Part shown: in pieces, positions 1 through 64,000 of the stretch
Position numbering within the stretch: position 1 is the stretch's first letter
How the letters are laid out: every line of letters starts with the position of its first letter
Source: Magnetococcales bacterium
GTDB taxonomy: Bacteria; Pseudomonadota; Magnetococcia; Magnetococcales; Magnetaquicoccaceae
Reading direction: 5' to 3'
Length of the DNA: 64,000 nucleotides
NCBI GenBank assembly: GCA_015231755.1
Contig: JADGAZ010000024.1
Span: 1-64,000 of the forward strand
The notes under the pieces: generated by a model
Database searches by the model: none
Told to the model about the DNA's origin: nothing
The model's input: only the letters and a program-made list of their open reading frames with translations
Program-made: the position numbers and the translations under genes

Positions 1-78
1 AACGAATATAGACGATCCGGTGGTGCGGGTCAAGAGGAAAATGAAAGACGATTGCTTTTTTTGGACGTTTTTTAGCAA

Positions 79-894
79 TCAATTGATATGCAACAAAATT
101 TCCTTTACGAACTTCACTCCCAGAAAGGCCAGCACCAGCAACAGGTAGCCCCAGAGGGTCAAACGCACCGCTTTGCGCCCACGCCACCCCTGATAGTGAC
201 GCCCCAAAAGCAGTACGCCGAACACCAGCCAAGTGGCCAGGGTGAACAGCACCTTGTGGCTCCAGGCAAAGTAGACCCCCCGCACCTCGTGGGCATGGAT
301 CGCCCCGGTGGCAATGCTCATGGTCAACAGCAGAAAGCCCATGCGCACCATCAAGAAGAGAGTCGTCTCCAGGGCATGCAAAGGCGGCAGCATCTCGAAC
401 AGTCCCCCCAGATGTTTGCTCTTCAGGGCGCGCTCCTGAAAGGCATCCATCAACGCGAACACCGCCGCGATGGTGAACAGTCCATAAGCCAGCAGGGACA
501 GCACCAGGTGGGCGATCAGCCAGGGGCCGGTCACCCCCCGCACTTCGGGCACCGCGGAGTTGACGAACTGGGAGCTGCCCAGGGTGATCACCATCAACGG
601 CAGCAGCAGTACAGCCGCCGCACGGGTTTCCCGGTTCACCAGCCGCCAGCCCACCAGATACAGCAATCCCATCACCCCGGCGGACCACTCCAAGGAAAGG
701 GCCAGATTCATCCCCAGCCCTCCCCCGGAAGCCACCACACCGCGAATGATGGGAACCGCCTGCATCACCCAGCCGGCGGCCACCAGCCACCAGACCACTC
801 CCGACTCGTGACGGCTGCCCCGCAACTGATGATAGGTACACCAGACCGCTCCCATGGCATACAGTCCTGTGGCCGCCAGCAAATGCAGATCCAT
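79..894 (-). CDS. CcsA/YpjD-like cytochrome c assembly family membrane protein
   Basis: The 271-residue protein is almost entirely hydrophobic, with about eight membrane segments, as in the CcsA/CcmC/YpjD family of haem-handling inner-membrane proteins. A conserved-looking loop near residues 185-215 contains several His residues (HALE, then GAIHAHEVRG, then WSHK) in the positions expected for haem ligands. The family passes haem during c-type cytochrome maturation, but YpjD-type members of this length have no proven role. The start at 894 was chosen because AGGAGG lies about 10 bases upstream; an upstream in-frame start would add a basic, non-membrane stretch. It is divergent from ispDF. No other cytochrome c maturation gene is adjacent, so the exact function is inferred. 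Confidence 0.75.
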   Translation of the reverse strand: MDLHLLAATGLYAMGAVWCTYHQLRGSRHESGVVWWLVAAGWVMQAVPIIRGVVASGGGLGMNLALSLEWSAGVMGLLYLVGWRLVNRETRAAAVLLLPLMVITLGSSQFVNSAVPEVRGVTGPWLIAHLVLSLLAYGLFTIAAVFALMDAFQERALKSKHLGGLFEMLPPLHALETTLFLMVRMGFLLLTMSIATGAIHAHEVRGVYFAWSHKVLFTLATWLVFGVLLLGRHYQGWRGRKAVRLTLWGYLLLVLAFLGVKFVKEILLHIN

Positions 895-1014
895 ATTGAA
901 GTGACCTCCTCGTGGTCCAAGTTTTCCCGCTTGACGTCGCCGAACTTTTCCCCTACCCAATGATCCGGTTCCCTCCCCCCTTCCACTCTATATATAGAAG
1001 AGGAAAAGGCCATC

Positions 1015-2229
1015 ATGCCGCTTCAGCAGACTCCGGACCCCGGCACCGAACCCCTCACCCTGATCGTCGTTGCCGCCGGACAGGGCAAACGGTGCGGTGG
1101 CGCGTTGCCCAAGCAATACCAGGATCTCGACGGTCGCCCCCTGTTGGCCCATACCCTGGATCACCTGCACGCCGATCCTCGGATTGCGGCGATTCTGCCG
1201 GTGATCGCCCCGGATGGGGAGGAACTCTGGCAGGCCGTCATGGGCCGGCATCTGGTTTCCTGGCCCAAACTGCTGGCTCCGGTGGCAGGCGGGGCCGAAC
1301 GGCAGGAATCGGTCTTCAAGGGGCTCGCAAGCCTGATGCTGCCGGAATCCGCCTGGGTGGGTGTTCACGATGGGGCCAGGCCGTTTCCGGGCCGGGCGCT
1401 CCTCGACCGGCTGCTGTTGGCCCGCCGCCATGGGGAGGCCATTATTCCTGCCATTGTAATCCATGACACCATCAAAAGGATAGATGACTCGGAGCGGGTC
1501 ACGGAGACCCTGGATCGCTCGGTATTGCGCCGCGTCCAGACGCCCCAGATCTTTCGTTTCGGACTGTTGCACCACTGCCATCGGGAGGCGGCCCGCCTGG
1601 GAATCGTGGCCACGGATGACGCCTCTTTAATAGAAAGAAGCGACGTGGCCGTGCTGACGGTTCCAGGAGACGAAGCCAATCTCAAGGTCACCCGCCCCGA
1701 AGACTGGTTCCTGGCCCGACATCACTTGCATCAAAGGAGAGCCACCATGGACATGCGCATCGGACAAGGTTTTGACGTACACCGTTTCACCCCCGACAGA
1801 CCCTTGATTCTGGGAGGGGTGACCATTCCCCACGATCAAGGCTTGCTGGGCCATTCCGACGCGGATGTCTTGTTGCACGCGGTGATGGATGCCCTGCTCG
1901 GAGCCGCGGCGCTGCGGGATATCGGTCACCATTTTCCCGACACCGATCCGGCCTATCGGGGAGCCGACAGCCGGGAACTGCTGCGTGCGGTCCAAAAGGC
2001 GATCACCGACCAGGGATTCACGGTGATCAACGTGGATGCCACGATCATCTGTCAAGCGCCCCGGGTGGCGGCTTACATTCCCGACATGGTGGCGGTGATG
2101 GCCAAAATCCTGGCCATTCCCGCCGGACAGGTGAATGTCAAGGCGACCACCACCGAGCATCTGGGGTTCACCGGACGCCGGGAAGGGATCGCGGCCCAGG
2201 CCGTGGTCCTGCTGGGGCGTCGGGATTGA
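1015..2229 (+). CDS. ispDF: Bifunctional IspD-IspF enzyme (MEP isoprenoid pathway)
   Basis: This 404-residue protein joins two enzymes. Residues 1-235 are IspD (2-C-methyl-D-erythritol 4-phosphate cytidylyltransferase), with the nucleotide-binding motif [12 protein letters not shown] and Lys in LPKQYQ. Residues from 245 onward are IspF (2-C-methyl-D-erythritol 2,4-cyclodiphosphate synthase), with the metal ligands in GFDVHRF and [19 protein letters not shown]. The two steps are not consecutive in the pathway (IspE lies between). The fusion is typical of Alphaproteobacteria and some Epsilonproteobacteria. Translation starts at 1015 after an AGAGGA sequence. A second start signal lies inside the gene at the domain junction (see the site at 1733-1749). 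The ispH gene of the same pathway is at 58305. Confidence 0.95.
1733..1749 (+). promoter_or_regulatory. Internal Shine-Dalgarno and in-frame ATG before the IspF domain
   Basis: AAAGGAGA at 1733-1740 lies six bases before an ATG at 1747. That ATG is in frame with ispDF and corresponds to Met245, exactly at the IspD/IspF linker. The sequence is a better ribosome-binding site than the one in front of the full gene. It could be a relic of separate ispD and ispF genes or an active start making free IspF. Confidence 0.5.
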
Positions 2230-2339
2230 GCGGGAGGGGGGTATGATCTGTCAAAAACCATTTACCGCGCCCCCATGACTTGATAGTCTGAAAGACTCAC
2301 TTGGAAAAGTACGCACCGACCGGATGAGGATCTTGCGCC

Positions 2340-2660
2340 ATGCCCGACTCAAAAACCGAACAACGACGCCGTCACGAACGTTTTTCGTTCCACAACGCCG
2401 TGACCCTGACCCTGGAGGACGGACGCCAGTTCCAGGGAACCGTGGACAACATGGGCTTTGGCGGCGCGTCCATGATGGTCAGTGGGGATCCCCCCGAGAT
2501 CCCGTCCGGAAGCATGGGGAAACTGCGGGTGGTCTTTTTCGGACGTCCCACGGATTATCCCTGTAGCGTGGTGAGTGTCCACGGGAGCAAGCTGGGGATC
2601 AAGATTCTGCGGGCCGACTATCAGGGCGCCCCGGAGGAGATGCTGTCGGTCAAGGAGTGA
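2340..2660 (+). CDS. PilZ-domain protein
   Basis: This single-domain protein of 106 residues has the first PilZ motif near the N-terminus (RRRHERFSF, an RxxxR pattern). The second motif region is DNMGFGGASM, where PilZ proteins usually show (D/N)xSxxG. Here Met takes the usual Ser position, so c-di-GMP binding is likely but not certain. PilZ proteins act as effectors of c-di-GMP in motility, exopolysaccharide synthesis or transcription. The gene stands between ispDF and a convergent sugar-nucleotide epimerase, which gives no functional clue. The GGDEF/EAL protein at 50219 is the only c-di-GMP enzyme in the window. A GAGGA sequence lies upstream of the chosen start. Confidence 0.8.
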   Translation: MPDSKTEQRRRHERFSFHNAVTLTLEDGRQFQGTVDNMGFGGASMMVSGDPPEIPSGSMGKLRVVFFGRPTDYPCSVVSVHGSKLGIKILRADYQGAPEEMLSVKE

Positions 2661-2679
2661 TCCCGCCGACTGGCGGGCC

Positions 2680-3690
2680 TCACACCCCGTGATAGGCCCG
2701 ATACCAAGCCACGAAACGGCGTATGCCTTCACGCACCGGAGTTTCGGGACGAAAGCCCACATCCCGGATCAAGTCATCCACATCGGCCCAGGTGGCCGGC
2801 ACGTCGCCGGGCTGCATGGGCAACAGATTCTTGATGGCGCTTTTGCCCAGAGCCTCTTCCAGGGCGGCGATGTACTCCATCAACTCCACCGGCTGATTGT
2901 TGCCGATGTTGTAGATCCGATAGGGCGCGGAACTGGAACACGGATCGGGATGTTGACCGGACCAAGCGGGATCCGGTGTCGGGATCCGGTCCAAGACCCG
3001 CACCACCCCTTCCACGATGTCGTCCACATAGGTGAAATCCCGCCGCATGCGGCCCCCGTTGAACACGTCGATGGGCCGCCCCTCCAGAATGGCGCGGGTG
3101 AACAGGAACAACGCCATGTCGGGCCGTCCCCAGGGTCCGTAGACCGTGAAGAAACGCAGGCCGGTGACCGGCAGACGGAACAGATGGGCATAGGTATGGG
3201 CCATCAGTTCATTGGATTTCTTGGAGGCGGCGTACAGCGAGAGGGGATGATCGACGTTCTGATGCACGGAAAACGGCATGGTCTCGTTGGCCCCGTAAAC
3301 CGATGAGGACGAGGCGAACACCAGATGTTTCACTCCGGAGTGGCGACATCCCTCCAACAGATGGACAAAGCCGACCAGATTGCTTTCCACGTAGGACATG
3401 GGATTTTGCAGGGAGTAGCGTACTCCGGCCTGGGCGGCGAGATTGACCACGCCATCGAACCGTTCCTGCTGGAACAGCTCTTCCATGCCGGCGCGATCCG
3501 CCAGATCCATCCGGACAAAGGAGAATTCCTCCCGGTCGGTGAGGCGGGACAGGCGGGCGCGCTTGAGATTGACATCGTAATAGTCGTTGAGATTGTCCAA
3601 TCCCACCACCCGATCACCCCGCTCCAGCAGCCTGAGAGAGAGGTGGGAACCAATGAAACCCGCCGCTCCCGTAACGAGAACCTTGCCCAT
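2680..3690 (-). CDS. NAD-dependent nucleotide-sugar epimerase (UDP-glucuronate 4-epimerase type)
   Basis: The 336-residue short-chain dehydrogenase/reductase has the Rossmann motif [10 protein letters not shown] at residues 8-17, followed by the [12 protein letters not shown] stretch typical of UDP-glucuronate 4-epimerases (LspL/CapI/GAE group). The catalytic pair is seen in SSSSVYG (Ser/Thr) and YAASKKSNE (Tyr-x3-Lys). [15 protein letters not shown] and RDFTYVDD are also characteristic. It would convert UDP-glucuronate to UDP-galacturonate for LPS or capsule. The substrate could be made by the Ugd encoded at 54375. AGGAAAGG lies upstream of the start. The end is 19 bases from the convergent PilZ gene. 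Confidence 0.88.
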
Positions 3691-3733
3691 GCGTTTTCCT
3701 TTCCTTTAGACTCTCGGTGAGTGACCCACGAGA

Positions 3734-4294
3734 ATGAACTATAAACGACATCAACCCGGAACGGAACCGCCCACAACGATGGACTCCATGGACTCGGAAA
3801 CCGCAGCCCAGGCATACCCACAGCCGTCACCCGGCGCGGTGCGCATTCACACGGATGGTGCCTGTAGCGGCAATCCTGGTCCCGGGGGATGGGGGGCTTT
3901 GCTGCGTTACGGCCCCCACGAAAAGAACCTGTCCGGTTTTGCGCCCCAGACCACCAACAATCGCATGGAGATGCTGGCCGCGATCCACGCCCTGGAGGCG
4001 TTGACCCGCCCATGCCGTGTGATTCTCAACACCGATTCGAGTTACGTCAAAAACGGGATCACCCAGTGGCTGCCCGGATGGAAGCTGCGGGGTTGGAAAA
4101 AGAGCGACGGCAAACCCGTACTCAACGCCGAGTTGTGGCGCAGGCTGGATGCTGCCTGTCTGAAACACGACGTGGAATGGCGCTGGGTCAAGGGACACGC
4201 GGGGGATCCGGGCAACGAAGCCGCCGACCAGTTGGCCCGGGAAGCCATTGTTTCGGGCCGCGCCGGCGCACTGCCCCCGGATCCCGCCGGTTGA
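3734..4294 (+). CDS. rnhA: Ribonuclease HI
   Basis: RNase HI degrades the RNA strand of RNA/DNA hybrids. All four acidic catalytic residues are visible: Asp in [17 protein letters not shown] (about residue 41), Glu in NNRMEMLAA, Asp in [11 protein letters not shown] and Asp in [15 protein letters not shown]. The basic handle segment ([12 protein letters not shown]) is also present. The protein has 186 residues, longer than the usual 150-155, because of a poorly conserved N-terminal stretch of about 33 residues. The true start is uncertain: ATGs at 3734 and 3779 both lack a strong ribosome-binding site. The gene is divergent from the epimerase gene. Confidence 0.95.
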
Positions 4295-4454
4295 AGGCAA
4301 ACACCTCAAGGATCAAAGGTCACACATTTCGGTTTCAGTCCACTATTCATCCCAAAAAGGCACGAACCCAAACGGTTTCACCCAACGTGACCAACCGGCA
4401 CATCCGGGCGGAAGCGATCGTGTCCAAAGCAACCATCGCACGAGGAGGCATGAC

Positions 4455-4670
4455 ATGTTTGAAGATCAATTGCAGGCCGTGAACGAACTTCTGAAATCCA
4501 ATCCGAAATTTCGCGAGATGTACGAGCGTCACGAATCCCTGCGCAACGAAATCGACGAAACCCGCCATGTGCGCAATCAGTTCGACCTGGAGCGCCTCAA
4601 AAAGGAAAAGCTCCGCATCAAGGATGCCATGGCCGCCATGCTGGTCGAACACACCGCCGCCACCCTGTGA
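4455..4670 (+). CDS. YdcH/DUF465 family small protein
   Basis: The 71-residue, highly charged and mostly helical protein matches the YdcH/DUF465 family in length and pattern (one long helix, RHESLRNEIDE, then a second helix with LKKEKLRIKDAM). The function of this widespread family is not known. GAGGAGG lies about eight bases before the ATG at 4455. A strong intrinsic terminator follows directly, so the gene is probably a separate transcription unit or the end of the rnhA unit. Confidence 0.8.
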   Translation: MFEDQLQAVNELLKSNPKFREMYERHESLRNEIDETRHVRNQFDLERLKKEKLRIKDAMAAMLVEHTAATL

Positions 4671-4680
4671 GTGCCATGCC

Positions 4681-4718
4681 GCCGCGCCGGGGAAGTTTCC
4701 CTGGCGCGGCATTTTTTT
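4681..4718 (+). terminator. Intrinsic terminator after the YdcH-like gene
   Basis: An 8-bp GC-only stem (GCCGCGCC at 4681-4688 with GGCGCGGC at 4703-4710) is followed by A and seven T residues. It lies 10 bases after the stop codon of the YdcH-like gene. Confidence 0.85.
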
Positions 4719-4827
4719 GAGCGCGGCTTAAGTCCCGCATCCGCACAAGAAACCGGTCATGCCCGGGATCCGGTCCGGCATCGATGCCAAACATCACACC
4801 GGTCCCACCACCCTTGGTTTCAGCGGT

Positions 4828-5163
4828 TCAATACTTTCTCCAGACCTTGTTATGCCTGAAAATCGACTGCCCATTATTGTTTTCGACCGGTGCCGGAGGC
4901 GGAGGCAACGGGAGCCAATGGGTCGGGATCAACTGGGCACGATCCACCATCACCAGACCCTGGGCATTGACCCGTCCCAAAGCCAGATCCTGCCCATCGC
5001 TCACCAGCACCACCGAGTTGGGCCGGGGATGACGCTCACCGATGGGCATCCATGCCTTCTGCATGACCTGCACCAGCTGCTCCCCCACATCCACATCCGG
5101 GGATTCAAACCAGTCGAGAATCCGCTTGGCTTCCTGCAGATCCAATTTTCTGGGCAGTTTCAT
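4828..5163 (-). CDS. Hypothetical protein, 111 residues
   Basis: I do not recognise this protein. The first 85 residues look like a folded mixed alpha/beta domain (charged N-terminal helix, then VVLVSDGQDLALGRV and GLVMVDRAQLIP), and a run of prolines (PLPPPPAP) with a basic tail ends the protein. It has no signal peptide or membrane segment. AAGGGAGAG lies upstream of the ATG, which supports real translation. It is convergent with the YdcH-like gene and divergent from trmB, so the context gives no hint of function. Confidence 0.6.
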   Translation of the reverse strand: MKLPRKLDLQEAKRILDWFESPDVDVGEQLVQVMQKAWMPIGERHPRPNSVVLVSDGQDLALGRVNAQGLVMVDRAQLIPTHWLPLPPPPAPVENNNGQSIFRHNKVWRKY

Positions 5164-5367
5164 CCGCGCCTCTCCCTTGTTTTGTCCATGCGAAAGAGTT
5201 CACACCTCTCCCTTTATTATGAAAGGAAAACCCGATCCGTCAACCGGAGAGTGGATGCATGCGTGAACCCCTCTTTCGATTCCAGGTTCCACCATTCCGG
5301 CCCCGGGCTTGCAGCGGGTGCCTCTTGTTCCGACGCCTTTCATTGTCATGCATGTTAAGGAATCTCC

Positions 5368-6093
5368 ATGACCCACGACACCCCGCCCGCCCCCGCATCC
5401 GACACCTCGCCCGCCTGGAAACCCAAGGTTCACGGACGCAAGCGCGGTTTTCTCACCCCGAAGGAAAAAATCTGGCTGGATGCCACCCTCCCCGACTTCC
5501 AGCCTCCCCAGGCCGACAGCCGCGCCGCTCTGCTCGCCGCCCTCGGGGCCGATCCCGAACGGGGACGGCTGATATTGGAGATCGGATTCGGCAATGGTCA
5601 ATTTCTCGCCCCCCTGGCCGCCGCGCATCCCGAGGACCGGTTCATCGGCGTGGAGGTGTTCCAGGAGGGGATGGCGGCCCTGATCCGACGTCTGCAACGG
5701 GACCAGACCACCAATACCCGCATCATCCAAGAAGATGCCCGGCTTGCCCTGCAAGAGCTGATTCCTCCCTGCTCCCTGGACTGGGTGGTGATCAACTTTC
5801 CGGACCCCTGGCCCAAAAAGCGACATCACAAGCGGCGCATCGTCCAGGCGGAACTGCTGGATCTGCTGACCCAACGCATGGTCCCCGGCGGACTGCTCAC
5901 CCTGGCCACGGACTGGGAGGAGTACGCCTGGTGGATGGCGGAGGTGCTGGAAGCCCACAGCGGCTTTGAAAACCTCGCGGCCCCGGAACGGTTCGCTCCC
6001 CGTCCGGCGTTCTGGCACGAAACCCGCTTCGAGACCAAGGGCGTCCACGCCGGACGCACCATTCACCATCTGGCCTGGAGGCGTTTGCCTTGA
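5368..6093 (+). CDS. trmB: tRNA (guanine-N7-)-methyltransferase
   Basis: TrmB makes N7-methylguanosine at position 46 of tRNAs using S-adenosylmethionine. The 241-residue protein has SAM-binding motif I (LEIGFGNGQFLAPLA), the acidic motif after it (RFIGVEVFQEG) and the family signature NFPDPWPKKRHHKRRIVQ. The N-terminal 35 residues form the basic tail common in the family (KPKVHGRKRGFLTPKEK). AAGGAA lies upstream of the ATG. The MFS gene follows after 114 bases. Confidence 0.93.
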   Translation: MTHDTPPAPASDTSPAWKPKVHGRKRGFLTPKEKIWLDATLPDFQPPQADSRAALLAALGADPERGRLILEIGFGNGQFLAPLAAAHPEDRFIGVEVFQEGMAALIRRLQRDQTTNTRIIQEDARLALQELIPPCSLDWVVINFPDPWPKKRHHKRRIVQAELLDLLTQRMVPGGLLTLATDWEEYAWWMAEVLEAHSGFENLAAPERFAPRPAFWHETRFETKGVHAGRTIHHLAWRRLP

Positions 6094-6207
6094 GAGTCCA
6101 GGTGGAACGTGTACAAAACCTCACATTCAGGATATAAGGTTCATGTTCGGACGGCAGCACGTTCCCCCTTCATCCATGGCTCGAAACGGGATCACCCACA
6201 CCCCCCC

Positions 6208-7449
6208 ATGAAACCCAAAACCACCACCGGCATCATTTTCGTCGCGGTTTTTCTGGATCTGCTGGGATTCGGCATGGTCCTGCCACTCATGCCGTTGTAT
6301 GCGGCCGATCCCCGTTTTGCCGCCACCCCGGCCCAGATCGGCTGGCTGATGGCGATCTATTCGATCATGCAGTTTCTGTGCGCCCCCTACTGGGGACAGC
6401 TTTCCGACCGCATCGGCCGACGCCCGACCCTGCTGCTGGGATTGATGGGCTCGGCCCTGTCCTATCTGGCCTATGGGCTGGCCAACGCGTTGTGGATCCT
6501 GTTCGCGGCCCGGGCCGCCGCCGGCGTGATGGGAGCCAACATCGCCGTGGCCCAGGCGGCCCTGGCGGACCTCTCCCCTCCCGGAGAGCGTTCCAAGGCC
6601 ATGGGCCTGATCGGCGCGGCCTTCGGACTGGGATTCGTCATCGGACCGGCCTTCGGCGGCTGGCTGGCGGAATTCGGCGTGGCGGCGGCTCCTCTGGTGG
6701 CGGCGCTGATCACCGGCCTCAACGCCCTGGCGGCGTTTTATTATCTGCCGGAAACCCGCTCCCCGACACCTACCGGCACCCCATCCCCATCCGGACAGCA
6801 GCCACCCCGCTCCGGACACCCCCTGTTGTCCGCCAATCCCTGGCGTCTGGCGCGACGGTTTCCCGGCGCCTGGATCTCCAGTCTGATCATGGGGGGATTC
6901 ATCACCCTGTTTTCCGCCTTCGAGGTGACGCTGCCGTTATGGGGCAAGGATGCGCGACACTGGGACATGACCACCACCGGTTGGATCTTCACCTTCGTCG
7001 GCGTGATCGCGGTGGCCACCCAGGGCGGATTGGTGCGTCGGCTCATGCCCCGCATCGGCGAAAAACGGGCCGCCATGGCTGGTCTGCTGCTGGTGGTGGC
7101 GGGACTGTTCACCCTGCGCGCCGATGGCTGGCCGCTCCTGCTCGGGGCCTTGGCCCTGATCTCCGTGGGCAGCGGCTTGATCCATCCCTCCCTGTCGGGT
7201 CTGACCAGCCTCAACACCGATCCCGCCTCCCAGGGGAGCATGCTGGGACTGTTCCAGTCCATGAGCGCCCTGGGTCGCTGCCTGGGACCGGTGCTGGGAG
7301 GGGCAAGCTACAACGCGTTGCAAGGAGGCATTTTCGCCCTCACGGCCACGGGGATTGCCGGGGTGCTGGTGGGTTTCGTGCTGACACGCCACCGGATGCG
7401 GGATCTGCGCTCAATAGACGGGACAGGCCCATCACCAGACGCTCCATGA
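6208..7449 (+). CDS. MFS transporter, TetA/multidrug-efflux type
   Basis: The 413-residue protein has about 12 membrane segments and a central cytoplasmic loop rich in Pro, Thr and Ser (residues about 187-210). The drug:H+ antiporter motif A is GQLSDRIGRRP, between segments 2 and 3, and GAAFGLGFVIGPAFGG matches the motif C region of drug exporters. The N-terminal pattern (DLLGFGMVLPLMPLY) is like TetA(A-C)-type carriers. The substrate cannot be told. The start at 6208 has no clear ribosome-binding site. An upstream in-frame start would add a hydrophilic segment and seems less likely. The last 110 bases overlap the 3' end of the convergent holA. Confidence 0.85.
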   Translation: MKPKTTTGIIFVAVFLDLLGFGMVLPLMPLYAADPRFAATPAQIGWLMAIYSIMQFLCAPYWGQLSDRIGRRPTLLLGLMGSALSYLAYGLANALWILFAARAAAGVMGANIAVAQAALADLSPPGERSKAMGLIGAAFGLGFVIGPAFGGWLAEFGVAAAPLVAALITGLNALAAFYYLPETRSPTPTGTPSPSGQQPPRSGHPLLSANPWRLARRFPGAWISSLIMGGFITLFSAFEVTLPLWGKDARHWDMTTTGWIFTFVGVIAVATQGGLVRRLMPRIGEKRAAMAGLLLVVAGLFTLRADGWPLLLGALALISVGSGLIHPSLSGLTSLNTDPASQGSMLGLFQSMSALGRCLGPVLGGASYNALQGGIFALTATGIAGVLVGFVLTRHRMRDLRSIDGTGPSPDAP

Positions 7450-8413
7450 CCCGACGGGGCTCCCCTCCGCTCTTCAAGGAGCGGTCCGCCTCCTGACAGC
7501 GCAACAGCGCATTGGCCAGACGCCGGGACGACAACACCCGTACCTGAGTAAAAAATTCCGCCTTTTCTTTCCAGAACACCTGCAAGGCGGTGGCCACCGC
7601 ATCCGGGTTGTCCCCTTTGTCCAGCATGGCCGCCCCCTGAATCAAACGCCGCAACCGTTGGGTCAACAGTCCCAGCAACGCCAAGGGCTCATCCCCGGAC
7701 TCCAGCAGTCCGTCGAGAATGGTCAAAGCCGGCCCGACCCGACCCGCGAACACCGCCGCCGCCAAAGTGAATCCATTCTGGCTCCCGGACCCTCCCACGG
7801 ATTCGTATACATCCTCCAAGGCGATGCGCCGCCGATCCCCGAGAAACAGGTACAATTTTTCCATTTCCGACTCGGCGTTGCGGGCATCCCCCTCCAGCCG
7901 TTCGGCCAACAGCAGCACCGCGTCGTCGTCGGCGGAAAAACCCGCCTCCCGCAAGGTGGTGCGGATCCAGCCCACCAGCTCCCGTCCTTCCAGGGGATAA
8001 CAGGGCACGCACCAAGCGAGTTTGTGGAACTCGAAGGCTTTGCGCAACGGACTTTTGGCCTCCAGCGGACCGGCCAGCACCACCAGCACCGAACTTTTCG
8101 ACGGCGACTTCAGATAACGCAACAGCGCCTCCCGGGCCGGAGGAGCCAGTTGATCCGCGTCCTTGAGGAGCACGAAACGCCGCGCTGCCAAAAACGGAAA
8201 GGCGTTGCATCCACTCAAGAAACGCCCCACATCCAAATCCGCCCCGTGATGGCTTTCGGCATCCATATCCTCGTCTTCGACGCTCAGCACCGCCCGGCGC
8301 ACCAGCGCGGCCTGACGGGCCGCCAACCCCTGTTCCTGGCCATACAGCAGCAGGACCGGGGGTGGACCCTCCTGTTTCAAACGTTGAGGCACATCCCGTG
8401 CGTTCAATTTCAT
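7340..8413 (-). CDS. holA: DNA polymerase III, delta subunit
   Basis: HolA is the clamp-opening subunit of the clamp loader. The 357-residue protein has the family layout: an N-terminal AAA+-like domain beginning [14 protein letters not shown], then [20 protein letters not shown]-type sequences (here [10 protein letters not shown]), the [11 protein letters not shown] region of the lid domain, and a C-terminal helical collar domain. In many proteobacteria holA follows leuS-lptE; here those genes are 36 kb away. The C-terminal 36 codons overlap the end of the MFS gene on the other strand, and the last 20-25 residues ([19 protein letters not shown]) look unstructured and may be a late extension. 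Confidence 0.9.
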
Positions 8414-8613
8414 GGTTTCATGATCCGTGGCTCGATCCAGTCCAGACAGAATGCCAACAGGTGGCCATCCTCATTGAAGTCTGGGAGCATAAGCCTTGCC
8501 AGGAAAAATTGCATCCGGCTGTCTCCTGGCGCAAAATCTGTTATGCTGATCTACCGCTTGAACGAACGAGCCGTGCTCCACCGGAAGCGACCCGAACCAC
8601 ACAGGGGATAGTC

Positions 8614-11139
8614 ATGGGAATCCTGCACCGTTTCAATGGTTTGTCCATGGGCACCCAGATCGGATTGGCCTATGGCCTGCCGGCGCTGCTGCTGCTTGCC
8701 GCCCTTTGGATCTATCATGGGGCTCTGGAAGAAAGTCACACCCGTTACGGTCAATTGAGCGGCCTCCTGGCGGAACCGGACAAAAATCACGCCGCGCTGG
8801 CGATCCGGGAGCAGGAGTTGGCCCGGGCCAAGGCGGCCCTGACCGCCCGGGAGGCGGAGGTGGAACGGGAACGACAGACTCTGGCCCAGCAGGCCCGCGC
8901 CCAGGCCGAATCCAAAAAAGAGCCCCCGGTGGTGACGGCGGCCCCCCCGCCCCCCCCTGCACCGCCACGGGCGGAAAAGATCGCCGACACGGGCCGCACC
9001 ACCCTGGCCGCCGCCGCTGTCGCCCTGGAGCAACGGATCTCCCTGTACAGTCTGGACCGGATCGCCACCCTGGTCACCACGTTGAGACGCCACGAAAAAG
9101 AGTACCGCCTCCACTGGAAGGCCAAATACCGGGATCAGTTCGCCCAGACCTGGAAAACATTCCAGCAGGAGCTGGGAGCCGCACCCCTCAAGCCCGCCAC
9201 CTGTAGTCAACTGGCCACCCTGGCCACCGCCTATCAGGACTCTTTTCAGGAGTTTGTCCGGGTCAATCTGCCCCGCAAGAAAAATCCCAGCATCCGAGAG
9301 ATCGACCGGATGAACGACGCGGCGGAACAACTGGAGACTTTCATTCACGCCAATCGGATGCCCGGCATCCGGGATGGTTACATCCAGGCGCGCCTGGAAG
9401 AGGCGGGACTGCTGCTGGACGGCAACACGGCCCGTCTGACCGCTTTCAAGCGCCATCTGGAGGCCATGCGGGCCAGTGTGCAAGACTCCCAACTCCCGAA
9501 AGCCGAACAGGACGCGGTGTTGAGCGATCTGACACGCTACGAGCAGGCCATGCAACAGATGGCGGGAGTCCCGGAAAACCGCACCCCCCTTTCGACCACC
9601 CGGGCGCCCGCCCCGGAGCGCCTTCCGACCCAATCCCGGCTCGTCCCCGCCGCCAGCCGGCCCGTCGCCGGCCTGGAGACGACGGGCCTGGAAGGGCTGT
9701 TCATCGCCGCGGCGGAGGCCGCCACTCCGGTGATGGCACCCCCGGTGACGCTGCCGGGTGCGGGCCTGGCTCCCTGGCTGGCCACCTTCGGGATCATTTG
9801 GGGTGGATTTTTCTCCGGACTGATGATGCGTGGCGGCGCCACCACCCCGGCCAAAGCCGCAGCCCGTTTGCCCATCGCGCCGGAAAAGACCGAACCCACC
9901 CTGCCCACCACCGCCAAACCGGCGCCGCGCCACGATCCCGCCCCATGGGAGGCGGTCGGCTCCAGGCTGGCCACAGCCGGCGAGGGACTGACCGATCTGG
10001 CCCGCAACCTGACGGACGGCGTTACCCGGTTGCAAGAGACAGGCACCCAGGCCATCCAGACGTTGCGTCGCACACACGACCATTCCGATGATCTGCTGGA
10101 TGGCTGTCGGCAACAGGCCCATTCCCGAGAGGTGGCCCTGCACGCCCTGGAAGCGGGAATCGACGGGGTGAATCAGGTGGTCAACGCCGCCAACACCACC
10201 CACGAAACCATGATGGTCTGGCTGGCCACGGTGCAAGGCGCCGCCGAACACCTGCAAACGCTGCATCCGGTGGCCGAAGGGGTGGGTCATCACGCCCTGG
10301 CGGCCATGGAGTCCACCGAACGGGTGGTGCTGGCCCTGGAAGGGGCACGCGCCCGTTGTCTGGACGCCAACCAGGAGTCCCGGGATCTGATCGCCTTTTC
10401 GGAAGACGACCGGGAGGTATTGGAACGCCTCACCACCTCGGCCCGGGCCATCGGTTCGGTGGTGGAGTTGATCAACCACATCGCCGAGCAGACCAACATG
10501 CTCGCCTTGAACGCCTCCATCGAGGCGGCGGGAGCCGGGGACGCGGGCAAGGGTTTCGCGGTGGTGGCCAACGAGGTCAAGGCCCTGGCCCGCAAGACCG
10601 CCGAAGCCACGCAACTGATTTTCGACCGCACCGAAGAGATCTGGACCAACACCGACGAGGTGCGGGAACGGGCACGGCGGGTGCGAGAAGGCGTCCGGCG
10701 CATCGGTGAGGTCAACGACGACATGCTCATCGCCTTGAACGAACAAGGGGAGATGGTGACGGCCACCGCCAGCCGGATGCGCACCCTGGCGGACGAAAGC
10801 CATGGGGTGGCGGAACTGGCCGGAGCGGCCCGCAACACCCTGCAAGCCGGAATCGAAGGTTGGAACGGCTCCCTGCCCGCCCTGGCGGAGATAACCCGGA
10901 CCGCCAACCGGTTGTCCGAGCGGTTGACCCAGGATCGACACAACCTCGGGGAGACGGATGCCACCGCGCTGGAAACCCGCCTCGCGGGCATCCTCCAGGG
11001 ACAAGGGGAGCTGCTCGTCTTGCTGGAGGGTCTGACCCAGGAGGATCCTCTCCTGGATCAGGCGATGCGCGATGTGGCCAACATGGCCGCCACCCTGGAC
11101 GAACTGCGTCGGGAGCTGACCGCTCCCAGCCTGTCATGA
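8614..11139 (+). CDS. Methyl-accepting chemotaxis-type receptor with unusual N-terminal half
   Basis: The 841-residue protein has a membrane segment at about 14-34, a charged coiled coil (about 55-100), a Pro-rich linker (about 105-120), a helical region to about 345, then a second hydrophobic segment near 395-415. The C-terminal half is the signalling hairpin of chemoreceptors. Its tip at about 620-660 reads [20 protein letters not shown] and then [17 protein letters not shown], which contacts CheA/CheW in this family. I see no HAMP domain and no recognised ligand domain. The gene overlaps the following S4-protein gene by four bases (ATGA). It lies upstream of the Kai cluster on the same strand. 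No che operon is in the window. Confidence 0.82.
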
Positions 11140-11564
11140 GCGCCACCCGGGGCCGGGAACCACCGGCTGCCGACACGGAAGAGGAGTCCGAACGGCTCGA
11201 CAAATGGCTCTGGGCCGCCCGTTTTTTCAAGACCCGTTCCCTGGCCATCGAGGCGGCCAACGGGGGAAAAATCCACGTCAACGGTCTGCGAGCCAAGCCG
11301 GGCCGGGATATACGGGTGGGAGACACCCTGGAAATCCGCAAGGAGGTGTTTTTGCACGCCGTGGTGGTGGTGGGATTGTCCCGACAGCGGGGACCGGCGA
11401 CCGCGGCCCGCCTGCTCTACGAAGAGAGCGAAGCGAGCCGGCTGGAACGGGAGCGCATTGCCGAAAATTTACGCGCCGAGCCCCGTCTTCTGCCGGGTGT
11501 GGGCCGTCCCACCAAAAAAGATCGCCGGGCCATTGTCCGTTTCCGCGGCAACGAGACGGGATGA
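11136..11564 (+). CDS. S4-domain RNA-binding protein (Hsp15/HslR type)
   Basis: The 142-residue protein has an S4 domain at residues 20-80 ([18 protein letters not shown], then [16 protein letters not shown]) and a basic C-terminal tail ([15 protein letters not shown]), as in Hsp15/HslR. E. coli Hsp15 binds stalled 50S subunits carrying tRNA and nascent chain and aids recycling. The start codon overlaps the stop of the chemoreceptor gene, suggesting translational coupling, although the functions look unrelated. Confidence 0.85.
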
Positions 11565-11726
11565 CTTCTCCCGTTCCGCCCATACCCTGCGGATAAAATC
11601 ACCACGATTGCGTCTGACGGCCACGTTGGGATGGCAATCGTGGCGGGAGTGTGTCAAGATGGCCATCTATCGCAATGGCACAAAAAAACCAGACCTCAGG
11701 CACCAAACCAGGGGGGAGAAAGGACC

Positions 11727-12215
11727 ATGTCGGCGGAACAGTGGGGCGCACCCATCGAAATCCTCTTGGTGGAGGACAATCCCGGAGATGTGGACCTGAC
11801 CCGCGAGGTACTCACCGACAGCAAGGTGGCCAACCATCTGGTGGTGGCCACCGACGGAGAGGCGGCCATGGACTATCTGCTGGGACACGGCATTCACGCC
11901 GGCGCTCCCAAACCGGATCTGATCCTGCTGGATCTGAACCTCCCCCGCAAGGATGGCCGGGAGGTGCTGGAGGAGATCAAATCCCATCCTGCGTTGCGCA
12001 CCATTCCGGTGGTGATCCTGACCACCTCCCGCGCCGAAGAGGATGTGGTCAAGACCTACCAGCATCACGCCAACTGCTACATCACCAAGCCGGTGGATCT
12101 GGATCAGTTCATCCAGGTGGTCAAGGCCATCGAGGATTTCTGGTTCACGGTGGTCAAACTGCCCAGTCGCAACGAAACGCCGGTCCGCCTGATCCCGCGA
12201 CAGGATCGTCCATGA
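11727..12215 (+). CDS. CheY-like response regulator (Rcp1-type)
   Basis: This 162-residue single REC domain has the acidic pair in [17 protein letters not shown], phospho-acceptor Asp in [13 protein letters not shown] and the Lys of the switch region in [12 protein letters not shown]. The xxNPGDxxL pattern after the acidic pair is typical of Rcp1-like regulators paired with phytochrome or hybrid kinases. A good AGAAAGGA precedes the ATG at 11727. The gene ends 20 bases before kaiB and is the first gene of the Kai cluster. It is probably phosphorylated by one of the two kinases at 15170-17802. Confidence 0.9.
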
Positions 12216-12234
12216 TGCCCGCGAAAGGATCGCC

Positions 12235-12555
12235 ATGTCCATGACCGACTACGGAATGTACGTCCTCAAACTCTTCGTCACCGGCCACACGCCCCGTTCC
12301 GAACGCGCCATCCACAACCTGCGCCGGATCTGCGAACGGGAATTGGAGGGTCGTTACGAAATGGTGGTGATCGACATTCTGGAACACCCCCAGTCCGCCG
12401 AGGACGAAAAAATTCTCGCCACGCCGACCCTGATCAAGGCACTGCCCCTGCCTTTGCGGCGCATCATCGGTGATCTGACCGACAAGGAAAAGGTACTGCT
12501 CGGACTGGATCTGTTGCCCTTGCCCACAGACCCCCTTTCCTGCCCGGCGGAGTGA
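12235..12555 (+). CDS. kaiB: KaiB-family protein
   Basis: KaiB is a small thioredoxin-like protein that binds KaiC. The 106-residue sequence has the family pattern: [18 protein letters not shown] in the first strand and helix, [20 protein letters not shown] in the middle, and [21 protein letters not shown] with the conserved Pro-rich turn. In cyanobacteria KaiB changes fold on binding phosphorylated KaiC. In other bacteria KaiB-KaiC pairs without KaiA may work as timers or stress switches. AAAGGA lies upstream of the start. The stop codon overlaps the next gene. Confidence 0.93.
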
Positions 12556-13388
12556 CACGAGATGGTCGCATGAGCGACACCAAGCGTAACGGTGGTTCCA
12601 TCGATCCTTTGCGCATCCTGCTGGTGGAGGATTCGGAAGCGGATCGTTTGCTGGTGCAAGAAAACGCGCTGTCGGCAGACGCCATCGGTTATGGCCATCT
12701 GCCCTCCCTCTCCCTGACTCCGGCATGGGAACTGCGTCAGGCCATGACCCTGCTGGCCCGGGAACGGTTCGACGCGGCCTTGCTGGATCTCAATCTGCCG
12801 GACAGCGTCGGCCTGGAGACCTTTCACCGTTTCCGGCGTCAGGCACCGGATCTGGCGGTGGTGGTGCTGACCGGGCTGGACGACGACGCCCTGGGGGCCG
12901 ACACCATCCGTCACGGCGCCCAGGACTACCTGAGCAAAGGCAATCTGGACGGCACCCTGTTGACCCGGGCGATCCGCTACGCGGTGGAACGGCAACGGCT
13001 GCTCAACGAACTGGAACGGACCCGGCAACGGTTGCGTCAGGAACAAGAAATCCAATCCCTGGAACGCCTGTCGGACCGGACACCGGGAGATGGTCTGCGG
13101 GCTTTGTCCCTGGAACGGGTCTACGGGGAGTTGGTGCGACACTATGTGATCACCACCCGGGAACGCCGGGATCCCCCCAGAGAAGAGGTGCGCGCCCTGG
13201 CGACCCGTCTGGTGGCCATGAACGCCGGCGCCCGGGATGTGGTGCTGTTGCATCTGAAAATGCTGCGGGGTACCGGCCATTGGGCCACCGTGGCCGAAGA
13301 ACGGGCCTTTTCCCAGGACGCCCGACTGGTGCTGCTGGAACTGTTGGGTCATTTGACCGATTTCTATCGGGAACGGAGCCAGAACTGA
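12552..13388 (+). CDS. Response regulator with a C-terminal helical extension
   Basis: The 278-residue protein has a REC domain at about 20-145 ([14 protein letters not shown], phospho-acceptor Asp in [12 protein letters not shown], and Lys in YLSKGNLDG). A charged helix follows, then a C-terminal region of about 120 residues that I do not recognise (contains [20 protein letters not shown] and ends [12 protein letters not shown]). That region is predicted helical and has no DNA-binding or enzymatic motif that I can see. The assigned start is GTG, overlapping the kaiB stop by four bases; an ATG at 12570 is also possible. Its place between kaiB and kaiC suggests it carries output or input of the Kai proteins. 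Confidence 0.82.
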
Positions 13389-13604
13389 TCGCCTGCATGG
13401 TCACGCTGGCCGCGTCCCGTTTTTATTGTGCGTCACCGCCGGATCCCCCATCGGGAAACGGACTGCAAACCACCCTGGTGCGTCTTTTCTGCGGTTCCCC
13501 CCTCACAATCGTCGGAGACCTCTCCGCCGAGACGCGCCTGCGTCAGATCCCGGGGCTTCCAGCAGGAGGCAATCCGGAACCATCACAATGAAAGGTATGG
13601 AAAA

Positions 13605-15113
13605 ATGCGCGAAAATACCGACGCACTGGTGAAAATGCCCACCGGCATCGAAGGCTTCGACCACCTCACCATGGGGGGATTGCCCAAAGGACGCACCTGC
13701 CTGATCTCCGGCAGTTCGGGGTCCGGCAAGACCATTTTAGGCATGGAGTTTCTGTATCGGGGCATCTCCCGTTTCGGACGCAAGGGGGTGTTTGTCAGCA
13801 TGGAGGAACGCGCCCCGGATATCATGCGCAATGTCAGTCGCATGGGCTGGGGATTGCACACCATGGTCGCCAACGGACAGCTCAGACTGGTGGATGCGGG
13901 CCCGGATCCGATTCCCATCGAAGAGTCCGGTGTCTATGATCTTTCCGGTCTGCTGGTACGCATCGAGCACGCCGTGGAACAGACCGGCGCCGAACTGCTG
14001 GTGCTGGACTCCATCGGTTCGCTGTTCGACCAGTTCGACAACGCCGCCGTGGTGCGCCGGGAGATTTTCCGCATCATCGACGCCCTGCGCAACATGGGCA
14101 TCACCGCCATTCTCACCGCCGAACGGCTGGACGAATACGGTCGCATCTCCCGTCACGGGGTGGAGGAGTTCGTCTCCGACACGGTGATCATCCTGCGCAA
14201 CGTGCTCAAGGAAGAAAAATGCCGCCGCACCATCCAGGTGCTGAAAATGCGCGGGGATACCCATTACAAAGGGGAATACCCCTTCACCATCAACGCCCCC
14301 ACCGGCATCAGCATTCTGCCCTTGTCGGCCCGGGAACTCAAACAGTCCTCCTCCACCACCCGCATCAGCTTCGGCAATCAGATCCTCGATCAGATGGCCG
14401 GAGGCGGACTGTTCCGGGATTCGATCTTTCTGGTCAGTGGTCCCACCGGAGGAGGCAAAACCCTGCTGGCCACCACCTTCGCCGCCGAAGGGTGCCGCCG
14501 GGGAGAAAAGGTGCTGCTTTTGGCCTACGAGGAGTCCCATGCCCAACTGCTGCGCAATGCCCAGTCCTGGGGGCTGGACTTCCAGAAATGGGAGGAGGAT
14601 GGCCTGTTGCGGGTCATGTGCCAATATCCCGAATCCATGGGACTGGAAGACCATCTGCTGTTGATCCAACGGGAAATCGAACAGTTCCGCCCCAAACGGT
14701 TGATCATGGACAGCGTATCCGCCATGGAACGGATGGCCCATGTGCGCTTTTTCCGGGAGTTCGTCATCGGTCTGACCTCCTTTGCCAAACAGGAGGAGGT
14801 GTGCTCCCTGTTCACCAGCACCACCCCCAAGCTGTCGGGGGGGGATTCGGTCACCGAGGCCCACATCTCCACCATCACCGACGCCATTTTGTTGTTGCGT
14901 TATGTGGAGATCAACGGAATCCTGCGGCGCGGTGTGGCGGTGATCAAAATGCGCGGCTCCCAGCACGACAAGCAGATCCGGGAGTTCACCATCGACGATC
15001 AGGGTTTGCACATCGGCAAGCCCTTCACCAATGTCCAAAACATCATCCTGGGCATTCCCTCGGCCACCATGCCCTCGGAGGTCGAACAACTCGGGGCCAT
15101 GTTCGAGGATTGA
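13605..15113 (+). CDS. kaiC: KaiC-family circadian/clock ATPase-kinase
   Basis: The 502-residue protein has two RecA-like domains. The first has Walker A GSSGSGKT, the catalytic Glu pair in SMEERAPDI and Walker B LLVLDSIGSLF. The second has Walker A GPTGGGKT, Glu pair AYEESHAQ and Walker B RLIMDSVSAME. The cyanobacterial autophosphorylation segment is preserved as TEAHISTITD, giving Thr417, Ser422 and Thr423, so phosphorylation in the second domain is possible. KMRGSQHDKQIREF, found after it in true KaiC, is also kept. The start at 13605 follows AAAGGTATGG. A 217-base gap separates it from the upstream regulator, so it may have its own promoter. No kaiA is present in the window. Confidence 0.95.
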   Translation: MRENTDALVKMPTGIEGFDHLTMGGLPKGRTCLISGSSGSGKTILGMEFLYRGISRFGRKGVFVSMEERAPDIMRNVSRMGWGLHTMVANGQLRLVDAGPDPIPIEESGVYDLSGLLVRIEHAVEQTGAELLVLDSIGSLFDQFDNAAVVRREIFRIIDALRNMGITAILTAERLDEYGRISRHGVEEFVSDTVIILRNVLKEEKCRRTIQVLKMRGDTHYKGEYPFTINAPTGISILPLSARELKQSSSTTRISFGNQILDQMAGGGLFRDSIFLVSGPTGGGKTLLATTFAAEGCRRGEKVLLLAYEESHAQLLRNAQSWGLDFQKWEEDGLLRVMCQYPESMGLEDHLLLIQREIEQFRPKRLIMDSVSAMERMAHVRFFREFVIGLTSFAKQEEVCSLFTSTTPKLSGGDSVTEAHISTITDAILLLRYVEINGILRRGVAVIKMRGSQHDKQIREFTIDDQGLHIGKPFTNVQNIILGIPSATMPSEVEQLGAMFED

Positions 15114-15169
15114 CCACCCTGGGGCCATGCTGCGGCTTCGGCCCCCTTTGCAACTGACAGGATCCCATC

Positions 15170-16225
15170 ATGTTGAGCCGTTCCCTGCGTCAAACCCTGC
15201 TGGACAAGAATGTCGACGCCATGCTGGTGGTGGATCGTTCGGGCCGGATCCGTTACGCCAACCATGCGGCGGAGCGGCTGTTTTCCAAAGACCGGGACGA
15301 ACTGGTCAACCGGGAACTGGGTTTTCCGGTGGTGGTGGGCGAAAACAGCGAAGTGGATCTGGTACGCCGCGACGGAGAGGCGCGGGTGGCGGAAATGCGG
15401 GCCGTGGAAATTCCCTGGCCCAAAAAATCCACGGTATTTTTGGTCTCCTTGCGGGACATCACGGAACGCAAACGGCTGGAAGAGGAACTGCGTGAGGCCA
15501 AACAGGCCGCCGAGGCGGCCCATGCCACCAAAAACCGTTTTCTGGTCAATATGAGTCATGAGTTGCGCACCCCTCTCAACGCGGTGATCGGATTTTCCGG
15601 GCTGCTGCTGGAAAAAGAGATGGGAGCCTTGACCGAAACCCAGGAGGAATTTCTCAAAGGGGTACTCAAAAGCGGTCGGGAACTGCTGGGACTGGTGAAC
15701 AATCTGCTGGATCTGGCGGACGCGGTTTCGGGTCAGACCACCACCCGCATGCGACTGTTCGACCTGAAGGTCTTTCTGGCCACCCATCTCTCCCACGCCC
15801 GGGAGTTGGCCGCCATGCGGGGACAGCGGATTCACGCCGAATGGATGGAGGCTCCGGAACTGTTGCGCACCGATCCAACCCTGCTGGGCCGGGTGCTGGA
15901 TGTGTTGCTGGACAACGCCATGAAATTTTCCCCTTCCGACGGACGCATCGACCTGATCGCCCGCAAGGCCGCCAACGCCACCGGCAAGGCGGGTCTGGAA
16001 CTGCTGATCACCGACAGCGGCATCGGCATCGAGGCCGACGACCTGGAGCGCATTTTTCTGCCGTTCGAACAGGCGGATCTGACCAATGGCCGGGTTTTTT
16101 CCGGGGCGGGGGTGGGATTGACCCTGGCCCGTCAGTGGGTCGAGTTGCTGGGAGGCCACGTGGAGGCGAGCAGCCGGGGCGTGGATCAGGGCAGTCGTTT
16201 CCTGGTGTGGCTACCGTTGAAGTGA
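15170..16225 (+). CDS. PAS-domain histidine kinase of the Kai cluster
   Basis: The 351-residue soluble kinase begins with a PAS domain (residues about 5-105: VDAMLVVDRSGRIRYANHAA). The HisKA domain follows with the phospho-acceptor His in FLVNMSHELRTPLNAVIG, then the ATPase domain with the N box (LLDNAMKF), DSGIGIEADDLERIF and GVGLTLARQWVE. It has no membrane segment or receiver domain, so it must pass phosphate to a separate regulator. The two regulators upstream are the obvious candidates. It lies 57 bases after kaiC. In cyanobacteria the KaiC-reading kinase SasA carries a KaiB-like domain; none is seen here. Confidence 0.9.
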   Translation: MLSRSLRQTLLDKNVDAMLVVDRSGRIRYANHAAERLFSKDRDELVNRELGFPVVVGENSEVDLVRRDGEARVAEMRAVEIPWPKKSTVFLVSLRDITERKRLEEELREAKQAAEAAHATKNRFLVNMSHELRTPLNAVIGFSGLLLEKEMGALTETQEEFLKGVLKSGRELLGLVNNLLDLADAVSGQTTTRMRLFDLKVFLATHLSHARELAAMRGQRIHAEWMEAPELLRTDPTLLGRVLDVLLDNAMKFSPSDGRIDLIARKAANATGKAGLELLITDSGIGIEADDLERIFLPFEQADLTNGRVFSGAGVGLTLARQWVELLGGHVEASSRGVDQGSRFLVWLPLK

Positions 16226-16248
16226 TGCCGACAATCGGGAGGGCAACC

Positions 16249-17802
16249 ATGGCGCACGGGCAACACCCCTCGGAAAATCAGGCCGACGCCGATGATTGGC
16301 GCCATCTGGTGGCCATGAACAGCGACGGTATTTTAGTGGTGGATCATCATGGTGTGGTCTGTTTCGCCAATCCGGCGGTATCCTCCCTGTTCGGCGGAAA
16401 ACGGCTGGATGTGGGGGATCTGTTCGGTTTTCCGGTTTCCGCCGGCGAGACCACGGAACTGGATACCTGGCTGCCGGGGGGGATATCCGGGGTGCTGGAG
16501 ATGCGGGTCAGCGCCATCACTTGGCGTGGTCATCCCGCCTTTCTGGCCTCGCTGCGGGACATCACCGACCGCAAGGGGGTGGAAATCGAACTCTCCCGGG
16601 CCAAGGAGGCGGCGGAACGGGCCAATCACGCCAAAAGCGTCTTTCTGGCCACCATGAGCCACGAAATCCGCACCCCCCTCAACGCCATCATCGGCACCAG
16701 TGAATGGATGGAAGGCTCCGACTCTCCGGAGGAGTGGCGGGAGGCGATGGACGTGATCCAGGAGTCGGGTCGGGCGCTGCTCACCTTGATCAACGACGTG
16801 CTGGATCTGGCCAAGATCGAATCCGGCGCCGAGGAGCGTCAGGACGAACGCTTTTCTCCCGGCGAACTGCTGGATGGGGTCTATCGCATCATGCGTCTGC
16901 CGGCGGTGGAACAAAAACGACTCGCCCTCACCGTCTGCGTGGATGAGGAGGTCCCTCCGCTGGTCATCGGCGATGTGCGCCGCATCCGTCAGGTGTTGAT
17001 CAACCTGACCGGCAATGCCATCAAGTTCACCCGGACCGGCGCGGTACGCATCGGCGTCGGGGTGCAATCCTGCCAATACGAGAAGGTGGTGTTGCGCTTT
17101 TCGGTGGAGGATACCGGCATCGGCATTCCCCACGATAAACAACAAGTGATCTTCGACGCCTTCGCCCAGGCCGATTCCACCATCGCCCGCCGCTTCGGGG
17201 GCACGGGTCTGGGGTTGGCCATCAGCGTGCGCCTGGCCCGCATGCTGGACGGACGGCTGTGGGTGGAGAGCGAACCGGATCGGGGCAGTTGTTTTTTTCT
17301 GGAGGTGCCGGTCACCCTGGCTCCCGGGGAGGCGCTCCAGAGGCCATCACCCGCCACGGTTCCGTCCGCTTTCGCCTCTCCGGAACGTCTGGCCCAGGCC
17401 CGCATCCTGCTGGCGGAAGACAACACCCTCAATCAAATGGTCATCTTGAAAATGTTCCGGCGTCTGGGGGTCACTCCGGAGCTGGCAATCAGCGGCGCCC
17501 AGGTGCAAGAGCGGGTGGAAGAACAGCGCTACGACCTGATCTTTCTGGATCTGGAGTTGCCGGACGCCTCGGGTCACGATCTGGCCATCTGGCTGCGCAA
17601 ACGGGAACGGACCCTGGCTCTGTCCCCTGCGGTGCTGGTGGCCTTCACCGCCTCCACCTTTGAAAGCGACCGGCTGCGCTGTCTGGAGGTGGGCATGAAC
17701 GATTTTCTCTCCAAGCCCACCCGCATGAACGACCTGAAGGCCATGCTGGGACGGTGGCTGAGGGAGGAATCCAGACTCCCGGCTCCCCCATCACCGGACT
17801 GA
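16249..17802 (+). CDS. PAS hybrid histidine kinase with receiver domain
   Basis: The 517-residue protein has a PAS domain (about 20-110) closely resembling that of the kinase before it: both share LxVVDxxGxxxxANxA, a FGFPV/LGFPV turn and an SLRDIT(D/E)RK end. HisKA follows (His in FLATMSHEIRTPLNAIIG), then the ATPase domain (LTGNAIKFT, DTGIGIPHDKQ, GGTGLGLAI) and a C-terminal REC (ILLAEDNTLNQMV, Asp in LIFLDLELPDASG). No membrane segment is present. GGGAGGG precedes the chosen ATG; an earlier in-frame ATG at 16225 overlaps the previous stop. The two kinases probably arose by duplication. The gene is the last of the Kai cluster. Confidence 0.9.
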   Translation: MAHGQHPSENQADADDWRHLVAMNSDGILVVDHHGVVCFANPAVSSLFGGKRLDVGDLFGFPVSAGETTELDTWLPGGISGVLEMRVSAITWRGHPAFLASLRDITDRKGVEIELSRAKEAAERANHAKSVFLATMSHEIRTPLNAIIGTSEWMEGSDSPEEWREAMDVIQESGRALLTLINDVLDLAKIESGAEERQDERFSPGELLDGVYRIMRLPAVEQKRLALTVCVDEEVPPLVIGDVRRIRQVLINLTGNAIKFTRTGAVRIGVGVQSCQYEKVVLRFSVEDTGIGIPHDKQQVIFDAFAQADSTIARRFGGTGLGLAISVRLARMLDGRLWVESEPDRGSCFFLEVPVTLAPGEALQRPSPATVPSAFASPERLAQARILLAEDNTLNQMVILKMFRRLGVTPELAISGAQVQERVEEQRYDLIFLDLELPDASGHDLAIWLRKRERTLALSPAVLVAFTASTFESDRLRCLEVGMNDFLSKPTRMNDLKAMLGRWLREESRLPAPPSPD

Positions 17803-18220
17803 CCCCCCCATCCGTCCCGAAAAACACCCCCACGCCCCGCTTTCCACCCCGGATTCATGCCACCCGCTTCGCCCGGTTCGATCCCATTCCAACACCATTC
17901 CCGCCAGTCGTTCAACACAAAGATGTCAATACTGCCCATCTTTCCGGGCAAAAGGCACATTTAACACACCCTTAACACAGGCTTCATCCGGAATTCATCC
18001 TATTCTCACAATCATCCATTATGATATCGACCCATCGTCAAATCCGATCTTTCCTTAAGATCCATCGGAACATCGCGTCTTTCCGGTATGGTACGGACTG
18101 CATTTCTTGCACTTTTTGATCAGACAGGTCACACGTCATACCCATTGGAGCATGACGACCACACAGTAACATCACACAGATTTGGCCGGATTGGCCAGAA
18201 ACAACCAGGAGCTTCCGAAC
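17803..18220. other. Intergenic region upstream of the DUF47 gene
   Basis: This 418-base stretch has no convincing gene. It is more AT-rich than its surroundings and contains two copies of TTAACAC seven bases apart near 17961-17977. It presumably contains the promoter of the DUF47 gene, but I cannot place one with confidence. I looked for a Pho box and did not find a good match. Confidence 0.4.
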
Positions 18221-18922
18221 ATGAGTGACAGTTCCAATTCGTTGTCATCCAAGATTCTCAACAACGTCTTTCCGCGGGTTCCCGATTTTTACGGCATGCT
18301 CAATGAACAGTGCGACATCTGCGCACAAGCCATGGAAGCCATGGTGGCTTTCATGGAAACCCATGATCCGGAAAAAGGCACCCTGGTGCGTGAACTGGAA
18401 AAAAAAGGTGACACGATCAAGGCCCGCAACATGGGCGTCTTGAATCAGGCCTTCGCCACCCCCATGGACCGTGAAGACATCTACCGCGCCATCACCGCCA
18501 TCGACCAAATCATCAATTATGCCAAGACCACGGTCCGGGAAATGGAAGTACTCTCCCTGACCCCCGATATCTATACCCTGGAGATGGCAACACTGCTGCA
18601 AGAAGGGGTTGCCGCCTTGCAAAGCGGCTTCAGAAAGCTCGGCACCACCCCCACCCTGGCGGACGCAGATGCAGAAGCCGCGAGCAAGGCGGAACGCACT
18701 ACCGAGAAAACCTACCGCCGTGCCATCTCCGCATTGTTCCAAGCCGATGACGCGATGCTGCAATCCCTGGACAATCAAGAAGCCGGCGCAAAATCCAAAG
18801 CCATGATCCAGGTGATGGAAACATTCAAACGCCGGGAACTGTATCGCCACCTGTCCAACTCCGCTGACCAAGTAGCCAAGGCGGGCGACGTGCTGCACGA
18901 CATCGTGGTACAGATTTCATAG
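18221..18922 (+). CDS. DUF47/PhoU-like protein (Pit accessory family)
   Basis: The 233-residue all-helical protein matches the DUF47 family (YkaA/Pit accessory, related to PhoU). The pattern includes FYGMLNEQCDICAQAMEAM near the N-terminus, LEKKGDTIKARNM and DREDIYRAITAIDQIINYAK, which form the metal-binding and helix-bundle core, and a C-terminal RRELYRHLSNSADQVAKAGD. Members usually stand next to a Pit-type phosphate transporter and modulate it. No pit gene is adjacent here. CAGGAG lies upstream of the start. A terminator follows, so it is probably monocistronic. Confidence 0.85.
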   Translation: MSDSSNSLSSKILNNVFPRVPDFYGMLNEQCDICAQAMEAMVAFMETHDPEKGTLVRELEKKGDTIKARNMGVLNQAFATPMDREDIYRAITAIDQIINYAKTTVREMEVLSLTPDIYTLEMATLLQEGVAALQSGFRKLGTTPTLADADAEAASKAERTTEKTYRRAISALFQADDAMLQSLDNQEAGAKSKAMIQVMETFKRRELYRHLSNSADQVAKAGDVLHDIVVQIS

Positions 18923-18962
18923 GGAGCAAACGACCATTCATTGGCGTTGGTGCTGCACTCGA

Positions 18963-18994
18963 TAACGCCGGGCCGTGGCCTGGCGTTATTTTCT
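18963..18994 (+). terminator. Intrinsic terminator after the DUF47 gene
   Basis: TAACGCC at 18963-18969 pairs with GGCGTTA at 18982-18988, with a GC-rich inner stem (GGCC/GGCC) and a short T-rich tail. It lies about 40 bases after the DUF47 stop codon. Confidence 0.65.
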
Positions 18995-19163
18995 TCACGC
19001 ATTCCCCGAAAACGCCTGCCGATTTCCTTTTGACAACCCCCCGGCCCCGCGGATAAAGTACTCTCATCCTGCTGTATATGGATATCCATTCGTTTCCACT
19101 TCAAAAGACGCGCGTTGGGGCCGTCCCGGCCTCCCGAGGGGACGTGCGTGGAGGGAAAATATC

Positions 19164-20855
19164 ATGCAAAGTCATGACCTGCTCATCATCGGAGCCGGGC
19201 TGGCCGGCATGCGCGCCGCGCTGGAAGGCGTCAAGGCGGGCATCGATGTGGCCATCGTCACCAAGATCCATCCCTTGCGCAGCCACTCCTGCGCGGCCCA
19301 GGGTGGCATCAACGCCGCCATCAATCCCCAAGACTCCCGCAACTCCCACGCCTACGACACCGTCAAAGGAGCGGACTACATCGGAGACGAAGACGCCATC
19401 GACCTGATGTGCGACGAAGCCCCGGAAGCCATCCTGGAAATGGATCGCATGGGCACACCCTTCTCCCGCGTCGAAGGCGGACTGATCGCCCAACGGGCCT
19501 TCGGGGGGGCGAGCTTCAACCGTACCTGCTACGCCGCCGACCGCACCGGACAAGTCTTGCTCCACACCCTGTGGGAACAACTGGTCAAGGCCCGGGTCAA
19601 GGTCTACGAAGAGTGCAGCGTGATGCGACTGGTCACGGACGCCGAACCGGCGATCGCCGGGGTGGTCGCCTACGACATCAAAACCGGAGCCGTGTTTCCC
19701 TTGCGGGCCAAGGCGGTGCTGATGGCCACCGGCGGCTATGGCCGGGTCTTTTTGTCCAACACCAACGCCACCACCAATACCGGCGACGGCATGGCTCTGG
19801 CCCTGCGGGCCGGCGCGCCCCTGGCGGACATGGAGTTCGTCCAGTTCCATCCCACCGGCCTGCGGACTTCCGGGGTGCTGGTCACCGAAGGGGCACGGGG
19901 AGAAGGGGGTTTTCTGATCAACGCCCTGGGAGAACGGTTCATGAGCCGCTACGCTCCCAACAAGCTGGAACTGGCCTCCCGGGATGTGGTCTCCCGCGCC
20001 GAACAGACCGAAATCATCGAAGGACGGGGCAAGGATGGAGCGATCTTTCTGGATCTGCGCCACCTGGGAGCCGACAAGATCCTCGACCGCCTGCCCCAGA
20101 TCCGTCAACTCTCCTTGGATCTGGAAGGGGTGGACGCCATCCACGCGCCCATTCCGGTGCGGCCCACAGCCCACTACTCCATGGGGGGCATCCGCACCGA
20201 CAAGTTCGGCGCCTCTCCCCTGCGGGGCCTGTTCGCCGCCGGGGAGGCGGCCTGCGTCTCGGTCCACGGCGCCAACCGACTGGGGGGCAATTCGCTCCTG
20301 GACACCATCGTCTTTGGCAAGATCACGGGCCGGCACTGCGCCGGGTTCATCAAGGGGGAATCCCTGCGTGACTTTCCCGCCTCCGAGGTGACAGCGGTGA
20401 AAAGCAACCTGACCGCGCTGAAAGCCCGCACCAACCAGGGGGTGCGCCCCATCGCCCTGCACCACCGCATGGCTGAGGGCATGAACCTCCATTGCGGGGT
20501 GTTCCGCACCCCCGAAGGGATGCGCGCCGGGGTCGAATCCATCCCCGGACTGCGGGAGGATTACTTGAAAATCCATCTGGACGACCACTCGGACGACTTC
20601 AACATCGACTTGTTGCGGGCCGTGGAGTTGGGTCATCTCATCGATTTGGCGGAGTGCATCCTGCGAGGCGCCCTGGCCCGGGAGGAGTCCCGTGGGGCCC
20701 ACTCCCGCACCGACTTCCCGGAGCGCGACGACGCCAACTGGCGCCAGCACACCTTGAGCCACTGGGATGGGGCCAAAGGCGCTGTGGTACTCTCCCGCGA
20801 AGCCGTGCGCACCGTGGGCAAGAGCGACTATACCCCCAAGGTCCGCACCTACTGA
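19164..20855 (+). CDS. sdhA: Succinate dehydrogenase/fumarate reductase flavoprotein subunit
   Basis: The 563-residue protein interconverts succinate and fumarate with FAD. Visible features are the dinucleotide motif IIGAGLAGMRAA near residue 7 and the RSHSCAAQGGINAA segment, whose His normally carries covalent FAD. The substrate-site sequences are FVQFHPTG, TEGARGEGG, HYSMGGIRTD and HGANRLGGNSLLD. It has no Tat signal peptide, so it faces the cytoplasm, unlike the periplasmic Campylobacter MfrA. GGAGGG precedes the ATG. It heads an operon with the iron-sulphur subunit and a CCG-domain subunit. No sdhC/sdhD anchor genes are present. Confidence 0.93.
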   Translation: MQSHDLLIIGAGLAGMRAALEGVKAGIDVAIVTKIHPLRSHSCAAQGGINAAINPQDSRNSHAYDTVKGADYIGDEDAIDLMCDEAPEAILEMDRMGTPFSRVEGGLIAQRAFGGASFNRTCYAADRTGQVLLHTLWEQLVKARVKVYEECSVMRLVTDAEPAIAGVVAYDIKTGAVFPLRAKAVLMATGGYGRVFLSNTNATTNTGDGMALALRAGAPLADMEFVQFHPTGLRTSGVLVTEGARGEGGFLINALGERFMSRYAPNKLELASRDVVSRAEQTEIIEGRGKDGAIFLDLRHLGADKILDRLPQIRQLSLDLEGVDAIHAPIPVRPTAHYSMGGIRTDKFGASPLRGLFAAGEAACVSVHGANRLGGNSLLDTIVFGKITGRHCAGFIKGESLRDFPASEVTAVKSNLTALKARTNQGVRPIALHHRMAEGMNLHCGVFRTPEGMRAGVESIPGLREDYLKIHLDDHSDDFNIDLLRAVELGHLIDLAECILRGALAREESRGAHSRTDFPERDDANWRQHTLSHWDGAKGAVVLSREAVRTVGKSDYTPKVRTY

Positions 20856-20872
20856 TTCCAAGGAGACGAAAG

Positions 20873-21856
20873 ATGAGCGCCAACCATTACACCTTTCGCA
20901 TCCAGCGCAATCGCAAAGCCGCGGACGGGCGCATCGACAGCCGCTGGGTGGAGTATCCGGTCTCCGCCACCCCCACCACCACGATTCTGACCCTGCTCGA
21001 AGAGATCAAGGGAGAGCAGGATGGCTCCCTGACCTTCCGTCAATCCTGCCGTTCGGCCATTTGCGGCTCCTGCGCCATGAAGATCGGCGGACGCACCCGC
21101 CTAGCCTGCAAGACCCATGTGGAGTCCGTGGCCCAAAACGGCGTGGTGGAGATCGCCCCCCAGGCCAATCAACCGGTGCTCAAGGATCTGGCCATCGACA
21201 TCGGCCCCTTCTTCGACCGGATCCACGCGATCCGGCCCTATCTGGAGGACGGACCCGATACCGATCTGGTCTTGGAGCAGTCGGCTTACGATCAGGTCAA
21301 CCACGTCACCCAGTGCATTTTGTGCGGCAGTTGCTACTCCGACTGCGTCATGGCCGAAGTCAGTCCGGAGTTCATCGGTCCGGCGGCCCTGGCCAAGGCG
21401 TTCCGGTTCGTCTCCGATCCCCGGGAGGGACAAAAAGAACGCCGCCTCGAACAGCTCTCCCATCCCCACATGATGTGGACCTGCGCCCGTTGCGCCATGT
21501 GCGTGGAAAGCTGTCCCAAGGATGTCAAGCCCATGGAGGCCATCGTCAAGCTGCGTACCCGCGGCATCGCCAAAGGACTCAAGGACGGACCCGGACCCAA
21601 ACACGCCCTGGCCTTCCATCACGACATCCAGAAGGCGGGCAGCCTCAACGAATTCACCCTGATGATGCGCACCGTGGGCATCCTGGGCACCCTGGAGGAA
21701 CTGGGCACCGCCTTTCATCTGATGAAAAAAGGCAAGATCCCCTCTCCCCTTCCCCACAAGTCCAAAGGATTGGCAGAGCTGGCCAAAATCTACGAAATCC
21801 TGGAAGAGCATCCCCTGGATGTGGAAACCAAGGCCAAGGAGGTGGTCCCCGAATAG
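20873..21856 (+). CDS. sdhB: Succinate dehydrogenase/fumarate reductase iron-sulphur subunit
   Basis: The 327-residue protein carries the [2Fe-2S] ferredoxin-like domain (CRSAICGSCAMKIGG, then the fourth Cys in RLAC). Two further Cys clusters, CILCGSCYSDC and CARCAMCVESCPKD, would hold the [4Fe-4S] centre and the third centre. The last 90 residues extend beyond the classical SdhB length. This is often seen where the partner is a CCG-domain subunit instead of a cytochrome b anchor. AAGGAGACG precedes the ATG, 17 bases after sdhA. It passes electrons from the FAD to the next subunit. Confidence 0.93.
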   Translation: MSANHYTFRIQRNRKAADGRIDSRWVEYPVSATPTTTILTLLEEIKGEQDGSLTFRQSCRSAICGSCAMKIGGRTRLACKTHVESVAQNGVVEIAPQANQPVLKDLAIDIGPFFDRIHAIRPYLEDGPDTDLVLEQSAYDQVNHVTQCILCGSCYSDCVMAEVSPEFIGPAALAKAFRFVSDPREGQKERRLEQLSHPHMMWTCARCAMCVESCPKDVKPMEAIVKLRTRGIAKGLKDGPGPKHALAFHHDIQKAGSLNEFTLMMRTVGILGTLEELGTAFHLMKKGKIPSPLPHKSKGLAELAKIYEILEEHPLDVETKAKEVVPE

Positions 21857-21884
21857 GGGACGGACCATTGCACAGGAGATCCCC

Positions 21885-22769
21885 ATGAGACTCGATTTTG
21901 CCTATTATCCCGGTTGCGCCGCCAAGCAGGTGCAAAAAGAGGCCGATGTCGCGGCCCGCGCCGTGGCCAACGCCTTGAACATCACCCTGCACGACATGCC
22001 CCGGGCCACCTGTTGCGGCGCGGTCAGCCTGCGGGAGACCAAACCGGCCTTTTCCCTGGCGGTGGCCGCCCGCATCCTCTCCGAAGCCGAAGAGACCGGA
22101 CGCCATCTGGTCACCATCTGCAACACCTGTCTGCAGACCCTCACCCATGCCAACCACCGTTTCAAGAACGAACCCGAGCTGCTGGACAAGATCAATCACG
22201 TCATTGTCCAAGCCGGGGTGCGCCCCTATCAGGCCACCATCCAGGTGTATCACCTGCTGTGGGTGATCACCGACCAGCTTGATCCCAAGGTGGTGCAAGC
22301 CAAAGTGGTCAAGCCCCTCAACGGGTTGCGGGTGGCCCCGTTCTACGGCTGTCACAATTTGCGTCCGGAAGAGATCTTCGACTCCGCCGCCGGAGAAAAA
22401 GCCGATCACCTGGATCGGCTCATCACCTTGCTGGGGGGGGAACCGGTGGCCTATGACGGTCACGACAAGTGTTGCGGTTTTCATGTGATGCTCTCGGACA
22501 AACAGGAAATGCGCGCCATGGTGGCCAAAAACTGCCTGAACGCCAAAAATGCCGGAGCCGAGGTGATGATCACCCCCTGCACCCTGTGCGACATGTCCAT
22601 GGGATCGTTCCAGGGACCGGCGGAAAAGGCCATCGGCCAGTCGATCCAACTGCCGGAGATGAATTTCGCCCAACTGATCGCCGTGGCCATGGGATTGAAC
22701 GACAGCGCCGGATTGAACCGTCTGCACGTGCCGCCCCAGGCCGCCTTCGCGGCTCGTGGTCTCTCCTGA
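21885..22769 (+). CDS. CCG-domain subunit (SdhE/MfrE/HdrB type) of the SDH/FRD complex
   Basis: The 294-residue protein has two CCG (DUF224) domains. The Cys motifs are YYPGCAA, ATCCGAV and CNTCLQT in the first half, and FYGCHN, KCCGFHV and TPCTLCDM in the second. These bind an unusual [4Fe-4S] centre in heterodisulphide reductase subunit B. The same protein type replaces the membrane cytochrome in Sulfolobus-type SDH (SdhE), in Campylobacter/Wolinella methylmenaquinol:fumarate reductase (MfrE), and is fused in methanogen thiol:fumarate reductase. It has no membrane segments, so membrane attachment would be peripheral. CAGGAG precedes the start. The 3' end overlaps the pabB-pabC start by 14 bases. 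Confidence 0.9.
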   Translation: MRLDFAYYPGCAAKQVQKEADVAARAVANALNITLHDMPRATCCGAVSLRETKPAFSLAVAARILSEAEETGRHLVTICNTCLQTLTHANHRFKNEPELLDKINHVIVQAGVRPYQATIQVYHLLWVITDQLDPKVVQAKVVKPLNGLRVAPFYGCHNLRPEEIFDSAAGEKADHLDRLITLLGGEPVAYDGHDKCCGFHVMLSDKQEMRAMVAKNCLNAKNAGAEVMITPCTLCDMSMGSFQGPAEKAIGQSIQLPEMNFAQLIAVAMGLNDSAGLNRLHVPPQAAFAARGLS

Positions 22770-24639
22770 CCCCGCTCCGGACGCACCGCTCCCGGTGACA
22801 GCGGAGCGGTTGCGGGACGGAGTATGCCTGCTGATCGACTTTCCGGAACTCGGAACCCCGCTGTACGGTTCCCAACCCGCCACCGTCCTGACCGCCCGAC
22901 GGCCCGAGGAGGTGCGTCCCTTGATCCGCGCCGCCGAAGAGGCCGCCGCAGCCGGTGGATGGGTGGGAATCTGGCTGGCCTACGAAGCGGCAGCGGCCTT
23001 CGGGCTGCCGGTCCGGGAGACGGGTGACGATCTGCCCTTGGCTTGGTGCGCCCTGTTCTCCCACCCGCCCCGCCCGGTCCTGTATCCGGCTCCCGCCACC
23101 CTGCCCCCCCACGCCCCGACCCCGCCGCAGCCGCGGGTCACCCGGGAACGGTTCCAGCGGGATCTGGAGGCGGTCGCCACCCACATCCGGGCCGGAGAGA
23201 GTTATCAGGTCAACTATACCCTGGAGGCCGCCCTGGATCCGGATACGGATCCGGCAACGCTGTTTTTGCGGCTGCAAGGGGCGCATCGGTTTCCCAAGGC
23301 GATGTGGATCCAGGGGGAGTCCTGGTGCGTGGCTTCGTTTTCTCCGGAGCTGTTTCTGGAACGCCGGGGAACCACCCTGTTGACCGGACCCATCAAGGGC
23401 ACCCGTCCCCGGGGCGACACGGCGGACCAGGATCGCCGTCTGGCCGACCTTCTGGAGCACTCCCCCAAGGACCGGGCGGAACACATCATGATCGTAGACA
23501 TGGCCCGCAACGATCTGGGACAAATCTGCCGCACCGGCAGTGTGGTGGTGGAATCGTTGGCGGCGCGGCGTTCGTTTTCCACGGTCCACCATCTGGAAAG
23601 CCGGGTGCGGGGGGAACGGCGGGACGGGGTGGATCTGGAGGCGGTGCTGGCGGCGACCTTTCCTGCGGCCTCGATCACCGGCGCCCCAAAAAAGGCCACC
23701 ATGGGCATCATCCACGCCCTGGAGCAGCGCCCCCGGGGGATCTACACCGGAGTGATGGGGCTGATGGCGCCGGGCGGGGATTGCTGGCTGAACGTGGCCA
23801 TTCGCACCGTGGTCCAGACGCCGCGGGGCTGTCGCATCGGACTGGGGGGAGGGGTGGTGGCCGACTCCCGACCCGAGGCGGAATGGGCCGAAGTGGGGGA
23901 CAAATCCCGCTTTCTGACCACCCTTCCGGCAGAACTGGAGCTGATCGAAACCTTCCGGGTGGAGGCGTCCGGCGCGGTGGCGTGGCTGCCCCGTCATCTG
24001 GAACGACTCGCCGCTTCGGCGCGGGCACTGGGATTGTCCCTGGACCGGGCCAAAGCCGAAAGGCTGGTGCGCGACACGGCCCAAGGCTGGGCCGCAGCCG
24101 GATGGACACCCCGCGCCGGACGGTTGGCCCTGTCCGCCGGAGGAGACCTGACCCTCACCCATCGCCCCCTGATTCCGTGGCCGACAGGGATCCGGGCGCG
24201 CATCGCCTCCTGGCGACCGGATCCCCTGGATCCCCTGGCGCGCCACAAGACCAACCGCCGGCTGCACCCGGATGCGGAGTGGCAGGCGGCCTGTCGGGAA
24301 GGATACGACGAGGTGATTTTCATCAACCGGGAGGGCCGGGTGACCGAAGGGGCCATCAGTGGCCTGCTGGCGCGTCTGGAAGGACGCTGGCTGGCGCCCA
24401 AGGAGACGGATGGTCTTTGTCCCAGCCTGTGGCGCGCCGAGACCATGACCCGTCTCCAGGCCACAACCGCCCATCTGACCCTGGCAGACCTGTATCACGC
24501 CGAAGAGATCCGCATCGGCAACGCGGTCCGGGGAGGCGGTCCCATCATCCGGCTGGACAATGCCGATGGTGAACCGATCCAACAGTGGGCCAAACAATCA
24601 GCCCGGAGTCCATTCCCTCTGAGAAATGACCACGTATGA
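22756..24639 (+). CDS. pabBC: Aminodeoxychorismate synthase component I fused to aminodeoxychorismate lyase
   Basis: The 627-residue protein joins PabB (residues about 1-400) and PabC (about 405-600). The PabB part has the chorismate-binding core: GESYQVNYT, LTGPIKGTRPRG, HIMIVDMARNDLG, FPAASITGAPKKA, GIYTGVMG and GLGGGVVADS. The PabC part is a class IV PLP aminotransferase-like lyase with the Schiff-base Lys in RHKTNRR and FINREGRVTEGAISG. Together with a separate PabA glutaminase they make p-aminobenzoate for folate. No pabA is in the window. Translation starts at GTG 22756, inside the end of the CCG-subunit gene, suggesting coupling to the sdh operon. The final 30 residues look unconserved. 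Confidence 0.92.
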   Translation: MVSPDPAPDAPLPVTAERLRDGVCLLIDFPELGTPLYGSQPATVLTARRPEEVRPLIRAAEEAAAAGGWVGIWLAYEAAAAFGLPVRETGDDLPLAWCALFSHPPRPVLYPAPATLPPHAPTPPQPRVTRERFQRDLEAVATHIRAGESYQVNYTLEAALDPDTDPATLFLRLQGAHRFPKAMWIQGESWCVASFSPELFLERRGTTLLTGPIKGTRPRGDTADQDRRLADLLEHSPKDRAEHIMIVDMARNDLGQICRTGSVVVESLAARRSFSTVHHLESRVRGERRDGVDLEAVLAATFPAASITGAPKKATMGIIHALEQRPRGIYTGVMGLMAPGGDCWLNVAIRTVVQTPRGCRIGLGGGVVADSRPEAEWAEVGDKSRFLTTLPAELELIETFRVEASGAVAWLPRHLERLAASARALGLSLDRAKAERLVRDTAQGWAAAGWTPRAGRLALSAGGDLTLTHRPLIPWPTGIRARIASWRPDPLDPLARHKTNRRLHPDAEWQAACREGYDEVIFINREGRVTEGAISGLLARLEGRWLAPKETDGLCPSLWRAETMTRLQATTAHLTLADLYHAEEIRIGNAVRGGGPIIRLDNADGEPIQQWAKQSARSPFPLRNDHV

Positions 24640-24701
24640 TCGGATGGATGGGCTGTGTGGTCCTTTTTGAGCTGTTTTTTGGATCAATTGCAAAAAAGGT
24701 C

Positions 24702-24732
24702 TTGACAGTTCATGGTCCAGGAAAAATATTAT
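24702..24732 (+). promoter_or_regulatory. Candidate sigma-70 promoter of mucR
   Basis: TTGACA at 24702-24707 and TATTAT at 24727-24732 are separated by 19 bases, slightly longer than ideal. They stand in an AT-rich stretch 45 bases before the mucR start. MucR/Ros proteins commonly repress their own gene by binding AT-rich DNA, and this stretch would suit that. Confidence 0.55.
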
Positions 24733-24776
24733 ACGAAAAATCTACAACAAGGCATTTACAAGTTTAAAGGAGTCCC

Positions 24777-25274
24777 ATGATGTCATCTGATTTGCTCAAG
24801 CATGCCGCAGAAATCATTGAGGCATACGTATCCAATAATGAGGTCCAGGCCCGTGAATTACCCACGCTGCTCACCCAGGTCTTTGAAACCTTGACCGTGC
24901 TGTCATCGGGTGGAACCGTGGCCACGGTGCGCGAGGCCGCTCAAACTGTGGAAACAGAGGAAGAACAACCCCCGGTCACCACGTCCGGCACTGAAAAAAA
25001 GAAAACCGTGCCGTTTGTTTCCATTGATCAAGCCGTCACCGAAGACGCGGTCATCTGTCTGATCTGCGGCAAAGCTTGCAAAGCGCTCAAAGGTCATCTG
25101 ACCCGGTCGCACAAAATCGACTTCGATGAATACCGGGGCATGTTCGATCTGGACAAGAGCTTTCCCATGGTGGCTCCCTCCTACTCGGACAAACGACGCG
25201 CCCTGGCCATCGAAGCCGGTCTGGGGGACAAGCTGCGGGATTCGCGTCGCAAAGGCACCAACGACGCCGAGTGA
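24777..25274 (+). CDS. mucR: MucR/Ros-family zinc-finger transcriptional regulator
   Basis: The 165-residue protein has the prokaryotic Cys2His2 finger of the Ros/MucR family in CLICGKACKALKGHLTRSH (about residues 95-113). The usual DEYRxxF(D/N)L continuation follows (DEYRGMFDLDKSFPMVAPSY). The N-terminal 40 residues are helical and may mediate oligomerisation, as in Brucella MucR. A 30-residue charged linker separates the two. These proteins are H-NS-like or classical repressors of exopolysaccharide, motility and virulence genes, mostly in Alphaproteobacteria. AAAGGAG precedes the start at the first of two consecutive ATGs. Confidence 0.92.
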   Translation: MMSSDLLKHAAEIIEAYVSNNEVQARELPTLLTQVFETLTVLSSGGTVATVREAAQTVETEEEQPPVTTSGTEKKKTVPFVSIDQAVTEDAVICLICGKACKALKGHLTRSHKIDFDEYRGMFDLDKSFPMVAPSYSDKRRALAIEAGLGDKLRDSRRKGTNDAE

Positions 25275-25338
25275 TCTCGGGTTGGCGAGGGGAAGTGGGG
25301 GTTGATTCCAAGGGGGGGGATCGGGGCGCAAGCCCTTT

Positions 25339-28203
25339 TCATGCACACATCGGGTCCAGAATGGGTTTGAGAAAACGACCGGTCCACGAGCGTTCCTGGA
25401 GCGCGCACTGTTCCGGTGTACCTTCCATCACCACATCCCCTCCCTGACTCCCCCCCTCCGGGCCCAGGTCGATAATCCAGTCCGCAGTCTTGATCACATC
25501 CAGATTATGCTCGATCACCACCACGGTGTTGCCCGCCTCCACCAACTGCCCCAGCACCTCCAGCAGCTTGCGGATGTCGTCGAAATGCAGACCGGTGGTG
25601 GGTTCGTCCAGAATGTAGAGGGTACGCCCCGTGGCCCGTTTGGCCAATTCCCGGGCGATCTTCACCCGTTGCGCCTCGCCACCTGACAAGGTTGTGGCCG
25701 CCTGCCCCAGCCGTACATAGCCCAATCCCACCGACTTCAAGGTCTTCAGACGGGTGTTCAAGGCGGGAATGGCCTGAAACATCTCCCCGGCCTCGTCCAC
25801 GGTCAAATCGAGAATCTGGGCGATGTTCTTGCCCTGATACTGAATCTCCAGGGTCTCCCGGTTGTAGCGGCTGCCTCGGCAGACATCGCACTGCACGAAG
25901 ATGTCGGGCAGAAAGTGCATTTCGATCTTGATCAATCCATCCCCGGAACAGGCCTGACACCGCCCCCCCTTCACGTTGAAACTGAACCGACCCGCCTGAT
26001 ATCCCCGTCCCCTGGCTTCGGGCACACTGGCCATCAACTCCCGCAACGGCGTGAACAAGCCGGTATAGGTGGCGGGATTGGAGCGGGGTGTACGACCAAT
26101 GGGGGACTGGTCGATGTGGATCACCTTGTCGAGCCATTCCAGGCCGGTGATCTCCTCGAACACCCCTCCGGGCAGATGCCCCTGTCCCAGCCGGGCGGTC
26201 AAAGCCGGCAGCAGGGTATCCAGGATCAGACTGGACTTGCCCGAACCCGACACCCCGGTGACGCAAACCAGCAGACCCAACGGGATCGAGGCCGACACCT
26301 GTCGCAGATTGTTGGTGGTGACGCCGTGCAGACGGATCTGCCGTTCCGGATCCGGCGCCCGCCGCCGTGACGGCATGGGAATCGACAAAAATCCCCCCAG
26401 ATACCGCCCGGTCAACGAGGCGGGATCGGCGATGATCTGGGCCGGAGTCCCCTCGGAGACCACCCGGCCTCCGTGTTCCCCGGCTCCCGGTCCCATGTCC
26501 ACCACGTGATCGGCGCGCCGGATCGCCTCTTCGTCGTGTTCCACCATGACCACGGTATTGCCCAGATCCCGCAGCCGGAACAAGGCGTCCAACAGCCGTT
26601 GATTGTCCCGCTGATGCAGTCCGATGCTCGGTTCGTCCAGGATGTACAACACCCCGGTCAACCCGGAACCGATCTGATTGGCCAGCCGGATACGCTGCCC
26701 CTCTCCACCGGACAAAGTGGCGGCGGAGCGGTCCAGGGTCAGATAGTCCAGCCCCAGGGCGCGCAAGAACTGCAACCGTTCCAACAACTCCTTGAGGATA
26801 CGATCGGCGATGGCCCGTTCCATGGGGGTGAGAGGCAACGTGTCGAGACGTTCGGCGGCCCGATCCAAAGACAAGGCGGAAAGCTCGGCGATGTTGTGCC
26901 CATCGATCAGGATGTGCAACGCCTCCTTGCGCAACCGCTTGCCGTGACACAAAGGACAGGGCGCGGAAGAACGGAACGGATGCAACTCCTCCCGCACCTC
27001 GTCGGATTCGGTTTCCAGAAAACGCCGTTCGAGGTTTTTCAAGATCCCTTCCCAGGGGCGGGAGGTGGTGAAGGATCCCCGGGGTCCGCGAAACCGGAAC
27101 ACGATCTTCTCGCTGCCCGAGCCGTTGAGCAGAATGGCGCGGACGGTCTCGGGAAGATCCTTCCAGGGCAGGTGGATGTCAAAGCCGTAATGGGCGCTCA
27201 AGGTCTGGAGAGACTCCCGGGCCATATGGGCGGTGGGTTTGTTCCAAGGCGCGATGGCGCCGTCGTGGATGGAACAGTCGGGATCCGGGATCACCAGTTC
27301 GGGATCGAAAAAGGGCTTGTTGCCCAGGCCGTCACACTCCGGACAGGCCCCGTGGGGACTGTTGAACGAAAACATGCGCGGCTCGATCTCCGGATAGGAG
27401 ATGCCGCAGGTGGGACAGGCGTGCCGCTCGCTGAAGATCATTTCGTGGACCGGTTCGTCCAGCACCTTCACCTTGGCCACCCCTCCGGCCTGATGTTTGA
27501 GTCCCAACGCCTCCATCACCCCCAGAGCCGTGGCCAGGGAGTCGGCCAGCCGGGTCTCCAGCCCCGGCTTGATGACGATCCGGTCCACCAGGGCGTCGAT
27601 GGTGTGTTTCACCATTTTGTTCAAGACGGGCAGTTGATCCAAATCGTAGGTCTCCCCATCGATGACCACCCGGGTGAATCCCTGACGGGCCAGGGCGGCC
27701 AATTCCTTCTTGTACTCCCCCTTGCGGTCGTAGACCACGGGAGCCAGCAGCAGCAGACGGGTTTTTTCCGGCAGGGCCATGAGGGTATCCACCATCTGAC
27801 TGATGCTTTGGCTTTGGATCGGCTGACCGCAGCCGTGACAGTGGGGCCGACCGACCCGGGCGAACAGCAGACGCAGATAATCGTGAATCTCGGTCACGGT
27901 GCCCACGGTGGAGCGGGGATTCTTGCTGGTGCCTTTCTGCTCGATGGAGATGGAGGGGGAAAGTCCCTCGATGGCATCCACATCCGGCTTGCCCTGAAGG
28001 CTCAAGAATTGCCGGGCATAGGCGGACAGGGACTCCACATACCGACGCTGCCCTTCGGCGGAGAGGGTATCGAAGGCCAGGGAGGATTTCCCGGAACCCG
28101 ACACCCCGGTGATCACCGTGAGCCGGTGACGCGGCAATGCGAGATTAACGTTTTTCAGATTGTGTTCGCGGGCGCCGCGAATGATGATGTGGGTATCGGA
28201 CAT
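25339..28203 (-). CDS. uvrA: UvrABC excinuclease subunit A
   Basis: UvrA is the damage-recognition ATPase of nucleotide excision repair. The 954-residue protein has both ABC modules: Walker [16 protein letters not shown] and [15 protein letters not shown], and signatures [12 protein letters not shown] and [12 protein letters not shown]. Zinc-binding Cys sets are also present ([26 protein letters not shown] and CSGDG/CDVCRG). The start at 28203 matches the family N-terminus ([16 protein letters not shown]). It has no ribosome-binding site in front of it, and a strong terminator for the same strand ends only about 30 bases upstream. A duplicate of the first 23 codons with a good Shine-Dalgarno sequence lies 1,057 bases upstream. 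Expression of this copy may therefore be altered. Confidence 0.97.
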
Positions 28204-28204
28204 C
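28142..28204. repeat. 63-bp direct repeat, copy 1 (5' end of the intact uvrA)
   Basis: These 63 bases recur without a mismatch at 29199-29261. Weaker identity continues for about six more bases into uvrA, where the only two differences are synonymous, and then stops. The repeats flank the AT-rich cassette. Confidence 0.97.
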
Positions 28205-28233
28205 GGCATAATTTGGGCTAAAGTCGTCGATCC

Positions 28234-28272
28234 GGAATCAAAAAACCCGCCAGAGGCGGGTTTTTTGATTCC
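28234..28272 (-). terminator. Perfect 18-bp stem intrinsic terminator ahead of uvrA
   Basis: The arms 28234-28251 and 28255-28272 are perfectly complementary with a three-base AGA loop. A GC core (CCCGCC/GGCGGG) is flanked by A6/T6 runs, so it can work on both strands. On the minus strand it follows the 60-residue gene and precedes uvrA. Confidence 0.92.
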
Positions 28273-28289
28273 TGAATACATAAGATTGC

Positions 28290-28472
28290 TCAGGATGCAA
28301 TCTGATAACAAGATTTCACATATTCATCCCATCGAGGATTGAACCACGGCACCCCCTGGATATCTTCTCCCATTTGCGCCATGGCCTCGCGAATGGCGAT
28401 TTTGAAAACATCGACAAGAGGTGCCCTGTTTTCAAGGAATTTCTCTTTCGTGCTAATGTCGATGGAAATCAT
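28290..28472 (-). CDS. Hypothetical protein, 60 residues (cassette gene 2)
   Basis: I do not recognise this small protein. It is charged, largely helical in its first two-thirds ([20 protein letters not shown]) and ends with an aromatic-rich segment ([12 protein letters not shown]). It has no signal or membrane segment. A good TTGGAGAA lies seven bases upstream of the ATG. It follows the 175-residue gene on the same strand after 61 bases and ends 17 bases before the terminator, so the two are probably co-transcribed. A small partner such as an antidote or accessory to the first gene is possible but unproven. Confidence 0.7.
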
Positions 28473-28533
28473 TTTTTATTTCTCCAATAGGTAAGGGTGA
28501 TTCTGTCCTGCTTGACCCGGCAGACTCATGGTA

Positions 28534-29061
28534 TCATTTTTTATCGATCACCAGCCAATTTCCATGAGCAGAAATTGACAATGCACTGATTTTTCTTAAC
28601 GTACCAGCCATCGCTTGCAAGAATTCTCTACCCATGGGTTCATGGCCATAAATCTTCAAACGACTGGAAGGGTGTGTTTCGTAAGTCAGAGACAATACTT
28701 CAACAATCACTTCAGGCAACACTTCAGGCAATCTGGTCGCATCATACTCGACACCAGAATTATACCAAGGCGCAGGTCGCACATCCAACAATTTCAACCA
28801 TGCATCATTGGCATCATGACGATTCGGCGCGGCATACATCACAGTTAAAATCAAATCCGCCACACAACTGTCCTGATCTTTTGGAACCGAATAGATAAAT
28901 TCATACGGACTGGATTTCTTTTGTACAAACTGTTCGGCTTTCAGCAATGATCCCTCGTAATCACTGGCAGGAATGACACCCATTTGACGATCAAGAAACT
29001 CCCTCCATTCCCGTTGCGTACATTCAAGAATGCCCGCATCAAATTTGATAATCGTATGCAC
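28534..29061 (-). CDS. Hypothetical protein, 175 residues (cassette gene 1)
   Basis: I do not recognise this soluble protein. The start was set at GTG 29061 because GGAG stands about six bases before it; an upstream in-frame TTG at 29100 would add 13 residues but has no ribosome-binding site. The sequence is mixed alpha/beta, with ILECTQREWREFLDRQMG near the start, AADLILTVMY-like strands in the middle, and a distinctive C-terminus, SSRLKIYGHEPMGREFL then ISAHGNWLVIDKK. No nuclease, kinase or transferase motif is evident. Codon use is more AT-rich than in the flanking genes, which fits foreign origin. Confidence 0.7.
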   Translation of the reverse strand: MHTIIKFDAGILECTQREWREFLDRQMGVIPASDYEGSLLKAEQFVQKKSSPYEFIYSVPKDQDSCVADLILTVMYAAPNRHDANDAWLKLLDVRPAPWYNSGVEYDATRLPEVLPEVIVEVLSLTYETHPSSRLKIYGHEPMGREFLQAMAGTLRKISALSISAHGNWLVIDKK

Positions 29062-29115
29062 AACACTCTCCGAAAAACACAAATGCAAGAAATCTGCCAA
29101 TCAATGATGGCAAAA

Positions 29116-29143
29116 ATTATATACAAATCTCAAAAAAGATCAA
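29116..29143 (-). promoter_or_regulatory. Candidate sigma-70 promoter of the cassette
   Basis: On the minus strand TTGATC (29143-29138) and a perfect TATAAT (29121-29116) are separated by 16 bases. This gives a predicted transcript start near 29109, about 48 bases before the GTG of the 175-residue gene. Confidence 0.65.
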
Positions 29144-29260
29144 GTGAAAAACCAACCCCTTCCGCCAAGACTCCCCAACCAGTCCCGAACCCAACGCAAG
29201 ATTAACGTTTTTCAGATTGTGTTCGCGGGCGCCGCGAATGATGATGTGGGTATCGGACAT
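29117..29260 (-). pseudogene. Truncated duplicate of the uvrA 5' end
   Basis: Starting at 29260, the minus strand reads the same first 23 residues as UvrA, then diverges into 24 unrelated codons before a stop at 29117-29119. Upstream stands AAAGGTG with suitable spacing, apparently the native uvrA ribosome-binding site. It is the fragment left behind when the cassette separated uvrA from its leader. It could still be translated as a 47-residue peptide. Confidence 0.85.
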
Positions 29261-29261
29261 C
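29199..29261. repeat. 63-bp direct repeat, copy 2 (beside the siroheme gene)
   Basis: This copy is identical to 28142-28204. It keeps the putative native leader of uvrA on its right side (29262-29290), 32 bases from the divergent siroheme synthase start. Confidence 0.97.
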
Positions 29262-29292
29262 ACAAAGCACCTTTCGGGAGAGGGTCAAGCCA

Positions 29293-29949
29293 ATGGATCA
29301 CCATAACATGCCCCATTACATGGCGGAACTGGTTTTGGAGGACAAGGAGACTCTGGTGGTGGGGGGGGGCCGGGTGGCGCGGCGCAAAATCGAAGGATTG
29401 CTGGCCAGCGGGGCGCGGGTGACGGTGGTGGCGCCGGCTTTGGATCCGGTGGTGAGCGAATGGGTACTCGGGGGAAGGATCACCCACTGGTCGTCTCTTT
29501 TCGCAGAATCGATGCTGGATCGACCACCCAGACCATGGCTGGTCTTCGCGGCCACGGATTTGGCGGAGCGCAACCGGGAGGTGGCCCGACTGTGCGCCCA
29601 ACGGGGTCTGTGGTGCAATTCGGCGGACGATCCGGGCAGCAGCGGATTATTGGTGCCGGCGGTGGTGCGCCGGGGGGAGGTGGTGGTGGCGGTGGGCAGC
29701 GGGGGGCGCAGTCCGGCTTTGTCCCGGGTGTTGAAGGAGCGCATCGACGCTTGGCTGGAACCCGGCTGGAGTGAGTTGGCCGAGGTGTTCGGTCGCTGGC
29801 GCCCCCGGGTGGTGGAACGGATTCCCGATGCGGAAGCAAGGCAGGCGTTCTGGCGGATCACGGCCCTGGAGGCGGCACAGTCCGAAGCGGAGCCTTTGAC
29901 CGGGGAGGCGGAATCCTGGCTGGCCAGACGTTTGGAGGGTCTGAAATGA
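29293..29949 (+). CDS. Precorrin-2 dehydrogenase/sirohydrochlorin ferrochelatase (siroheme synthase N-terminal domain)
   Basis: The 218-residue protein resembles the CysG N-terminal domain/Met8p/SirC. It has the NAD-binding motif VVGGGRVARRKIEGLL at about residues 22-37, FAATDLAERNREVARLC, and the CNSADDPGSSGLLVPAVVRR segment with the catalytic Asp, followed by GSGGRSPALSRVLKERID. It oxidises precorrin-2 and may insert iron to make siroheme. The C-terminal methyltransferase half of CysG is absent, so a separate uroporphyrinogen methyltransferase is expected elsewhere. GGGAGAGGG precedes the ATG. A run of nine G residues near 29359-29367 is coding. Confidence 0.88.
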   Translation: MDHHNMPHYMAELVLEDKETLVVGGGRVARRKIEGLLASGARVTVVAPALDPVVSEWVLGGRITHWSSLFAESMLDRPPRPWLVFAATDLAERNREVARLCAQRGLWCNSADDPGSSGLLVPAVVRRGEVVVAVGSGGRSPALSRVLKERIDAWLEPGWSELAEVFGRWRPRVVERIPDAEARQAFWRITALEAAQSEAEPLTGEAESWLARRLEGLK

Positions 29950-30095
29950 GGTCGCAGCTTTTTTTCGGTTCGGATCTATTTTTCTCTCAAGAGAAAGCGG
30001 CGCATGTTCGATAAATTGATCAGGGAATGTTTTCATTGACCGCAACGGTCAACGGGTGGGCCACCCCTTACAGCCCTCCCCGCCGAAGGAGGCGC

Positions 30096-30896
30096 ATGAT
30101 AATGATGATGATCGATTCAAACCGTGACGAAATCCTGGATGGAATCCTGGCCCGTTTGCAGGGCATATGGGCCTCCCCCATCGCGACGGAACGCTTCGAG
30201 TTCGAACTGAAGCGGTTGGAGCGGATCATCGGGGAACACCGCCGCCAAGAGCCGATCCGGGCCTTCTACCTGCTTGGCCTGATCGCCACGTTGCAAGAAA
30301 AGTCCGATGTGATGCGGGGACATTTCAAGAATGCCCTATGGCACAGCGGCAACGATCCGGATGTACGGCACGGATACGGGGCCTGTCTGGCGCGCCTGGG
30401 TCTGTTTTTCGAGGCCCGGGAACAATACCGGCTCTTGTACGAAGACAATCCCGACGATCTGGATCTGTTGGCCGAGTTGATCGTCACCACCCTGGCCACG
30501 GGACGCATTCAAGAAGGGGTGCGCTGGATGGGGGAGTGGAGCCGCATCAACCCGACCCGCCCCATCGAAGAGGCGGACTCCATCGCCAAAAGCGGCGCCC
30601 TGCTGGAACGTTTCGGCGTGTCGGACGATGACCTGGAACGGCTGCAACGGCTGGCCCTGGGCATCCTGGAACGGGAACGCAAGGATGTGAAGACCATCAA
30701 TTTCACCGGCATTCCGCCGGATGACCCCTGCTGGATCCAAGCCGATGTGGTGGTGGACGACACCGAAGAGGGTGTCGAACTGTTGAATCACAAATTGGCC
30801 GACGTGTGCAAAATCTCCGCACCTCCCCGTCTGGCGGAACTGGTGGTGTTCAACTACAGCAGTGGCGATGCCAAATCATCCACCGGCGCCTCCTGA
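30096..30896 (+). CDS. TPR-like helical protein of unknown function
   Basis: The 266-residue soluble protein is helical in its first 200 residues and has the spacing of tetratricopeptide-like repeats (AFYLLGLIATLQEKSDVMRG, then HGYGACLARLGLFFEAREQY, then LAELIVTTLATGRIQEGV). The C-terminal 60 residues form a mixed segment with VDDTEEGVELLNHKLADVC. No export signal is seen. GAAGGAGG precedes the ATG at 30096. The barrel-protein gene follows after 12 bases, so the two are probably one operon. I do not know a functional assignment. Confidence 0.65.
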   Translation: MIMMMIDSNRDEILDGILARLQGIWASPIATERFEFELKRLERIIGEHRRQEPIRAFYLLGLIATLQEKSDVMRGHFKNALWHSGNDPDVRHGYGACLARLGLFFEAREQYRLLYEDNPDDLDLLAELIVTTLATGRIQEGVRWMGEWSRINPTRPIEEADSIAKSGALLERFGVSDDDLERLQRLALGILERERKDVKTINFTGIPPDDPCWIQADVVVDDTEEGVELLNHKLADVCKISAPPRLAELVVFNYSSGDAKSSTGAS

Positions 30897-30908
30897 CAGG
30901 CCCGATAC

Positions 30909-32237
30909 GTGAAGCCTAGTCCGCCGTTCTGGAACCCCCGTGATCGCCGCTCTTGCCTGTCTGTGCTCGGTCTGGTCGCAACCTGGGGATTCGTCCCCGG
31001 GTGTGTGGCCGCAGAAAGCGTCCAGACCGATCCGCCCCTTCCCTATTCCATCCGCAGCGAACTGGGTTTCCGCGACTCGTTGGATTTCCATACCCGGATT
31101 CTGACCCTTGCGGGGGAAGCCCGTACCGGTCTGGGACAGTTTTCCCTGCTGGCGGGCAACGAATCCGGGGAGTCCATGAACTTCAGTCCGAGAATTCTGC
31201 CTGCCGCGGACCGGGGCCATCTGCTTTTCGGCAACACCCTGCGCACCCCCGCGGAACCCTGGGACTCCTGGCGTTATCGTGTCGCCTGGGGCAGCAGTGG
31301 CCGATTGGCCTCCGGCGTGGTGGAAGGGGGATTGGCCATCGGCACCTCCCACGGGGCCACGGATCACCCCATCGGTCGGGACAGCCGGCAGAACGACTCC
31401 CTGGAATACGGTGGTCGCCTCAACTGGCAACACGGGGATCTGAAGCTGGGAGGATCCTTCAAGACCAACGACATCGACGCCGAAACCGGCTTTACCGGCT
31501 ATCGGACCCGGATCCACCGCCATGACAATCAAGGCACCCTGACCCTGCTCCTCCCTTTCGCCCCCGGTTGGGCAGTGGATGGACGCACCACCTTCACGGG
31601 CAAGGAGCAGGTTCTGGCCTTCATCCCCGGCGCCTTTCCGGCGCGCCGCCTGGTGGCGGAACGGTGGACCTGGCAGGGAGGAATCCGACGGGGTGACATT
31701 CTGGGATTTTCCGCCATCACCACGGGATTGATGCTCAACCGGGGGGAGGAGAGCGGCAGCATCATCGCCCGTCAGCTCGATGATGTGACGGACAACCTCG
31801 GATTTTATCTCCACCTGGAAACGGGGCCGGGACAAAGTTGGCAATTTTCGATGGAGCGTGTCGGAGGCGAGGGGCGGGAGAGTTACCTGACCCGCAACAA
31901 CGACCTCACCGAAACCGGCCAACGCACGGATCTGCGTCTGGGCATGCAACGGGACGGCCACACTCTGGAGCTGCGCCATGGCCGGGTGCGGGCCACCGCC
32001 GCCATCGCCGACGCGGGCAGTTGGGAACCATTGCTGGCCGCCTTTCCCAATCGCCATTCCCCCACCGCCAGCCACTGGCGGGAAAATCAATGGGAACTGC
32101 GGGGTGAATATGCCCTCAACCCCGCCTGGAGCCTCGTGGTAAGCGGCAAACGCAACGCCATCCGCGTGGATCAGCACGGTCTGATCCAGGACATGGATGA
32201 ACAGGAAGCCTCCCTGGGGGTGAAGGTATCGTTTTGA
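30909..32237 (+). CDS. Predicted outer-membrane beta-barrel protein
   Basis: The 442-residue protein begins with a signal peptide (basic start, hydrophobic residues about 16-35, cleavage likely after CVAA). The rest alternates in the manner of amphipathic beta strands with many Gly, Arg and aromatic residues, for example LNWQHGDLKLGGSFKTND and WELRGEYALNPAWSLVVSG. It ends in Phe, as outer-membrane barrel proteins usually do. About 16 or more strands seem possible. The start is GTG 30909 just after the TPR-like gene. No porin or TonB-receptor signature is recognised, so the cargo is unknown. Confidence 0.7.
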   Translation: MKPSPPFWNPRDRRSCLSVLGLVATWGFVPGCVAAESVQTDPPLPYSIRSELGFRDSLDFHTRILTLAGEARTGLGQFSLLAGNESGESMNFSPRILPAADRGHLLFGNTLRTPAEPWDSWRYRVAWGSSGRLASGVVEGGLAIGTSHGATDHPIGRDSRQNDSLEYGGRLNWQHGDLKLGGSFKTNDIDAETGFTGYRTRIHRHDNQGTLTLLLPFAPGWAVDGRTTFTGKEQVLAFIPGAFPARRLVAERWTWQGGIRRGDILGFSAITTGLMLNRGEESGSIIARQLDDVTDNLGFYLHLETGPGQSWQFSMERVGGEGRESYLTRNNDLTETGQRTDLRLGMQRDGHTLELRHGRVRATAAIADAGSWEPLLAAFPNRHSPTASHWRENQWELRGEYALNPAWSLVVSGKRNAIRVDQHGLIQDMDEQEASLGVKVSF

Positions 32238-32292
32238 GTCGGATCCCCACCTGACCCATCCTCAAGAAACCACCCCAATTCCACCAAAACAA

Positions 32293-32343
32293 ACAGTCGG
32301 GAAGAGGATCCAGGCCACGAAGGCCGGAATCATTCCCGACTGT
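32293..32343. terminator. Large hairpin between convergent genes
   Basis: Arms of 11 bp (32293-32303 with 32333-32343) enclose a second small stem (GGCC/GGCC). It stands between the ends of the barrel gene and the channel-like gene. It has no T run, so termination is plausible but not certain. Confidence 0.4.
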
Positions 32344-32413
32344 CACAATGTGACGGATCCAGCCTCTTTCCGGTCCCCGCAAACCGCCGGGACAAAAGAA
32401 CAGAGGGGAAAAT

Positions 32414-33526
32414 TCAACCGAAGGCGCTGACCGGCAGAATGATGTTGGCGGCCACGCAGCAGAGGCCCACCACGAAGAACATGATGCGATCCAATACAAA
32501 GGCCATGGCCTTGTCATCCTTTTTGACGAAAATATAATTCGAGATCAAGGAGAGGGCGATGGTCAGAAAGATGGTGGCCATGCCGAAGCCCGCCACATAG
32601 TCCACCAGCCCGAAGGAGCCGGAGGGGGGCAGGATGGAGTTGGCCACATACGAGTTGGCCACCGCGCCGAAGAAGGCCGCCGATGGCAGGGAAAAACGCG
32701 GTCCCACATCCGACGGCTTGACGAAAAAGTTGGAAAGCGCCAACGCCAGGGCCGCGAACAAGGAGATGAAGATCTTGGCATAGACCCCCATGCCGCTGCG
32801 CTGGATTTCGATCCCGACCACATACTGGGTAAAGGTTTTCTTATCGGTATCCCCCTTGCGCGGATCCCCATAGGAGGACTTGTAGGTATGGGGTTTGGAG
32901 GTATTGCTGTTCTTGATCAGATTGAAACCCGGAATCTTCACCCGGGAACTGATGTTGGAAGTCGGGTCCGCCACATAACGCAGTTTGGTCCCGTCCCGGG
33001 CGCCGTCTTCGATGAAGATGTTGAGCATGTGGTTTTCGATCGGCACCCGCATGGTATCGAAAAATTTCAAAAATTTCGCGGAAACCCGGAATTTCTGATA
33101 GTGGGTCTGATCACTGCCGTGATACTCCTCCAGCAGATCCTTCTTGACGATGGTGCCATCCACGATGACGAACTTGCTGCCCGGATCGATCTCTTTGGGT
33201 CCGTTCCAACTGAACCAGAGATAAAAATTGGCACTCCAGGAGGAGTCCTTGATCGACAGACTGTCGATGCTGTCCACATACGAGCCAATCTTGACCTTCA
33301 CATAATCCCCTTGTTCCGGCAAAGGATCCGGAGGGGTATGTCCGGGTTCCACCTTGGTGGGATCCATGCGCGTCAGATGGTGGGAACTCGCGTCGTTCTT
33401 GTTGACGGACAGCACCGATGCACTCAGATGAATCACGTAGGCATAGACCGCCAACGTGATGATCGCCACCAGCAAGACGAGGCTCTTCTTGCCCGACTCC
33501 AGTGCAGCCCAAGTCTGAAAAAACAT
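32414..33526 (-). CDS. Pentameric ligand-gated ion channel-like subunit with an N-terminal membrane anchor
   Basis: The 370-residue protein has an N-terminal membrane segment (about 14-38) and an extracytoplasmic beta-rich domain of about 200 residues. The domain carries Cys-loop-receptor features: GSYVDSIDSLSIKDSSWSAN leading to FYLWFSWNGP, and a Pro-loop-like MRVPIENHMLNIFIED. Four membrane segments end the protein (about 248-270, 280-300, 306-335 and 347-367). The order matches bacterial pentameric ligand-gated channels, but the putative M2 (SLPSAAFFGAVANSYVANS) is unusual and Gly/Ala/Ser-rich. AAGGAG precedes the ATG at 33526. It follows the binding-protein/channel fusion by 70 bases on the same strand, so the two may form one complex. 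Family assignment is by pattern, not search. Confidence 0.72.
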   Translation of the reverse strand: MFFQTWAALESGKKSLVLLVAIITLAVYAYVIHLSASVLSVNKNDASSHHLTRMDPTKVEPGHTPPDPLPEQGDYVKVKIGSYVDSIDSLSIKDSSWSANFYLWFSWNGPKEIDPGSKFVIVDGTIVKKDLLEEYHGSDQTHYQKFRVSAKFLKFFDTMRVPIENHMLNIFIEDGARDGTKLRYVADPTSNISSRVKIPGFNLIKNSNTSKPHTYKSSYGDPRKGDTDKKTFTQYVVGIEIQRSGMGVYAKIFISLFAALALALSNFFVKPSDVGPRFSLPSAAFFGAVANSYVANSILPPSGSFGLVDYVAGFGMATIFLTIALSLISNYIFVKKDDKAMAFVLDRIMFFVVGLCCVAANIILPVSAFG

Positions 33527-33596
33527 GCCATTTTCTCCTTTTCGATTCAATGGTTGCCGGTCCAACCGGACTTCCGGCAACCCCGCGGATGGTTTT

Positions 33597-35924
33597 TTAT
33601 TCGGCGAAATAGATTCCAAAGGCAGTCATGAGTCCATAGACAATCACGGAGACAAAATTGGCGCCGATGCTAAGTTTGCGATTCCACATTTTGGCTTGAT
33701 CCTTCTGACCTTCCGAAATCATTCTTTGCACGACGATGTTGGAGAAAATCATCGTCACCACAAAGGCGTAGGCCAGCAGGAAGTAGTAATCGGCAAACAT
33801 CGTATAGCCCACCTTCGGGAAGGTGTTCTTCTGCGACATGTGATACACCAGAATACCCACCAAACCGGAAAGGGACGCATTGATCCGGGGGGCGAACTGA
33901 TCCACAGGCACCCACAGGATCAACAGATTGATCCCCAGGATAATCAGCAAAGGCAGGAAGAAGGTGTAGAGGTAGGGTTGCAGGATGCGCTTGATGTCAA
34001 TTTCAAGATTGACCGTCGAATAGTAGACCGGGCTTTTGTACCCCTTGAACAAACGGTAATCCGGATTCCCGAAGGTGGAGGCATAACGAAACAGATTGGA
34101 GAAGACTTCACGCCCTTGATAGTCCCACTCCTGTGGTTTGATATCCTTGATGGGCGTATCATCCATATGGCGCGAGTCCGGCACCAGCATGAGATGGGTT
34201 GAATTCTTGTTCATATGGCCGATACTCAAACGCAACGTCTGAGAATCAAAAGGAAAAGCGGCCAGATTGAACGGCGTGTTGAGGGTCAGGCGTTTGTTGT
34301 AGGAGCGAAATTTGGTCGCATGGGACAGATCCTCCATGAACAGGACGGATTTTTCATTGGAGGCGTTGATGGAAACAATTTTTTCAATATCCTGCACCGC
34401 CAATTGACTGGAGGTCCACTTGAACCACATGAACAGGTCCACATTCCACATCATATCCTTGATGTTGACATCGGTGATTCTGACGATATCCACCCCGACA
34501 AACACCACATCGACCAGATGATAGGGGACACGATCAAAAATCGCGACATAGCCTTTATGTATCCGCTCATCCAACTCCTTGAGGACATACTCCTCCCGGG
34601 GCTTGACAAGTTGCAAAGGCGCCACCTTGTAGCGGCCCTTCTCGATTTTTGAGACATAAATATCACGGGGGACACTGCGATTGCCTGTCACGCCTGCTTT
34701 CGCATCGGAGGTCGCATGCGGCATGGGTTTGTCAGCCAGCTTGGATCCCGCCGCCTCTCCTGTTTCCTGGGCTCCTTCCGGGCGCTTGCTGGTTTTTGCC
34801 AGGTACTGGTCAACATACTCCTTTGTTTTGTCATGCTTGTTCTTGAAATAAAGCATGCCGGTAACGCCGTTGATGGCATCCTGCCAATCAATATTGCTCA
34901 GAAATTCCCGAACGCTGGCACGACTGACCGCCTTCCCGGAATCCGGCTTTTCCAACCCTTCGATGGTTTTGGAAAGCAACAGGAGCGAGTCCCAGGTCAT
35001 GGCCGCCGCGAACGTGGGTTTCTTGTGATATTTCTTCTCGTAATCCCTGGCGAACATCGAAGCGCTTTCGTTGGCGATGTCCCACAAAAAGGGCGAGGTC
35101 ACATACACGCCATCCGTGTATTCTTCCGACATTTCGAGGAATTTGTCATTGGTCCAGTTGGCTGTCGCCACCACCGGCTGCTTGATGCCCTGCTCACGCA
35201 ACTGCGGCAGGACCACCAACCCGGTCTCGGAACGGGCCAGCACGACCACCGCGCCAAATTGTTTATTCATGGCGGCATCGGACAAATTCTTGGCTGCCCA
35301 ATCCTTGTCACTCAACTCCCGTTCGGCAGGAACGATTTTGGTGACGGTCAAGTTGATGTGGGCCGCTTTGTCCATAAAGGCCTTTTTCAGATTCAATCCC
35401 ATGTGACCCGTATTGTGGACCAACAGGATGTTATCTTTTTTCAGGACTTCCTTGGTATAGACCGCCAGAAAAGCCCCCTGTTCCTCTTCCGTCACATTCA
35501 GGGCGAATGCCGACTGATTGGCCTCCAACAGCTCTTCACCCGTCACATAGGGGGAAAGAAAAGGGATCTTGGCGGCGTTGAAGACTTTCGCGGTCGCCAA
35601 GGCCGTGGCCGGATAGTAGTGCCCCATGACGGCAAGCAGGGCCTCATCCTTGACCAACTCATTGGCAACGGCTGTGGCCTTTTCAGGATCATCGAAATCA
35701 TCCCGGACCAACAGTTCCAGTTTGTCGCCATCCCGCCCAGAAGATTGATTGTATTGCTCCACAAACAACTCCGCCGCACGCTGGATCGGAATCCCTTTTT
35801 CCGCGCTGTGACCAGTCAACGGGGCCAACACACCAATCTTGAACGTCTTGGCCATTGCGGTGCCGCCGGGAAACATCACCACCACCATGACCAATGGCAG
35901 CAACCATTTCAACAATTTATTCAT
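33597..35924 (-). CDS. Periplasmic-binding-protein domain fused to a pentameric ligand-gated ion channel
   Basis: The 775-residue protein has a signal peptide (1-25, ending TAMA). Residues 27-375 form a branched-chain amino-acid-type binding domain (KIGVLAPLTGHSAEKGIP, AALVMGHYYP-like loop, VVLARSETGLVVLPQL, MTWDSLLLLSKTIEGL). After a hydrophilic linker (about 376-420), a Cys-loop-receptor extracellular domain follows, with VDIVRITDVNIKDMMWNVD leading to LFMWFKW and the Pro-loop FNLAAFPFDSQTLRLSI at about 552-568. Membrane segments M1-M4 lie at about 647-672, 677-696, 705-732 and 750-773; M2 is FAPRINASLSGLVGILVYH. The Cys pair of animal receptors is absent, as usual in bacteria. It would place a solute-sensing module on top of a pentameric channel in the inner membrane. 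Confidence 0.88.
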   Translation of the reverse strand: MNKLLKWLLPLVMVVVMFPGGTAMAKTFKIGVLAPLTGHSAEKGIPIQRAAELFVEQYNQSSGRDGDKLELLVRDDFDDPEKATAVANELVKDEALLAVMGHYYPATALATAKVFNAAKIPFLSPYVTGEELLEANQSAFALNVTEEEQGAFLAVYTKEVLKKDNILLVHNTGHMGLNLKKAFMDKAAHINLTVTKIVPAERELSDKDWAAKNLSDAAMNKQFGAVVVLARSETGLVVLPQLREQGIKQPVVATANWTNDKFLEMSEEYTDGVYVTSPFLWDIANESASMFARDYEKKYHKKPTFAAAMTWDSLLLLSKTIEGLEKPDSGKAVSRASVREFLSNIDWQDAINGVTGMLYFKNKHDKTKEYVDQYLAKTSKRPEGAQETGEAAGSKLADKPMPHATSDAKAGVTGNRSVPRDIYVSKIEKGRYKVAPLQLVKPREEYVLKELDERIHKGYVAIFDRVPYHLVDVVFVGVDIVRITDVNIKDMMWNVDLFMWFKWTSSQLAVQDIEKIVSINASNEKSVLFMEDLSHATKFRSYNKRLTLNTPFNLAAFPFDSQTLRLSIGHMNKNSTHLMLVPDSRHMDDTPIKDIKPQEWDYQGREVFSNLFRYASTFGNPDYRLFKGYKSPVYYSTVNLEIDIKRILQPYLYTFFLPLLIILGINLLILWVPVDQFAPRINASLSGLVGILVYHMSQKNTFPKVGYTMFADYYFLLAYAFVVTMIFSNIVVQRMISEGQKDQAKMWNRKLSIGANFVSVIVYGLMTAFGIYFAE

Positions 35925-36156
35925 TTTTGCCCCATTCCTGATGGTTTAAAGACCAGATTGACTGACAACGATCCTGAAAGATGACACGCCAAAGAGCAGC
36001 AACAACGGAGCTGGTCGGCATGACAAACATTCCATGCCGACTATTGGACGCGGAGAATATCAAAAAGCACCCTCTCCTGTAAAAGGAGAAAACCGCTTGA
36101 ACGCAACGGATCCGTGTGACCGTGACAACAACGCATCCAGGGGGAAAAAAACAGAA

Positions 36157-38697
36157 TCAACGGGCCATGGTGAAATAAAAGGTGCTGCCCTTTCCCACTT
36201 CGGACTCCACCCAGACCTCTCCTCCGTGACGCTCGGCGATCCGTTTGCAGATGGCCAAGCCGATACCGGTACCCGGATGGGTACTTCGGGTATGCAGCCT
36301 TTGGAAGATCACGAAAATACGCTCCTGATGACGCTCCTCGATGCCGATGCCGTTGTCCCGCACCGAAAAACGCCAGAAGGATTCCAACGCCTCCACCCCG
36401 ATATGCACCCGAGGCGCCTCTTCGCCGTGAAACTTGAGGGCATTGGCAATCAGGTTTTGGAACATGCGCACCAACAGGAACGAATCCCCCAACAATTCGG
36501 GCAAGGGCTCCCGGGTGATCACCGCGCCGGACTGGGTGATGGACGTAGCCAGATTGCGCAACACCTGATCCACCACCCGTTCCACCGAGATCAGCGTCAG
36601 GGGGGCGCCGTGGGTGTTGACCCGGGAAAAACTCAACAAGGCTTCGATCAACTCCTGCATGTGGCGGGTGCCATCGACCATGTAATCGATGAACTGATCG
36701 GCTTTTTCGTCCAACTGGCCCCGATAGCGCCGGGAAAGCAGTTGCGCGAAGCCGCTCACCTGCCGCAACGGCTCTTGTAGATCGTGGGAAGCCACATGGG
36801 CGAACTGCTGCAAATCCCGGTTGGAACGCTCCAGTTCCAAGGTGCGCTCCGCCACCCGTTTTTCCAGAAAGACGTTGAGCTGCCGTAATTCCTCTTCCAT
36901 GCGCTTGCGCTCGGTGATCTCCGTGGCAATGGCGCACACCGCCGTGGTCAGGCCCCGAGGATCGATCAGAGGGAATTTCACCACGATGTAGGTGCGCACC
37001 CCATCGGGATGGATCCAGTTCTCCTCCACTTCGCAAGGCCCCTCCCCCAGAGCCTGGGCGTCGCTGACACGGGCGCGCTCCGCCATTTCCACCGGAAAGA
37101 GATCCTCGTCCATCCGCCCCAGACACGCCGCCTCCCGCACCCCGAACAACTCTTCAAAACGCCGGTTGATCAGCAGATACCGACCCCGGGGATCCTTGAG
37201 GGTGATCACGGTGCGGGAGTGGTCCAAAATCCCCTGCAAACGGCTCTGACTGGCGGTGAGGGACTCCATGGCCCAGCGCAACGCCTGTTCGGCGTGATGG
37301 CGTTCGGTCACGTCCCGGAAGATCCCCTGGATCACCCGCCGTCCCCCCAGACGGATCACCCCGGCATTGATCTCCACCGGAATCCGTTCCCCGATACGGT
37401 TCACCACCTGGACATTGGCGACAAAACCGCCGCCGCTTTCCACCTGACTGCGGAAAGTCTCCTGATAGCGCGCCCGATCCTCGGGGGGATGCAGCCGGCT
37501 TTGGTGCATGCCGACGATCTCGGCCATCGGCATTTTCAACAGAGTTTCCGCCTGTCGGTTGGCATCGAGGATCAGACCGGTGTCCGCGTCGGCCACGATG
37601 ATGGCATCCCGGGCCGACTCCATCAGCAGACGGAACTTCTCTTCGGAACGGGTAAGCCGTTCCGCGGCGCGCCGGGCCTCGGTCACATCCCGGGCCAGCA
37701 GCAGATGTCCCACCGGACGCCGCTCCCGATCCAGAATCAAGGAGACACGCACCTCCAGAATCCGTCCCCCATGGGCCAAGGGATCATGGGACTCGAACTG
37801 TTCGTGACCCACCCGGCCCACCCGGGTCAAACCGGCCTCCAGTTGTTCCCGGCTCACCCCCAGACGGTCATGGAGATCCCACACCCGACGGCCCACCACC
37901 TCATCCACCCGCAAGTGGAACAACCGTTCCGCCGCCGGATTGAAAATCCGTACCACCAGCGCCTCATCCGTGGCCACGATCGCCAGATCCGACGCCGTGA
38001 ACACCAAATTTTCCAGCATGGTGGCCTGTTCCTGGAACGCATTCTGGCTGTGTCGCCGCGCCTGCTCCGCAATCCGCAAACGACCGCTCATGCGCCACGC
38101 CAGCCAACCCCCGATGCCGAACAGGCCCGCAATCAGTCCCAAACCCACCCAGGTCACCCAGCGCAACTGCTGATCGGCCTGCTGGCGCAGTTCGATGGCC
38201 TTGTTATTGGCAAAAAACAAAATCGTGTCGCTGGTTTCAACCATCCGCTGAAATCGTCTGTCAGTTTCCAAACGCATGACTTGGAGAGCCGTCTCCACCC
38301 CCCGATCCCGCCGGGCCACCAGGATGTCGCGATTCAACGCGATCCAGCCCGTCAAGGCCTCCCCGAAAGCCCGCACCTGGGCCGGATCCCCCAGATAACG
38401 CTCCTGAACCTGATGCCAATCCTCCCGCGCCTTCTGCTCCTGCCCTTCCAGACGCGTGGAGAGCCGCTCCCAATCCATCTCCTGCTCCTGCAACGACTCC
38501 ATCACCCCCAGACGCATGGCCGCCGCCTGCTCCCGAACCCGCAAGACAGCATTGGAAACGGCGAAAGGATGATGATGGATCTGCTCCGTCAATCCCGACA
38601 ACCGCTGCATGCGATCCAACACCAACCCGCCGACACCGATCACCCCGACAACAAACACCACCAATCCCATCGCGGCACGCCTGGCGTTGATTTCCAT
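36157..38697 (-). CDS. Membrane-bound multi-PAS histidine kinase
   Basis: The 846-residue protein has two membrane segments (about 9-28 and 178-198) enclosing a helical periplasmic domain of about 150 residues. At least three PAS domains follow (around 225-345, 350-465 and 475-600; for example RRVWDLHDRLG, DAIIVADADTGLILDANRQA and TVITLKDPRGRYLLINRR). The kinase core carries its His in LQQFAHVASHDLQEPLRQVS, the subtype found in phytochrome-like kinases, and an ATPase domain with ANALKFHGEE, DNGIGIEERHQ and GTGIGLAICKRI. No receiver is attached. It is six bases after the hybrid kinase gene on the same strand, so the two are likely one operon. Confidence 0.9.
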   Translation of the reverse strand: MEINARRAAMGLVVFVVGVIGVGGLVLDRMQRLSGLTEQIHHHPFAVSNAVLRVREQAAAMRLGVMESLQEQEMDWERLSTRLEGQEQKAREDWHQVQERYLGDPAQVRAFGEALTGWIALNRDILVARRDRGVETALQVMRLETDRRFQRMVETSDTILFFANNKAIELRQQADQQLRWVTWVGLGLIAGLFGIGGWLAWRMSGRLRIAEQARRHSQNAFQEQATMLENLVFTASDLAIVATDEALVVRIFNPAAERLFHLRVDEVVGRRVWDLHDRLGVSREQLEAGLTRVGRVGHEQFESHDPLAHGGRILEVRVSLILDRERRPVGHLLLARDVTEARRAAERLTRSEEKFRLLMESARDAIIVADADTGLILDANRQAETLLKMPMAEIVGMHQSRLHPPEDRARYQETFRSQVESGGGFVANVQVVNRIGERIPVEINAGVIRLGGRRVIQGIFRDVTERHHAEQALRWAMESLTASQSRLQGILDHSRTVITLKDPRGRYLLINRRFEELFGVREAACLGRMDEDLFPVEMAERARVSDAQALGEGPCEVEENWIHPDGVRTYIVVKFPLIDPRGLTTAVCAIATEITERKRMEEELRQLNVFLEKRVAERTLELERSNRDLQQFAHVASHDLQEPLRQVSGFAQLLSRRYRGQLDEKADQFIDYMVDGTRHMQELIEALLSFSRVNTHGAPLTLISVERVVDQVLRNLATSITQSGAVITREPLPELLGDSFLLVRMFQNLIANALKFHGEEAPRVHIGVEALESFWRFSVRDNGIGIEERHQERIFVIFQRLHTRSTHPGTGIGLAICKRIAERHGGEVWVESEVGKGSTFYFTMAR

Positions 38698-38703
38698 ATC
38701 CGT

Positions 38704-41700
38704 TCAGACTCTCCCCTCCGATTCCGTCACGCCGAGCCGTTCGGCCAGTTTCTCCAGCGCCTTGAGGGCACCTTCAAAGTCATACCGGTCCATGCACTCC
38801 CCGACGGCAGGCAACCACTCCCGACACTCCCCGTTCCCGGCACTCAACACCGTTTCCAACCCCTTCAGACAACGCTCCGCATCCAGATCGTTGTGACTCA
38901 ACCGTTCCCGCAACGCCTCGATCCACTCCGGAATCGTCCCCTCCGGCCCCTCGGCCCCCGCTGACAAGGGATCGACAGATTCCGTCTCCGGCTCCAGCAC
39001 CTCGGGCAAGGCAGCCACAGACCGGCACAACCGTGCGCAAGCCGCCTCGAAATAACCCAACGCCTCTTCCGAGGGGATCTCCCCGGCATGGATGGTCTCT
39101 TCCATCTCCCCCGCCAGCCCCCGGATCAAACGCGCTCCCAGATTGCCGGCCATACCCTTGACGCCATGCAGCAACGCCCCGGCCTCCACCAACGCGGCAG
39201 GCCCGGATCCGGCCAGCAGGGTGCGCAACTGCGTGGTGACATCCCCATGGTCCCGGCAAAACGATTCCAGCAGCCGACGCAATACCAGACGCTTGCCCCC
39301 CAGACGTTCCAAAGCCTCCTCCAGATCCACCCCCTCCACCCCATCGGGGGGAAAGGGATCGACTCCGACCGGTGCCGCCATACCCGAAGTCGCCACCTCC
39401 CCGGCAAAAACCGGTCCGGTCCGGGGGGAGAGCCACCGGGCCAACACCACACCCAACGCCCGACGCTCGATAGGCTTGGCGAGATAATCGTTCATCCCCG
39501 CATCCAGGCAACGCTCCCGGTCTCCGGGCATGGCCTGGGCGGTCATGGCCACAATCGGCAACGTGGCGCAATCAGGCATCGAACGGATGCGACGGGTGGC
39601 GGTCAAACCATCCATCACCGGCATCTGCAGATCCATCAACACCCCGTCGAACGCCTCCCGCGCCACCCGCTCCACCGCTTCCACCCCGTTGCCGGCGATC
39701 TCCACCTTCAGGCCAAAATCCGCCAGGATCTCCCGGGCCACCATCTGGTTGAGCAGGTTGTCCTCCACCAAAAGCAAACGGACTCCGGCAAAAAAAGGAT
39801 CGCACACCCGCTCCCCACCGGAGGACTCCAGCACCGGTCCGTCCTGGGAGTTGCAGGCCTCTTCCTCCCCGACACGCCCACTCCCCAACAGCTCGACTTG
39901 CAAAGACTTCGGCAGAATCGGCCTGTCCAGCCACGCATCCACCTCCACCGGTTTCCGCTCCTCCTCCGGATCCAGCGGCACAGGCGCCACAATCCGCACC
40001 CCGGAAAACACCCCCCGCAACGCCCCGCACACCCGAATCCGCTCCCCCTGCTCCACATCCAGAATCACCCGGGCGCACGGCTGACTGCCAAACGACTCCA
40101 GCGCCGCTTCCGACGTGGCGAACACCCGCACCGCCATGCCCAGTTCCGTGGTCATCCGGGCCAGGAACCGTCGAGCGGTCATGCGTTCGGAGAGAATCAA
40201 CACCTCCACATCCGTCAACGCCGCCCCCCTGTGACCCCATTCCCCCACCGCCGGATCACGGGCCAACGACAATTCGCAAATGAACTCGCTGCCCACCCCC
40301 GGGGCGCTCACCACCCGAATGCCTCCCCCCATCCGTTCCACCAGCCGCTTGCTGATGGCCAACCCCAGACCGGTCCCGCCGTATTGACGGGTGATGGAAC
40401 CATCCGCCTGGGAAAAGGGCCGAAACAGACGGGCACACTGCTCCTGGGTCATGCCGATGCCGGTATCCCGCACGGAAAAACGCATCTGAACCGCCGTGCG
40501 CTCCTCCCGGACCACCGACACCCCCAGAATCACCTCGCCGCCCCGATGGGTAAACTTGACCGCATTGCCCAACAGGTTGATCAGAATCTGGGCCAGCCGC
40601 AGCGGATCCCCCCGCAATCCCGCCGGAAAGGCGAACGGGCGATCCAGCCACCATTCCAGCCGCTTTTCCATCATGGAGACGTTAATCAGATCGATCACCC
40701 GCTGCAGCACATCGTCCACCGACAAGGGAATGGCGTCCAGGGTCAAACCACCCGCCTCGATCCGGGAGTAGTCGAGAATATCGTTGATGATCCCCAACAA
40801 CTGCCGGGAGGCCCCTTCCATCCGGACCAGATAGTCCCGCTGTTTGGCATCCAGCGCGGTCTGACGCACCAGATCCCCCAATCCGATGATGGCGTTCAAG
40901 GGGGTACGGATCTCATGGCTCATGCGGGCCAGAAACTCCCCTTTCACCCGATCCCGCTCCAACTGTTCGCTTTGCTGCCGGATCCGCTCTCGGGAAAGAC
41001 GCAGATCCTCCACCATGACATTGAAACTCTCCGCCAGAAAAACAAATTCCCGCACCCATCCCAGATCGATGGAGGTATCCAGCGATCCGGCCCCCACATC
41101 CCGGACCGCCCCCGACAGCTTGACCAGTGGATCGAAGACAATCCGTTTCAAAGCGGCTTGCACCAGCAGCAACACCAGCAGGGCGCTCACCAGCATCACC
41201 GCCGCCACGGCCCACCCCATGGGACGGGCCGTGGCGGCAAACTCCTCGGCCCGGGTCACCGCGAACAGACGCAATCCCTGGGGCAAACGAATGCCCATCA
41301 CCAAAGCCTCCCCCCCGGACCACTCCACCCGCAGCGGTTCCACCCCCGGCTCCTCCTCCTGCGATCCCGCCGCCAGCCGGGTCCAAAGCGCCGGAGCGAG
41401 CAGACCAAAAGGCAAATCCGCCCAACCGGGGGCGAACACCACCTCTCCCGTCTCGTTGGTGACCAACAGGAATCCCCCCGCGCCAATCCGGGTCGAATGG
41501 ATCCGGTCGTGCAGAAAATCGGGCCGCGTGGTGATGGCCACTCCTCCCCGCCAGGTTTCCGGCTCGGTGGGATCCTGGCTCGCGCCGCGCCCAAACACCT
41601 TCCGGGCCACCAGAAAGGCCCATTCCCCGTTATCCGGATTGCGGAACAACTCCATGAACACAGACTGCCGATTGACCGCCGCAAACCGGTTGAACCAGGG

Positions 41701-42150
41701 GGTATTGCCTTCATGTTCCGCCCGGTTGGGCAGACCGACCACCGCGTGGCGGGCCTCTTCGGTACCATCGGGCAACAACACGCGCATTTCGTAATAATCG
41801 GGATAAACCTTGGCGTAACTGGCGAACAGATTGAGCAAAGGCAGTTGCAAAATGCCGTAGCGGCTTTCTTCATCTTCGGTGGCGAGATAGTCTTTCAACA
41901 ACGGATTGCCGGCGAACAACGCCACATTGGCCCCGACCGTGGCCAAACGGGCCGACACCTCCCCACGGGTATCGCGCAACAGTTGTCGCACCGTATTGAA
42001 GGCGTGCTGGGTGGCGGTACGGGTCACCTGTTCTGCGGCGATCCACCCCACGGTCAGCAACGGTACGCTCACCAGGGGCAGCAACACCAGAATCAGATAA
42101 CTGCGCAGGGCCAACCCGTTCGGAAACAAACGTCTCCACAGGAGGACCAT
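38704..42150 (-). CDS. Hybrid histidine kinase with periplasmic sensor, HAMP, two receivers and HPt
   Basis: The 1148-residue protein has membrane segments at about 16-37 and 315-340 with a Cache-like periplasmic domain between them. HAMP, coiled coil and HisKA follow (His in FLARMSHEIRTPLNAIIG), then an ATPase domain (LLGNAVKFTH, DTGIGMTQEQ, GGTGLGLAIS). A degenerate receiver comes next (about 665-760; no clear acidic pocket), then a full receiver (LLLVEDNLLNQMV, Asp in VLMDLQMPVMDG) and an HPt domain with His in LLHGVKGMAGNLGA at about residue 993. This is the BarA/EvgS-type phosphorelay layout. The terminal 100 residues are unassigned. AAAAGGTAAAG precedes the start. The solute-binding protein gene ends 46 bases upstream. 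Confidence 0.9.
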   Translation of the reverse strand: MVLLWRRLFPNGLALRSYLILVLLPLVSVPLLTVGWIAAEQVTRTATQHAFNTVRQLLRDTRGEVSARLATVGANVALFAGNPLLKDYLATEDEESRYGILQLPLLNLFASYAKVYPDYYEMRVLLPDGTEEARHAVVGLPNRAEHEGNTPWFNRFAAVNRQSVFMELFRNPDNGEWAFLVARKVFGRGASQDPTEPETWRGGVAITTRPDFLHDRIHSTRIGAGGFLLVTNETGEVVFAPGWADLPFGLLAPALWTRLAAGSQEEEPGVEPLRVEWSGGEALVMGIRLPQGLRLFAVTRAEEFAATARPMGWAVAAVMLVSALLVLLLVQAALKRIVFDPLVKLSGAVRDVGAGSLDTSIDLGWVREFVFLAESFNVMVEDLRLSRERIRQQSEQLERDRVKGEFLARMSHEIRTPLNAIIGLGDLVRQTALDAKQRDYLVRMEGASRQLLGIINDILDYSRIEAGGLTLDAIPLSVDDVLQRVIDLINVSMMEKRLEWWLDRPFAFPAGLRGDPLRLAQILINLLGNAVKFTHRGGEVILGVSVVREERTAVQMRFSVRDTGIGMTQEQCARLFRPFSQADGSITRQYGGTGLGLAISKRLVERMGGGIRVVSAPGVGSEFICELSLARDPAVGEWGHRGAALTDVEVLILSERMTARRFLARMTTELGMAVRVFATSEAALESFGSQPCARVILDVEQGERIRVCGALRGVFSGVRIVAPVPLDPEEERKPVEVDAWLDRPILPKSLQVELLGSGRVGEEEACNSQDGPVLESSGGERVCDPFFAGVRLLLVEDNLLNQMVAREILADFGLKVEIAGNGVEAVERVAREAFDGVLMDLQMPVMDGLTATRRIRSMPDCATLPIVAMTAQAMPGDRERCLDAGMNDYLAKPIERRALGVVLARWLSPRTGPVFAGEVATSGMAAPVGVDPFPPDGVEGVDLEEALERLGGKRLVLRRLLESFCRDHGDVTTQLRTLLAGSGPAALVEAGALLHGVKGMAGNLGARLIRGLAGEMEETIHAGEIPSEEALGYFEAACARLCRSVAALPEVLEPETESVDPLSAGAEGPEGTIPEWIEALRERLSHNDLDAERCLKGLETVLSAGNGECREWLPAVGECMDRYDFEGALKALEKLAERLGVTESEGRV

Positions 42151-42196
42151 TCTTTACCTTTTTTCCCTTTGTTCTTTGACCTAAAAGGTCAAACCT

Positions 42197-43273
42197 TCAA
42201 TTGAGCAAAGCCCGCAGGATCTCCTTGTAGCGCCGGTCGATCCGGGGAGGAGGCTTGGCGACGAACTCGGAACGGGTCAACACCGTCTCTGGAGGATAAA
42301 TCACCGGATTGTTCCGGTGTTCGGGGCGCAACAACGGTTCGGCCTCCTGGTTGACGGTGGCAAAATGCAGATGCTGCGCCAACTGGGCCGCGTGGGCCGG
42401 TTCGTGGAGAAACTGAATCAAGGCGTAGGCGTCAGACTTGCGGGTCGAACCCGCCGCCACCACCAAACAATCCACCCACAAGACACTGCCTTCCTCCGGC
42501 ACGATGAATCCGATGCGATCATCCAGATCCTTCAGAGTCAAAGCGTCGCCGTTGAACACCGAAGCCAGCCACGCCTCGCCGGTCACCAACGCCGACTTGC
42601 TGTCAAACGATGGATAACCATAGGCACGCACGAAAGGTTTTTGCGCCATCAGCATGCGCCTAGCCTCCTCGATGGCCGACTCCTCGTAATGATTCCAGGA
42701 GTGTCCCATGGCCTTCATGGCCATGCCCATCAAATCCACGGACTCTTTTTCCAAGATGATGCGCTTACGAAAGCGTTCCTCGGGCTGCATCAACCCTTTC
42801 CAGGTGGTGGGGGGATCCGGAACCAGATCCTGCCGATAGGCGATGCCGAACGTGCCCCACAACACCGGCGCGGCAAACCCTCGCACACCGGGATACGAGT
42901 CGAGCCAACGGGACGGGACATGTTGCAGATGCCCGACCTCTGCGGGTCCAAGGGGCGCGAGCCAGTTTTTCTTCACATAACCTTGCACCCGCTCGCCACT
43001 GACCACGAACAGATCGAATCCCTTGCCCTGGGTACGGGCGAGGAGTTCGTCACGGGTCTCGTCGGTTTCAAACTCCACGGTGCGCAGATGGATGCCGGTC
43101 TGCTCCTCAAAACGCCGCGCCAGGGATGGATCCATGTAATTGGGCCAGTTGAGCAACACCAGTTCCCGTTTCTCCCCGGCGGACGACAGGCCCATCGATC
43201 CGGCCACCACCAGACACAGCAGCCCCACCATCCCGATCCATCGAACCCGCGCTCCCATGCCAGAACGTTTCAT
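42197..43273 (-). CDS. PotD/PotF-like periplasmic solute-binding protein
   Basis: The 358-residue protein has a signal peptide (hydrophobic residues about 12-28, AG-rich cleavage region). Its mature start ELVLLNWPNYMDPSLARRFEEQ-like sequence (first part ELVLLNWPNYMD) matches polyamine-binding proteins of the PotD group, as do GFDLFVVSGERV and [29 protein letters not shown] precedes the ATG at 43273. No permease or ATPase gene for a polyamine transporter is nearby. The gene is instead followed by two sensor kinases, so it may serve as a sensory binding protein handing the solute to the Cache-containing kinase. The ligand is not proven. Confidence 0.85.
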   Translation of the reverse strand: MKRSGMGARVRWIGMVGLLCLVVAGSMGLSSAGEKRELVLLNWPNYMDPSLARRFEEQTGIHLRTVEFETDETRDELLARTQGKGFDLFVVSGERVQGYVKKNWLAPLGPAEVGHLQHVPSRWLDSYPGVRGFAAPVLWGTFGIAYRQDLVPDPPTTWKGLMQPEERFRKRIILEKESVDLMGMAMKAMGHSWNHYEESAIEEARRMLMAQKPFVRAYGYPSFDSKSALVTGEAWLASVFNGDALTLKDLDDRIGFIVPEEGSVLWVDCLVVAAGSTRKSDAYALIQFLHEPAHAAQLAQHLHFATVNQEAEPLLRPEHRNNPVIYPPETVLTRSEFVAKPPPRIDRRYKEILRALLN

Positions 43274-43454
43274 TTCCCCCTCCCCATCGGACAGCGAACC
43301 GAACGACCGATCCCTCACGGTCCCGTGGCGCAACACCGATAAAGCCGTTTGCCGCCTTGCCTGCATTCGTGATACCCTAACAAAAGGGTTGCAAACCCGT
43401 CAATCGGTATCCACGACAGCGTGCATTTCTTGAGAAAATACGGCGAAAAAACGA

Positions 43455-44441
43455 ATGAAGGCCCATCCACCGACCACCAACCGGTCGCAATACGATACCA
43501 CCTTCAAGGATCTGTTCGAGCAGCCGCCCCAGCACCTGTTGCACCTTTTGATCGGTCGCCGGGCCGTGGGCCAACTGCCGGTGGAGTTCGCCTCCACGCA
43601 AAAACGCATTCCGGACTGCCTGTTTCTGCTGGAAGACCAGGCGCTGTTCCACCTGGAATTGCAGGGCAACCCGGAACCGATGGAATGGCGCATGTTGATC
43701 TACCGCGCCTTGATCCGGCAAAGATATCCGGAGAGTCCATTGTTCCAGAAGGTGCTTTATGTCGGCGAGAAAAAATGGCGCACCCGGGGTGTCATCGATG
43801 AACCGGATTTGTCGTTTCGTTTTGAGGTGGTGGATATTCGCGACATCGACTGTCGTGAACTGCTGGCCAGTCCGACGTTGGAGGAGAATATACTGGCGGT
43901 CTTGTGTCGCATGGATCAACCCCGCCGCACAATCCGCAAAATTTTGTTGCGCATCAGCGAACGGCCACCCAAGGCCCGCTCCGACGCCCTGACACGATTG
44001 TTGCTGCTCTCCCGACTGCGCAAACTGGAACACACCATTCAAACGGAGGCTACCGAGATGGCACTGACATTCAATGTGATGGAAAATGAAGTCCTGGGTC
44101 CCATGCTCCTGAAAGAACAACGACGACAAAACCAGAAAGCGCGTCAGGAAGGACGCCAAGAAGGACGCCAAGAAGGGCTCCAAAAAGGGCTCCAAGAAGG
44201 ACGCCAAGAAGGGCTCCAAAAAGGGCTCCAAGAAGGACGCCACACAGGACTCAAAGAAGGGCTCCAAGAAGGACGCCGAGAAGCGGCGGTATCGATTCTG
44301 TTGCGCCAGATGAGGCGACGTTATGGTCTGGTGCCGGAGTGGGCGGCGCAACAGGTCGAACAGGCGGATCTGGAGCGTCTGCACGACTGGAGCGAACGCA
44401 TTCTGGATGCCGAATCCCTGGAAGTATTGCTGACCAAATGA
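43455..44441 (+). CDS. Rpn/PD-(D/E)XK nuclease-family protein with C-terminal QEG repeats
   Basis: The 328-residue protein resembles the Rpn (recombination-promoting nuclease, formerly transposase_31) group. The N-terminal PYD-like segment is SQYDTTFKDLFEQP, and the nuclease core pattern is RIPDCLFLLE followed by FHLELQGNPE, giving an Asp...Glu-x-Gln site. Residues about 232-276 consist of tandem four-residue units QEGR/QEGL/QKGL, common at the C-terminus of this family. A helical tail ends the protein. Rpn proteins are DNA endonucleases that stimulate recombination, and some act as phage-defence toxins. It is divergent from the solute-binding protein gene and 43 bases before leuS. The ribosome-binding site is weak. 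Confidence 0.8.
   Translation: MKAHPPTTNRSQYDTTFKDLFEQPPQHLLHLLIGRRAVGQLPVEFASTQKRIPDCLFLLEDQALFHLELQGNPEPMEWRMLIYRALIRQRYPESPLFQKVLYVGEKKWRTRGVIDEPDLSFRFEVVDIRDIDCRELLASPTLEENILAVLCRMDQPRRTIRKILLRISERPPKARSDALTRLLLLSRLRKLEHTIQTEATEMALTFNVMENEVLGPMLLKEQRRQNQKARQEGRQEGRQEGLQKGLQEGRQEGLQKGLQEGRHTGLKEGLQEGRREAAVSILLRQMRRRYGLVPEWAAQQVEQADLERLHDWSERILDAESLEVLLTK
44145..44280 (+). repeat. Tandem 12-bp/36-bp repeats inside the Rpn-like gene
   Basis: Units of 12 bases encode QEGR, QEGL and QKGL. The three form a 36-base higher-order unit present twice without a mismatch (44157-44192 and 44193-44228), with degenerate units on both sides. The array is in frame, so slippage would add or remove whole QxGx units. 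Confidence 0.95.
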
Positions 44442-44484
44442 CGGGTTGAAACCCGCGCCCTTGTCTTCGGATGGAATGGAAACG

Positions 44485-47076
44485 ATGAAAAAATACAATC
44501 CCCAAGCAGTGGAAGCCAAATGGCAACGGATCTGGGAGGAAGAGCAGAGCTTCCGGGCTGACGAAAACGGAAGCGGTGAAAAATTCTACCTTCTGGTGAT
44601 GTTTCCCTACCCTTCGGGGCGGATCCATATGGGGCATGTGCGCAACTACGCCATCGGCGACGCCATCGCCCGTCAGAAGCGGCTGCTGGGACACGCCGTG
44701 CTGCAACCCATGGGGTGGGACGCCTTCGGCATGCCGGCGGAAAATGCCGCCATCTCTCAAAAGAAACATCCCCAATCCTGGACCTACGACAACATCGCCG
44801 CCATGCGGCGGGAACTCAAGTCCATGGGACTAGCCTACGACTGGACGCGGGAGTTTGCCACCTGCGATCCGGATTACGCCCACTGGGAGCAGATGCTGTT
44901 TCTCAAGCTGTACGAAAAGGGACTCATCTACCGCAAGCAGTCCCTGGTCAACTGGGATCCGGTGGATCATACCGTGCTGGCCAACGAGCAGGTCATCGAC
45001 GGCAAGGGATGGCGCAGCGGCGCAACGGTGCAACGCAAAGAGCTGTCCCAATGGTTTCTCAAGATCACCCACTACGCGGATGAACTGCTGGCTGGAATCG
45101 ACACCCTCACGGGCTGGCCGGATACGGTGCGCACCATGCAGACCCACTGGATCGGCAAAAGCCACGGGGTGGAGTTCGCGTTCGCCATCGAGGGGGAAAG
45201 CGCCACCCTGCCGGTCTACACCACCCGCCCCGACACCATCATGGGGGTGACGTTTTGTTCCATCGCCCCGGAGCATCCCCTGGCCACCCAGGTGGCGGCC
45301 CGGGATCCGGCGGCCGAGGCCTTCATCCGGGAATGCCAACAGAGCGGCACCAGCGAAGAGACCCTGGAACGGCTGGAAAAAAAAGGATATCCCACCGGTC
45401 TGCTGGCCATCCATCCTCTGACCGGAGAGCAGATTCCCATCTTCATCGCCAACTTCGTGCTGATGAGCTACGGAACCGGCGCGGTGATGGCGGTACCGGC
45501 CCACGATCAACGGGATTTCGAGTTTGCCCGCTCCCATGGATTGCCCATCCGGGTGGTGATTCAGCCCGCCGGGACGACCCTTGATCCGGCCACCATGAAC
45601 GAAGCCTACACCGGCCCCGGCATCCTGACCGCCTCCGGCCCCTTCAACGGTCTGGACAACGAAACCGCCAAAAAACAGGTGGCGGAACGTTTCGCCTCTC
45701 TGGGGATCGGTCAAGCCAAAATCCAGTACCGGTTGCGGGACTGGGGCATCTCCCGGCAACGTTACTGGGGCAATCCGATTCCCTTCATCCACTGTCCCCA
45801 CTGCGGCGTGGTGCCGGTGCCGGTCCCGGATCTGCCGGTACGGCTGCCGGAGGATGTGCTGGAGTTGTTCGGTCAGCCGGGCAACCCTCTGGACCGCCAT
45901 CCCACCTGGAAAACCGTCTCCTGCCCGGTGTGCCGGGAGCCGGCCCGACGGGAAACCGACACCATGGACACCTTCATGGAGTCGTCGTGGTATTTTCTGC
46001 GTTACTGCTCTCCGGATCTGAAAACCGCTCCCCTGGACCGGGAGCGGGTGGATCACTGGATGCCGGTGGATCAATATGTCGGCGGAGTGGAACACGCGGT
46101 CCTGCATCTTTTGTACGCGCGCTTCTTTCACAAGGCGCTGCGGGATGTGGATCAGGTGGGCTGCGACGAACCGTTCACCCGTCTGCTGACCCAGGGCATG
46201 GTGCGCAAGGATACCCACCGCTGCCCGCAACACGGCTGGCGCTATCCTTATGAAAGCACGGAACGAGACGGCAAACTGCTCTGCGCCGACTGCGGATCGC
46301 CCATCCAGGTGGGCCGCAACGAAAAGATGTCCAAAAGCAAACACAACGTGGTGGATCCCAACGAGATCATCCAGGGATACGGGGCGGATACCGCCCGCGT
46401 CTTCATGCTGTTCGCGGCCCCGCCGGAACAGGATCTGGAGTGGAGCGACACCGGAGTGGACGGGGCGTGGCGTTTTCTCAACCGGTTGTGGCGTCTGGTC
46501 CATCAGATCGTCGAACGGACTCCCGGCGCGGCGGCGGCTTGCTCCATGCCGGAGGCTCCCGCCTTGCGGACGCTGCGGGGCAAGACCCACGAAACCATCG
46601 ACAAGCTGACCCGGGACATGACCCGCCATCAGTTCAACACCGCCATTTCGGCAGTCATGGAGCTGATCAACGCGGCCAGCGCCCATTTGAATCAGGCGCA
46701 AACCGAGGTGTTGAGCGGCGAGGAGGCGGCCACCCTGCGGGAGCTGGCGGAAACCGTGGTGGTGGTGATGAATCCCTTTGCCCCCCACATCACGGCGGAG
46801 TTGTGGCAAGAGGCGCTCGGCATGCCGGACCGGCTGCACGCGGCCCGCTGGCCCCAGGCCGATCCCGCGGCTTTGGTACGGGCGGAGCTGACGGTGGTGG
46901 TGCAGGTCAACGGCAAGCTCCGAGCGCGGATCACCGTGCCCGCCGACGCCCCGGCGGCCATGCAGGAGCAGATGGCCCTGAACGACGCCAACATTCAGCA
47001 GCATCTGGCGGACAAGAGCGTGGTCAAGATGGTGACCATTCCTGGCAAACTGGTCAACATCGTGGTCCGTTCGTAA
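44485..47076 (+). CDS. leuS: Leucyl-tRNA synthetase
   Basis: LeuS charges tRNA-Leu. The 863-residue class I synthetase has the HIGH-type motif in PYPSGRIHMGHVRNY, the editing (CP1) domain with TTRPDTIMGVTF and GTGAVMAVPAHDQRD, a zinc-binding Cys set (CPHCGVV and CPVC), and the KMSKS loop as EKMSKSKHN. The C-terminal anticodon-binding domain ends VNGKLRARITVPAD. The start at 44485 fits the family N-terminus (KKYNPQAVEAKWQ); an upstream in-frame ATG at 44476 is also possible. The lptE-like gene follows after 36 bases, a common order in proteobacteria. Confidence 0.97.
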   Translation: MKKYNPQAVEAKWQRIWEEEQSFRADENGSGEKFYLLVMFPYPSGRIHMGHVRNYAIGDAIARQKRLLGHAVLQPMGWDAFGMPAENAAISQKKHPQSWTYDNIAAMRRELKSMGLAYDWTREFATCDPDYAHWEQMLFLKLYEKGLIYRKQSLVNWDPVDHTVLANEQVIDGKGWRSGATVQRKELSQWFLKITHYADELLAGIDTLTGWPDTVRTMQTHWIGKSHGVEFAFAIEGESATLPVYTTRPDTIMGVTFCSIAPEHPLATQVAARDPAAEAFIRECQQSGTSEETLERLEKKGYPTGLLAIHPLTGEQIPIFIANFVLMSYGTGAVMAVPAHDQRDFEFARSHGLPIRVVIQPAGTTLDPATMNEAYTGPGILTASGPFNGLDNETAKKQVAERFASLGIGQAKIQYRLRDWGISRQRYWGNPIPFIHCPHCGVVPVPVPDLPVRLPEDVLELFGQPGNPLDRHPTWKTVSCPVCREPARRETDTMDTFMESSWYFLRYCSPDLKTAPLDRERVDHWMPVDQYVGGVEHAVLHLLYARFFHKALRDVDQVGCDEPFTRLLTQGMVRKDTHRCPQHGWRYPYESTERDGKLLCADCGSPIQVGRNEKMSKSKHNVVDPNEIIQGYGADTARVFMLFAAPPEQDLEWSDTGVDGAWRFLNRLWRLVHQIVERTPGAAAACSMPEAPALRTLRGKTHETIDKLTRDMTRHQFNTAISAVMELINAASAHLNQAQTEVLSGEEAATLRELAETVVVVMNPFAPHITAELWQEALGMPDRLHAARWPQADPAALVRAELTVVVQVNGKLRARITVPADAPAAMQEQMALNDANIQQHLADKSVVKMVTIPGKLVNIVVRS

Positions 47077-47112
47077 CATGACCCCCTTCCTCTTGACAAT
47101 CCGGGAGCGCCC

Positions 47113-47685
47113 ATGACCACCCATCGACTGATGACCCGTGCCGGCCTGAGCGGGGTGTTGCTGCTTTTGCTGGTCTCCGGCTGCGGCTATCGTTTTCCCG
47201 CCGACCGGATGTCCGACAACCAGGAACATGGCCGCTGGGGAAAGACGGTACTGACCGTCGAAGGGGTGCAAAAAGGGGTGCGAGCAGACGCGGTGCTGAC
47301 CCGCCTGCTCGACGAAATCCTGGTGACCCGGATGGGTCCCTTCGCCACCGGACGTTCGGTGACGGATCCCCGACGTTTGCGGGTGCGTCTGAATGCGATC
47401 ACCCGGGATCTGATCCTGGAGGACAGTTCCGGTCGCGCCAACCAGTATCGGGTGACCATCACCGCCCGTCCCGAACTGGAAGTGGATGGCAAGCCCCAGA
47501 AGCCGGGTTATCCTTTGGTCAAGGGAATGGCCACCTATTACGAACCCAGTTCCGGCACCGCCAGCCGCGCCGCCCGCATGCGCGCCGAAACCGAAGCCAT
47601 GAACCAGCTCGCCGACTCCCTGGTGGCGGTGCTGGCAGAGGATTTCCAACCCCGCCAGGAGCCGAAGACCAAACCGAACGAATGA
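47113..47685 (+). CDS. lptE: LptE-like outer-membrane lipoprotein
   Basis: The 190-residue protein has a lipoprotein signal peptide with the lipobox LVSGC (Cys about residue 24), followed by GYRFPADR, the usual start of LptE. LptE plugs the LptD barrel that inserts lipopolysaccharide in the outer membrane. Sequence conservation in this family is low; the assignment rests on the lipobox, the length and the position directly after leuS. The order leuS-lptE-holA is broken here because holA is at 7340. The Pro- and Lys-rich tail (PRQEPKTKPNE) is probably disordered. Confidence 0.75.
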   Translation: MTTHRLMTRAGLSGVLLLLLVSGCGYRFPADRMSDNQEHGRWGKTVLTVEGVQKGVRADAVLTRLLDEILVTRMGPFATGRSVTDPRRLRVRLNAITRDLILEDSSGRANQYRVTITARPELEVDGKPQKPGYPLVKGMATYYEPSSGTASRAARMRAETEAMNQLADSLVAVLAEDFQPRQEPKTKPNE

Positions 47686-48127
47686 CACCCATCCCGATCC
47701 GGGGCCGCATCACACGCCCCGGATCGGATCCTTCCCTGAAAAAAACGGGGTGTCGTAAAAATGGACAATCATTCACCCTGTTGCTTTCCCGGCAATGTGC
47801 CCACGCCATAATTCGCGGCATGACGACAAAGAACGCCACACACACCGCCCTTAACTCCGACTTAACAAAAAACACTCCAACATCGTTTCACACGGTTGAC
47901 TTTGCCAGCCTGTAACATTATCTTCCCTTTCGTGTTCAGGCACAGAGTTCCACTTTTAAAAAAATCGGATGCTGTCAGAACTTTCTGACGTTCATGCCGG
48001 TTTGATCGTTTGACTCTGATTGCAAGCCATCAAAAGAAATCATGCCTGTATCACACGAGCGGATCATCCATCCCTCAGTACAACACAACCCTATCACCCA
48101 TAAAAACCGTCAAGGAGATCCCAATTC
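47686..48127. other. Intergenic region between lptE and the Cys-rich secreted protein
   Basis: No gene is convincing in these 442 bases. A perfect 12-bp stem (47694-47705 with 47716-47727, ten-base loop) follows lptE. It lacks a T tract but may act as a terminator or RNA stabiliser. The right half is AT-rich and presumably carries the promoter of the next gene. Confidence 0.45.
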
Positions 48128-48403
48128 ATGAAAATGCTGCGCGCTGCAATGGTTCTTGGTGCCATGACCATGGCTTTGACTTTCGCCAGTGGATCGGCAA
48201 TGGCCGGTGCCGATGATGTGGCATGGGTGTCGAAGTGCATTAAAGACAACAATCGTGAAGGCCAATCCGAAGCGACCGTGGCCATCTATTGTTCCTGCAT
48301 GAACAATCAGATGTCGGAAGGCGAAACCCTCTCCATCACCGCGTGGGAGAAGTCGCATCCGAAAGAAATGGCCCAGTGCGAGAAGGAAGCGGGCTGGAAG
48401 TAA
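48128..48403 (+). CDS. Small secreted Cys-rich protein (tandem paralogue A)
   Basis: The 91-residue protein has a signal peptide with cleavage expected after GSAMA (about residue 26). The mature part of about 65 residues has four Cys: one in SKCIKDNNREGQ, two in the YCSC motif and one in AQCEKEAGWK. A conserved-looking LSITAWEKSHP lies between. The same 55-residue pattern recurs in the lipoprotein at 48558. I do not recognise the family. The Cys could form two disulphides or bind a metal in the periplasm. AAGGAGATC lies upstream of the ATG, and a strong terminator follows. Confidence 0.75.
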   Translation: MKMLRAAMVLGAMTMALTFASGSAMAGADDVAWVSKCIKDNNREGQSEATVAIYCSCMNNQMSEGETLSITAWEKSHPKEMAQCEKEAGWK

Positions 48404-48448
48404 GCCAGTCGCATCCACCGATCCTGGTGGATGCGCGCCTGATGCATC

Positions 48449-48489
48449 AAAAAAAGGGGGAACCGGACATGCGGCTCCCCTTTTTTTTT
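48449..48489 (+). terminator. Intrinsic terminator between the Cys-rich paralogues
   Basis: A7 followed by GGGG (48449-48459) pairs with CCCC and T9 (48477-48489), with a small inner stem CCG/CGG. It separates the two paralogous genes into different transcripts. Confidence 0.85.
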
Positions 48490-48557
48490 GATTCGACTCC
48501 CATGCAATTTTTGTTTATTATTCACGCTCCATTGACCCACGGTCCGGAGAGACAACC

Positions 48558-48929
48558 ATGAATAAAATCTTCCCTCTGCTGCTTGGCGCGCTCGTTCTGA
48601 CCGCAGGCTGCACCCAATACGACACCCCTCCACTGCGCCACGATCAAGCGCGCTACGAAAACGAAGGTCGCGTGCGGGGTGACCAACCACGGCGGGATCG
48701 TGACACGCCTCCCCCCGAAGTGCGGGAAAACCGCGCCAATGATCGCGCCCAGTACAAACAGTGCGTCCGGGAAAACAAACGGGAGGGACAACCCCGCAGA
48801 ACCGTGGAACTTTATTGCGAATGTGTGAGCGATAAAATGCCCGACAACGAAAGACGCTCCCTCAGCGCGTGGGAAAGCGCTCACCCCCATGTGGTGAGAG
48901 AGTGCGAAAAACGGGCGGGCTGGCGCTAA
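48558..48929 (+). CDS. Small Cys-rich lipoprotein (tandem paralogue B)
   Basis: The 123-residue protein has a lipoprotein signal (lipobox LTAGC, Cys about residue 18), then a disordered, Arg/Asp/Pro-rich linker of about 50 residues. The C-terminal domain is homologous to the protein at 48128: KQCVRENKREGQ, then YCEC, LSAWESAHP and RECEKRAGWR, with the same four Cys at the same spacing. The pair probably arose by tandem duplication, one staying soluble and one being tethered to the outer membrane. The gene begins 69 bases after the terminator of the first. Confidence 0.75.
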   Translation: MNKIFPLLLGALVLTAGCTQYDTPPLRHDQARYENEGRVRGDQPRRDRDTPPPEVRENRANDRAQYKQCVRENKREGQPRRTVELYCECVSDKMPDNERRSLSAWESAHPHVVRECEKRAGWR

Positions 48930-49070
48930 ATTCCGGATGGTTGGCAGGGGGCGCAGGGCCGGATCAGACGCGCCCCCCGCCCTGCCGGATCCGGTCCCGC
49001 ATCAATCCGCCACAGCCCCTCCCCGCTTCATGGTGTTTTAAAGCATTCCAGACGATTGCCAAGAGGTTCC

Positions 49071-49298
49071 ATGTTCCTGCTCCGACTGCTTCTGCTGCTG
49101 GCCACAGCCTACCTGTTCTATCGACTGGTCCGGAGCCTGCTGCCCCGTCCCCGGTCGCAGGAGTTGCCCCGGGGAGGATCCGCCACCCCGTTGGTGCGTT
49201 GCGCCCAATGCGCCACCCTGATTCCCCCCGACTCCGCCATCACCCGGGGAGAACGTCTGTTCTGCTCGGAGACCTGCCGCATCGCCTCCTCCCGGTAG
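49071..49298 (+). CDS. Small membrane-anchored zinc-ribbon-like protein (PP0621 type)
   Basis: The 75-residue protein has one N-terminal membrane segment (about 2-21), a basic and Pro-rich linker, and a C-terminal four-Cys motif: RCAQCATLIP and then LFCSETC. This is the layout of PP0621-like proteins, whose function is unknown to me. AGAGG precedes the ATG at 49071. It is convergent with the next gene and shares a bidirectional terminator with it. Confidence 0.72.
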   Translation: MFLLRLLLLLATAYLFYRLVRSLLPRPRSQELPRGGSATPLVRCAQCATLIPPDSAITRGERLFCSETCRIASSR

Positions 49299-49325
49299 CC
49301 GTTCGCTTTGCATCCGGTTTCATCC

Positions 49326-49372
49326 CCACAAAAAAACCGTGCCTTCCTTGGGAAGACACGGTTTTTTTGTGG
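49326..49372. terminator. Bidirectional intrinsic terminator
   Basis: Perfect 16-bp arms (49326-49341 and 49357-49372) carry A7/T7 runs on the outside. An additional inner stem (CTTCC/GGAAG) is separated from the arms by one mismatch. It lies between the ends of two convergent genes. Confidence 0.93.
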
Positions 49373-49391
49373 CCGATCACACAAACGGCGG

Positions 49392-49883
49392 TTACATCTC
49401 CCAGCGTCCATCCGAGCGACGGCAGGCGGTTTTCATCACGGTTTCGCGTCTGCCGTTGATCACCGAGGCGATCTCGGCCTGACGGCACTCCCGACCCTCG
49501 GACTGATAGACCGGTTGGGGGGTGACGGCGTATTCGGCGCGGGTATCGGGGTTGACCCAGGTGGTGGTCTGGCGGGACGGCACGGTCTCGAAGGCGTTGT
49601 TGAGTCTGGCCCGGTCGTTCTTGTCCATTTCGTTGCCGACGGTGTAGCCGATCACGCCACCGATGGCGGCACCGATCAGGGCGTTTTGTTCCTTGTTTTT
49701 GGAAGGACCAAGCAGACTGCCCGCCAATCCACCCCCCAGGGCGCCGATGCCGGCCCCCTGCTGCGCCCGGTTCTCCATGCATCCGGAGACCAGAGGCGTG
49801 ATCACAAGCGCGGCCAGAAGGGAAACAGACCACGAACGAACGCAACGACGAAAGCCGTGCTTGACAGAACAAGAGCTGGTCAT
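49392..49883 (-). CDS. Glycine-zipper outer-membrane lipoprotein (17-kDa surface antigen type)
   Basis: The 163-residue protein has a lipoprotein signal with lipobox LVSGC (Cys about residue 35), a glycine-zipper double hairpin (GAGIGALGGGLAGSLLG and LIGAAIGGVIGYTVGNEMD), and a C-terminal domain of about 70 residues with two Cys (GRECRQAEI and TACRR). This matches the Rickettsia 17-kDa antigen/SlyB-like group. Such proteins may bridge the outer membrane and peptidoglycan or help envelope stability. TTGGAGAA precedes the ATG. It is divergent from the GGDEF-EAL gene. Confidence 0.85.
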   Translation of the reverse strand: MTSSCSVKHGFRRCVRSWSVSLLAALVITPLVSGCMENRAQQGAGIGALGGGLAGSLLGPSKNKEQNALIGAAIGGVIGYTVGNEMDKNDRARLNNAFETVPSRQTTTWVNPDTRAEYAVTPQPVYQSEGRECRQAEIASVINGRRETVMKTACRRSDGRWEM

Positions 49884-50218
49884 GGAAGATTCTCCAAACG
49901 ATGAAATCGAGTCGGCACCTGAAGGGAAAGATCGTTTGATCTTGGGAATTATCGGAAATCATCCCGCAAACTCTTGCCAAAGTCAAACGAAATTTGTAAA
50001 AAACAGCAACGGTCGGTCAAGAGAAGCTCTTGAAATCCGAGACGAAATTGCATGACCCAATCAAAATAACTTGTCATGGACGATGACGGAATGTACATTC
50101 ATCAAATTGTCACACATGAACATTATTTTGGTTGTGAACGGTTTCTCCCATTCACGCTCTGGCATGGCCCGCAAGCCGCACCACGGGGCGCACCTGTCTC
50201 AAGGTTGACCAAAAACCC
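49884..50218. other. Intergenic region between divergent genes
   Basis: These 335 bases separate the glycine-zipper lipoprotein from the GGDEF-EAL gene. The right part is AT-rich and holds the candidate promoter at 50071-50099. No additional gene was seen. Confidence 0.5.
50071..50099 (+). promoter_or_regulatory. Candidate promoter of the GGDEF-EAL gene
   Basis: TTGTCA at 50071-50076 and TACATT at 50094-50099 are 17 bases apart, about 120 bases before the start codon. A second TTGTCA stands at 50107-50112 without a good partner. Confidence 0.35.
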
Positions 50219-52870
50219 ATGAGCAACCGGCATCCCCTTCTTTTTACGTCGGATTCCGTCGCGGCCAACCACCACGACGCGCCCTGCGCCGAAGAACATG
50301 GCACCTGTCCGACCGCCGGCCCCTGGACCATTTTGATCGTGGACGACGACCAGGATGTCCACACCCTCACCCGCATGGTGTTGCGGGATCTGGTGTTCGC
50401 CGGCATGGGGGTGACCTTTCTGAGCGCCTATTCGGCGGCGGAAGCCATCCCGATACTCGCCGCCAACCCCGACATCGCCGTGATGCTCCTCGACGTGGTC
50501 ATGGAGACCGATCAGGCCGGACTCGATCTGGTGCGTCAGGTACGCGATACCATGCACAACCGCTTCGTGCGCATCATTCTGCGCACCGGACAGGCGGGAC
50601 AGGCGCCGGAACCCCGGGTCATCACCGAATACGACATCAACGACTACCGGGACAAAAGCGACCTCACCAGCCAAAAACTCATCACCGCCGTCACGGTGGC
50701 GCTGAGGGCTTGGCGGGATCTGAAAACCATCGAGCATCTGGTCACCAGCCTGCGCCGGGAACGGGAAAGTCTGGCCCGGGCGCAACGCATCGCCCATCTG
50801 GGCAACTGGGAGTGGGACATTCTCCAGGACCGGATGATCTGTTCGGAAGAGGCGCGACGCATCGCCGGACACTCGGAAGAGACCGACATCAACGGGGCGC
50901 TGGCGACCTTTCTGGCCATCACCCATCCCGAAGACCGGGACAAGGTGGAACAGGCCATCCGGAAAGCCTTGTCGGATCATCTGCCCTTCGAGTTCGATCA
51001 CCGGGTGACCCGTCCCGATGGTCAGGTGCGCTGGATCCACGAAATGGGCGAAGTGGTGAAGGATCCCAATGGCAAGACCCTGCGGGTGGTGGGCACCATG
51101 CACGATCTCACCGAGCAACGGGAGGCGGAAACCCGTCTGAAGATCGCCGCCACGGTCTTTGAGGGCGCCATGGAAGAAGCGGAAGCCCGCATGCTGCTCA
51201 CCACCAAGGTGTTTGAAAACGCCGTGGAAGGGGTGATGGTCACGGATCGCAAAGGGGTAATCCACTCCATCAATCCGGCCTTCTCGGTGATCACCGGCTA
51301 CGAATCCGAAGAGGCGTTGGGGAAGACTCCGGGCATTCTGCGCTCCGGCATTCACGACGAGACCTTCTACTCCGCCATCTGGAACGACATTCTCGGGGAA
51401 GTCGGCGCCTGGCGGGGGGAAATCTGGAACCGGCGCAAAAACGGTGAAGCCCATCCGGTATGGGAGACCATCACCACGATCCGGGACCGCAACAACGCCA
51501 TCATCCATTTTGTCGCGGTGTTTCAGGATCTGACCGCCATCAAGCGCAGCGAAGAGGCTTTGCTGTTCCGCACCTATCACGACAGTCTCACCGGACTGCC
51601 CAACCGGGCGCTGTTTCAAGACCGTCTGCGTCAGGCCATCGGACAGGCGGGACGCACCGACGACAAGGTGCTGGTGTTGATCTTCGACCTGGATCTGTTC
51701 AAGAACGTCAACAACAGCTTGGGCCACACCGTGGGAGACCGGATCCTCAAGGGGGTGGCCGACCGGTTGCGCCACTTCGTGCGGGAAGGGGATACGGTGA
51801 GCCGTCTGGGGGGGGACACCTTCGGTTTCATCCTGCGGGAGATCCGTTCCTCCCAGGATGTGGGGGTGGTGGTGCGCAAGCTGGCGGACGCCTTGTCCAA
51901 GCCGTTCTACGTGGACGACCAGGAACTGTTCGTCAGCGCCAGCATGGGGGTGACCCTGTATCCGGATGACGGAGAGGACGCGGATCTGCTGATCCGCAAC
52001 GCCGACATGGCGGTCTCCCGGGCCAAACTGGCGGGTCGGGATACCTGTCACTACTACGCGCCGGCCATGGGCGCGGAGGCGGAACGCCGACTGCTGCTGG
52101 AACACGATCTGAGACAGGGACTGGAACGGGATGAATTTCTGCTGTTCTACCAGCCCAAGGTGGAACTGCGCACCGGTCGAATCACCGGCATGGAGGCGCT
52201 GGTGCGCTGGCGTCATCCCCGGGACGGGATGGTGTCGCCGGTGGAGTTCATCCCCGTGGCGGAAGAGAGTGGTCTGATTCTGCCCCTGGGGGCGCGGATC
52301 CTCAAAATGGCCTGCCTGCAAACCCGCAAATGGCACGACGCGGGCTTTGCCGAACTGAAGGTGGCGGTAAATCTCTCCATCCGGCAGTTCCGCCAGGCCG
52401 ATCTGCTCAAGGAGGTGCAAACCGCCCTGGAAGAGAGCGGATTGCACCCGAACGCCCTGGAACTGGAAGTGACCGAAACCCTGATGATGGAAAATCTCGA
52501 CGACATCGTCGCCATTCTGACCCGTCTGAAGGCCATGGGACCGAGCGTGGCGGTGGACGACTTCGGGGTGGGTCACTCCTCCTTGACCTATCTGAAAAAA
52601 CTCCCCATCGATGTGTTGAAGATCGACCAATCGTTCGTGCGGGATCTGACCCTGGACTCCGACGATGCCGCCATTGTCACGGCAATTCTGGCACTGGGCC
52701 GCAGTCTGCGTCTGAAAGTGGTGGCGGAAGGGGTGGAAACCCCGGACCAGTTGGCTTTTCTGCGTCGGGAGGGGTGTGACCAGTTTCAGGGGTATCTGTT
52801 CAGCCGTCCGCTGGAAACCGAAGCCTTCACCCGACTGTTGCAGGAGGCTCCCCGACTCGACGATCCGTGA
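50219..52870 (+). CDS. REC-PAS-PAS-GGDEF-EAL protein, likely c-di-GMP phosphodiesterase
   Basis: The 883-residue soluble protein has an N-terminal receiver (ILIVDDDQDVHTLTRMVL, Asp in VMLLDVVMETDQ), two PAS domains with their C-terminal caps (about 180-310 and 325-445), a GGDEF domain and an EAL domain. The GGDEF site reads GGDTF at about residue 531, so cyclase activity is doubtful. The EAL domain keeps its catalytic residues: MEALVRWRHP (about 657), LELEVTETLMM, VDDFGVGHSSL (about 779), KIDQSFVRD and EGVETPDQ. It would hydrolyse c-di-GMP under control of phosphorylation and PAS signals. The cognate kinase is unknown. It is the only GGDEF/EAL protein in the window. Confidence 0.92.
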   Translation: MSNRHPLLFTSDSVAANHHDAPCAEEHGTCPTAGPWTILIVDDDQDVHTLTRMVLRDLVFAGMGVTFLSAYSAAEAIPILAANPDIAVMLLDVVMETDQAGLDLVRQVRDTMHNRFVRIILRTGQAGQAPEPRVITEYDINDYRDKSDLTSQKLITAVTVALRAWRDLKTIEHLVTSLRRERESLARAQRIAHLGNWEWDILQDRMICSEEARRIAGHSEETDINGALATFLAITHPEDRDKVEQAIRKALSDHLPFEFDHRVTRPDGQVRWIHEMGEVVKDPNGKTLRVVGTMHDLTEQREAETRLKIAATVFEGAMEEAEARMLLTTKVFENAVEGVMVTDRKGVIHSINPAFSVITGYESEEALGKTPGILRSGIHDETFYSAIWNDILGEVGAWRGEIWNRRKNGEAHPVWETITTIRDRNNAIIHFVAVFQDLTAIKRSEEALLFRTYHDSLTGLPNRALFQDRLRQAIGQAGRTDDKVLVLIFDLDLFKNVNNSLGHTVGDRILKGVADRLRHFVREGDTVSRLGGDTFGFILREIRSSQDVGVVVRKLADALSKPFYVDDQELFVSASMGVTLYPDDGEDADLLIRNADMAVSRAKLAGRDTCHYYAPAMGAEAERRLLLEHDLRQGLERDEFLLFYQPKVELRTGRITGMEALVRWRHPRDGMVSPVEFIPVAEESGLILPLGARILKMACLQTRKWHDAGFAELKVAVNLSIRQFRQADLLKEVQTALEESGLHPNALELEVTETLMMENLDDIVAILTRLKAMGPSVAVDDFGVGHSSLTYLKKLPIDVLKIDQSFVRDLTLDSDDAAIVTAILALGRSLRLKVVAEGVETPDQLAFLRREGCDQFQGYLFSRPLETEAFTRLLQEAPRLDDP

Positions 52871-53025
52871 ATCCGCACCGACAGGAATTCACCTGCCGCA
52901 TACGCATGATTGCCGTCGCGCGCGGGCGGAAAACCTGCTAAAATCCGGATCACATGCTTGAAACGAAACCCGACACAAGGGCCAACAGAGGCACCTCAAC
53001 AACAGCAAAGAAAGGGACAAAAAAC

Positions 53026-53436
53026 ATGCGCAATCGTTCTCGATTCACCCTCTGGTCGGTCGGTGCCCTGCTGGGGATTGGTCTGACGCTGGCCGCGGAC
53101 CAGGGATGGGCAGCCAACCCCGCTCCCGCTCCTGCTGGACGCGTGACCTTCTCGGAGGATGTGTTCCCCATTCTGCAAAACCGTTGCCTGGAATGTCACA
53201 AGACCGGCGCCCCGGGTGTGGCCTTCTCCGGCCTGAACCTGGAAAACTATGAAGGTTTGATGCGGGGTACCCGTTTCGGACCGGTGGTGGTGCCGGGCAA
53301 TGCCATGGTCAGCAATCTGAACGTGTTGGTGGAAGGTCGGGCCGGCATCCGCATGCCCCACAACCGTAAACGGCTCACCGCCTGCGAAATCGAAATTCTG
53401 CGCAATTGGGTCAACCAGGGAGCCAAAAACGACTAA
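53026..53436 (+). CDS. Small secreted c-type cytochrome-like protein
   Basis: The 136-residue protein has a signal peptide (cleavage after QGWA, about residue 29) and one haem-binding motif, NRCLECHK. The flanking FSEDVFPILQNRC and the later GLNLENYEGLMRG, VVPGNAMVSNL and RMPHNRKRLT match planctomycete-type cytochrome c domains; the Met in RMP could be the second haem ligand. AGAAAGGGA precedes the ATG at 53026. The stop codon overlaps the galU start (TAATG), which suggests translational coupling with polysaccharide precursor genes, an unusual pairing. The electron partner is unknown. Confidence 0.8.
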   Translation: MRNRSRFTLWSVGALLGIGLTLAADQGWAANPAPAPAGRVTFSEDVFPILQNRCLECHKTGAPGVAFSGLNLENYEGLMRGTRFGPVVVPGNAMVSNLNVLVEGRAGIRMPHNRKRLTACEIEILRNWVNQGAKND

Positions 53437-54356
53437 TGAAACTGCGCACGGTCGTCATTCCCGTGGCGGGCCTGGGAACCCGTTTTCTGCCCGCCACCAA
53501 GACCCTTCCCAAAGAAATGCTTCCGGTGGTGGACAAACCCCTCATCCAGTATGCGGTGGAAGAGGCCTGGGCAGCCGGAATGGAACGGATCGTCTTTGTC
53601 ACCGGACGGGGCAAGAAAATCCTCGAAGATCATTTTGATCACTCTCCGGAACTGGAGGAGACCCTCATCTCCCGGGGCAAGGACGATCTGCTGGCCGAAG
53701 CCCGTTCCACCATTCCGGAGGCGGCAGGCACCTTGCTGTATACCCGTCAGAACCGGCCCCTGGGATTGGGTCACGCGGTGTGGTGCGGTCGCAACGTGGT
53801 GGGAGATGAACCCTTCGCGGTGATCCTGCCGGACGACCTGATCGATACCGGCAACCACGAACCGGTTCTGGCCCAGATGGCCCGGGAATTCGAGCGGCGT
53901 CAGGCCTCCATCGTGGCGGTGATGCCCGTGGACGCGGAACAGACCAGCAAATACGGCATCGTGGCACCTTTGAACCGGGATGTGGATACCACCGCCGAAG
54001 CCAGTCGCTGCATTCAAGTGGAAGGACTGGTGGAAAAACCCCTGGCGGAAGCCGCCCCGTCCAATCTGGCGGTGATCGGTCGCTACATCCTGATGCCGGA
54101 AATCTTCCACTACCTGGAACGCCGTCATCAGGGGGTGGGAGGCGAGGTGCAGTTGACCGACGCCATCGCCGCGCTGCTGGAAAAACAGGCGGTATACGCC
54201 TATCGTTTCCAGGGCACCCGCTTCGACTGCGGAGACAAGGTGGGCTTCCAGATGGCCAATGTCGCCCTCTCCTTGCAACGCCCCCAGATCCGGGAACGTC
54301 TGTTGCCCTTTCTTGGCGAACTGCTTGCCCAAGAGCGTTCATCCCCTCGGCCATAA
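53436..54356 (+). CDS. galU: UTP-glucose-1-phosphate uridylyltransferase
   Basis: GalU makes UDP-glucose from UTP and glucose 1-phosphate. The 306-residue protein has the nucleotide-binding signature GLGTRFLPATKTLPKEMLP, KPLIQYAVEEA, and the active-site regions RPLGLGHAVWC, VILPDDLID, LVEKPL and GEVQLTDAIA. The start at 53436 overlaps the stop of the cytochrome gene. The ugd gene follows after 18 bases. Together they supply UDP-glucuronate. Confidence 0.95.
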   Translation: MKLRTVVIPVAGLGTRFLPATKTLPKEMLPVVDKPLIQYAVEEAWAAGMERIVFVTGRGKKILEDHFDHSPELEETLISRGKDDLLAEARSTIPEAAGTLLYTRQNRPLGLGHAVWCGRNVVGDEPFAVILPDDLIDTGNHEPVLAQMAREFERRQASIVAVMPVDAEQTSKYGIVAPLNRDVDTTAEASRCIQVEGLVEKPLAEAAPSNLAVIGRYILMPEIFHYLERRHQGVGGEVQLTDAIAALLEKQAVYAYRFQGTRFDCGDKVGFQMANVALSLQRPQIRERLLPFLGELLAQERSSPRP

Positions 54357-54374
54357 AAAAGGATTCACACACAC

Positions 54375-55694
54375 ATGCGCATCACCATGATCGGTGCCGG
54401 ATATGTGGGCTTGGTTTCCGGAGCCTGCTTTTCCGAGTTCGGGGTGCAGGTCATCTGCGTCGATTCCGACGAAGAGAAGATCAACCGTCTGCGCCAGGGA
54501 ATCATCCCGATTTACGAACCGGGACTGGATCGACTGGTGCTGCGCAACGCCCAGGCGGGTCGGTTGGAGTTCACCACCGATCTGGCCTCCGCGGTCGAAA
54601 AGAGCGAAGCGGTCTTCATCGCCGTGGGCACCCCGGAACGGCGTGGCGATGGCGCGGCGGATCTGCAATATGTCTTTGCGGCGGCCCGTCAGATCGCACG
54701 TCACCTCAAAGGATTCACCGTGGTGGTGACCAAATCCACGGTGCCGGTGGGCACCGGAGCCCGTATCGCCGAAACCATCCGGGCGGAAAACCCCGAGGCC
54801 GATTTCGCCATGGCCTCCAATCCGGAGTTTCTGCGGGAAGGGTCCGCCATCGAGGATTTCATGCGACCGGACCGGGTGGTGATCGGTGTGGAGGATTCAC
54901 GGGCCATCGAGGTGCTCAAAAGCCTCTACCGTCCCCTCTACCTGATCGAAACCCCGATCCTGATCACCAACATTCCCACCGCCGAACTGACCAAATACGC
55001 CTCCAACGCCTTTCTGGCCACCAAGATCATGTTCATCAACCAGATCGCCAATCTGTGCGAATCCGTGGGCGCGGATGTGCATCACGTGGCGCGGGGCATG
55101 GGGCTGGACCGGCGCATCGGTGGCAAGTTCCTGCATCCGGGTCCGGGATACGGGGGATCGTGTTTTCCCAAGGATACCCAGGCCCTGGTCCACACCTCCG
55201 AAGAACACCAGGAGCCGATCACCATCGTCGAGGCGGTGGTGGCGGCCAACGCCCGTCAAAAAAGACGCATGGTGGAAAAAATTCTCCGGGCCGCGGGAGG
55301 CGACCTGACAGGCTTGACGGTCGGCGTGCTGGGTCTGACCTTCAAACCCAATACCGACGACATGCGGGACGCCCCATCCCTGGTGATCCTGCCGGAGCTG
55401 GTACGGCTGGGAGCCACGGTGATCGCCTTTGATCCGGAAATCCGTGGTCAGGCCAAGGACCACTTCCCCGCGGGAGTCACCTTCGCCACCGACGCCTATA
55501 CCGCCTGTCGCGAGGTCGATTTGGTGTTGATTCTCACCGAGTGGAACCAGTTCCGCAATCTGGATCTGGCGTCCATCCGTTCCGGCATGCGGGCGCGACC
55601 GGATGGACGGTATCTGTTTTGCGATTTTCGCAACATCTACGATCCCGAGCCGATGCGCCGGGCGGGATTTCATTACGTCTGTGTGGGGCGTTGA
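54375..55694 (+). CDS. ugd: UDP-glucose 6-dehydrogenase
   Basis: Ugd oxidises UDP-glucose to UDP-glucuronate with two NAD+. The 439-residue protein begins with the Rossmann motif GAGYVGLVSGACF and shows FIAVGTPE, TKSTVPVGT, NPEFLREGSAIEDF and the catalytic Cys in GYGGSCFPKDTQAL at about residue 262. GLTFKPNTDDMRDAPS lies in the C-terminal domain. The product could feed the epimerase encoded at 2680. The next gene starts two bases after its stop codon. Confidence 0.96.
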   Translation: MRITMIGAGYVGLVSGACFSEFGVQVICVDSDEEKINRLRQGIIPIYEPGLDRLVLRNAQAGRLEFTTDLASAVEKSEAVFIAVGTPERRGDGAADLQYVFAAARQIARHLKGFTVVVTKSTVPVGTGARIAETIRAENPEADFAMASNPEFLREGSAIEDFMRPDRVVIGVEDSRAIEVLKSLYRPLYLIETPILITNIPTAELTKYASNAFLATKIMFINQIANLCESVGADVHHVARGMGLDRRIGGKFLHPGPGYGGSCFPKDTQALVHTSEEHQEPITIVEAVVAANARQKRRMVEKILRAAGGDLTGLTVGVLGLTFKPNTDDMRDAPSLVILPELVRLGATVIAFDPEIRGQAKDHFPAGVTFATDAYTACREVDLVLILTEWNQFRNLDLASIRSGMRARPDGRYLFCDFRNIYDPEPMRRAGFHYVCVGR

Positions 55695-55696
55695 GC

Positions 55697-57094
55697 ATGA
55701 GCACGATCAATCCGTTCATTTTTCGGGAATACGACATTCGGGGCGTCATGGGCCGGGATCTGTCGGTGGCGCTGTTCCGGGATCTCGGTCGCACGTTCGC
55801 GGCCCATCTGCGGGCAGAAAGCCATCGGGAAGGGCTGTCCGTGGCGGTGGGACGGGATGGACGTCTGTCGTCTCCCGCCTTGGCGCAGGGATTGATTGAG
55901 GGATTGGTGGAAGGCGGCATGCGGGCCATCGACATCGGGTTGGCGCCCACGCCGGCGCTGTATTTCGCCACCTATCACCTGAAAACCGACGCGGGCATCA
56001 TGATCACCGGCAGTCACAATCCGTCGGATCATAACGGCATCAAGATGATGCGGGCCGGAAAGGCGGTGTTCGGGGCGGAAATCCAGGCGTTGAAACGGCG
56101 TCTGGAGGCCGGGGATCATCCGGTTCTGCCGGGAGGAAGCCAGGAAAAACATGATGTTCTGGCCACCTATGTGGAGCGGATCACCGGGGATTTCCAGCCG
56201 GGTCGTCCCTTGAAGGTGATTCTGGACTGTGGCAACGGTGCCACCGGCGTGGTGGCCGAAGAAATTTTGCGACGTCTTCCCGGGGTGCATGGGGAAGTGC
56301 TGTTCGCGGAAATCGACGGCACCTTTCCTAATCATCATCCGGATCCCACGGAGCCGAAAAATCTGGTGGCCATGGCGGAGCGCATGCGGGCCACGGGGGC
56401 GGAACTGGGCATCGCCTTCGACGGTGACGGGGATCGGATCGGGGCCATGGATGCCAAGGGTCGCATTCTGTGGGGGGACATGCTGATGATCCTGTTCGCC
56501 CGGGACATTCTGGCGAAGGATCCGGGAGCGGCGGTGATCGGGGATGTGAAATGTTCCCAACGGCTGTTCGACGCGGTGGCCAAGGCCGGGGGCGAGCCGA
56601 TCATGTGGAAGACCGGTCACTCCCTGATCAAGAACAAAATGCGGGAAACCGGCGCGCCGCTGGCGGGTGAGATGAGCGGCCATCTGTTTTTCGCGGATCG
56701 CTATCATGGATTCGACGACGCCTTGTATGCGGCCATGCGGCTTTTGGAGTTGGCCGTGGCCCGGAACGGGGCGTTGATGGACGAACTGGCGGACCTGCCG
56801 GAGACCTTCGCCTCGCCGGAGTTGCGCATTCCCTGCCCCGACGAACAGAAATTCGCCATCATGGAGCGGATTCTGGTCCGGTTGCGGGATGCGGGGGCGG
56901 ATCTGAACGACATCGACGGCGCCCGGGTACGGGTGGCGGACGGCTGGTGGTTGCTGCGTGTTTCCAACACGCAACCGATTCTGGTGGCCCGGGCCGAAGC
57001 GCAAAGTCAGGAGCGGCTGATGGCCATTCTGACAGATCTGGCGGGTCTGCTGGCCGCGGAAGGGGTCGCTTTCCCGGCATGGAAACCCGCGTGA
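55697..57094 (+). CDS. Phosphomannomutase/phosphoglucomutase (AlgC/ManB type)
   Basis: The 465-residue alpha-D-phosphohexomutase interconverts hexose 1- and 6-phosphates. It begins FREYDIRGVMGRDL, has the phosphoserine loop TGSHNPSDHNGIK at about residue 105, the metal loop FDGDGDRIG at about residue 240, the sugar-specificity loop GEMSGHLFF, and the C-terminal phosphate-binding loop VSNTQPILVARAEAQ. In this operon it probably supplies glucose 1-phosphate to GalU. Mannose-specific use is equally possible. It starts two bases after ugd. Confidence 0.92.
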   Translation: MSTINPFIFREYDIRGVMGRDLSVALFRDLGRTFAAHLRAESHREGLSVAVGRDGRLSSPALAQGLIEGLVEGGMRAIDIGLAPTPALYFATYHLKTDAGIMITGSHNPSDHNGIKMMRAGKAVFGAEIQALKRRLEAGDHPVLPGGSQEKHDVLATYVERITGDFQPGRPLKVILDCGNGATGVVAEEILRRLPGVHGEVLFAEIDGTFPNHHPDPTEPKNLVAMAERMRATGAELGIAFDGDGDRIGAMDAKGRILWGDMLMILFARDILAKDPGAAVIGDVKCSQRLFDAVAKAGGEPIMWKTGHSLIKNKMRETGAPLAGEMSGHLFFADRYHGFDDALYAAMRLLELAVARNGALMDELADLPETFASPELRIPCPDEQKFAIMERILVRLRDAGADLNDIDGARVRVADGWWLLRVSNTQPILVARAEAQSQERLMAILTDLAGLLAAEGVAFPAWKPA

Positions 57095-57111
57095 ATCGAG
57101 GCGGGGGGGTG

Positions 57112-58044
57112 ATGTCCGGTCTGGAGGTGACGCTGGCGGGTCTGACCCTGGCCAATCCGGTGGTGTTGCTGTCCGGCTGCGCAGGGTTCGGAGAAGAACT
57201 GGCGGGGGTGGAGGGTTTCGATTTCTCCCAGGTGGGGGCCATCTGTCTGAAGGGGACCACCCTCAATCCCAAAGAAGGCAATCCTCCCCCGCGGGTGGCG
57301 GAAACTCCCGCGGGCATGCTCAACGCCATCGGTTTGCAAAATCCCGGCGCGCGGCATGTGGCGGAGGTGATCTGGCCCCGCATTCAGCATTGGCCCACCC
57401 GTTTCATCGCCAACATCGCCGGTTCCACGGTGGAGGAGTACGCCGAGGTGGCGCGGGTGTTCGACGCCACGGGAGTGGCGGCCATCGAGATCAACATCTC
57501 CTGTCCCAATGTGAAAGAGGGAGGGGTGGCCTTCGGTTCGGATCCGGTGATGGCGGCACGGGTGGTGGCAGGGGTACGGCGGGCCACGAACAAGCCGATC
57601 ATCACCAAGTTGTCCCCCAATGTCACCGACATCCGGGTGGTGGCCCGGGCGGTGATCGAAGCCGGGACCGATATCATCTCGGCGGTCAACACCTTCATGG
57701 GCATGGCGGTGGATTGGCGTTCCGGGCGTCCGATTCTGGGCAACATTCAGGGGGGATTGTCGGGGGCGGCCATCAAGCCCGCGGCCTTGTTGCAGGTGTG
57801 GCGGGTGCATGAAGTGGCGGCGCCTTTGGGGATTCCGATCATCGGTCAGGGGGGAATCGGCACGGCCCGGGATGCGGTGGAATTTCTGATGGTGGGAGCC
57901 ATGGCGGTGGGAGTGGGCACGGCGTTGTTCCAGTCGCCGCTGGTGGCCGGAGAGATTGTCGCCGGGTTGAAAGCCTATCTTCAGGAGCGGGGTTTGGATT
58001 CCCCCGCGCAACTGACCGGAACCCTCCAACCCCACCCAACCTGA
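57112..58044 (+). CDS. pyrD: Dihydroorotate dehydrogenase, class 1B
   Basis: This enzyme oxidises dihydroorotate in pyrimidine synthesis. The 310-residue flavoprotein has Cys as the catalytic base in INISCPNVKEGG (about residue 130), the class 1 pattern, plus KGTTLNPKEGNPPPR, ETPAGMLNAIGLQNPG and the FMN phosphate-binding IIGQGGIGTARDAVEFL region. Class 1B enzymes usually need the iron-sulphur subunit PyrK, which is not in the window. The start at 57112 follows a G-rich stretch; a Met at 57079 is an alternative. The gene closely follows the phosphohexomutase gene. UDP-sugar genes and pyrD share a need for UTP, so joint transcription makes sense. Confidence 0.93.
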   Translation: MSGLEVTLAGLTLANPVVLLSGCAGFGEELAGVEGFDFSQVGAICLKGTTLNPKEGNPPPRVAETPAGMLNAIGLQNPGARHVAEVIWPRIQHWPTRFIANIAGSTVEEYAEVARVFDATGVAAIEINISCPNVKEGGVAFGSDPVMAARVVAGVRRATNKPIITKLSPNVTDIRVVARAVIEAGTDIISAVNTFMGMAVDWRSGRPILGNIQGGLSGAAIKPAALLQVWRVHEVAAPLGIPIIGQGGIGTARDAVEFLMVGAMAVGVGTALFQSPLVAGEIVAGLKAYLQERGLDSPAQLTGTLQPHPT

Positions 58045-58060
58045 AATCCATCCCACTATT

Positions 58061-58276
58061 GAAAAAAAAGAAGGGGTCTGGGGAATTCATTCCCCAGGAC
58101 TTTGCCTTTCAAGCCTTTCAAGCCTTTCATTTTTTAATTCTTTCATCTTTTGCCTGTTGCGCGCTTTCACAAAAAGCTGGTTTCGCGCCTTTCGCGAAAC
58201 CAGCACGGCGCGCATCAAGCCAGAATCAAAAGCAACACCCTGGGGGATGAATCCCCCAGAACCCCTCTTTTTTTTC
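58061..58276. repeat. Structured intergenic element with terminal inverted repeats
   Basis: The outer 38 bases on each side (58061-58098 and 58239-58276) are imperfect inverted copies. Each contains its own small palindrome (CTGGGG...CCCCAG and CTGGGGG...CCCCCAG) and an A/T run at the outer edge. The centre has three direct TTCAAGCC-like units (about 58108-58130) and a perfect 12-bp hairpin (58176-58187 with 58193-58204). It lies between pyrD and ispH. It has no credible coding content, although both strands stay open. It looks like a MITE/REP-type element that may also end transcription. Confidence 0.7.
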
Positions 58277-58304
58277 AATGGGTTGCCAACCTCGGACACA
58301 CGCC

Positions 58305-59231
58305 ATGAACATTCTGCTCGCCGAACCACGGGGATTTTGCGCCGGAGTGGAACGGGCCATCGCCATCGTCGAACGGGCCTTGGAAACCTTTCATCCGCCG
58401 ATTTATGTGCGTCACGAAATCGTCCACAACCGTTGGGTGGTGGAATCGCTGAAAAAAAAAGGCGCGGTCTTCGTTCACGAACTGGACGAGGTGCCGGATG
58501 GAGCGGTGGCGATCTTTTCGGCCCACGGGGTCTCCAAACAGGTCAAAGAAGAGGGCCGCCAACGTCCATTGCGCATTCTGGACGCCACCTGTCCGCTGGT
58601 GGACAAGGTTCACCGGGAGGCGGAACGACGGGACCAGGAGGGCCGACAGGTGATTCTGATCGGCCACAAGGGTCATCCGGAAGTGGAAGGGACCATGGGC
58701 CAACTGCCGCCAGGGCGCATGACCGTGGTCAGCTGCACGGAAGAACTCGACGCCCTGCCCTTCGGACCCGACACCCCGACCGCCTACGTCACCCAGACCA
58801 CCCTGTCCATGGACGAAACCGCCTCGGTCATCCAGGGGCTGAAACAACGCTTTCCGGACATTCTGGGACCAACCCGGGAAGACATCTGCTACGCCACCCA
58901 GAACCGTCAGAACGCGGTCAAATCCCTGGCGCAACAGTGTGATTTGATCTTCGTGCTGGGAGCGCCCAACAGCAGCAACTCCAACCGTCTGCGGGAAGTG
59001 GCGGAACGGGCCGGAACCCGTGCCTATCTGATCGAATCGGCGCAAGACGTTCAGGAAGCGTGGCTGGAAGGGGTCCGGCAACTGGGGGTGACCGCCGGAG
59101 CCTCGGCGCCGGAAATCCTGGTGGACGAACTGCTGCAACGGTTGCAGCCCCACATCGACCGGGTGGAGACCCTGGCGGTCTCCAAGGAAACCCTGGTCTT
59201 TCCCTTGCCCAAAGAGTTGGCACGACCATGA
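58305..59231 (+). CDS. ispH: 4-hydroxy-3-methylbut-2-enyl diphosphate reductase
   Basis: IspH (LytB) performs the last step of the MEP pathway, making IPP and DMAPP with a [4Fe-4S] cluster. The 308-residue protein has the three cluster Cys in GFCAGVERA (about residue 12), DATCPLVDKV (about 96) and ICYATQNRQ (about 195). The active-site sequences HEIVHN, HGVS, GHKGHPEVEGT, TQTTLS and GAPNSSNSNRL are also present. It is a short-form enzyme. No strong ribosome-binding site precedes the ATG. Confidence 0.96.
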   Translation: MNILLAEPRGFCAGVERAIAIVERALETFHPPIYVRHEIVHNRWVVESLKKKGAVFVHELDEVPDGAVAIFSAHGVSKQVKEEGRQRPLRILDATCPLVDKVHREAERRDQEGRQVILIGHKGHPEVEGTMGQLPPGRMTVVSCTEELDALPFGPDTPTAYVTQTTLSMDETASVIQGLKQRFPDILGPTREDICYATQNRQNAVKSLAQQCDLIFVLGAPNSSNSNRLREVAERAGTRAYLIESAQDVQEAWLEGVRQLGVTAGASAPEILVDELLQRLQPHIDRVETLAVSKETLVFPLPKELARP

Positions 59232-59330
59232 AGACTTGACTTGTCACCCACGAAGGGATCATAAGAAGGTCGGCCCCGACAAGGCCGATTCATCGATCCA
59301 TGACCCCTTTTTTGCAAGGCAGATCATCCC

Positions 59331-59801
59331 ATGGCGGACGAAACCTCCCCGACCCCCGGTCAACCGGCCTTTCACGTCGAAAAGCTCTATCTCAAGGATC
59401 TCTCCTTCGAGAGCCCCAACACCCCGGAAATGTTCCGCGAAGCCGGAGAGCCCCAGATGGAATTCCAACTGGAAACCAATGCCCTCCAAAAAGGACCGGA
59501 ACACTTCGAAGCGATCCTGCATGTGACCGTAAAGGTCCATTTGAAGGAAAACGTGCTGTTTTTGGTGGATGTGACCTATGGCGGGCTGTTTTTGTTGCGC
59601 AACATTCCCCGGGAACACATCGCCCCCACCCTGGGAATCGAATGCCCCAACATTCTGTTTCCCTATGTGCGCCATCTGGTCTCCGCGCTGGTGACCGAAG
59701 GGGGTTTCAAACCCGTGGTGCTGGATCCGATCAATTTTGTGGCGCTGTATCAACAACAGCTCCAGCAGCAGGCACGTCAACAGGCTACGGCAGAGGCGTG
59801 A
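59331..59801 (+). CDS. secB: Protein-export chaperone SecB
   Basis: SecB keeps preproteins unfolded and delivers them to SecA. The 156-residue protein has the family pattern: FHVEKLYLKDLSFESPN at the start, VDVTYGGLFLL, and the C-terminal ECPNILFPYVRHLVSALVTEGGF followed by LDPINFVALYQQQ. The acidic groove residues and the Gln-rich tail are as expected. It stands alone on the plus strand, 17 bases from the convergent queF. Confidence 0.96.
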   Translation: MADETSPTPGQPAFHVEKLYLKDLSFESPNTPEMFREAGEPQMEFQLETNALQKGPEHFEAILHVTVKVHLKENVLFLVDVTYGGLFLLRNIPREHIAPTLGIECPNILFPYVRHLVSALVTEGGFKPVVLDPINFVALYQQQLQQQARQQATAEA

Positions 59802-59818
59802 GGGATTTCAGGATGGTG

Positions 59819-60205
59819 TCAGGAGGCCGCCCGACCGTGATGAACCGTCACCACGGTCGTGATGCCTCCGCGCACGTTGAAAGCACCCGTGACGGTCATG
59901 GAACGAGGAGCCACCGCAGCCACCAGATCATCCAGGATGCGATTGGTCACCGCCTCGTGAAACGCCCCCTGATCCCGATAGCTCCACAGGTAGATCTTGA
60001 GGGATTTCAGCTCCACGCACCTAGCGTCCGGGATGTAGGAGATGCGAATCTCCGCGAAATCCGGCTGCCCGGTTTTGGGGCAGACGCAGGTGAACTCCGG
60101 ACAGGTCATGTCGATCCGGTAGTCACGATTCGGGTTGGGATTGGGAAAGGTATCGATGGTCATGGGGGTGTTTTTGTAAGGCAATCGGATCCACATGTCA
60201 ATCAT
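59819..60205 (-). CDS. queF: NADPH-dependent 7-cyano-7-deazaguanine reductase (short type)
   Basis: QueF reduces preQ0 to preQ1 in queuosine synthesis. The nucleophilic Cys lies in [17 protein letters not shown] (the Cys of VCPKTG). The NADPH-binding QueF motif region is [20 protein letters not shown], and FNVRGGI closes the domain. The size of about 128 residues fits the unimodular (YkvM) type. The start is uncertain: ATGs at 60205 and 60196 precede the conserved part, but neither has a good ribosome-binding site. Longer in-frame starts reach 60343. No other queuosine gene is nearby, and I do not see a preQ1 riboswitch. Confidence 0.92.
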
Positions 60206-60366
60206 TTGTTGCAAGGATTTTGTCCATGATTGACGGTCTGACCACTCCACCCCCATGAAAAATGGAGCGGAAACGGTTTTGTGCCTGACATTTCGTCGCG
60301 ATCCCATTATGTTACATGGAATGGCACACCCCTGGCATGACACCGGGCTATAAGGGATACAAATCC

Positions 60367-61560
60367 ATGAGAGCCACCATGCGACATCTTATCAACGCCA
60401 TCAGCGGCGCACTTCGTTATTTGGGCGCTCTGCCGTCGCGTCTGCTTTCGGCCAGCACCGGAGTGCTGATGACCGCCGGCATTGCCTGGCTGGTGGTCAT
60501 GGCCCCGCCCATGCCCGCGCCTTCGTCTCCGCAACCGGAACCGGTCACCACCGGCTCCACGCCATCGGCTGCGCCCCTGGTCACCGCCTCGACTCCGGCG
60601 GAGCTTCCGACGCCCACCATCGCCGCCCCTCCGCCCCCCACCACCCTGCCCGACGCCCCCACCGGGGATACCCTGCTGCTGCGGGTGGAGACCAAACCCC
60701 AGGGGGCCACCATCGTTCTGGACGGCCAAAAACTGGGCATCACCCCCTTCACCGTGGGACGGGTCAAAACCGGTTATCACGCCCTGCGCCTGGAAATGGA
60801 CAACTACAGCCCGGTCTCTTTTGACCTGGACCTCAACGAAGACACGGTGGTGGACCTGACCCTGGACACCATGCCCACGCCGCCACCTCCCCCCACAGCG
60901 CTGCGCAAACCCCGCGGCGGAGAAGAGACCGAGCCTGCCCCCGCCTCCGAATCCAAGGAAGTGGTGGCCTCGTTGACCCCGGCGGTCACCTCCGACGCCC
61001 GCGCCAACGACGCTCCCCCGGAATCCGGCGGCGCCAAACCGGCACCGGCTCCCACCGAACAGGAACGCAAACAAAAACAACGGGAAGAGGCCACCTGGCT
61101 GAAAGAGGCGGCTCAACACCTCAAGGCCGACCGTCTCACCCGTCCCAAAGGCAACAACGCCCTGGAACTCTATCGGAAACTGCTGGAGTCCGACACCCTG
61201 CGCCCGGAGGCCGAAGCGGGCATCCGTCGCGTCTCCGGACGTCTGCTGGCTCTGGGCCGGGAAGACCTGGAAGCGTGGCGACTGATCCAACCCAAAGAGG
61301 GCAACGCCCTGGAACGGTTCCGGGCGGTCCTCTCCCTGGATGGGGACAACATCGAAGCCAAAGCCGGTCTGGAAGAGATCGTGGATCGTTTCTTGAGTCT
61401 GGCGCAACGCTACGCCAACGATCCGGACAAGGCCCAGGAGTACCTGCGACAGGCGGAATCGATCCTGCCGGGGGGACCCCGCATCACCGAAATCCGCTCC
61501 TCCCTGTTCGGACAGGCGCAAAAGGTCGATTCCAATGGACCAGCCACCGCTCCCAACTGA
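60367..61560 (+). CDS. Membrane-anchored PEGA-domain protein
   Basis: The 397-residue protein has a membrane segment at about residues 30-48, a Pro/Thr-rich linker (about 50-100), a PEGA domain (about 102-170: [36 protein letters not shown]), a second disordered Pro/Ala/Glu-rich linker and a helical C-terminal domain. The last domain has TPR-like or repeated units ([20 protein letters not shown] and [19 protein letters not shown] are alike). PEGA domains are found in surface and envelope proteins and may bind sugars or proteins. AAGGGA precedes the ATG at 60367. The function is unknown. Confidence 0.72.
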
Positions 61561-61693
61561 AAGGGAGTCCGGCCACCGGGCAGTCGAAAAACTGGCAGAT
61601 TCCCAGTGAAAGGATTATAGTCACATCACAAGGTCGGCATGCCGCAGCCTCAGCGACCCGGCCCAATCCCCAATCAACAGCCGATTGCCCAGG

Positions 61694-62227
61694 ATGCCCA
61701 CTGTGAACAACCTGCGAATCCTGCTTCTGGCGGCACTGGCCGTCTTTGTGGTCGGAGAGTTTCTGAACCAACGGGAATCCGATAGCATCTCTTCGGATAC
61801 CCTCTTCACCCTGGCCTTTCTCGCCTACATCTGGCATGTGTTGAGCCGCAACCGGGGCGCCACGCCCCCCACCCGCAACACCCCCACCCCGGAATCGACC
61901 GAACCCGCCACCACCCTCTCCTCCCCGGCGGCGGCCCCACCCGTGCCGACGCCATCCCGTGGCTTTTTCGCGTCGATGCCGATCCGTCCCGCCTCGGGCC
62001 GGATGATCCAGCACAAGCTTCCCTGGTCGGTGGTGGATCAAGGCCAACCCGTGGGTCAATTCCGCCATGTACCGATTCCGGCCTGGATCCGCACCTCGGA
62101 TAACCGTCACGCCGACTACGCGGGCATCGCCCTGACCCCTCCCCCGGATGGATGCGTCTGCCTGGAGATCCCGGATCAGGCGGAATTGATCCTGCCTCCC
62201 GGACTGGTCTACGCCATTCGTTCATGA
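61694..62227 (+). CDS. Hypothetical membrane protein, 177 residues
   Basis: I do not recognise this protein. It has two hydrophobic segments (about 8-22 and 37-50), a Pro/Thr-rich linker (about 58-92) and a C-terminal soluble region of about 80 residues ([37 protein letters not shown]). Topology would leave the C-terminal region on the same side as the N-terminus. Start codons at 61694 (ATG) and 61703 (GTG) are both possible. The stop codon overlaps the mutS start (ATGA), which suggests coupling. Confidence 0.6.
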
Positions 62228-64000
62228 GTACGCCTCCACATACCCCGGCCATGGCCCAGTATCTGGCCATCAAGGCCGATCATCCGGGCATGCTGCTGTT
62301 TTACCGGATGGGGGATTTTTACGAACTGTTCTTCGATGACGCCAAGGAGGCGTCGGAAATCCTGGATGTCGCGTTGACCCAGCGGGGACTTTCGGCGGGG
62401 GAGCCGGTACCCATGGCGGGCGTTCCGGCCCGGGCCCTGGATGAATACCTGAAAAAAGCGGTCCTGGCGGGTCGCAAGGTGGCCATCTGCGAACAGATGG
62501 AACCCCCCGGTACCAGCAAAGGTCCACTGCGTCGGGCCGTGGTGCGGGTGGTGACCCGGGGGACCCTGACCGAAGAAACCCTGCTCGCTCCCCGTCAAGA
62601 CAACTTTCTGGTGGCCCTGTGCCCCCCCCTCGACCGGACCGGAACACGCCGGAAAACCACCGGCGACGTGGGTGTAGCAGCGCTGGAGTTGTCCACGGGT
62701 CAATTCCAGGTGGGTGCCCCCGGCTCCTGGGATGAGGCGGCGGCGGCCCTGTCGGCGTTGAATCCGGCGGAGATCCTGCTGCCCCGGGGATGGGAGCCCC
62801 CCGAAGCCCTGATCCCGTGGCCGGAACGGATCACCCGACGTGCGGAATGGGTATTCGATCCCCTGCAAGCCGCCAACGCTCTGAAAGACCATTTCCGCGC
62901 CGCCACCCTGGATGGATTCGGCATTGGGGACTCACCGGTCTGCGTGGCGTCCGCCGGGGCGTTGATCCACTACTGCCGGGAGACCCAGCAGGGTGCCTTG
63001 GTCCATGTGACCGGCCTGACCCGCACCCGCTCCAACGAGGTAATGATCCTGGACGACGCCTGCCGGCGCAATCTGGAAATCAATGCCACCTTGCGCAACG
63101 GCGAACGCCGGGGAAGCCTGCTGGGGGTGCTGGATGTGACCGCCACCCCCATGGGCGGACGACTGCTTTCCCAGTGGCTGAACCATCCGTTGCAGGACGC
63201 GGCCCGGATCCGCGCCCGTCAGGCGGGCGTGGCCCGACTGCTGGCAGACCACGCGGCGCGGGACACCATCCGGGAGGAACTCAGAGGGGTCCACGACCTG
63301 GAACGGCTGGTGGGTCGGGTGGCCATGGGACGGGCTTCGCCACGGGATCTGGGGGCGTTGCGGGACACCTTGTCCCGGCTGCCCGCGCTGGTGGCCCTGG
63401 TGCCCACGGCAGAACCAACCGCCATCCAGTTGCTGGCACTCGTCCAGCAGCTCACCGGCCACGAAATCCTGCGACAACGACTGACCGCCACCCTGACCGA
63501 ATCCCCCCCATTGCGCCTGGCCGACGGTGGCGTGATCGCAGCCGGGGTCCATGAGGAGCTGGACCAGTGCCGTCTGCTGGCCGTGGACGGCAAAGGGGTA
63601 CTGGGAGAGCTGGAAAAACGGGAACGGGAACGCCTCGGCATCGCGTCTCTCAAGATCAAGTTTCATCAAAGTTTCGGCTACACCCTGGAGGTGCCCCGCA
63701 CCCAGACCGCCAAGATCCCCTACGACTACCGCATCCAGCAGACCATGACCAACTCGGTGCGTTATGTCACGCCGGAACTCAAGGAACTGGAAGAAAAAAT
63801 CCTCAACGCCGAAGAGCGCATGACCGCCTTAGAGGCGGAACTGTTCGCCCGACTGCTGGCGGAGGTGGCGGAGGAAACCCCGGGATTGCAACGCTGCGCC
63901 CAGGCGCTGGCCACCCTGGATGTGCTGGCGGCCTTCGCCCATCTGGCGGAACGCCACGACTACCGCTGTCCGGAGATCAACTCCGGAAACGGCATTCACA
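62224..64000 (+). CDS. mutS: DNA mismatch repair protein MutS (5' part, runs off the window)
   Basis: The first 592 codons of MutS are present. The mismatch-recognition domain has the Phe-x-Glu element in [19 protein letters not shown] (GDFYELF), followed by [19 protein letters not shown]. The connector and lever regions follow ([34 protein letters not shown]). The clamp segment is [19 protein letters not shown] and [17 protein letters not shown]. The ATPase domain lies beyond the window. The start at 62224 overlaps the previous stop codon (ATGA). Confidence 0.95.

Follow-up and report, generated by a model that had tools for sequence, protein, structure and literature searches.

An anchored short channel gene behind a channel fusion gene

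We analysed a window of 64,000 nucleotides (the whole stretch of Magnetococcales DNA given above), centred on a 370-residue gene that we call P1. P1 follows P2, which encodes a fusion of a periplasmic-binding-protein (PBP) domain with a pentameric ligand-gated ion channel (pLGIC). The positions of these genes, their parts and their neighbours are collected in Table 1. The initial annotation had placed P1 directly after the fusion gene with a good ribosome-binding site, and both points were borne out. Because P1 and P2 lie on the same strand with a gap of 70 nt, in which a scan found no terminator, the two genes are probably co-transcribed in the window.

Table 1 Features of the P1 locus and related proteins of the same genome
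Feature	Position	Strand	Basis or remark
TPR-like gene, one edge of insertion site	30027..30896	+
442-aa ORF (GTG start), between TPR gene and P1	30909..32237	+	No Pfam match
P1, 370-aa short pLGIC subunit with N-terminal anchor	32414..33526	-	ATG at 33526, stop at 32414; ORF, homologs, ELIC profile, fold, dN/dS
P1 four-helix pore domain M1-M4, residues 246-369	32420..32791	-	AlphaFold2, fold match
P1 M2 pore helix, residues 279-298	32633..32692	-	AlphaFold2; alignment to ELIC
P1 periplasmic ligand-binding domain (Cys-loop/Pro-loop type), residues 70-243	32798..33319	-	Profile, AlphaFold2, fold, motifs
P1 N-terminal membrane anchor, about residues 15-36	33419..33484	-	Hydropathy, conservation, AlphaFold2 helix 11-54
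P1 ribosome-binding site AAGGAG	33535..33540	-	8 nt ahead of ATG
Hairpin in P2-P1 gap	33552..33582	-	No T-run behind, weak z-score -1.5; not a terminator
P2, Peripla_BP_6 + pLGIC fusion	33597..35924	-	G013 ortholog, 57%
PAS/histidine kinase, other edge of insertion site	36157..38697	-	Directly abuts TPR gene in G006/G003
PBP-ligand-domain-MscS protein, contig C27	L092:3866-6967	+	13 more aligned (L130-L142)
PBP-ligand-domain-MscS protein, contig C16	L093:2964-6053	-

Orthologs of P1 with 64-86% identity are encoded in the genomes G010, G008, G004, G007, G036 and G044 and in Paramagnetospirillum marisnigri SP-1, and the distribution within Magnetococcia is patchy (7 of 48 genomes). The dN/dS of P1 is 0.083 against the nearest ortholog, from G010, 0.096 against that of G008 and 0.190 against that of P. 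marisnigri, which indicates purifying selection. P1 is thus a real gene, as the orthologs in other genomes and the value of 0.083 show. Among viral contigs, no relative was found that would point to a phage origin. The G036 ortholog (L040:7159-8448) carries an insertion of about 59 residues in its ligand domain, rich in KETRE/DVKE repeats, which could be a product of repeat expansion or of the assembly.

P1 is a divergent subunit of the Cys-loop type

P1 is a divergent Cys-loop-type (pLGIC) subunit. Using a family profile from a 13-row alignment, we found that residues 69-354 match ELIC (the Erwinia ligand-gated ion channel; PDB 2vl0) with an E-value of 1.8e-17 and that residues 71-364 align with GLIC, the proton-gated channel from Gloeobacter. 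In hhalign a P1 profile matches the channel half of the fusion family over residues 77-355 (E 8.6e-31). The channel-like assignment of the initial annotation, for which a profile search against the Cys-loop families had been named as a check, therefore held. In Pfam, P1 matches only Neur_chan_memb (E 0.27) and stays under the curated cut-offs for Neur_chan_LBD and Neur_chan_memb. Since P2, a fusion of known type, is likewise under the Pfam cut-offs (LBD E 0.0022), these models are insensitive here and the miss is not decisive. The NCBIfam model LIC (TIGR00860) matches the single P1 protein with an E-value of 8.9e-5 at a score under NCBI's own cut-off. A phmmer search of PDB with P1 alone was set aside, its best E-value being 0.12 with unrelated nsp8 and photosystem entries at similar values.

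An AlphaFold2 model of P1 (pLDDT 78.3, pTM 0.71; least confident in the pore helix region, with pLDDT about 50 at 276-303) contains nine to ten strands followed by helices at 246-268, 279-298, 307-334 and 339-369. This agrees with the layout first read from the sequence, namely a hydrophobic segment at the N-terminus, then a beta-rich domain that includes FYLWFSW and RVPIENHMLNIFIED, then four helices at the C-terminus. The top Foldseek rows for the model are all pLGICs, with E-values of about 2e-16. By VIA-align, 285 residues superpose on GluCl with a Z-score of 21.4 and an rmsd of 2.9 Å, and Z is about 21 for GABA-A receptors and a GABA-A/GLIC chimera. The predicted fold is also that of GLIC (TM 0.73 by target length). 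Three marks of membership of the pLGIC superfamily were found in P1: homology over the full length of the extracellular domain and M1-M4, the beta-sandwich/four-helix fold, and the Pro-loop and pre-M1 residues described next.

Coupling residues and the pore helix

Bacterial pLGICs are already known (PMC549065; PMC4795631; PMC9897478; PMC12664993), and P1 carries the residue pair expected to couple the ligand domain to the pore, with P162 and E164 in the Pro-loop and R243 before M1. The Pro-loop proline, which is invariant in the superfamily (Jaiteh 2016, PMC4795631), and the pre-M1 arginine, a basic residue at this place being a criterion for pLGICs (Tasneem 2005, PMC549065), are present in all sequences compared; the acidic position holds E164 in the P1 clade and D in the other sequences. 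Aligned to ELIC, the M2 helix of P1 has S2', A6', F9', A13' and Y16'. With G or S at -2' and P at -1', the pore has no acidic ring. Glycine, alanine and serine fill 10 of its 23 positions, as compared with 7-10 of 23 in most related short channels. M2 is nearly invariant within the P1 clade and is the most conserved part of these proteins.

Like P1, ELIC has the Pro-loop proline and acid, the pre-M1 arginine, A13' and an aromatic residue at 16'. However, core identity between the two is 18%, the Pro-loop reads VPIENH in P1 and FPFDRQ in ELIC, position 9' is F in P1 and L in ELIC, P1 has no Glu at -1', and the N-terminal anchor and linker of P1 are not seen in ELIC. GLIC resembles P1 in fold and in its full-length profile match, whereas its pore residues differ and the anchor is found in P1. 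Small-residue M2 helices like that of P1 also occur in uncharacterised short pLGIC-type proteins of Azospirillum plasmids and of genomes G317 and G020; these and other short relatives share F9', with a small residue at position 13' and Tyr or Phe at 16'. The core identity of these proteins to P1 is 21-40%, and several begin with a short signal-like segment without the anchor plus linker.

An N-terminal anchor and linker mark a proposed subfamily

The N-terminal segment of P1 reaches a hydropathy of 2.54 over 19 residues and lies within the long helix predicted by AlphaFold2. An uncharged run of 17-26 residues behind basic residues is present in all eight P1-clade members and in G317, and a conserved charged linker (...H..RM.P..VE.GHTPPE.LP..G) follows the anchor in every member of the clade. 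The G317 relative, at 36% identity, keeps both the anchor and the linker pattern, in the form R(M/I)xPxxxExG(K/H)T. We infer that the helix is a retained signal anchor, in which case each subunit would have five membrane helices. DeCLIC (PMC9897478, PMC12664993) is likewise a prokaryotic pLGIC with extra sequence ahead of the ligand domain, but this consists of two beta-rich jelly-roll domains, in contrast to the membrane helix and short charged linker of P1.

The anchor and the M2 helix had both been described at the outset as unlike known bacterial channels. The anchor is indeed unusual; M2 is odd in comparison with ELIC and GLIC, yet it is of a kind common to the wider group of short proteobacterial channels. 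Because both features recur in relatives, they mark a subfamily rather than a unique oddity. Judging from sequence, we propose that the P1 clade together with G317 forms an N-terminally anchored pLGIC subfamily defined by the anchor and the charged linker. Our search of the open-access literature returned no description of an anchored F9'/Y16' subfamily, a weak negative.

A maximum-likelihood tree built on the core supports the P1 clade at 100/100 and its union with G317 and G020 at 100/98, with the fusions and ELIC across a 91/81 branch. Rooting was at the midpoint only, and the placement of ELIC, a long branch, is unsure. PBP-I + pLGIC fusions, known since 2005 from Magnetospirillum magnetotacticum and Bradyrhizobium japonicum (Tasneem et al. 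2005, PMC549065), have a channel half homologous to P1, whereas P1 has no PBP domain and occupies a separate branch. The origin of P1 by recent duplication of P2 is ruled out by their 18% identity in the core and their separate branches. The P1 ortholog of P. marisnigri, from an alphaproteobacterial genus (L034:8001-9113; 68% identical), nests within the Magnetococcia clade, and transfer between classes is therefore likely.

P1 and the fusion gene meet at a variable site

Upstream of the channel genes, the window holds a minus-strand cassette (36157-43366) of a PAS histidine kinase, a dCache hybrid kinase with receiver and Hpt domains, and a solute-binding protein. In G010 (L032) the solute-binding protein, hybrid kinase, kinase and P1 genes occur in the same order without the fusion, and P1 directly follows the histidine kinase that precedes the fusion in the window. 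In G008 the TPR gene adjoins P1 and the kinase is not there. In the sister genomes G006 and G003 the TPR gene is joined directly to the kinase gene, and both channel genes are missing from the site. The 442-residue ORF next to P1 has no counterpart at the equivalent sites of G006 and G008 and may belong to the same insertion; by eye, its product has the appearance of a secreted or outer-membrane beta-rich protein. The simplest reading is that P1 and P2, both of lower GC content than the neighbouring genes, are channel genes acquired separately at a variable site bounded by the TPR and kinase genes.

The initial annotation proposed that P1 may form heteromers with the fusion protein, and had named the absence of conserved linkage in relatives as counting against this. 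We examined eight P1 loci, at all of which the upstream (fusion) side is readable, although the contigs of G010, G007 and P. marisnigri end within the flanks. The fusion lies beside P1 in the window and at none of the other seven. G036, a 100% complete genome, has P1 and no PBP-pLGIC fusion. Conversely, the closest ortholog of P2, in G013 (96% complete), has no P1 in the 165 nt downstream or elsewhere in the genome. In G317, which is 100% complete and in one contig, the anchored relative is the only match. By the yardstick of the initial annotation itself, the partnership is thus not supported.

A heteropentamer in which P2 brings the PBP sensor and P1 fills the remaining positions is accordingly improbable, although the shared strand and short gap without a terminator, and the matching core length of two pLGIC subunits, are what such a pair would show. 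The P1 ortholog of G004 (L037:1240-2358, +) also adjoins a second short pLGIC gene (L037:2362-3375, -), lying tail to tail with it at 3 nt, and this neighbour belongs to a different branch from P1. With one to three such genes assumed per genome, we estimate that pLGIC neighbours at two of the eight P1 loci exceed chance; the channel genes could conceivably be paired in function or move together. The deep divergence of P1 and P2 and their unlike M2 rings (F9'/Y16' in P1, V9'/M16' in P2) argue further against co-assembly. That the window encodes a natural bacterial heteropentamer with the sensor on some subunits only, and G004 an independent second pairing, is slightly less probable still. No report of a natural heteromeric bacterial pLGIC was found in the open-access literature (again a weak negative).

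Just as improbable as the P1-P2 heteropentamer is that P1 is a non-conducting, anchored ligand sensor of the Cys-loop type that modulates, for example, P2 or the neighbouring histidine kinase. The conserved extra anchor and linker, the position of P1 directly after the kinase gene in G010 and the absence of an acidic residue at -1'/-2' of M2 are consistent with such a regulator. However, the strongest conservation in the clade falls on M2, as expected of a pore, and the kinase is not beside P1 in G008, G004, G044, G036 or P. marisnigri. Least probable of all is that P1 is a decaying or passenger gene without a current role in a variable island: its patchy occurrence, its variable insertion site and its lowered GC content (0.545, with 0.516 in P2 and about 0.61 in neighbouring genes) fit this, but dN/dS of 0.08-0.19 across orthologs, intact frames and a near-invariant pore speak against it.

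A Cys-loop-type ligand domain on MscS pores

The genome of the window and many other Magnetococcia also encode proteins of about 1000 residues that combine Peripla_BP_6, a Cys-loop-type ligand domain and an MscS channel. In the C16 protein, Pfam detects PBP_6 (E 9.7e-37) and MS_channel_2nd (E 6.5e-18), and in hhalign the middle domain aligns over 185 columns with the ligand domain found in the PBP-pLGIC fusions (E 2.4e-25). In Foldseek, a model of modest quality (pLDDT 61.5, pTM 0.35) has MscS chains as its leading matches (best E 6.5e-13), followed by GLIC (E 8.4e-10). VIA-align places GABA-A ligand domains at model residues of about 31-214 (Z about 12) and MscS or MscK at about 253-541 (Z about 13-14); since the rmsd is large for full-length rows, we use this as supporting evidence only. 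The Pro-loop motif is altered in these proteins (RPFG / RNYG). Across 299 sampled genomes of the phylum, Magnetococcia alone gave matches that cover ligand domain and pore together; outside this class the matches are to the MscS part or the ligand part only. These results suggest that one sensor module has been grafted onto two unrelated pore types. We found no report of a PBP/ligand-domain/MscS fusion in the open-access literature, which is only weak negative evidence. The MscS fusion is more striking than P1 and merits its own study.

Model for P1 and implications

P1 is, with good probability, a stand-alone pentameric ligand-gated ion channel of the inner membrane. It likely works alone because its placement beside a second channel gene is peculiar to the window genome, and it is most likely a homopentamer gated by some periplasmic ligand. 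Five identical subunits would assemble in the inner membrane, and a small periplasmic solute would bind between their extracellular domains. Movement would then pass via P162 and E164 of the Pro-loop and R243 before M1 to M2, which would open a pore otherwise closed by the aromatic rings F9' and Y16'. Channels of this kind are supposed to act on signalling or motility through their ion flux, and P1 may do the same. Stand-alone solute-binding protein genes lie near several short channels (in G004, G020 and an Azospirillum plasmid, and at 42197-43366 in the window), in line with the proposal by Tasneem et al. 2005 (PMC549065) of a chemotaxis-receptor role for bacterial pLGICs.

A P1-P2 heteromer, if it existed, would give bacteria a rare equivalent of the mixed animal receptors; the comparative evidence argues against it. 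Bacterial pLGICs serve as models of nerve receptors, and little is known of what most of them do in nature. The P1 clade, with its putatively retained anchor and its aromatic rings at 9' and 16', would offer a new test case for how such channels gate and assemble.

Follow-up and report, generated by a model that had tools for sequence, protein, structure and literature searches.

Fusions of a periplasmic binding protein (PBP) to a pentameric ligand-gated ion channel (pLGIC) were reported two decades ago. In that description, amino-terminal type-I PBP (PBP-I) domains were fused to bacterial Cys-loop receptor homologues of M. magnetotacticum and B. japonicum, a role in chemotaxis was proposed, and homopentamers were assumed because most genomes have one gene (Tasneem et al. 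2004/05, PMC549065). The bacterial pLGIC DeCLIC has an extra N-terminal domain above its ligand-binding domain (LBD) that affects gating (PMC9897478, PMC12664993); no N-terminal domain of any other pLGIC has been characterised so far, even in part (PMC12664993). The DeCLIC domain consists of two beta-rich lobes, whereas the protein described here has a bilobed PBP. ELIC and GLIC have the same LBD fold, Pro-loop and four membrane segments (M1–M4) as this protein but lack the N-terminal PBP domain. Ionotropic glutamate receptors are tetrameric, with an unrelated pore and a second (PBP-II) binding domain. Their N-terminal PBP-I domain, as in the present fusion, is located above a ligand-gated pore (PMC549065).

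The window analysed here, a 64,000-nucleotide stretch of a Magnetococcales genome (3.84 Mb, 44 contigs, 98% complete), carries such a PBP-I–pLGIC fusion gene at 33597..35924 on the minus strand. It is a divergent further example of the architecture known since 2004, now in a Magnetococcales genome, and by description it is like the M. magnetotacticum and B. japonicum proteins in having an N-terminal PBP-I, a pLGIC LBD and four transmembrane helices in one chain. The architecture is not new, since PBP-I fusions to bacterial Cys-loop channels are found in Tasneem et al. (PMC549065), and the first-pass annotation had correctly mentioned occasional N-terminal fusions among the bacterial homologues. 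The window member differs from the two earlier ones in its occurrence in Magnetococcales, in having another pLGIC gene next to it and in its diverged PBP pocket.

The fusion was assigned from its reading frame together with Pfam, structure search, alignment, profile and AlphaFold2 (AF2) results. The single continuous 775-residue frame previously noted is uninterrupted, running for 775 codons from ATG to TAA, and neither a stop nor a frameshift separates the domains. All of the following parts lie on the minus strand: a signal peptide recognised by sequence inspection (35847..35924, residues 1–26, MNKLLKWLLPLVMVVVMFPGGTAMA, with a hydrophobic segment at residue 7), the PBP-I (Peripla_BP_6) domain (34605..35846, residues 27–440), the extracellular Pro-loop LBD (33984..34589, residues 446–647) and four helices in pLGIC order (33603..33980, residues 649–774). 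The AF2 model shows a bilobed PBP to approximately residue 440, a beta-sandwich and helices at residues 649–671, 677–701, 707–738 and 742–774; however, it was run as a monomer on a 17-sequence alignment (mean pLDDT 71, pTM 0.70), so its domain-to-domain arrangement is not reliable. Residues 380–415 (34680..34787) form a low-confidence insertion (pLDDT <50), which in the alignment is longer in the window protein and that of genome G013 than in the other fusions. Between these two proteins, substitutions are mainly synonymous (dN 0.36, dS ~2.3, near saturation), as in a gene that is under purifying selection.

The membership of the C-terminal half in the pLGIC family was established by several searches. 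This half matched ELIC at 8e-8 in a single-sequence search of solved structures, and a profile built from the LBD and transmembrane domain of 13 relatives (profile A4) matched solved pLGICs, e.g., the GLIC-GlyR chimera 4x5t, at 6.2e-22 over both of these domains. The LBD is a beta-sandwich followed by M1–M4, with M2 as the pore helix (33822..33896, minus strand, residues 677–701, R680 at 0′), and the M2-M3 loop (FPKVGY) is intact, as in conducting pLGICs. The claim of a Cys-loop-receptor domain with a Pro-loop FPFDSQ at about residue 557 was borne out, as the motif occupies residues 557–562 (34239..34256, minus strand), and its P558, F559, D560 and Q562 are invariant among 16 aligned proteins, which have the domain order in common as well; the four membrane segments in channel order also reappear as the four AF2 helices after the LBD. 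Thus, the pLGIC matches are significant and no stop separates the domains, the two points on which the first-pass annotation had staked its two-domain reading. A homologue with the identical domain order, which it had proposed to look for, was found in another genus (L069), with 56% identity across the whole protein.

The Pfam models Neur_chan_LBD and Neur_chan_memb score below their curated cut-offs on the fusion (17.9 versus 26 and 18 versus 28.1 bits, respectively), but this miss is an annotation threshold and not a biological criterion, and it is overridden by the profile and structure evidence. The PF02931 search gave zero matches in the source genome and likewise zero in the control genomes, divergent members scoring under the cut-off, and it is therefore uninformative. 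Both pLGICs of the window are below the Pfam curated cut-offs, and automatic annotation may list the binding-protein domain only, or nothing. In M2, the window protein has A-2′, P-1′, R0′, N2′, S6′, V9′ and V13′, in a prime numbering that we take from a manual alignment to the GLIC/ELIC M2. Since the cytoplasmic end (-2′/-1′) lacks an acidic ring and position 0′ is basic, this segment weakly hints that the window pore would not be cation-selective.

With a probability of about 0.7, the fusion forms a homopentameric channel that is gated or tuned by its PBPs as they close around a periplasmic solute; the pentamer, the conduction, the solute and the gating direction are inferred. Each Pro-loop-receptor subunit would carry its type-I PBP above a canonical LBD, and five subunits would form the pore. 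When the bilobed PBP closes, it would exert a pull on the short linker (approximately residues 440–446) and on the beta-sandwich below, and the pore would thereby shift between closed and open states; in this way, the fusion would convert the concentration of a solute into a flow of ions.

The first-pass annotation had missed that the window contains a second, stand-alone pLGIC gene on the same strand (32414..33526, minus strand, 370 aa), starting 70 bp downstream of the fusion. Its product has an N-terminal hydrophobic segment, an LBD (residues 76–243) and M1–M4 (residues 247–369), and it is homologous to ELIC and GLIC: the profile match to ELIC reached 4.3e-17, the profile-profile match to the fusions reached 99.7% (E 2.5e-25), and the AF2 model, a beta-sandwich with four helices, matched GLIC at 2.4e-14 in Foldseek, with global TM-scores of ~0.45–0.57 that leave the relative domain arrangement uncertain. 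Close orthologues (80–86% identical) have dN/dS values of about 0.08–0.10, by which the gene is judged to be under purifying selection. Relatives of it also occur in Deltaproteobacteria, Burkholderiales and WS1 records. The spacer between the two channel genes (33527..33596, minus strand, 70 bp) contains an inverted repeat, GGTTGCCGG...CCGGCAACC, and GGAG ahead of the next start; the hairpin was not clearly better than those of shuffled sequences (z only -1.3), and promoter and terminator scans were near background. The stand-alone protein was considered as an obligate heteromer partner of the fusion and was rejected as such, because in eight other genomes (G008, G004, G007, G036, G020, G077, G084 and G010) its gene has no fusion next to it. 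One of them, G004, has two divergent stand-alone pLGIC genes that are transcribed towards each other (L063:1240-2355, plus strand, and 2365-3375, minus strand).

Co-assembly of the two proteins is the first of the alternatives to be weighed: as in animal receptors, they could form a heteropentamer, where the fusion would do the sensing and the small protein would be a pore subunit. This is suggested by the tandem arrangement on one strand, by the GGAG that precedes the second gene and resembles a Shine-Dalgarno sequence, and by the fact that both products are real pLGICs maintained by selection; moreover, the single-gene basis for the homopentamer assumption of Tasneem et al. does not hold in the window. 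On the other hand, the small protein must work alone in the genomes where no fusion adjoins it, the two proteins are only ~22–23% identical and differ in their M2 sequences, and the tandem pair was seen in the window only. In G010, a homologue of the multi-PAS histidine kinase encoded upstream of the fusion in the window directly precedes the stand-alone gene with ~140 bp between, at the place where the fusion sits in the window; hence, the fusion is not required at this kinase/stand-alone locus, having been either gained in the window or lost in G010, and the small channel is independent of it. Co-assembly is regarded as unlikely, and the homopentamer is retained for the fusion.

The head was examined in the same way. 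Pfam assigned Peripla_BP_6 to residues 28–358 (E 1.7e-41), and the N-terminal part of the AF2 model superimposed on LivJ (4gnr) in Foldseek with a TM-score of 0.89 over 419 columns, which places the domain end at about residue 440 rather than 375. Therefore, of the binding domain originally proposed at residues 27–375, the domain stands and its end does not; by sequence and by bilobed fold it is a type-I periplasmic binding protein. The fold is that of the branched-chain and GABA binding proteins LIVBP, LivJ and Atu2422 (E down to 5e-22), but these are free periplasmic proteins of ABC transporters, whereas the window domain is fused and lacks the equivalents of LIVBP Ser79 and Glu226. Three LIVBP residues, Ser79, Thr102 and Glu226, which we take to be ligand contacts, correspond to P105, T128 and A255 in the window protein, so two of the three are lost, and to P, S and N in that of G013. 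The pocket is thus not that of an alpha-amino-acid-binding PBP-I of the LIVBP type, and the earlier description as a branched-chain-amino-acid-type domain applies to the fold and not to the pocket. This loss makes an amino-acid ligand doubtful for the window fusion, whose head probably binds something other than an ordinary alpha-amino acid, or might even be unliganded.

The relatives of the fusion provided a wider comparison. In named genomes, almost all of them are in Magnetococcales metagenome-assembled genomes, in addition to Ca. Magnetaquicoccus inordinatus. Trees, which are unrooted as to fusion events and undated, separate clades A, B and M. Clade A comprises the window protein, the G013 protein (56% identical over the whole protein) and those of G006 and G010 (about 31–33%), and it has no fixed neighbour gene. 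In G010, the fusion C-terminus is on another contig and was matched across the contig break by homology; this clade A fusion is followed after ~50 bp by a tandem pair of voltage-gated (Ion_trans) channel genes (L132:223-1224 and 1231-2043, plus strand, G010:C135). Clade B, found at L071 and L080-L099, keeps the equivalents of Ser79, Thr102 and Glu226, and for this reason its heads probably bind alpha-amino acids. Directly 3′ of the clade B gene, usually within 100 bp, lies a gene resembling a methyl-accepting chemotaxis protein (MCP), and this was so at every one of the 19 distinct loci whose downstream sequence is intact (e.g., L092:10973-12532, plus strand). The product of this neighbour has two transmembrane segments, mostly weak TarH and MCPsignal matches and a degenerate chemoreceptor signalling domain. 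Such a gene is absent at the window locus; nevertheless, the kept pocket and the constant linkage in clade B support a sensory role for the PBP-pLGIC protein class.

These data also bear on a second alternative, in which the PBP would not gate the channel at all but would either concentrate and present solute to the canonical pLGIC site, a preliminary ligand concentration having been suggested by Tasneem et al. (PMC549065), or form a structural cap that binds ligand hardly or not at all. The pocket losses in the window and G013 proteins favour this possibility, and the N-terminal domain of DeCLIC, although of a different fold, influences gating kinetics. However, decay would be expected of an idle cap, and all proteins of clades A, B and M have a PBP of conserved length and fold, with the amino-acid signature preserved in clade B. 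A non-gating head is therefore considered improbable, and gating by PBP closure remains the preferred reading.

Upstream of both channel genes, a run of genes on the same minus strand (36157-44519) comprises a multi-PAS sensor histidine kinase (36157..38697, 846 aa), a hybrid histidine kinase (38704..42150, 1148 aa) with a dCache-like sensor, a HAMP-like region, REC and Hpt, a solute-binding protein of the SBP_bac_8 type located ~50 bp upstream of the hybrid kinase (42200..43366, 389 aa) and an unknown 380-aa gene. The dCache and HAMP matches of the hybrid kinase are below their cut-offs. This run is possibly one sensory cluster. The two kinases and the solute-binding protein directly upstream could be read as a sign that the fusion is a non-conducting membrane receptor signalling to these kinases, but this is very improbable, as M1–M4 and the FPKVGY loop are intact and there is no cytoplasmic output domain.

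The search with the channel half of the fusion also returned frames of ~1000 aa combining a PBP-I, a Pro-loop LBD and an MscS pore. The pore was identified by MS_channel_2nd matches of 1e-12 to 4e-21, and the LBD of these chimeras matched that of the fusions in a profile-profile comparison at 99.2% (E 2.5e-19, 147 columns including the Pro-loop region). Genome searches with profile A4 retrieved these frames at about 1e-13 to 5e-20. A profile of the chimera LBD (A5) had no direct pLGIC match in the PDB, so the homology of this domain rests on the profile-profile match and on the A4 genome matches. The source genome itself carries two chimeras (L075:6865-9963, plus strand, G000:C27, 1033 aa; L133:7967-11053, minus strand, G000:C16, 1029 aa), in which the PBP and Pro-loop module is placed on an MscS pore, whereas the window protein has a pLGIC pore. 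To our knowledge, canonical MscS and bCNG channels have no PBP/Pro-loop head. Some chimeras of another Magnetococcales genome also bear cNMP domains, as bCNG does. One variant (L134:2106-5534, plus strand, 1143 aa) has a C-terminal cNMP-binding domain according to Pfam, and in another (L135:13858-17268, minus strand, 1137 aa) it is presumed from length and grouping. Such versions would sense from both sides of the membrane. In a split version (G130), a PBP-LBD gene (L136:6366-8513, 716 aa) and an MscS-cNMP gene (4923-6350, 476 aa) are adjacent on the minus strand, ~15 bp apart.

MscS chimeras were found in about 20 Magnetococcales genomes and in one unrelated genus, where 5 of the 7 sampled genomes carried them. 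Since several of the latter lie on chromosomes assembled as a single contig, they are very unlikely to be artefacts of assembly. An example from such a single-contig genome (L156:6371-10294, minus strand, 946 aa) is located just downstream of an ABC_sub_bind-type gene. In the tree of the LBD, the MscS chimeras group together as a separate clade with a support of 0.96; the PBP part taken by itself does not recover clade M as a monophyletic group. Since the same head is combined with either a pLGIC or an MscS pore, and in one case is encoded separately next to an MscS gene, the PBP-LBD pair is probably the sensing unit and the pore an interchangeable output. It is likely, to judge from these gene architectures, that PBP-I plus the Pro-loop domain constitutes an exchangeable sensor cassette on two unrelated pore types, and that the chimeras would be ligand-gated channels, opened or tuned by a periplasmic solute and some of them also by a cytoplasmic cyclic nucleotide. 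MscS of E. coli is heptameric. If the cassette reading is true, the Pro-loop domain would have to function within rings that differ in symmetry, or else outside a ring altogether. Searches of the open-access literature on PBP + Cys-loop LBD + MscS chimeras and on the pLGICs of magnetotactic bacteria retrieved no account of the chimera, and a cassette shared by two pore families is apparently new.

In sum, the initial observation holds and its interpretation is plausible, although the architecture had been described before. What this analysis adds is a stand-alone channel paired with the fusion, a PBP pocket that has diverged, a sister clade linked to MCP-like genes and, most notably, the occurrence of the same head on MscS pores. 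The genes concerned escape the Pfam pLGIC cut-offs, and annotation would read just binding proteins or mechanosensitive channels. The fusion is a relative of the receptor channels of nerve cells in a bacterium of a magnetotactic order, and its locus is a compact test, in which a pLGIC with the fused head adjoins one without it. The comparison set adds clade B, with its intact amino-acid pocket and linked chemoreceptor-like gene, and the relatives with MscS pores. If the MscS chimeras are ligand-gated, the LBD of Cys-loop receptors is tied neither to its own pore nor to five-fold symmetry, and such an untying, if true, bears on the evolution of allosteric coupling and on receptor modularity.
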